DNA of 21,531 bases from a virus, in the IMG/VR virus record IMGVR_UViG_3300048836_001220, positions 1-21,531 of that record; one strand, given 5' to 3'. The position numbers were made by a program, and so were the translations under genes. Of this stretch, positions 1-21,531 are shown one piece after another. The notes under the pieces were generated by a model that did no database searches, was not told the DNA's origin, and was given only the letters and a program-made list of their open reading frames with translations. How positions within the stretch are numbered: position 1 is the first letter of the stretch; each line of letters starts with the position of its first letter.

Positions 1-1101
1 ATGTTGCACTATGCGTCAGGGGCACCGGCCAACGATGACTTCCAAGTGGTCGAGAACCAGTTGGCGAGGCAGCGTCTGTTTTCGGTTCATCCTACCCATA
101 GCAAACCCCTCCGGCGCTGGGTCGATGATCTACACGCTGGCGTTCACTCCTTCCGCGATCAACTCAAGCGCACCCCGAGCCTGAGCGGAAAACTCGCGCG
201 GGCGGATGATCGGATGCGCACGGAACTGGCGGAACGCGGGCACGATCCGGCGACATGGGTGCGATACGAGGACGCGCTACTCGCACTCAGTGAACGCCTC
301 GGCCCCGGATACCCCCGTCGCATCATGCTTGATTCCGGCGCTTTCACGGACTGGAACAAAGGCCATGCAAGCGCCGTGTCGGACGTTGTGCGTTCCTACC
401 GAGGTTTCCTTGACCACGCAGGCGACCTGTTCGACGAGGTATTCCTGATCAACCTCGACGTGATCCCGGAGGTGGATGACCCCGACGATGTGAAGGCTGC
501 GAAGATCAGGGCGTCGGACGAAAACTTTGCGATCTTGAAGGCGGCGTTCCCGAACAACCGTGTGCTGCCCGTCTTCCACCAAGGCGAGGCTTTGAGCCGC
601 CTGACTGAAGTTGTTGTGATGGCCGACGAGTACGTCTGCCTCTCCCCGAACAACAAGGAGCCTGAGAAGGCGCGCGAAATGTGGACACTGTTCCACAACC
701 TCGCGGCTGAGGTCACGAACTGCCACGGCCTCGCGACAACCGGCAACGGCATGATGCGCATATCCGGCCTCTACTCTGGCGACTCGACGTCGTGGCGCAC
801 TCACGGAGGCAACGGCACAATCGACGTTCGCTTTGACGTGGCATGGGATGGGCAGCAAGAGACTGACTGGACCTTGCCCGCCTACCGCAACTTCCACGTC
901 TCTATCGAACGCAACGGATTCGACGGTAAGCGGACGCTACCAAACAACGCGCGGCATATCTCGGAACTGTCCCCTTTCGAGAAATCTCACATCAAGCACC
1001 GGGCAGAGCAGTATCTGCCGTTCCCGATGGTTCAGCTTGACCGCCGCGCCATGAGCATCGTCAGCCTCGGTGAAATCCAGTCAGTGGCGGAGGGAAGATG
1101 A
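1..1101 (+). CDS. TGT/DpdA-like 7-deazaguanine transglycosylase
   Basis: Probable base-exchange enzyme of the tRNA-guanine transglycosylase superfamily, closest in motif pattern to phage and bacterial DpdA-like proteins, which replace guanine in DNA with a 7-deazaguanine. Visible motifs, in family order: LDSGAF (110-115, Asp111 equivalent to the active-site Asp of TDSGG in classical TGT), NLDVIP (151-156), PVFHQGE (190-196), CHGLATTG (241-248) and SGDSTSW (259-265, Asp261 at the position expected for the nucleophile). The CxCxxC zinc cluster of tRNA-type TGT is absent, favouring a DpdA-type or divergent enzyme. At 366 aa it is near usual TGT length, with about 100 residues before the barrel motifs. 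The ATG is the first base of the window, so an upstream start cannot be excluded. Its stop overlaps the next start (ATGA). No preQ0 or preQ1 synthesis genes are nearby, so the substrate would have to come from the host. The superfamily is well supported; DNA rather than RNA as target is inference. Confidence 0.75.
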   Translation: MLHYASGAPANDDFQVVENQLARQRLFSVHPTHSKPLRRWVDDLHAGVHSFRDQLKRTPSLSGKLARADDRMRTELAERGHDPATWVRYEDALLALSERLGPGYPRRIMLDSGAFTDWNKGHASAVSDVVRSYRGFLDHAGDLFDEVFLINLDVIPEVDDPDDVKAAKIRASDENFAILKAAFPNNRVLPVFHQGEALSRLTEVVVMADEYVCLSPNNKEPEKAREMWTLFHNLAAEVTNCHGLATTGNGMMRISGLYSGDSTSWRTHGGNGTIDVRFDVAWDGQQETDWTLPAYRNFHVSIERNGFDGKRTLPNNARHISELSPFEKSHIKHRAEQYLPFPMVQLDRRAMSIVSLGEIQSVAEGR

Positions 1102-2144
1102 TCCTGCCGCCCGACTTCCTTGATCGCCTTAAGGCCGCTCGCGCCTTCACAGGTGCGTTCGCAGAAGCGGCACCGTGGCAACGGCATGTCATCCTGCACG
1201 GCGGCAAACTCTACGCCTCGAACAACAAGCAGATTGTCGAGATCGACTGCGGGATCGAAGGATCGGCCATCCTAACGAAGAAGATGGCGACGCTCATAAC
1301 GGCGATGCAAGGCACCCCGGCAACAATCGAGATCGGGGAATGGGTCCACTTCGGTTGGGAGAACGGGCGCTACCTCAAGGTCAAAAACGAGTACGACCAC
1401 GACGACATTGTAGCGCGGCTGACCGAACTGCTGGATCAGTGGCAAGGGTCTGAAAGCATCGCGACGGTCGATCTTGCAGGCATTGGCCGGGGCATTGCGG
1501 TCACGGACGGCCCGACGATTTCCAGTGGAGCGCTTCCTCCGCGCAACGGTTTCTTTTACTCTGGCAAGGGCACACCATCGTCGCGCCTTGTGCATGGTGA
1601 AGTTGACCTACGCCTCGACGACCTTTTCGGGATCAGACTGTCGGAACTTGCCGCGTCCAAGAAGGCCATCGAACGCGAAATTGACCGCCTCGCCGATGAA
1701 CAGGTTCGGATCGAACGCTTGCAGTCAGAGGCGAGGAAGAAGCTTGAGGCCCACGAGCGCGACGTTGACCGCTTAAACGAGGCCCTTGCGAAGTACCATT
1801 CCAAGGTTGAACTCGACGACAGTGACAGGGAACTGTTGCGGCCAGCCTGCGAGACGACGATCAGGAAAGAGGAAAGCGACGAGCGCCGCGAAACCTTGAA
1901 AAAGGTATCGAAGGAACTGCCGGGCAAGATCAAGGACTGGGATCGTTATTCCGAGACGTCCGACGGCGAGTATGCCTATGTCACCTTCCGGCGCCGGTTG
2001 CCCGCGGCTGACGTGCGCCCTTCGATCAAGAAGCGCATCGCCGAAACACTCAATCAGGTCTTTGCGCCTGACTTCCCACGGGACGAACTGTTCAAGGGGT
2101 GGCCGAGCCTCGGGTCTATTGAAGCAAGGGCGGGTCCATCATGA
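1098..2144 (+). CDS. Unknown protein, beta-rich N half and coiled-coil C half
   Basis: 348 aa, family not recognised. The start ATG overlaps the previous stop as ATGA, so it is translationally coupled to the TGT-like gene. The first 110 residues look beta-rich (for example the stretch around LHGGKLYASNNKQIVEID) and faintly recall sliding-clamp-like phage proteins, but this is only an impression. Residues about 185-300 are strongly charged and heptad-like, with many Glu, Arg, Lys and Leu, so a long coiled coil is likely. No catalytic motif, signal peptide or membrane segment is visible. Given its position it may be an accessory or DNA-binding partner of the transglycosylase; that is guilt by association only. 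Confidence 0.75.
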   Translation: MILPPDFLDRLKAARAFTGAFAEAAPWQRHVILHGGKLYASNNKQIVEIDCGIEGSAILTKKMATLITAMQGTPATIEIGEWVHFGWENGRYLKVKNEYDHDDIVARLTELLDQWQGSESIATVDLAGIGRGIAVTDGPTISSGALPPRNGFFYSGKGTPSSRLVHGEVDLRLDDLFGIRLSELAASKKAIEREIDRLADEQVRIERLQSEARKKLEAHERDVDRLNEALAKYHSKVELDDSDRELLRPACETTIRKEESDERRETLKKVSKELPGKIKDWDRYSETSDGEYAYVTFRRRLPAADVRPSIKKRIAETLNQVFAPDFPRDELFKGWPSLGSIEARAGPS

Positions 2145-2452
2145 TCGCGCTGACTTCCAAGGATGACCTGTGGCGACTGTTCGGCGGTGAAGGGCCGGAA
2201 GCACAAGGAGCTATAGACCTAGCCTACGCTGACTTCTTCGAAAAAACGTCTGTTCTGGACGTCGGCATGAAGAAGGGCTTTCGGCCACGGTTTGCCGTGT
2301 CAGACCCAGACCGCTTCTACCTGCTCCGCAGCCCCGATGTTGAGGCTGTGGTTGATGAAGCACGACTGTATGTCACAGCGGGCAAGATCGGTGGGCCTGA
2401 CCTTCGCGTTGCCTATCTGGGCAACGCATCGAACGTCGTGCGATCAATCTAG
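2141..2452 (+). CDS. Small unknown protein, third gene of the TGT-like operon
   Basis: 103 aa, not recognised. The start overlaps the preceding stop as ATGA, making a three-gene coupled unit from 1 to 2452. The protein is mixed alpha/beta with no cysteine cluster, signal peptide or membrane segment. It ends in tail-to-tail overlap (9 bases) with the minus-strand gene at 2444. Function unknown. Confidence 0.65.
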   Translation: MIALTSKDDLWRLFGGEGPEAQGAIDLAYADFFEKTSVLDVGMKKGFRPRFAVSDPDRFYLLRSPDVEAVVDEARLYVTAGKIGGPDLRVAYLGNASNVVRSI

Positions 2453-3334
2453 GTCCGCTGCCGATTGAATGGCCCGGTCGACTGGGAAGCGAGAAGCCTC
2501 AGCCAATCGTCCTGCCATCAAGCAGCCTTTGCGCGCATCAGCGATGCCAGCCAGTTTTGCGAACGGCAACTTACTTTCGAGGTCTTCCCGATAAGCGCTG
2601 CGCTTTCCGAAGCTCAAGATGCCGGGATGGAAGGCGTCCGCCGCCGCGTTAATCACCTCCTCGACAGCAGCATCGTCATATCTCGAATCTAAGCATTGTT
2701 CTGCTTTGGCCATACTGGAAACCCATGCCTCGAAGGACCGTTCGAAAATCATGCGATATTCGGCGCGGAAGTCCGTTTCGACGCGCTCGCCTTCGCGCAA
2801 GCCCATCGCGACGTAGGAGCAGGACCGGAATTCACTCAGCGCGTTTGACGTGCCATCCAAATTTATCAGTCCGTCAATTGTAATCCCGTCTGAGGTCATT
2901 GCTTCTAGAGCCTGAGCGACATTGTGCTGTTCCTTAATCTCAAATATTCCAGCAGTCTTTTCGCTAACGTCCTTCCTCATCACCTCGAATAGAGCGGTCT
3001 CATCGAAGTCAAAATTTCGGCCTCCTATTTTCACACTCCCAAACGCCTCTTTAAAAGCGCGTTCATCGCGCAGTCCGCGACTATCGAAGAACCTGCCATA
3101 AACGTCAGCGCGATCAGAGACGATGAAATTAATAGACCACACGTCTTTGTAGTTTGAGAGTTGAAGTGTTACGCTTTTTCCTGCTTCGGAGCTCAATGTT
3201 ACAAAACAAGGGTAACCGTTAAAGTTCTTGGAAAAATCCTGCCCAGTTATTGTTTCGGCAGCCGCTGCTCCGGCAGAAAATAGAATTAACAGCGAAATAC
3301 CCACACTTCGAAAATGCCTCGGCCAAATAACCAC
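2444..3334 (-). CDS. Predicted exported protein of unknown function (cargo gene)
   Basis: About 296 aa from a GTG at 3334, chosen because it gives a classic Sec signal peptide: basic RHFR near the N end, hydrophobic GISLLILFSAGA, then AAAE as likely signal peptidase I site. A GGGG stretch lies about 8 bases upstream. The frame stays open upstream to 3502, but that extension is Arg-rich and looks non-coding. The mature protein has four cysteines (in PCFVTL, RSCSYV, EQCLDS and KGCLMA), compatible with two disulphides in the periplasm. Family not recognised. The DNA is visibly richer in A and T than its neighbours and the gene opposes the flanking + genes. Both suggest an independently acquired cargo (moron) gene rather than phage structure or replication. 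Confidence 0.7.
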   Translation of the reverse strand: MVIWPRHFRSVGISLLILFSAGAAAAETITGQDFSKNFNGYPCFVTLSSEAGKSVTLQLSNYKDVWSINFIVSDRADVYGRFFDSRGLRDERAFKEAFGSVKIGGRNFDFDETALFEVMRKDVSEKTAGIFEIKEQHNVAQALEAMTSDGITIDGLINLDGTSNALSEFRSCSYVAMGLREGERVETDFRAEYRMIFERSFEAWVSSMAKAEQCLDSRYDDAAVEEVINAAADAFHPGILSFGKRSAYREDLESKLPFAKLAGIADARKGCLMAGRLAEASRFPVDRAIQSAADLD

Positions 3335-3500
3335 GCCTGAACCCCTAGTTTGGAACGATATGCCGCATCGTAGCCGCCTGACGGTTGAAAGTCGACGAAG
3401 CACTTGATGTTGAGCCAGAATTGTCGTCGAAATTCGACTTCGGTTGACGCAGCGCCGGAGCGGCGTCCAAGGATGCGCCTCAACAATGGGGGCCTTGCTC
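3335..3500. promoter_or_regulatory. Divergent intergenic region with 13-bp palindrome
   Basis: This 166-base gap separates divergent genes (exported protein on -, small protein on +), so it should hold both promoters. I see no convincing sigma70 pair. A perfect palindrome GTCGAAATTCGAC at 3426-3438 is a plausible operator. Assignment is by position and symmetry only. Confidence 0.3.
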
Positions 3501-3710
3501 ATGACCTACGAAGACACAGAGGAAGGGGTCCGCGACATGTTCGCGGGCATAACTGACTTGCCCAATGTCGCCCGCGTTGAGCGGATGCGCAAAGGTGTGT
3601 GGCGGGTCTATTTCGGCGATGGGTCAGAGGCGACGGCCTATCCGCGAACAGCGCGGTTTGAAGAAGACCCCGACACCATGCCGCCAAAGCGCCCGTTTGA
3701 GGCGTGGTGA
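3501..3710 (+). CDS. Small unknown acidic protein
   Basis: 69 aa from ATG 3501 (MTYEDTEEGV...). This start was chosen over the longer frame at 3444 or 3486 because a GGGGG run lies about 8 bases upstream and the extension has no conserved look. It is compact, with a predicted beta hairpin around RKGVWRVYFGDGSEATAYPR, a pattern seen in short phage and plasmid accessory proteins. It converges on the terminase genes, with a hairpin between. Function unknown. Confidence 0.55.
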   Translation: MTYEDTEEGVRDMFAGITDLPNVARVERMRKGVWRVYFGDGSEATAYPRTARFEEDPDTMPPKRPFEAW

Positions 3711-3753
3711 CAGTCGCGCCCCGCGACGATACCCGCGAACCCATGACCCCGCA

Positions 3754-3780
3754 CAGCGCCCGCGCTTTGCCGGGGCGCTG
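3754..3780. terminator. Hairpin between convergent genes, possible bidirectional terminator
   Basis: Perfect 8-bp stem CAGCGCCC (3754-3761) and GGGCGCTG (3773-3780) with an 11-base loop, between the + gene ending at 3710 and the terminase gene ending at 3787. There is no U tract on either side, so it may be a rho-dependent end or only a transcript-stabilising structure. Confidence 0.4.
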
Positions 3781-3786
3781 AGGCAG

Positions 3787-4479
3787 TCAGAAGTATCCGC
3801 GCAGCCTGCCGACGCCGACGTAGCTCTTTTGCAGGCGTTCAGTCTGGAGGTAGGCCAATGCGCAGGCAACGGCGCGGTCGGCATGGTGGCCTTTACCTCC
3901 CCCTTGCAGCACAAGGTTTCCGGCGCTCGTAGTCGCGAGTTCAAAGCTGGCGATCTCCTGCAACAGCAGGTCTTTCTGCGGCAGGTCGCCCGCGATCATC
4001 AAGTCGCCCGTCTCAAAGCCCGATGCCATCGTTTCGAGCAACAGGTTCTTTGAGCAACTCACCTTGTAGCCGTTGCGGTTCATCCCCTCACCGCCCGTCA
4101 TGGTGACGGCCCAGTGTTCGATCCCAGCGGCAAGGAGTTGGTCAGAGAACGGCCCGCCAAGGCCGGACGCGTCAATCGTCAGCACCCATGCGCGCAGCTT
4201 GAACAGGAAGCGCGACAGGTAATTGGCAATGTCCGTGTAGGACGTCTGCGCGATGGTTTCGTGATATACAGCGGTGCGGCGACGCGGGCCAAGAACGAGC
4301 AGTTCGTCTTTCAGCACAGGCAGGCATTCGTCCTTCACGACGACAAGCGCCGTTGGATCATTGCGCCCCAAGTCGCACCCGACTGAGTGACGAGACCAAC
4401 CCGCAATCGACTGGACGCCGGGATCGGCACCCCTGTTCACGGTCACGCGGCCATCTTCATGATAGGTCAAGTCAAGCAT
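3787..4479 (-). CDS. Terminase large subunit, nuclease half (separate gene)
   Basis: 230 aa RNase H-like nuclease of the phage DNA packaging motor; it cuts concatemeric DNA at packaging start and end. An acidic triad is visible: Asp36 in CDLGRNDPTAL, Asp103 in TIDASG, and Asp201 in HHADRAVACALAY near the C end, all in the order known for TerL nucleases. It is encoded apart from the ATPase: its ATG (4479) lies in the -1 frame and overlaps the end of the ATPase gene by 13 bases. A Shine-Dalgarno-like GAGGTG sits about 8 bases upstream, so independent or coupled initiation is likely. Most TerL proteins are a single chain of 450-600 aa; 255 plus 230 aa adds up to that. The intact triad argues against decay. 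A sequencing or assembly frameshift remains possible. Confidence 0.85.
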   Translation of the reverse strand: MLDLTYHEDGRVTVNRGADPGVQSIAGWSRHSVGCDLGRNDPTALVVVKDECLPVLKDELLVLGPRRRTAVYHETIAQTSYTDIANYLSRFLFKLRAWVLTIDASGLGGPFSDQLLAAGIEHWAVTMTGGEGMNRNGYKVSCSKNLLLETMASGFETGDLMIAGDLPQKDLLLQEIASFELATTSAGNLVLQGGGKGHHADRAVACALAYLQTERLQKSYVGVGRLRGYF

Positions 4480-5234
4480 AGGGCTTTCACCTCGTGGTTG
4501 GCCGAGCGGTCGAGGACATCCCACCCGATCAGCGGGACGCCTCCGCCCAAGAATTCGCAAAGGTGTTCTGACCGAAACCGCAGGTCGTTCATGAAACGGC
4601 GGTCATAGGCGACCTTCTCGGTGAGGCGGGGAATATCGACCGACCGCGCATAGATGCGCCGGGTCTTCTTCGACACCCAAGTGTCATAGAAGAACCCCTG
4701 CCGCCCATTGGCCGTGCTGATCATCAGGCACCTGCCCGAGGCCTTTCGCATGGGCAGGAGCGCCGCGATAGCCGCATCCGAGAGGAAGCTGGCTTCGTCC
4801 AGAACCACCGTATCTGCTGTAAATCCCCTCGCCCCGTCTGTGGCAGGAATTGAGATTACACGCCCACCGTTCTGCAATTCGAGTTCGGTCAACGTCTGGC
4901 GGATCACGCGCGGGGCGAAGGGGTCCGCGTTCTTGAAGTCGATCACGCGGCGCAGCAATTCCATCGACTGGCGCTGCATCAGGGCCGCGATCAACACGGT
5001 CTTGCCCCGTGTCGCATCATCCCACGACAGCCCCGCAATGGTCGTTGATTTCCCGACTTGACGCGATGCGAGGCACGTCACGAACTGGTCGTCCGGGTTG
5101 CGTTCGGGGTCCGTCCGCATGATCTCGATCTGGTAGGGGTCAGGCTCCCCAATGGTCATGCGGAACCGCTCCACCGGATCAAGACTGACCGACAGCCCGC
5201 GCAGGAAGGTGTGAAGGTGCTTGTCTTCGATCAC
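4467..5234 (-). CDS. Terminase large subunit, ATPase half (separate gene)
   Basis: 255 aa P-loop ATPase that powers DNA translocation into the prohead. Walker A is ASRQVGKST (56-64), Walker B is TVVLDEA (142-148) with catalytic Glu147, and the coupling motif follows around LMISTANG (about 170). The protein stops right after the ATPase fold, about where the linker to the nuclease should be. The GTG start overlaps the TerS stop (GTGA), and the nuclease gene begins inside its last codons. I looked for a classical X XXY YYZ slippery site across the overlap and saw none, so two polypeptides seem more likely than a programmed -1 fusion. Confidence 0.87.
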   Translation of the reverse strand: MIEDKHLHTFLRGLSVSLDPVERFRMTIGEPDPYQIEIMRTDPERNPDDQFVTCLASRQVGKSTTIAGLSWDDATRGKTVLIAALMQRQSMELLRRVIDFKNADPFAPRVIRQTLTELELQNGGRVISIPATDGARGFTADTVVLDEASFLSDAAIAALLPMRKASGRCLMISTANGRQGFFYDTWVSKKTRRIYARSVDIPRLTEKVAYDRRFMNDLRFRSEHLCEFLGGGVPLIGWDVLDRSANHEVKALCLT

Positions 5235-5806
5235 GGCAGCACCTTCAACACGCGCATTTCGTCAAGGAAGTCGGCCTTTGCTTCGGGATGGCGGTCAAGA
5301 ACGCGGAGGATGATCTCGCGCAGGGTAAGGAATTGCGGGCTTTCGTTGAGGTTCAGGTGGACCGTCAATTCCTTGTTCAGCTTGCCCTGCAACTCAGCCA
5401 GGGCGAGCAGGGACTGCCGGATTTCCCTCAGCGAACCGAGTTGCAACAGGCGATCTTCGTCGCCTTCGGCGTCTTGCAGAAGTGCTTTTAGCTTCTGGAT
5501 CACCCAGCGCAGATCGCCGTCGATTTCGACGCGATCCTCGTTCAGCACCCCCGCCTCGAACTGCTTTGCCGCTAACTTGTCCTGCACCATGACGACGCGG
5601 CGCACGTCCTCAGTGATGTAGGTGTCGCGGAACCGTTGCAGGGTCGTCGTGTCGATCCCGCAGCGACGGGCAATATCGGTCAGGGTGCGCCGTTCAAGGA
5701 CCACATCGCAAACGATCTCGCCCACATCGGGACGCATCAGAAGGACGGGGCGGCGTCCTTGGCCTGCGGGTTTCGGCAAGGCGCGGCGGATAGCATCCAT
5801 GTTCAT
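5231..5806 (-). CDS. Probable terminase small subunit
   Basis: 191 aa. TerS binds the packaging site and hands DNA to TerL. A helix-turn-helix candidate lies around LTDIARRCGIDTTTLQRF in the N-terminal third, followed by a long helical region and a leucine-rich segment, matching the usual DNA-binding plus oligomerisation layout. The ATG at 5806 was preferred over the frame's first ATG (5869) because it gives an ATGA overlap with the upstream gene and has GAGG about 10 bases before it. Position immediately before TerL ATPase supports the role. Exact family not identified. Confidence 0.7.
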   Translation of the reverse strand: MNMDAIRRALPKPAGQGRRPVLLMRPDVGEIVCDVVLERRTLTDIARRCGIDTTTLQRFRDTYITEDVRRVVMVQDKLAAKQFEAGVLNEDRVEIDGDLRWVIQKLKALLQDAEGDEDRLLQLGSLREIRQSLLALAELQGKLNKELTVHLNLNESPQFLTLREIILRVLDRHPEAKADFLDEMRVLKVLP

Positions 5807-6186
5807 TTTGGGTCCATCCTCGGATCGGCGGTCGGATCGGCGGGCGCGCTGCCGTATTGTTTCAGGCATGAACGGTAGTCAGCCATGAGGTCATCCCAAT
5901 GAAGATTCACCACCCCGAGGACTTGTTCCGTCTGCCGAGGAAACGCGTCGAGCGCGCGCTTCGTGAAGGCCTCCTGAACTTCCGGGGATTCGACACGCTC
6001 AAGGATGATGCCCGCGAGCAGGAGAATCGGAACGCGATCACGATCCCGCAGGCGGCGACTGCATAGGATCACGCCGTCCTCCGTGATCCAGATGGTATCC
6101 CGCGCGATAGGATACTTGTGGCGCGGGAGCAGGAAGCGGGCTGCGGTCAGGCGCGCCGCCTGATTGTCAGGGCTTTTGATTGGCAT
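5803..6186 (-). CDS. Unknown phage-type protein upstream of TerS
   Basis: 127 aa, not recognised. It is basic at the N end (KSPDNQAARLTAARFLLPRHKYP) and acidic at the C end, with a central segment around VILCSRRLRDRDRVPILLLAG. It overlaps the preceding gene by 20 bases and the TerS start by ATGA, so it is co-translated with the packaging genes. A packaging-accessory role is suggested by position only. Confidence 0.65.
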   Translation of the reverse strand: MPIKSPDNQAARLTAARFLLPRHKYPIARDTIWITEDGVILCSRRLRDRDRVPILLLAGIILERVESPEVQEAFTKRALDAFPRQTEQVLGVVNLHWDDLMADYRSCLKQYGSAPADPTADPRMDPK

Positions 6187-6805
6187 TTGCGGCCGCCTCC
6201 ATCAACTCGAACTTCTGGCGCGCATGGGCTGGAAGGTCGTCGAGGGTGCGGAAGGTGCGCAGCTTGAGACCTTCGCGTTCAGCAGCCATCTGGCGGTTCA
6301 CGTTTCCCTCGCCCGAGTGCATGTCGGCCCGAATATAGCGGATGCCGTCGTGGGTATCGTCGAAGGAAAAGGTCTTGCTCTTGACGATCTCGGGCTTGCC
6401 CGTGTTCCGCGTCGTCGGGTCTTGCCCGTCAGACGCGATGCGCAGGGGGACGCCACGGGCATCTGCACGGGCCTTTGCTTCACGGTAGGTCTGCGGGTTG
6501 CGGGCCTGTTCGCGGGTCAGGATGATCGCGTTGTGAGTATCGCCCACGCCAGAGGCAAGGCGCATTGTGCCGTCCGGGTTGCGAACAAGGTTTGCATCGG
6601 CAAGGGCCGCGTCGCGCCGATCCTGTTCGAGCTTTTCGAGGAAGGTTGGTTGTTGCGCGCGCTTGCTGTCTTTCTTCTGATCGAGCAGGCGGTCGTTGTG
6701 ATCCTTCACGCCCCGGATGATCTCGTCCTGCTTCTGGACGGTCTCGGTCAGGGAGGCGACTTGCTGGATCAGGGCTCGGAGTGCGGCGGTCGTATCGTCT
6801 GGCAT
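6167..6805 (-). CDS. Unknown coiled-coil protein at head of packaging operon
   Basis: 212 aa, not recognised. The first 70 residues form a likely coiled coil (LRALIQQVASLTETVQKQ and following, then a Lys/Asp-rich stretch); the rest is charged and mixed. AAAGGA lies about 9 bases before the ATG at 6805. It follows a rho-independent terminator (6823-6852), so it needs a promoter of its own or read-through. Scaffold-like, packaging or regulatory roles are all possible; none is shown. Confidence 0.65.
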   Translation of the reverse strand: MPDDTTAALRALIQQVASLTETVQKQDEIIRGVKDHNDRLLDQKKDSKRAQQPTFLEKLEQDRRDAALADANLVRNPDGTMRLASGVGDTHNAIILTREQARNPQTYREAKARADARGVPLRIASDGQDPTTRNTGKPEIVKSKTFSFDDTHDGIRYIRADMHSGEGNVNRQMAAEREGLKLRTFRTLDDLPAHARQKFELMEAAANANQKP

Positions 6806-6822
6806 TGGGCAGTCCTTTCATG

Positions 6823-6852
6823 ACAAAAATGGGCGCGGCGAAAGTCGCGCCC
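6823..6852 (-). terminator. Rho-independent terminator on minus strand
   Basis: Stem GGGCGCG (6831-6837) and CGCGCCC (6846-6852), which on the minus strand is followed directly by ATTTTTG. It lies between the gene ending at 6938 and the gene starting at 6805, about 15-20 bases before that gene's ribosome binding site. It could split replication-side genes from packaging genes or act as an antitermination control point. Confidence 0.6.
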
Positions 6853-6937
6853 TTAAGGTCAGGAAAGGGGTGCGCGCCGCGTCTTGCCGTGATCATGCGG
6901 GGCGCTAAGGTACTGTTGCAACTGAAAGAAAAGGTCT

Positions 6938-7657
6938 TTATGCGGCTTTGACCAACTGTTTGAGGTAGACGCGAAGGCTTGCCCCCGGCTGATATTCGGG
7001 CAGGCGCTCCCCGTGCGATGACCACCTGATTTCGCAATGCGGGAGGGCTGCCCCGAGAGCGTTGATCAGAGCAGCGGTATCACCGTAAATCCCCTCCATC
7101 GCGTTTGCACCCGCCCGCTGTGTCTGCGTGATCGTCCACAGCGCCTCACCGAGTTTGCTATGTGGGGGTGGCAGGGGGCCGAGGAAGCGCGACGTTTCTC
7201 CGTCATTCCATCGACGGGAGGCGCGAATGTGGCCAGCACCCGCGACATAGAAAGGATCGTCGGGGATTTGCAGGTTGATGTCTTCGGGGTCGAGTTGTGG
7301 TGCCGGTGGCCGGATTTTGGGTAGCGGCGCGGGTGGGCGCTTCTTCGGTTTCACCTGCGATATGCGCGCCCACCGATCACGGGCGCAGTCGAGGCGCTGT
7401 GCGAACTGACCGGGAGGGTCGGCCAGACCGTCGAGGATCATCCGCACACGGGCCGCGAGCGCGTCACCATCGAGGTCGAGGTAGGAGCACCACTTGTTGC
7501 GCCAGTATGCAGATTGGCCGTGGCGGTCGGTCAAGTAGCGCATCGCGTGGACGGCGACCGTATCAGCCTGCCGCCTTGTCTCGAACATGTCGGAGATGGT
7601 CTGAGCGAGGATGGCCGCAGCCAGCCTCTGCTCAGGGGTTGAAGGGTTGCCGAGCAC
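6938..7657 (-). CDS. Unknown phage/island protein with Pro-rich linker
   Basis: About 239 aa from GTG 7657, three bases after the upstream stop, so probably coupled. The N-terminal 95 residues are helical, with a HGQSAYWRNKWCSYLDLDGDALAARVRMIL segment typical in style of small phage proteins of unknown role that carry an aromatic/Cys signature. A proline-rich linker follows (KKRPPAPLPKIRPPAPQ), then a C-terminal mixed domain. Function unknown. Confidence 0.65.
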   Translation of the reverse strand: MLGNPSTPEQRLAAAILAQTISDMFETRRQADTVAVHAMRYLTDRHGQSAYWRNKWCSYLDLDGDALAARVRMILDGLADPPGQFAQRLDCARDRWARISQVKPKKRPPAPLPKIRPPAPQLDPEDINLQIPDDPFYVAGAGHIRASRRWNDGETSRFLGPLPPPHSKLGEALWTITQTQRAGANAMEGIYGDTAALINALGAALPHCEIRWSSHGERLPEYQPGASLRVYLKQLVKAA

Positions 7658-7660
7658 GGG

Positions 7661-7921
7661 TCAAAGAGCGTTGCCGATGGTCTGGACCCAGCGCCACGGC
7701 AGGTCGATGCGGCCGATGGCGTTCGAGATACGCAAGCCCATGTCGGTCGGGTCGATGCGGTAGGCAGGCGTATCGACGGGGGCAGTGTTCGGGTTGGTTG
7801 CGAAGGCCAGCAGTTGCGCGCCGAGGTCGGTCGCGTTGTCGAAACGGCAGGCAGAGGTGTTGTGATCTTCGACACGGGTGATGGTCGCAGTGGTGTCGCT
7901 GAGAAGGGCTGTGAACTTCAT
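7661..7921 (-). CDS. Small unknown protein
   Basis: 86 aa, not recognised. It has an excellent ribosome binding site (AAAGGAG about 6 bases before the ATG at 7921), which supports it as a real gene. Predicted mixed fold with no membrane segment. It is the first gene of a pair with the one starting at 7657. Confidence 0.65.
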   Translation of the reverse strand: MKFTALLSDTTATITRVEDHNTSACRFDNATDLGAQLLAFATNPNTAPVDTPAYRIDPTDMGLRISNAIGRIDLPWRWVQTIGNAL

Positions 7922-8013
7922 GGGTTGCTCCTTTGTGCATTCATGAGGTCACGATACAGGAAGCACGGAGGCGGTTGGCGAAAGATATAGGTCTTTCAGG
8001 AGGTTAATGAGGT

Positions 8014-8649
8014 CTAGAAAGGAATGACTTCTCTCTGGAAGATGGACGTCTCGACGATGCGCTGGACGATAACAGGCGCGACCAAGAAGAAGCAGGCAAG
8101 GTCGTCGTGGGCCTGATTATCCCAGTCGGCGAACTTGACGAAGGCATGACCTTTCTCGTCCGCGATGACATACATGCGAGGAGCATAGTAGTCGTCGGTA
8201 GTGTAGTAGGGGGAGCGCGGCGGGGCATAGTCGTACTCGGTTGAATGACCTTCCCACTTGGCCGCGCGGAGGGCAGGCCCGGCGATCTCGTTGGCCGCGT
8301 CTATCCAGCGGGGGTTGTCCCGATCTTTGATGATGGCAGCGGCGGAGCAGATGGTTGCGAGGATGCGGTTGGCATCGCCGAACAGGTAAACGTCCGCGAA
8401 GAACGCACCATGTGTGATCTGATGCTTGTGGTAGCGCACGGTGTAGAAGGCGTCTGCTTTGAGGGCTGCGGCACGATGATGCTCGGCCACGGGATAGAGG
8501 CCTTCCGGGATCGTAGGCAAGGCGTCGTGGGAGGCCGTCAGGGCGTAGGGCTGCTTGTTCGCCCGTGGCAGCATCGGGAAGGAGCGAACGAGTTTCGATG
8601 TGACCCTAAGCAAGCCGAGTGCGCCGTTGGTGGGTTCAAATACAGGCAT
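8014..8649 (-). CDS. Unknown protein, Tyr-rich C half
   Basis: 211 aa from ATG 8649, chosen because GGAG lies 9 bases upstream; the frame's earlier ATG codons (8664, 8682) lack a site. Notable features are a His-rich stretch (VRYHKHQITHG), a Tyr/Asp-rich segment (YYTTDDYYAPRMYV) and a hydrophobic C-terminal patch (ACFFLVAPVIVQRIV). Family not recognised. It lies just left of the candidate origin, with about 740 bases of mostly non-coding DNA before it. Confidence 0.6.
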   Translation of the reverse strand: MPVFEPTNGALGLLRVTSKLVRSFPMLPRANKQPYALTASHDALPTIPEGLYPVAEHHRAAALKADAFYTVRYHKHQITHGAFFADVYLFGDANRILATICSAAAIIKDRDNPRWIDAANEIAGPALRAAKWEGHSTEYDYAPPRSPYYTTDDYYAPRMYVIADEKGHAFVKFADWDNQAHDDLACFFLVAPVIVQRIVETSIFQREVIPF

Positions 8650-9240
8650 CAAGCAATACTCCATTGTTGCTGACGCCATCATGCGGCAAGCGGCGCGGAG
8701 TGATCGACCATGGACTCAGGAGTCTCCTTCGATTGGTGGGGGTGTCAAAAGTTCTGCTAAAATATCCGCGACCCCCATGCCGGGGTGCCGTATCGTAGGA
8801 GAGGGGGTCCACCACAGCAGCGCCCGCGTGACGGGCGGTGTTGATGATAGGGCAAACCACAAGGCACCACCGTGCGCCTCAAGCCACGAGTGCTGCTGTG
8901 GTGACGCTGCGCTGTGCCAAGTTGGATTCCGCGTGTTCGACTGGGTTGTGTGGATAGCAAGTGACCTTTTTGCTCACCATATGCGCTGGATAAGTGACCG
9001 CGTTTGTCAGGTATGTGCTGGGCGGGCGATTGTTGCAGACAATGTTGCAAGCGCGGCGGAAGCAAGGGCGATCTTGCTTAGATCAGAATCGGTTAGCGGA
9101 TCGAAGTCGTTGATTGATGATCAAGTGGTCTGTTTGCGACGGGCCTAGTTGCGACTGGCTCGCAGGAAAGAAGGTGGAGATCGAGGGGCGAACTCGGCTC
9201 GCTGCACGCCAACCAACGACACGTCGCACCGCCAAGAATG
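8650..9240. other. Structured, largely non-coding region beside the origin
   Basis: No gene I can support. A + frame runs 8681-9148 but has unbiased third positions, many cysteines and no ribosome binding site, so it is doubtful. The DNA is rich in inverted repeats. CACCACAGCAGC (8810-8821) pairs perfectly with GCTGCTGTGGTG (8892-8903), and inside it CGCCCG (8821-8826) pairs with CGGGCG (8832-8837). AAGTGACC occurs twice (near 8959 and 8992). This could be a structured RNA, part of the origin, or the control region for the genes to the left. Confidence 0.35.
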
Positions 9241-9382
9241 CAGGCATTACAGGCATTACAGGGGGCTGTATGTAGGGGGTTTTTTATTAGTTGGTTGGTT
9301 GGAAAACACGTCGCCAACCAACCAACTAATTATTTTACCGCTACATGCAGCACCCTGTAATCCATGCGAATGCCTGTAATCC
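9241..9382. repeat. Candidate replication origin: iterons and nested palindromes
   Basis: Core: a perfect inverted repeat with 17-base arms (9286-9302 and 9314-9330, containing three TTGG units) around an 11-base loop. Outside it, 23-base arms at 9253-9275 and 9341-9363 match as an inverted repeat at 20 of 23 positions. The 9-base unit CAGGCATTA is tandemly duplicated at 9241-9258, and inverted TGTAATCC copies lie at 9356-9363 and 9375-9382. AT-rich patches (TTTTTTATTAG, AATTATTTTA) border the core. Iterons, dyads and AT-rich DNA immediately downstream of a primase-helicase gene are the usual marks of a phage or island origin. A + strand terminator function of the central stem is an alternative. 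Confidence 0.6.
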
Positions 9383-9393
9383 GACCCAAACGG

Positions 9394-11868
9394 TCACTTA
9401 CTCACCATCGCCATCAACTGCTCCTCGCTGGGGTCAGACGGCGGAACGATCAACCACTTCCGTGACTTCTTCTCAACTGTCCAGCCACGCTTGCGCAGCG
9501 CAGGCTTCAACTGGTTCATCTCCCGACTGAGTGTCGCTGCCGTCATGGGCAACCGCGCAACGTTCAAGCCCCGCGTCTCAGCGGCCTGCTTCATCATCAG
9601 CAACAATTCCTGCGACTCGCCCCAGAACTTGCCGTGACGCGCCACCGGCTCCTGCATCGCCTCAAGCGCCTGCATCGTCATAGAGTCGTCTGCTGCCTCG
9701 TCCTGCGCCTCGCTCTGCATTTCCATCATTACCTCAATGAACCACATAGGTTCCTTGCCCATGACCCTCGCAACAGCCTCCCCAACAGCACCAAACTCAG
9801 CCAGCCTGATATTGTCCGCGAACTCGTGCGGGTCGATCTCTGGCAGCACCTTCAACACCTCGACCACGAGGCGCGCGATACCCCCGAACATCTTTGGTGC
9901 TGTCGCCAAGAGCGCAGCCTCGAACTCGGATTCGATCATCCGCTTTTCTGGTTTCTCGAGGGTGATGCCGACGATCCGCGAAATCAGGTCCGCTGCATAT
10001 TTCGACGGGTCGATGCCGTTCACTACCACTGCCCGCCTGACGTAGATCGAAAACAGATCGCCGTTGGTGAACAACTGGCGCACCTCGAACCCCATGCCCG
10101 TGCAGATGCCGCAGAGGGTGTCCGAGTAGGGCGTCAGGTCGGACATGTTCTCAAGGGTCAAGACATAGTTGTGCCAAGAGCGAATGAGCAGGTCGTCTTC
10201 GTTCTTGGTCGCCTTCGCAACCATTGCTGTCACAGGATCAATCAGCGACCGCATGACGCGGGTGGTTGAGGTCTTTGCCGATCCGTACTCGCCCGTCAGG
10301 TTTACGATGGGCGACGGGGTGTCGGGGAAGAACATTTTCACGGCGCAGGCCATGAAGATGGTGAACTGGTCATCGTCCATGTTCACCATCGCCCGAATGT
10401 CTTCGAGATCACCCTCGGCGTAGCGCAAAGGAAGCTGCCTTGAGCGGCGGAACACGACAGGACACGCCTCCTCCCCTTCGATGAACCGAGCGCCCTGTGC
10501 CGACAGCATGAGAACACGGTCTTCCGCATCGCACAGATCGACGAAGATCTCGCCCCCCACCTTCGCAACCCGCAGATGCACGTCTTCGATATTGTCATAG
10601 GCGTGTGCCCTTGCCGTTGCGACGACAAGGCTGATCTGCTCCTGACTCGGCGTTGTGCCGCTCTCATAGGCTGCGCGCCGGAGCCAGTCCGAAAACTCGA
10701 TCGAGTCAATCCGCAGCACCCGCCGCGGCCCGACCCTTGCATAGGCCGTTCCATCACCATCACGGAACAGTTTGAGCGACCCGACCACGTCGTCGAGGAT
10801 CACCTTGGTCGTGTTGCTTTTCGCGAGTGCAATCCCGTCAGGCAGGCCACCCTTGTAACCGCCATTGCGCGCATAGGCCCAGAACGCCTCCTTCGGACAC
10901 TTGGTCGCGTCCGGTGCACAGATGTCCTTCTCCCATTTCTTCCGCACATTATCGTCCGACACGAAGCCATCGGACTCGCGGGACCATTCTATTAGCATGT
11001 CGAGGCCATCTTCACCGAACGCGGCGCGGAGCATAAAGCCGCAGGCCAGCCATTTCGCGTAGCCGTCCAGCGATCCCCGCAGGTTCTTCACGGCGGCGAA
11101 TGCTGCACCGGCATCCACTTCCTTGGCCGCTGCTGTCTTCGGTCCCGGCGCGCGCTTCTTTGCGAGCACAAGGTCAACTGTTTCCGGTGCGCTATGTTCG
11201 GTCAGGGCGGCGATACCGTCAGCGTCGATCTGCTCGACCGTCATCAAGACGGACATCTGCGCCAACGGCAGAGCAACGTTGCACGTCCCCTTCCCTTTCG
11301 GCAGCACCTCGATCCTGTGCTCGACCTTGTTAATATTCTCCCGCTTGTTCTTGGAATGCAGCTTGCCTGTGTCGATGAACATGCCCGCCTTCTCGCCATC
11401 AAGTTCGGCACAGAAGGTTTCATGCGGCCAGAACTGGTGCAGGATGGTGTTCGCAACCTTGAGCAGGCTTTCCGCACGTCCAAGGATCGAGTCCGCCCGC
11501 GTTGCCTGCTCATAGACCACCCAGATGTGGTAGCCCTTGCCACCGCCAGAGCGAGCGCAGATGTATGGCACCTTTTCCCTCTCAAGCGCACCGACAACGA
11601 TGCCGACACGGGTGCGCATGACATTCGGGTCTTTCGTTCCGTCGTGATCGTCAAAGTCGAAGACGAGGAAGTGCGTCTGCGGCCCGGCGTCGGACAGGCG
11701 GTTCATGTTGATGCCAATGGGCTGCGTTGCGAGGTGTGCTTCGAGCACAGCGTCGTCAATCTTGCCATCTTTCTTGTAGGCGTATGCCTTGCGGCCATCT
11801 TTGTAGTACAAGTCGAAGCGGCCGGGGCCTGCATATTCGACAATCTGTTTCAGAACTTTCATTTCCAT
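9394..11868 (-). CDS. Primase-helicase replication protein (AEP primase, PriCT-2-like, P-loop helicase)
   Basis: 824 aa, probably the element's own replication initiator. N-terminal archaeo-eukaryotic primase fold: LVFDFDD (68-74, metal-binding Asp pair), SGGGKGYHIWV (107-117), and a third block EVLPKGKGTCNVALPL (187-202) that resembles primases of TOTE-type systems (EvFPKQ...GNLIaLPL). Residues about 255-340 fit a PriCT-2-like linker (YAKWLACGFML...WSRES...KW). The C-terminal P-loop ATPase has an unusual Walker A, GEYGSAKTS (526-534), with Ala before Lys, and a Walker B-like VLTLENM (569-575). It should make primers and unwind DNA at the adjacent origin. Start 11868 is the first ATG; ATG 11862 has better spacing from a GAGAG site. 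Placement between AlpA-like gene and origin matches phage-inducible island layouts. Confidence 0.85.
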   Translation of the reverse strand: MEMKVLKQIVEYAGPGRFDLYYKDGRKAYAYKKDGKIDDAVLEAHLATQPIGINMNRLSDAGPQTHFLVFDFDDHDGTKDPNVMRTRVGIVVGALEREKVPYICARSGGGKGYHIWVVYEQATRADSILGRAESLLKVANTILHQFWPHETFCAELDGEKAGMFIDTGKLHSKNKRENINKVEHRIEVLPKGKGTCNVALPLAQMSVLMTVEQIDADGIAALTEHSAPETVDLVLAKKRAPGPKTAAAKEVDAGAAFAAVKNLRGSLDGYAKWLACGFMLRAAFGEDGLDMLIEWSRESDGFVSDDNVRKKWEKDICAPDATKCPKEAFWAYARNGGYKGGLPDGIALAKSNTTKVILDDVVGSLKLFRDGDGTAYARVGPRRVLRIDSIEFSDWLRRAAYESGTTPSQEQISLVVATARAHAYDNIEDVHLRVAKVGGEIFVDLCDAEDRVLMLSAQGARFIEGEEACPVVFRRSRQLPLRYAEGDLEDIRAMVNMDDDQFTIFMACAVKMFFPDTPSPIVNLTGEYGSAKTSTTRVMRSLIDPVTAMVAKATKNEDDLLIRSWHNYVLTLENMSDLTPYSDTLCGICTGMGFEVRQLFTNGDLFSIYVRRAVVVNGIDPSKYAADLISRIVGITLEKPEKRMIESEFEAALLATAPKMFGGIARLVVEVLKVLPEIDPHEFADNIRLAEFGAVGEAVARVMGKEPMWFIEVMMEMQSEAQDEAADDSMTMQALEAMQEPVARHGKFWGESQELLLMMKQAAETRGLNVARLPMTAATLSREMNQLKPALRKRGWTVEKKSRKWLIVPPSDPSEEQLMAMVSK

Positions 11869-11869
11869 A

Positions 11870-11886
11870 TCTCTCTATCTGAGAGA
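11870..11886 (-). promoter_or_regulatory. Hairpin covering the primase ribosome binding site
   Basis: TCTCTC and GAGAGA pair (6-bp stem, 5-base loop) immediately before the primase start. The GAGAG that would serve as Shine-Dalgarno is in the stem, so translation could be damped unless the hairpin opens. The stem is short, so the effect is uncertain. Confidence 0.3.
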
Positions 11887-11916
11887 CTGGTCCTCAAACA
11901 CCGGTTCAGGATCGAC

Positions 11917-11945
11917 GTGAATACCGCTATAAATCAGTTATTCAC
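11917..11945 (-). promoter_or_regulatory. Possible promoter/operator of the primase gene
   Basis: Perfect 7-bp inverted repeat GTGAATA (11917-11923) and TATTCAC (11939-11945), with a TTTATAG element between that could be a -10 for leftward transcription, about 60 bases before the primase start. A regulator such as the AlpA-like protein or a repressor might bind here. No clear -35. Confidence 0.3.
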
Positions 11946-11965
11946 TTTGCGCAGACGATCCGATG

Positions 11966-11988
11966 GGGGCGAGAACCAATCTCGCCCC
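11966..11988. terminator. Strong hairpin directly after the AlpA-like gene
   Basis: Perfect 9-bp stem GGGGCGAGA (11966-11974) and TCTCGCCCC (11980-11988) with loop ACCAA, starting 3 bases past the stop codon of the 11991-12239 gene. No U tract follows on the minus strand; on the plus strand only TTT follows. Could attenuate alpA-primase read-through or protect the alpA mRNA end. Confidence 0.4.
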
Positions 11989-11990
11989 TT

Positions 11991-12239
11991 TCACTTTCCG
12001 ACCCGACGCTCGCGCGCCCATGCAACCACATCGTCCCGGTCATACCGGATCGTGCGTTCGGTTATGTGCAACCAAGGCGGACCTTGCGTGGCCGAGCCGG
12101 GGCGCCTGCGCCAGTCGAACAGCACACTTTCGGAGACGCTAAGGAATTCCGCACACTCGGCGGGGGTCATGAGTTTTGGTGCGTGAGAAATCTTCTCGAC
12201 GGTTTCGCGCAGCGCGCGAATTTCTTCTGCGAGGTCCAT
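11991..12239 (-). CDS. AlpA/excisionase-like HTH regulator
   Basis: 82 aa. Residues about 24-77 form a winged HTH of the MerR-like excisionase/AlpA type: LMTPAECAEFLSVSESVLFDWRR, then a wing segment ending IRYDRDDVVAWARER, the characteristic end of this family. A short helical N-terminal arm (MDLAEEIRALRETVEKI) precedes it. GAGG lies about 8 bases before the ATG at 12239. Proteins of this family direct excision (Xis) or activate the island's int and replication genes. Its location between integrase and primase is the usual place in phage satellites. Confidence 0.8.
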   Translation of the reverse strand: MDLAEEIRALRETVEKISHAPKLMTPAECAEFLSVSESVLFDWRRRPGSATQGPPWLHITERTIRYDRDDVVAWARERRVGK

Positions 12240-12355
12240 AGGGCTACCCTCAATTTCGCGTGTGAGGGGAGGACGGGGGCACTATGCCGTGACCCAAGGC
12301 GATTGGCTGGTATTTGTCCTCAACGGAAGCCGCTAATCCAGCCGCGACGCTCCCG

Positions 12356-12397
12356 CATATAGCCCACGGTCGATTACATGTCGCCGTGCTTTGTAAT
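12356..12397 (-). promoter_or_regulatory. Candidate promoter and operator for alpA-like gene
   Basis: Leftward sigma70-like pair: -35 GCGACA (12379-12384) and -10 TATATG (12356-12361), 17 bases apart, each 4 of 6 to consensus. An inverted repeat ATTACA (12373-12378) and TGTAAT (12392-12397) overlaps the -35 side. ATTACA also occurs in the origin iterons, so one protein may recognise both. The 5' leader would be about 110 bases. Weak evidence. Confidence 0.35.
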
Positions 12398-13602
12398 TAA
12401 GACCCATTCCCAAGGCGTTCAACTACAGTTTGAGAAGTGAAGTTGTTTGACGTGACAATCTCCTCGGCGATGGCGTTGACGTGGGCATGTGTGCCCGCTC
12501 GTGTCAGATAATGCCCAACCATCTTCTGTTGATCCGAACTGATCTTGTCGCCGCGCAGGTGCGCCACGACGTAGTCAGGCAGCAGCACGTTCGCGCCCGC
12601 CGCAGTGAACAGACGCCGCGTATCGTGCTGGCGTAGCACTTTGGTTTCGACCCGCTTGCCATCCACCTTTTCGACTTTGCTCAGAGCGGCGAGCGAGTAG
12701 ATGTGCCCAGTGCGGGAGTCGGCGGGGAACACCCAGCCCTCGCGATGTGGCAGCGCAGACAACGCCGTCACGAGCAGGTCGGAAATCGGGAACGTCCTAT
12801 CGAGGCCGTTCTTCATCTTCCGCAGCGTGATCGTCTTCGCGGCAAGATCGACCTGATCCCAGTTCAAGGTGATCACAGACAGCGACCGCATCCCGGTGAA
12901 CAGCATGGTCAGCCATGCCGTCCGATGCACTAGGCTCGACATGTCGAGGATCAAACCCAGCGCAGGTGACTCTTTGCTTTCGTCAAAGAGGATCTTCGGG
13001 GTCTTCCGCTCCACCCCTTTCACCTTCAAGTTCAGTGCGCGGTTCGGCAGGTTCTCTCGTGACTGACAGGCACGACGGAAGGCCATCTTGAGTAACGTGG
13101 CGCAATGCTGCGCCGTCGATTTCTTCCCCTCCGTCTTCAACTTGGTCAGGAGGTCATTCATCACGTCGAAGGTGACGCGCTCAACAGGCATGTCGAAGAT
13201 CGGGTCGAGATGGTTCTTCACCTGCAAGCGGTAGTTGTCTTCCGTCTGGGGCTTGAGGGTGCCATCAGCGCGGCTCTCACGGCAGTGGGCGTCGAAGGCA
13301 TCGCGCAGCGTCGCAATCTTGGTTGTTGCGGCATCCGTGCCCGTTGTCAGTTCGCGCAGTTTGCTCTCGGCAAACTTCCACGCCTCATTGCCCGACGGCA
13401 GGTCAGGCCAGTGGCCGAGGGTGATCGACTTGACCGATGCCCCTACACGCTTCGACAGTATCCACGTCTTTTTGCGTGCACCAACGGCAAGGCGCAGGCC
13501 GGGAAAGGAGTCGCCCTTATGGGAGAAGAAGGTCGTTCCTGTCTCGGGGTTCTTAATCGCTTCGATCTTCGGACGCGACCGGAGGTCTGCTTGGTTCGCC
13601 AT
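12397..13602 (-). CDS. int: Tyrosine recombinase (integrase)
   Basis: 401 aa site-specific recombinase expected to insert and excise element 1 at tRNA-Asn. N-terminal arm-binding region (LRLAVGARKKTWILSKR, resembling P4-type integrase starts), a SAM-like core-binding domain (about 95-185), then the catalytic domain. Visible active-site residues, numbered from 13602: Arg239 (TGMRSL), His326 and Arg329 (HDTRR), and probable nucleophile Tyr365 (GHYLT). The His usually found before the Tyr block appears as Asp352 (LRGDK), an unusual substitution. ATG 13602 was chosen because AGAGGA lies 11 bases upstream; ATG 13626 is an alternative. The gene is about 140 bases from the tRNA fragment and reads away from it. 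Confidence 0.88.
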   Translation of the reverse strand: MANQADLRSRPKIEAIKNPETGTTFFSHKGDSFPGLRLAVGARKKTWILSKRVGASVKSITLGHWPDLPSGNEAWKFAESKLRELTTGTDAATTKIATLRDAFDAHCRESRADGTLKPQTEDNYRLQVKNHLDPIFDMPVERVTFDVMNDLLTKLKTEGKKSTAQHCATLLKMAFRRACQSRENLPNRALNLKVKGVERKTPKILFDESKESPALGLILDMSSLVHRTAWLTMLFTGMRSLSVITLNWDQVDLAAKTITLRKMKNGLDRTFPISDLLVTALSALPHREGWVFPADSRTGHIYSLAALSKVEKVDGKRVETKVLRQHDTRRLFTAAGANVLLPDYVVAHLRGDKISSDQQKMVGHYLTRAGTHAHVNAIAEEIVTSNNFTSQTVVERLGNGS

Positions 13603-13604
13603 GT

Positions 13605-13723
13605 TCTGCAACATCCTCTGCAACATTCAGTTGCGACAACATACGATCAGACACGATGATGACCAACTCATTTTTGTTGCAAACCACATAAAAACAATGA
13701 CTAACCCGGTCAAACACGATGAT
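13605..13723. repeat. Repeats between integrase and att core (possible Int/Xis arm sites)
   Basis: TCTGCAACAT is directly repeated at 13605-13614 and 13617-13626 (12-base period), then a GTTGCGACAAC dyad lies at 13630-13640. ACACGATGAT occurs at 13651-13660 and 13714-13723. Clusters of short direct repeats between int and the crossover site are typical of arm-type integrase and excisionase sites, and may also autoregulate int. No gene is present from 13627 to 13741. Confidence 0.4.
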
Positions 13724-13741
13724 ACACGACCCAGACAAGGC

Positions 13742-13788
13742 GTCTGTTAATCAATTGGTCGTAGGTTCGATCCCTACCGCCGGAGCCA
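13742..13788 (+). other. att site: 3' part of tRNA-Asn(GTT)
   Basis: Anticodon loop CTGTTAA, TCAAT stem strand, variable loop, T arm (GTAGG TTCGATC CCTAC), acceptor strand CGCCGGA, discriminator G and CCA (13786-13788). Upstream bases do not form the matching 5' acceptor, D arm or anticodon strand, so this is a fragment, not a working tRNA. It marks the right attachment end of element 1. The identity start in the anticodon loop is a usual crossover point for tyrosine integrases. The complete tRNA-Asn is predicted left of this window. Confidence 0.8.
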
Positions 13789-13944
13789 AATTACCCTAGT
13801 AAATCAGTGATTTACGAGAAACCCCGCAAGGGTTCTCAGGGGTGTTTTGGCGTTAGTAAGCACATAGTAAGCATTCCTTTGCGGTCTGTCTTTCACCTCA
13901 CCCTCGTGATAGGTTTGCTAGTAAGGGGATGAGGGAACATAAAC
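13789..13944 (+). terminator. Intergenic after att: two hairpins, tRNA-type terminator, short repeat
   Basis: GTAAATC/GATTTAC hairpin (13799-13815), then a stem GAGAA-CCC/GGG-TTCTC (13816-13837) with a TGTTTT tract near 13843-13848. This is plausibly the original terminator of the tRNA gene or the edge of element 2. TAGTAAGCA is directly repeated at 13854-13862 and 13865-13873. No gene seen. Confidence 0.45.
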
Positions 13945-14397
13945 ATGAAGCAGGCCAAGACATTTTCAGAGATTCGGCGGGATTTTCAGTCAGACGTTGC
14001 TAAGATTAAGCAAGACTACAAGCGAGATGCACCTAAACTCTCAAGGGGTGCCAAGGCTACTGCATATGCGCTGGTCAGTATTGTGGCCCTGTTTGCCGTA
14101 GCGAGTGTTTTTGGACCAACCGACGAAGAGCGATACTGCTCAAACACCGACAGGGCGTCCAGCACGGCTTATGCCGCGGCTCAAGTTCACATTCGGGACC
14201 GCTTGCGCGACCCTTCCAGCGCAGAAATGCCGCCTGAAGCAATTTCATCATCTTGGCTTGGCGATTGCAGTTTCCGGGTCGTGGGTGTGGTTCGTGCCCG
14301 AAATGGATTTGGCGGATATGGTTCGCAGCAATACGCCGTCACCGTAACCTACAGCATTAGAGTAGGCGGATTTATCTTTTCTGATTTGGTGATGTAA
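13945..14397 (+). CDS. Membrane-anchored protein of unknown function
   Basis: 150 aa. A charged N-terminal region (KTFSEIRRDFQSDVAKIKQDYKRD) is followed by one membrane helix (about 37-55, ATAYALVSIVALFAVASVF) and a C-terminal domain with the pattern RDRLRDPSSAEMP ... CSFRVVGVVRARNGFGGYGSQQYAVTVTY. This pattern (rLkDPsSAeF ... V.G.V.a.NgfGa) is common in small bacterial exported or membrane proteins of unknown role. Two cysteines in the outer part (YCSNT and DCSFR) may pair. GAGGG lies about 12 bases upstream of the ATG. It opposes the capsid operon and lies directly beside the att site, so it is probably element-end cargo, although flanking chromosome is possible. Confidence 0.7.
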   Translation: MKQAKTFSEIRRDFQSDVAKIKQDYKRDAPKLSRGAKATAYALVSIVALFAVASVFGPTDEERYCSNTDRASSTAYAAAQVHIRDRLRDPSSAEMPPEAISSSWLGDCSFRVVGVVRARNGFGGYGSQQYAVTVTYSIRVGGFIFSDLVM

Positions 14398-14408
14398 GCG
14401 AAGCATTT

Positions 14409-14666
14409 TCAGATTTTCACCTCGTCCAGCATCGGGGCAAGGTCATGGATCGTGGCCAGCGTATCACCGCAAAGCTGGCCCTTGCGGTAATCGTCCGCCG
14501 CCGTCACCAGCCGGAACACATCAGCATGGGAAAGCCCCGCGTCCAGCAAGTCGGCAAGGCGGGCCTTGACCAGCCATTCCAGAATCGCGGCAAGGGTCTG
14601 GCCGAGTTCCTCGGCTGACGCGCCCTCAGGGGGCATGGCGGGTGGGATTGGCATCGGCTTACGCAT
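14409..14666 (-). CDS. Small helical protein, last gene of head operon
   Basis: 85 aa, not recognised. A proline-rich start (MPIPPAMPPEGA) is followed by helices around ELGQTLAAILEWLVKARLADLL. It overlaps the preceding gene by 8 bases and ends the operon. May be a small head or neck accessory protein; not shown. Confidence 0.65.
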   Translation of the reverse strand: MRKPMPIPPAMPPEGASAEELGQTLAAILEWLVKARLADLLDAGLSHADVFRLVTAADDYRKGQLCGDTLATIHDLAPMLDEVKI

Positions 14667-15048
14667 ACCGGATCACCGGGGCATCGGTGATGGACAATGA
14701 GGTGCAGTCATACGTCACCAGCGTTGCCAGCACATTGGACGAATGCACCGTGTTGATTTGGTAGAACGCGCCGTCCAAGAGAATCAGCGCGGCCCCGTTT
14801 GGTGCTACCTCGGACAGGACCGTGACAAGGTGAGAGCCGACATAGGACGGGCCAAGCGTCAGAATGGTTTCTCGTGATCGGTCCACATAGCCAAGTGTCG
14901 TTTCCGCTGCGTCGTATTGCAGTTCCCCCGCCGCCGTGTAGACCGGAGCGCCGCCGTCCAGCGCCGTGGCATAGACCTTGGCCAGCTTGAAGGCAGGGTT
15001 GCCCCGTGCGGCCCGCTTGGCGATGGTGAGGGCAGATAGCTTAGACAT
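14659..15048 (-). CDS. Probable head-closure/head-tail joining protein
   Basis: 129 aa, beta-rich after a basic N-terminal segment (SKLSALTIAKRAARGNPAFKLAKVYATAL). The length, the beta-barrel-like pattern (AALILLDGAFYQINTVHSSNVLATLVTYDC) and position after the portal fit a stopper or adaptor, but no signature motif is visible. Overlaps the portal gene by 8 bases. Confidence 0.55.
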   Translation of the reverse strand: MSKLSALTIAKRAARGNPAFKLAKVYATALDGGAPVYTAAGELQYDAAETTLGYVDRSRETILTLGPSYVGSHLVTVLSEVAPNGAALILLDGAFYQINTVHSSNVLATLVTYDCTSLSITDAPVIRYA

Positions 15049-16054
15049 CGGACCACCCCACCAGCTTCATGGCCTTTTCCAGTTCCAGCCCCGCCCCTGT
15101 CAGGACACCCACGGCACGGGCGCGGCCCGCCACGTCTGCCGACATCATGGCGTCAATGCTCACTTTGTCCGTTCCGATCTTGCGGGCCAGTTCGGGCAGG
15201 CATTGGCGGGCAAGGGGCAGGATCGTTTGCAGGGCAAAGAGCCGATACCCTTCCCGCATGGCCCCGGCATTGCCGTTTGCCGTCACCAGCGCCGGGGGAA
15301 TACCGCAAGCGGCCAATAGCCGATAATGCAGATCGGTCGTGAAGGGGTTAAGGTCTGCCTTGGCCAGATCCGGCGTAAGGTCCACCCGGCGAAACTCTGA
15401 CGCATGGCCCCCGGTCTGGTGCGCAAAGTCGGCCTTGGACGATATGACGGCCAAAGAGGACGATTGCAGGCCGACAGCGGCCTTTTGCTGTTGATCCTCG
15501 GGGATGGTAGACGGCAGAGGCAACAGGCCCTTGCCGGTGTAGGCCGTCGCGTTGCTCACGGCCTTTTCAATCTCGGCCATAAGTGCCGGGGAAAGCCCCA
15601 TCATCTGCCACGGGGATCGGCCCCGCCACGGTTGCGCGGGATCGGTGTTAATGGTGAGTTTCAACACCTCCCCCTCAAGGGCCTTGCGGGTTTCTGTCTC
15701 ACTGGGGCGGGCAATGTGAAGGTGATACCGGCCCCCGGCCAATTCATCCCAATAGGCGACGTGATCGAGGGCCAGCGCCGATCCATCCGCCCGGATATGC
15801 CAGCACGTTTCGCCCTTCATAAGCAGATCACGGCCCATTGCGGCTAGCGTGGCGGGGTCCACCGGGATCGGGGACAGGTCCAGCATGGCAAAGCCCGAGG
15901 TCCAGTAATGCAATGCGGTCCCTACCGTGGCAGACAAGGGCACGTTGCCGTCGGACAAAAGACCCCGGCGGCGATTGTCGATGTAATCGAGTGTCACCCC
16001 GAGGCTGGCCCGCTGTTCAATCTCAGGCTCTTTGCGTTTGAATGGCCACATCAT
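15041..16054 (-). CDS. Phage portal protein, HK97 type
   Basis: 337 aa, slightly short for the HK97 portal family (about 380-430). The portal is the dodecameric DNA gate of the head and docks the terminase. Family features: basic N end MMWPFKRKEPE, VGTALHYWTSGFAML, LLMKGETCWHI near residue 80, WRGRSPWQMMGLSPAL, SSLAVISSKADF, FRRVDLTPDLAKADLNPFTTDLHYRLLAACGIPPALV and GAMREGYRLFALQTILPLA, in the usual order (DNA-tunnel and crown helices). The start overlaps the upstream stop as ATGA. Confidence 0.88.
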   Translation of the reverse strand: MMWPFKRKEPEIEQRASLGVTLDYIDNRRRGLLSDGNVPLSATVGTALHYWTSGFAMLDLSPIPVDPATLAAMGRDLLMKGETCWHIRADGSALALDHVAYWDELAGGRYHLHIARPSETETRKALEGEVLKLTINTDPAQPWRGRSPWQMMGLSPALMAEIEKAVSNATAYTGKGLLPLPSTIPEDQQQKAAVGLQSSSLAVISSKADFAHQTGGHASEFRRVDLTPDLAKADLNPFTTDLHYRLLAACGIPPALVTANGNAGAMREGYRLFALQTILPLARQCLPELARKIGTDKVSIDAMMSADVAGRARAVGVLTGAGLELEKAMKLVGWSDV

Positions 16055-16614
16055 ATGCGCACCTCACTTGTCAGAAGGGCACCGGCACCAGAGCCGCGAA
16101 ACATCGGCATCAGGGTTTCCCTTGAGAATGAGAAATCGCCCGAGGATTGCGAGCGGTATTCGCGGCGATTTGGCCCTTGGATCAGTTGATAGAGGGCCAG
16201 TTGATGCACCGCCCGGACCACCGCCGGGGACGGTATGGCACCGGGCACAGCGCCCGATTGCGTGAGGCGATAGAGGGTGAAGGGGTCAAGGTCGATAAGC
16301 CCCGCCTCGGCCACATAGGGGGCCGACAGGCTCACCCATGATCCGCCGCTATAGACGCTCACCACCAGCGCGGCGGGAAAGGGGTATCGTGGCCAGCGGA
16401 ACGCCATGGGGGCGTCGGTCTTGACGATCACCTTGCCCGAGGTCGTGGCCCGGTAACACTTGCCGGTGAATGCCTCCACCATGGCCCAAGAAGCCGTGAG
16501 CATCGCCGTTGCTTCATCCAGTGTGGCGTCGGCTTCAAACGCCACCTCTGAGGCCAAGAGCGTCGTATCAGGATCGGCCCCGGCCTGAAATTCGGTTTCC
16601 AAGAGAGCAATCAT
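16051..16614 (-). CDS. Probable head-tail connector (HK97 gp6-like)
   Basis: 187 aa from ATG 16614, chosen for its ATGA overlap with the protease gene. It has an N-terminal helical repeat (TLDEATAMLTASWAMVEAFTGKCYR), the hallmark layout of gp6-like connectors: helices, then a beta segment with a proline (RWPRYPFPAALVVSVYSGG), then helices (SPAVVRAVHQLALYQLIQG). The connector ring sits under the portal. Confidence rests on this pattern and on its place between protease and portal. Confidence 0.7.
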   Translation of the reverse strand: MIALLETEFQAGADPDTTLLASEVAFEADATLDEATAMLTASWAMVEAFTGKCYRATTSGKVIVKTDAPMAFRWPRYPFPAALVVSVYSGGSWVSLSAPYVAEAGLIDLDPFTLYRLTQSGAVPGAIPSPAVVRAVHQLALYQLIQGPNRREYRSQSSGDFSFSRETLMPMFRGSGAGALLTSEVRI

Positions 16615-17228
16615 GGCAGGATCACCATTTTGTGGCCAGTGCAATCAATTGCACTGGATTTTGTGCCCAAGTCTAAATATGGGGCCATGGCCCTGAGTTC
16701 GGCCTCAGTGTCGGGATAAGCGGGCCGGGTCACAATCGACAGTTCAAAAAGCAAGAGGGCGAATAGCTGGCGGATCATCACGCCGGGGTTTCCCGGCTCA
16801 GGCACCAGACGTTCGGCACCCGGCACCACATCGGCGGGGGGCACCCGGAAACCGGGGCTGATACCTCGGGCAAGCCCTGAACCGATCATGGCCAGAGCGT
16901 CCACCACATGCGTGGCACGTTCCGCCCCCGGCGGGATGGTGGCGACAAACTCAAGGAACCGTTCCGTGTCCTTGAGTTCCAGCGTTCCCGAGGATCGGGA
17001 CGCAAGGGGCCGGTCAAACGAATGCCCGGACAGCAGGTTGATTTCCCGCTTGGGGTCGCCAAGGGCGAATGAGAACGCCCCCGGCATGATTTGTTCTTTG
17101 CGCACCGTCCCCCGATCAGAGAGGACGGCCAGAGAGTTGTAAGGAAACTTGCCCGCAATGATCGGGCGGTTTCCCAGTTGCCGCACCTCAAGGTCAGAGG
17201 TCGGCCAGATCATGCGGGCCTGTTCCAT
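16611..17228 (-). CDS. HK97-type prohead protease
   Basis: 205 aa serine protease (herpesvirus-assemblin fold) that cleaves the capsid delta domain and itself during head maturation. Catalytic-site segments: LLSGHSFDRPLAS with His69, and FELSIVTRPAYPDTE with Ser164, the usual E-x-S-x-V-x-x-P-A-Y pattern. The start at ATG 17228 shares a base with the capsid stop (TGATG); a longer TTG frame from 17261 is less likely. It is transcribed after the capsid gene, the reverse of the usual protease-then-capsid order. Confidence 0.9.
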   Translation of the reverse strand: MEQARMIWPTSDLEVRQLGNRPIIAGKFPYNSLAVLSDRGTVRKEQIMPGAFSFALGDPKREINLLSGHSFDRPLASRSSGTLELKDTERFLEFVATIPPGAERATHVVDALAMIGSGLARGISPGFRVPPADVVPGAERLVPEPGNPGVMIRQLFALLLFELSIVTRPAYPDTEAELRAMAPYLDLGTKSSAIDCTGHKMVILP

Positions 17229-18469
17229 CAAGACACCGAAACGTCGTCGATTTTCAGCCAATGGGTTGCTTGGCGCTGCACCAGAATGTCAACGAAATTG
17301 AAAACCGTGATCGCAACCTTGCCCGTTTTGCTTTCTGTGTAGGGGTCAATAATCATCTCGGGACTGCCCCACTGGACCATGTAGGCATGTTGCGTGGGGG
17401 CGCTGACATACATGGACGCGGTGTCAGGCGTGCCAGAGGCAACCGCCGAGACATTGTTGGCGAATACAAGATTCGGCACGATCTTTTGCGCTTGCTCATA
17501 TTCCGTCAGCTTGTCGCTGAAAGGCGTGGTGAGCAGGGATTTCAGGTGGCCGGGAACACCCGCCACATAAATGCCCGCCATGCTTGCCAGCTTGGCCGAC
17601 ACCATGAGGTCCACCGCCCATTCGACAATCGCCGCATAGGCTACATTCGCATCGGCAAAGGATGTGCCCGTGAGCAAGGACGCAAGGCCCGCAGGCTCAT
17701 TGCCCGCGCCTGACCCTTGGAAAACCGCCTTGTCCATGCCTTCGCGGATCACCTCGGAAAGATCACGGCGCAACATTGGCTCAAGGACGCTATTTTGCCG
17801 GATCGCCTGACGCGACAGAAGGTAGCGGGCCGTGAGAGTGTGAATACTCGGCTCGGAAACCGCCGTGGTGATCGCCGCAGCATCCACCCCGGACCCTTCC
17901 GCCACCCAAGAGGCCGAGGCCCCCGAGGTGAGTTCGGGAAAGCGGGGCTGGCCCGTCACCTGAATTGCCCGAAAACCGAATGCCTGTGCCGCGCTTTGTT
18001 CAAACAGTCGTTCAAGCGCCTGCATAGTCGGGCGGGACGCCAGATCGCCCGAGGACGCATCGGGGGCAGTAACAATCGCATCGGCACGCCGTTCAAGCAA
18101 CGCCTCAGTCGGAAACCGGATACCCTGACGCGCCTTGCCATCCCGGTTTTCGAGTTCCGCCGACACCTCGGCCTCACGGCCTGAGATTGCACGGCCTTCT
18201 GTCATGGCCTCCACCGCATTGGCGAGATTGAACGCACGGCATTCCCGTCCAAAGTCGGTTTCGGCCTTGTCGGGGGCTTTAATCTTGTCCCGCTCGGCCC
18301 CTTCCACCAGCAAAGCGGCCCTAAGTTCAACCTCGGCCCCCTCATAGGCTTCTGTCAGGCCACGCAGTTCGGTGCGGCCATCATCGTTGATTTCATCGGC
18401 CTTCTGGATAGAGGCCATTTTCTCGCGCCGCTTGGATTGTGCGAGTTGGATTTCTTGAGATTTGAGCAT
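17228..18469 (-). CDS. HK97-fold major capsid protein
   Basis: 413 aa, the normal length for the family. An N-terminal delta/scaffold region (1-105), heavily charged and coiled-coil, is to be removed by the protease. The shell domain follows, with SASWVAEGSG (185-194), TLTARYLLSRQAI (211-223), the P-domain helix and the FQGSGAGNEPAGL signature (250-262), and a C-terminal beta region ending DILVQRQATHWLKI. AAGGAAAGG lies upstream of the ATG at 18469, the strongest ribosome binding site in the operon, as expected for the most abundant product. Confidence 0.92.
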   Translation of the reverse strand: MLKSQEIQLAQSKRREKMASIQKADEINDDGRTELRGLTEAYEGAEVELRAALLVEGAERDKIKAPDKAETDFGRECRAFNLANAVEAMTEGRAISGREAEVSAELENRDGKARQGIRFPTEALLERRADAIVTAPDASSGDLASRPTMQALERLFEQSAAQAFGFRAIQVTGQPRFPELTSGASASWVAEGSGVDAAAITTAVSEPSIHTLTARYLLSRQAIRQNSVLEPMLRRDLSEVIREGMDKAVFQGSGAGNEPAGLASLLTGTSFADANVAYAAIVEWAVDLMVSAKLASMAGIYVAGVPGHLKSLLTTPFSDKLTEYEQAQKIVPNLVFANNVSAVASGTPDTASMYVSAPTQHAYMVQWGSPEMIIDPYTESKTGKVAITVFNFVDILVQRQATHWLKIDDVSVS

Positions 18470-18489
18470 GTTAGCGCCTTTCCTTGACG

Positions 18490-19140
18490 TTATTTCAGAT
18501 CTTTGGTGAGAGCGTCGAAAAGCGCCGCAAGGGCGCGGTCGGCAAATTGCGGGAAGTCGGATTTAATCTGACTGACCAGCCCAAGACGGGGACGCACCCG
18601 CACTTGTTTCTTGAGCGCGTAGAGGGGCGTCAGCTTTCGCCCGACACGCTGAAAAAGGATCAGGTTGCCCGCACGGCTTTCGGCAATGAAGGTGCTTTTC
18701 CATTGCCGTGGGTTGCGCCGTTTGGGCGTCCCGTCTGCATTCAGTGCAGCGGGCAGAGGGATAAACAGATACTCCCCCTCTTTGGGCGTGATCGTCCCGC
18801 CATATTCGTGAATGCGGTTTTTACCGGGAAGGCTTATTTCCCCATACACATCGGCCAGTTTGGCGGCGTCGTGGACCTTGCCCCCGCTTTGCAAGGCCCG
18901 GACCAAAGCCCCCGTGCGGGTTGCAAGGGCGGTGTCGGTCGTGGTCGGGCCAGAGTGTTTCGCGGCCAGCTTGTCGAGTTCTGCATTCACGAAAATGCGC
19001 ATTTCACGCGACAGCACTTGCGCGAAATCGTCCATGCTCTTGCCGAGGCTATCGGCCATTGCATAAAGGCCGATTTGGGCATCCCGAAACCGCTTGTTGC
19101 CGTAACTGACGGATAGGCCGATTTCATGCGCGTCTGTCAT
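18490..19140 (-). CDS. HK97 gp10-like neck/virion morphogenesis protein
   Basis: 216 aa. The pattern RTGALVRALQSG ... IHEYGGTITPKEGEYLFIPLPAAL ... YALKKQVRVRPRLG is that of gp10-like/Mu gpG-like proteins at the head-tail joint, which have a helical N half and a beta core with the HEYGG turn. It is longer than typical gp10 (about 110-150 aa), nearer gpG-type. The start overlaps the previous stop as ATGA. A 20-base gap with a strong ribosome binding site separates it from the capsid gene. Confidence 0.7.
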   Translation of the reverse strand: MTDAHEIGLSVSYGNKRFRDAQIGLYAMADSLGKSMDDFAQVLSREMRIFVNAELDKLAAKHSGPTTTDTALATRTGALVRALQSGGKVHDAAKLADVYGEISLPGKNRIHEYGGTITPKEGEYLFIPLPAALNADGTPKRRNPRQWKSTFIAESRAGNLILFQRVGRKLTPLYALKKQVRVRPRLGLVSQIKSDFPQFADRALAALFDALTKDLK

Positions 19141-19631
19141 GTCGCCACCGGATCAGGGGCGAATGAGCCGAGATAGGTTCGGGGGTCTTGCAGGTCGTGG
19201 CGATAGTGGACCACGAAAAACACGGCCCCCTCGGCAGTCAAATCCTCGGGATGGTCGAGGTCCACCACGTTCCCGACGTCGTAAATGTCGATTGCCAGTC
19301 CGTTTAGGGTCGTATCGGTTAAGAGGCGGCGTTGGATCATGCCGGCGACCGTTTCCACGATGGTGGCGGGCACTTCCCCGGCTTGGGCGCGGTAGCGGTA
19401 ATCCACCGACACCTCCAGCCAGCATTCAACGAAAGACGTGCCTTGCTTCTTTTGTTCTTTCATCGGGACCACGGCGGCAGAGAGCCGCTTTGTCGTGGAT
19501 TGCGGCAGCGGTCCCCGGACCACCTCAGAGAATGAGAACGGGTAAGGATCGGCCCCCGGCTGGCCACCGGTCACGCTGGCAAGGGACAGGTGCAGGGTTT
19601 CGAGGATCGTTTCGCGGTATGTCCGTGTCAT
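19137..19631 (-). CDS. Tail-terminator-like neck protein
   Basis: 164 aa from ATG 19631, chosen because it overlaps the HNH stop as ATGA. The opening RETILETLHLSLASV and the strands that follow (CWLEVSVDYRYRAQ; GAVFFVVHYRHDL) resemble phage tail terminators, small alpha/beta proteins that cap the tail tube and face the head. No diagnostic motif, so the call depends on fold pattern and neighbours. If right, it would be the interface for docking a tail made elsewhere. Confidence 0.5.
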   Translation of the reverse strand: MTRTYRETILETLHLSLASVTGGQPGADPYPFSFSEVVRGPLPQSTTKRLSAAVVPMKEQKKQGTSFVECWLEVSVDYRYRAQAGEVPATIVETVAGMIQRRLLTDTTLNGLAIDIYDVGNVVDLDHPEDLTAEGAVFFVVHYRHDLQDPRTYLGSFAPDPVAT

Positions 19632-20002
19632 GTGGCACCTTTGGGAATTGCAGTTGGTTGCATCGCCGGGGCCAAGGCAGTCAGAAACGCCCCGCGCCCT
19701 GGCACATGGGATCGGCGGATTTCTTTGGAACGGTCGCGCTTTTCGTGCCCTTCCCACCGCTCACGCGCAGATTTGGCGTTGTGGCAGGACGGGCAGAGAT
19801 ATTGCAGGTTGTCGCGGGCCTTAGGATCAAGGCCGATCCATGCCCCCTTGGCGCGGCTAATCATGTGATCCACATGGCCGTGCATCCCGACATATTGCTG
19901 GCAACATTCGCAGCGGTGCTTTGCCCGAAAGGCAATCTCGGGCCGGATACGGGCTTTCCAGTCGTGCGTGTCGATTGTGGATCGGTCCTGTTGCCGGGTC
20001 AT
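19628..20002 (-). CDS. HNH endonuclease next to terminase
   Basis: 124 aa. Two zinc-binding knuckles flank the active site: CECC (31-34) and CPSCHNAK (70-77). The catalytic HVDH (43-46) is between them and Asn65 lies in DNLQYLC. HNH proteins beside TerL take part with it in specific cos cleavage in HK97-like phages and in capsid-forming islands (established knowledge). ATGA overlaps occur at both ends, placing it firmly between TerL and the neck genes. The C-terminal 40 residues beyond the HNH fold are unassigned. Confidence 0.88.
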   Translation of the reverse strand: MTRQQDRSTIDTHDWKARIRPEIAFRAKHRCECCQQYVGMHGHVDHMISRAKGAWIGLDPKARDNLQYLCPSCHNAKSARERWEGHEKRDRSKEIRRSHVPGRGAFLTALAPAMQPTAIPKGAT

Positions 20003-21531
20003 AGCAGGATCACCTCATATTCCGGCTTGGGGGCGTCCATGTCTGAGACGTAGGCGCTACAGGCCAGAGTGAGGGCTTGAGCCACGTCAATCCGGGCATT
20101 GCGGTGCGATTTGTCGAGTTGGCAGGCCCCCGTTGCCGAAACCTTCACATCGGCCTCTGCCACCGCCGCCTCAATCAACAGGGAGCGTTGCAGCTTGGCA
20201 CGGCCCGCAAGGAACACGCGCCGGGTTGCCCGAATGTCGTTGTCGCCATCCTTGGGGCCGGTCCCCCGTGTGATAAGCGGCCAGTCGATTTTCGCCCGTG
20301 CCATCGCCGTCCGAAACTCGGCATCCCGGTAACGGTCCCCGGAAATCGAATGCACGGGATGGTCCCCGATTTCATCCCGGAGCCGGGACAGAAACTCGGC
20401 AACATCGGTGACGGCCCCCGAGGTCTCGAATAGCTCCCCGGTTTCGGCCAGCTTCACATAGAGGTTGCCCACACCGTCCCGCTTGCCGCGTTTGGTCAGG
20501 TCCAATTCACCTTCACCGGGGAACGCGGCCAGAGAGCGGATCACGCCGCTTTCCTTGTAGACGATCACCGCCGCCGTCATGGCCGCACTGCCCCCGAGGT
20601 CCAGCCCTATGAAACACGGCTCACCGGGGATCGGCTTGGCCGACACGTCATAGGCCCGTTGGAGCTGGCCGTATTCGATCAGGAGTTGCCGGGACGGACT
20701 GAGGGGCTGATTTGTCTGCCACACCCGAAACTCGGTCAGAGAGCCGGATTTGTCGCCTTTCTCGAAAGCGTCCCGCATAAATGCCGCGCTCTTGATCGTG
20801 CCGAGGCCGGGGTTTGCCTTTGCCCACACCAGCGGGTCCGACACATCGTCGTCCAGATCGGCGGCGTAAACATGCACGGCGGTGCGCTTGTCCGGGCGTT
20901 CGATGATTTCCCGATAATGCGGGTTGTCGCCTTGAGTTCCTGTCAGGATCACCCGCCCGTCACGCGCCGCCACCGCGTCAAAGACGTTTTGCAGGCTTTC
21001 ATTCGAGTTCGGCAGAAGGCCGGTTTCATCCACAATCCCGAGGTCGATATCGAGGCCGTGACCGGCGGTTCTATTGCCCGACAGGAATTGCAGCTTACCG
21101 CCACGCGGCCCGTGCATCACGCCGGGGAGCGGGGACCGGACGAAGGAAATCCCGGCGTCCACCCCCGAGGCTTCCAGAATGTCGATCACCTGATTTCCAA
21201 CAATTTGCGCGTGAACCACACTCGGGGCAGTCGCACCGCCACGAAAGCCGGGGATGAAAAGCGGGGAGCCTTCGCACATGTAGCCGAGGATCAGCGCGGC
21301 CACCGTGGCCGTCTTGCCGTTCTTGCGTGGGGTGCTGAGAACGGTCGTGCGGAACAACGGCCCCCCGTTCGGATCGTCGGCCAGATGGTCACGCAAGAAA
21401 TCAAGCTGGAACGGCAGAAGGTGCAGCGGCTCACCACGCGACGGGCCAGCGGGCACCACAAACGTGTCGGCCAGCCATTCGGCCAGCGCGTCAACACGAT
21501 CCTTCTGAGGTTTGCGCTTGAGGTGGATCAC
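19999..21531 (-). CDS. Terminase large subunit of element 2 (N end at window edge)
   Basis: At least 510 aa in one chain; the frame is open at the right edge, so the true start may be outside. ATPase half: Walker A STPRKNGKT (66-74), Walker B LGIVDE (164-169), then the ILTGTQG coupling motif. Nuclease half: Asp311 in GLDLGG, Asp399 in SGDRYRD, Asp482 in ARIDVAQALTLA. It is the HK97/phiC31-like TerL type, unlike the split enzyme at 3787-5234, so the two elements package independently. No TerS is visible; one may lie just past the edge. Confidence 0.9.
   Translation of the reverse strand: MIHLKRKPQKDRVDALAEWLADTFVVPAGPSRGEPLHLLPFQLDFLRDHLADDPNGGPLFRTTVLSTPRKNGKTATVAALILGYMCEGSPLFIPGFRGGATAPSVVHAQIVGNQVIDILEASGVDAGISFVRSPLPGVMHGPRGGKLQFLSGNRTAGHGLDIDLGIVDETGLLPNSNESLQNVFDAVAARDGRVILTGTQGDNPHYREIIERPDKRTAVHVYAADLDDDVSDPLVWAKANPGLGTIKSAAFMRDAFEKGDKSGSLTEFRVWQTNQPLSPSRQLLIEYGQLQRAYDVSAKPIPGEPCFIGLDLGGSAAMTAAVIVYKESGVIRSLAAFPGEGELDLTKRGKRDGVGNLYVKLAETGELFETSGAVTDVAEFLSRLRDEIGDHPVHSISGDRYRDAEFRTAMARAKIDWPLITRGTGPKDGDNDIRATRRVFLAGRAKLQRSLLIEAAVAEADVKVSATGACQLDKSHRNARIDVAQALTLACSAYVSDMDAPKPEYEVILL

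Follow-up and report, generated by a model that had tools for sequence, protein, structure and literature searches.

The window analysed here, a linear fragment of 21,531 bases that is a complete IMG/VR record, begins at base 1 with a dpdA gene (1–1101, + strand) encoding a 366 aa homologue of the TGT-fold 7-deazaguanine transglycosylases. Since Met1 of this protein aligns with Met1 of full-length phage DpdAs (N-termini: window, MLHYASGAPANDDFQ; phage DpdA, MHLYMSGTPRNDPYQ), the gene is complete, and the ATG at base 1 probably reflects how the provirus record was cut. Two further genes follow on the same strand, g2 (1098–2144) and g3 (2141–2452), and the three overlap stop-to-start (1098/1101 and 2141/2144), the dpdA stop and g2 sharing 4 bases.

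By its genes and its att borders, the region from about 1 to 13791 is a phage satellite of ~14 kb, inserted at the 3′ end of a tRNA-Asn gene in Rhodobacterales. The right attachment site (13744–13791, + strand) is a 48 bp copy of the 3′ end of tRNA-Asn(GTT) and the bases following it, and lies just outside the integrase gene (12397–13626). It is 100% identical to positions 9781–9828 of an Acidimangrovimonas sediminis sequence, at the tRNA-Asn gene 9751–9825, a match of which 0 are expected by chance. In that genome, a dpdA gene 41% identical to that of the window is found ~170 bases after the tRNA-Asn, and att recurs 14.2 kb further on. The possibility that dpdA is the truncated end of a larger phage was ruled out by the Met1 alignment and by the tRNA-Asn just upstream in A. 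sediminis. A preliminary description, made from the window's letters, had placed dpdA on a phage-type island, and the att/tRNA-Asn borders support a small satellite-like one.

The genes listed next are all on the − strand. The cargo region continues with a gene for a 352 aa protein with an N-terminal hydrophobic stretch (2444–3502) that has no Pfam, PHROG or PADLOC match. The terminase large subunit (TerL) is encoded by two open reading frames, one for the nuclease half (3787–4560; phrog_27743, E 2.2e-32; orthologues in L100, L149–L151 and L154) and one for the ATPase half (4467–5234; phrog_7579, E 9e-49). These are followed by a probable terminase small subunit (TerS) with a helix-turn-helix (HTH) domain (5231–5869), recognised by its position, weak HTH matches and orthologues at the same place in L100, L149–L151 and L154. 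Two genes without assigned function come next, the first conserved in sister satellites (6167–6805) and the second in L100 and L154 (6938–7657). A replication protein with AEP primase and PriCT-2 domains (9394–11868; PF22548 and PF08707, both over cut-off), an AlpA-like HTH protein (11991–12239; PF12728, E 2.8e-5; orthologues beside int in all sisters) and a tyrosine integrase (12397–13626; PF00589; 50% identical to the integrases of L100 and L108) complete the element.

The same arrangement is seen in the complete 14.2 kb element of A. sediminis MS2-2, L100, which runs from att through dpdA, g2, g3 and a TIR gene to, on the opposite strand, TerL (two ORFs), TerS, small genes, a portal, the primase, the AlpA-like HTH gene, the integrase and a second att. 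The window follows this order from 1 to 13791, with no recognised portal and with the left att just outside the record. Identical att copies of 44–48 bp mark the element borders; they match at both ends in L100, L149, L150 and L151, while the window record contains the right att only. No capsid or tail genes were recognised in window 1–13791 or among the tested L100 proteins. Integrase, AlpA-like HTH, primase, terminase, tRNA attachment site and a swappable cargo slot are features held in common with PICI-like and P4-like satellites that carry defence cargo; the Rhodobacterales tRNA-Asn family differs in that it has TerS and a TerL split over two ORFs, that most members also have a portal gene, and that no capsid or tail genes were recognised.

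Genome samples at the level of the family (397), order (395) and class (385), which may overlap one another, were used for comparison, and an integrase-profile search of the 397 family genomes yielded more satellites. L149, L150 and L151 are complete elements of 15.2–15.3 kb at tRNA-Asn, with the same att as the window; L154 lies near a tRNA-Thr. All six satellites compared have TerL as two overlapping ORFs for the ATPase and nuclease halves (window, 3787–5234; L100, 4497–6096; L149, 7536–9100; L150, 7814–9305; L151, 6592–8080; L154, 9473–11058), so this looks like a two-protein terminase or a frameshifted gene, and not a sequencing error. In L108 (6310–9303), primase and terminase nuclease half form a single in-frame fusion protein of 997 aa, probably by deletion of the intervening genes.

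DpdA of the window carries the motifs LDSGAF (residues 110–115), PVFHQGE (190–196) and SGDSTSW (259–265), which had been picked out in the preliminary description and which are conserved blocks in an alignment of 28 relatives. Residues S112, G113, A114, D153, H193, S259, D261 and S262 are invariant in this alignment, and D111 and Q194 are present at 90% or more. By equivalence with ZmTGT, we take D111, D153, Q194 and D261 to be the catalytic Asp and the base-binding Asp/Gln residues (codons: D111, 331–333; D153, 457–459; D261, 781–783; all + strand, as is that of H193, 577–579), and at the level of the primary sequence the catalytic Asp motifs are retained. The 9g-type DpdAs have a conserved histidine (His196) that is absent from DpdA2 (PMC6884629), and H193, invariant in the 28 relatives, is a candidate counterpart. 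The window protein matches phrog_887 of PHROGs, 'queuine tRNA-ribosyltransferase' (E 2.7e-29), and gave no match above cut-off in Pfam and NCBIfam searches. As a sequence-profile search of the PDB was empty, structure prediction was needed. An AlphaFold2 model of the single chain, computed with 25 relatives as the alignment (pLDDT 86.3, pTM 0.87), was compared with the PDB by Foldseek, and ranks 1–18 were all tRNA-guanine transglycosylases (best E 3.2e-5, prob 1.0). The window protein is thus predicted to have the TGT superfamily fold.

A tRNA-modifying TGT paralogue, altering host or phage translation, would share this fold, and the common database name of the family points the same way. Several observations make this reading very unlikely. 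With two cysteines in all, the window DpdA is unable to build the CxCx2C...H zinc site that tRNA-TGTs have, in agreement with the earlier claim that the tRNA-type zinc cluster is lacking; the tRNA-TGTs of related hosts keep CTCPAC...H. Host tRNA-TGTs reach 480–500 bits on TIGR00430, and the window protein has no NCBIfam or Pfam TGT match. In a maximum-likelihood tree, a branch of 8 changes per site sets the host tRNA-TGTs apart from the DpdAs. A tRNA-TGT was already present in each host genome checked (5/5). Tree, zinc site and NCBIfam results together rule out the window gene as a tRNA-TGT; phylogeny, named in the preliminary description as the comparison that could overturn a DpdA assignment, upholds it, as do the fold and the absent zinc ligands. 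The family of the window DpdA and its predicted chemistry are strongly supported.

The closest named relatives, at 41% identity, are from the Nanhaivirus-type phages R5C and R26L (both Dinoroseobacter) and Pan1 (Pseudanabaena), in each of which dpdA lies within a queD-queC-folE-queF-dpdA...queE operon. The five DpdAs from satellites or cassettes are monophyletic in the tree (support 100/99) and sister to the Nanhaivirus-type DpdAs (support 99/96), with which the window protein shares the motifs and its alignment from Met1. The Nanhaivirus-type phages differ in having folE, queD, queC, queF, queE and a full-length clamp, whereas the satellite has no pathway and a reduced clamp, and a C-terminal insertion of ~60 aa in their DpdA is absent from the window protein. 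The 9g/CAjan-type systems are alike in the TGT fold, the Asp motifs, probably the His and the placement of dpdA beside a replicative clamp; they belong to large phages that encode a preQ0 or G+ pathway themselves (PMC6884629), whereas the window enzyme is found in a satellite of ~14 kb. IMG/VR searched with DpdA, g2 and integrase patterns gave no further copies nearer than the phage DpdAs, a search of plasmids for DpdA gave none, and a search for literature on DpdA together with satellites or sliding clamps found nothing relevant.

The second gene of the cassette, g2 (1098–2144, + strand), encodes a beta-clamp domain (residues ~5–115), a linker, a coiled coil (~173–273) and a small C-terminal beta/alpha part. 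A profile–profile comparison matched it to phage clamps (prob 98.6, single comparison), and a profile combining g2 with the phage proteins encoded beside dpdA matched DNA polymerase III beta clamps in the PDB (E 2.8e-9). Because the latter profile mixes g2 with phage proteins, the direct evidence for g2 is the profile–profile match and the predicted structure. In the single-chain AlphaFold2 model (pLDDT 74.6), a single clamp domain is joined by a disordered linker to a long coiled coil; Foldseek places beta clamps at all the top ranks (best E 2.2e-3, prob 1.0), with alignments that cover no more than ~112 residues. A ring-closing protomer has three clamp domains, and in g2 a single domain (~5–115) aligns, which rules out a full sliding clamp. 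Similarity to Mu Gam-like or SMC-like proteins was confined to the coiled coil, and these candidates were rejected.

A clamp is also a common neighbour of dpdA in phages, and it is apparently from such a replicative clamp that g2 derives. In phages 9g and CAjan, dpdA adjoins the genes for the replicative clamp and polymerase or is one gene removed from them. For 84 loci, the sequence downstream of dpdA extended over 4 kb or more; a clamp-like gene on the same strand lay within 4 kb downstream in 49 of them and within 300 bases in 28. This synteny is suggestive only: the loci do not count as independent, clamps are part of replication modules, and the pattern may reflect nothing beyond a shared replication module. 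A same-strand sliding clamp follows dpdA in about half of the viral loci (L013–L070, L123 and L124), the gene ends often overlapping.

The third gene, g3 (2141–2452, + strand), encodes a 103 aa cassette-specific protein with RLFGG...YLL...RL motifs and no assigned fold. Its orthologues occur only beside dpdA-g2, in L100, L108, L109 and L129. The gene of 103 aa behind dpdA in R5C was considered as a relative and gave no match.

These four genomes share dpdA, g2 and g3 jointly with the window. The preliminary description had suggested a stand-alone enzyme, and this does not hold, as dpdA opens a conserved cassette whose other two genes encode a clamp-derived protein and a small protein. In L129, the proteins are 65% (DpdA), 53% (g2) and 59% (g3) identical to those of the window, and the cassette is in chromosomal surroundings, with integrase, primase and terminase absent. 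Values of dN/dS between the window and L129 are 0.10 (dpdA), 0.10 (g2) and 0.24 (g3), with dS saturated, and indicate that this copy, outside any recognisable satellite, is under purifying selection. The intact orphan cassette of L129 (3587–6049) adjoins a gene for an RTX-type calcium-binding protein. In L109 (11517–17259), the cassette is in a segment of 5.7 kb that extends from tRNA-Lys to a 30 bp repeat of its tail and has no integrase; the cassette therefore uses more than one attachment site.

Not all copies are intact. The DpdA of L109 has Gly in place of D111 (D111G), and its g2 is split into two overlapping ORFs; as L109 encodes g2 as two proteins, the clamp domain and coiled coil need not share one chain. 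The g2 reading frame of L108 is broken. A dpdA remnant of 41 codons, 88% identical, is found behind a tRNA-Asn-type att in Thiosulfatihalobacter (L089 and L102), and a remnant with a stop in L110; G283 and G002 are host genomes with remnants. A decaying, phage-derived passenger without present function would leave such remnants and such damage as D111G and the broken g2, but in the window, L129 and L100 the frames are intact and conserved and dN/dS is low, which makes this quite improbable. The two damaged copies, L109 (D111G) and L108 (g2 frame), also count against the explanation that we prefer below.

Searches of the window with FolE, QueD, QueE, QueC and QueF HMMs gave no match, confirming the earlier observation that folE, queD, queE and queC are absent. 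As the window is the whole IMG/VR record, its lack of these genes would by itself say little, but the complete homologous element L100 is likewise without the pathway. Nearly all viral and genomic DpdA loci have several of the five genes in the stretch retrieved, and the window, L100, L108 and L109 have none. Stand-alone DpdAs have been described in 76 phages that also lack the precursor genes, with supply by the host proposed (PMC6884629), so presumed host supply is not in itself new. Those enzymes are from Mycobacterium and gamma-proteobacterial phage clusters, whereas the window DpdA is a separate lineage with a g2-g3 operon. Among the six host genomes, QueC was above cut-off in G001, G055 and G283 and not in G144, G002 and G552, and a YhhQ-type precursor transporter was above cut-off in all except G283. 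With QueC (de novo preQ0) or a YhhQ-type transporter in 6/6, every host checked can make or import a 7-deazaguanine precursor, and the proposal that the enzyme lives on host preQ0/preQ1 is plausible.

The base might also come from a helper. If a helper phage destroyed or ignored unmodified DNA, the satellite DpdA could copy the helper's deazaguanine mark, with the helper's pathway supplying the base. The phages with the nearest DpdAs share the host order and have a complete precursor operon, and G144 and G552 have an intact dpdA and no QueC; both points favour such camouflage. It is nevertheless improbable, given that nothing marks the Nanhaivirus-type phages as helpers, that the QueC-less hosts have the YhhQ-type transporter and that the satellite terminase matches other phages.

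The position of the cassette bears on its role. In the window element, dpdA-g2-g3 is the outermost cargo operon; there and in L100 it fills a slot between the tRNA end and the terminase. The slot holds a Thoeris ThsB-type TIR protein with SLATT and DUF5677 proteins in L149, a PDDEXK/AlwI-like (restriction-endonuclease-like) protein in L150, a pair of proteins without assigned function in L151 and a C5 DNA methyltransferase in L154. Because the sister satellites fill the slot with such genes, the cassette is likely, by position, to be cargo of the defence or modification type, and the slot of the tRNA-Asn satellites is a place to seek new defence systems. Directly behind dpdA-g2-g3 in L100 (3273–4463) is a gene for a TIR_2 protein with a C-terminal DUF3298/PdaC-like region.

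The defence-cargo slot and the L129 copy outside a satellite make the guarding of satellite DNA, as first proposed, one of several readings. Anti-phage defence or interference with a helper is the main rival: the clamp fragment would mimic or poison a phage clamp and DpdA would act on the replicating phage DNA, or the cell's own DNA would be marked. The slot itself, the TIR-domain gene after the cassette in L100, and the three genes retained under purifying selection in L129, where there is no satellite, favour it, and the nearest phages have both dpdA and a full-length clamp. It is still unlikely overall, since no nuclease, protease or toxin domain was found in dpdA, g2 or g3, and PADLOC gave no convincing match for them, those of g2 being to the coiled coil only. 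The bacterial dpd cluster (dpdA-K), the known defence use of DpdA, requires restriction genes absent here; it has DpdA homology in common with the cassette, and its 7-deazaguanine DNA mark is known from the literature, but the window cassette has no dpdB-K homologues and PADLOC gave no Dpd match for the window DpdA.

The explanation that we prefer, at somewhat below an even chance, is that dpdA-g2-g3 is a satellite cargo cassette in which a clamp-recruited DpdA puts host-derived 7-deazaguanine into DNA and so protects it against restriction. DpdA would swap guanines of DNA for a 7-deazaguanine (preQ0 or preQ1), DNA being the presumed substrate because of family membership, as phage CAjan depends on DpdA to modify and protect its DNA (PMC6884629). 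The cell's queuosine pathway, its uptake of precursor, or a DpdA phage infecting the same cell would supply the base; g2, as an adaptor, would recruit DpdA to DNA or the replication machinery; and the modified DNA would resist restriction nucleases. Both the targeting by g2 and the biological benefit of the cassette are inferred. The L129 cassette counts against self-protection of a satellite, since there it has no satellite and is unexplained unless a remnant.

The simplest history would be a single capture of dpdA-g2-g3 from a Nanhaivirus-like Rhodobacterales phage with dpdA, a sliding clamp and a preQ0 pathway. After capture, the pathway would have been lost and the clamp cut down to one domain on a coiled coil. 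A phage satellite would then carry a base-replacement system fed by host queuosine metabolism, and the precursors of tRNA modification would be tied to the conflicts of mobile elements within a bacterial order that is abundant in the sea.

To our knowledge, the mechanism by which DpdA chooses phage over host DNA is not settled. A satellite stripped to DpdA, one clamp domain and a protein of 100 aa suggests that the clamp could be the partner that targets DpdA. More tentatively, dpdA-g2-g3 could be a minimal targeted DNA-modification machine, in which the clamp domain on its coiled coil loads DpdA onto replicating DNA and the preQ0/preQ1 is host-made; phage DpdAs too would then work through the neighbouring clamp.

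The remainder of the window (13792–21531) holds a second, tandem element with the same att, encoding an HK97 capsid protein, protease, portal, HNH protein and another TerL, and may be a capsid-forming satellite or part of a prophage. A single prophage from 1 to 21531 was ruled out, as the att at 13744–13791 separates two modules, each with its own terminase. Next to the att, the second element has a small + strand gene (13945–14397).
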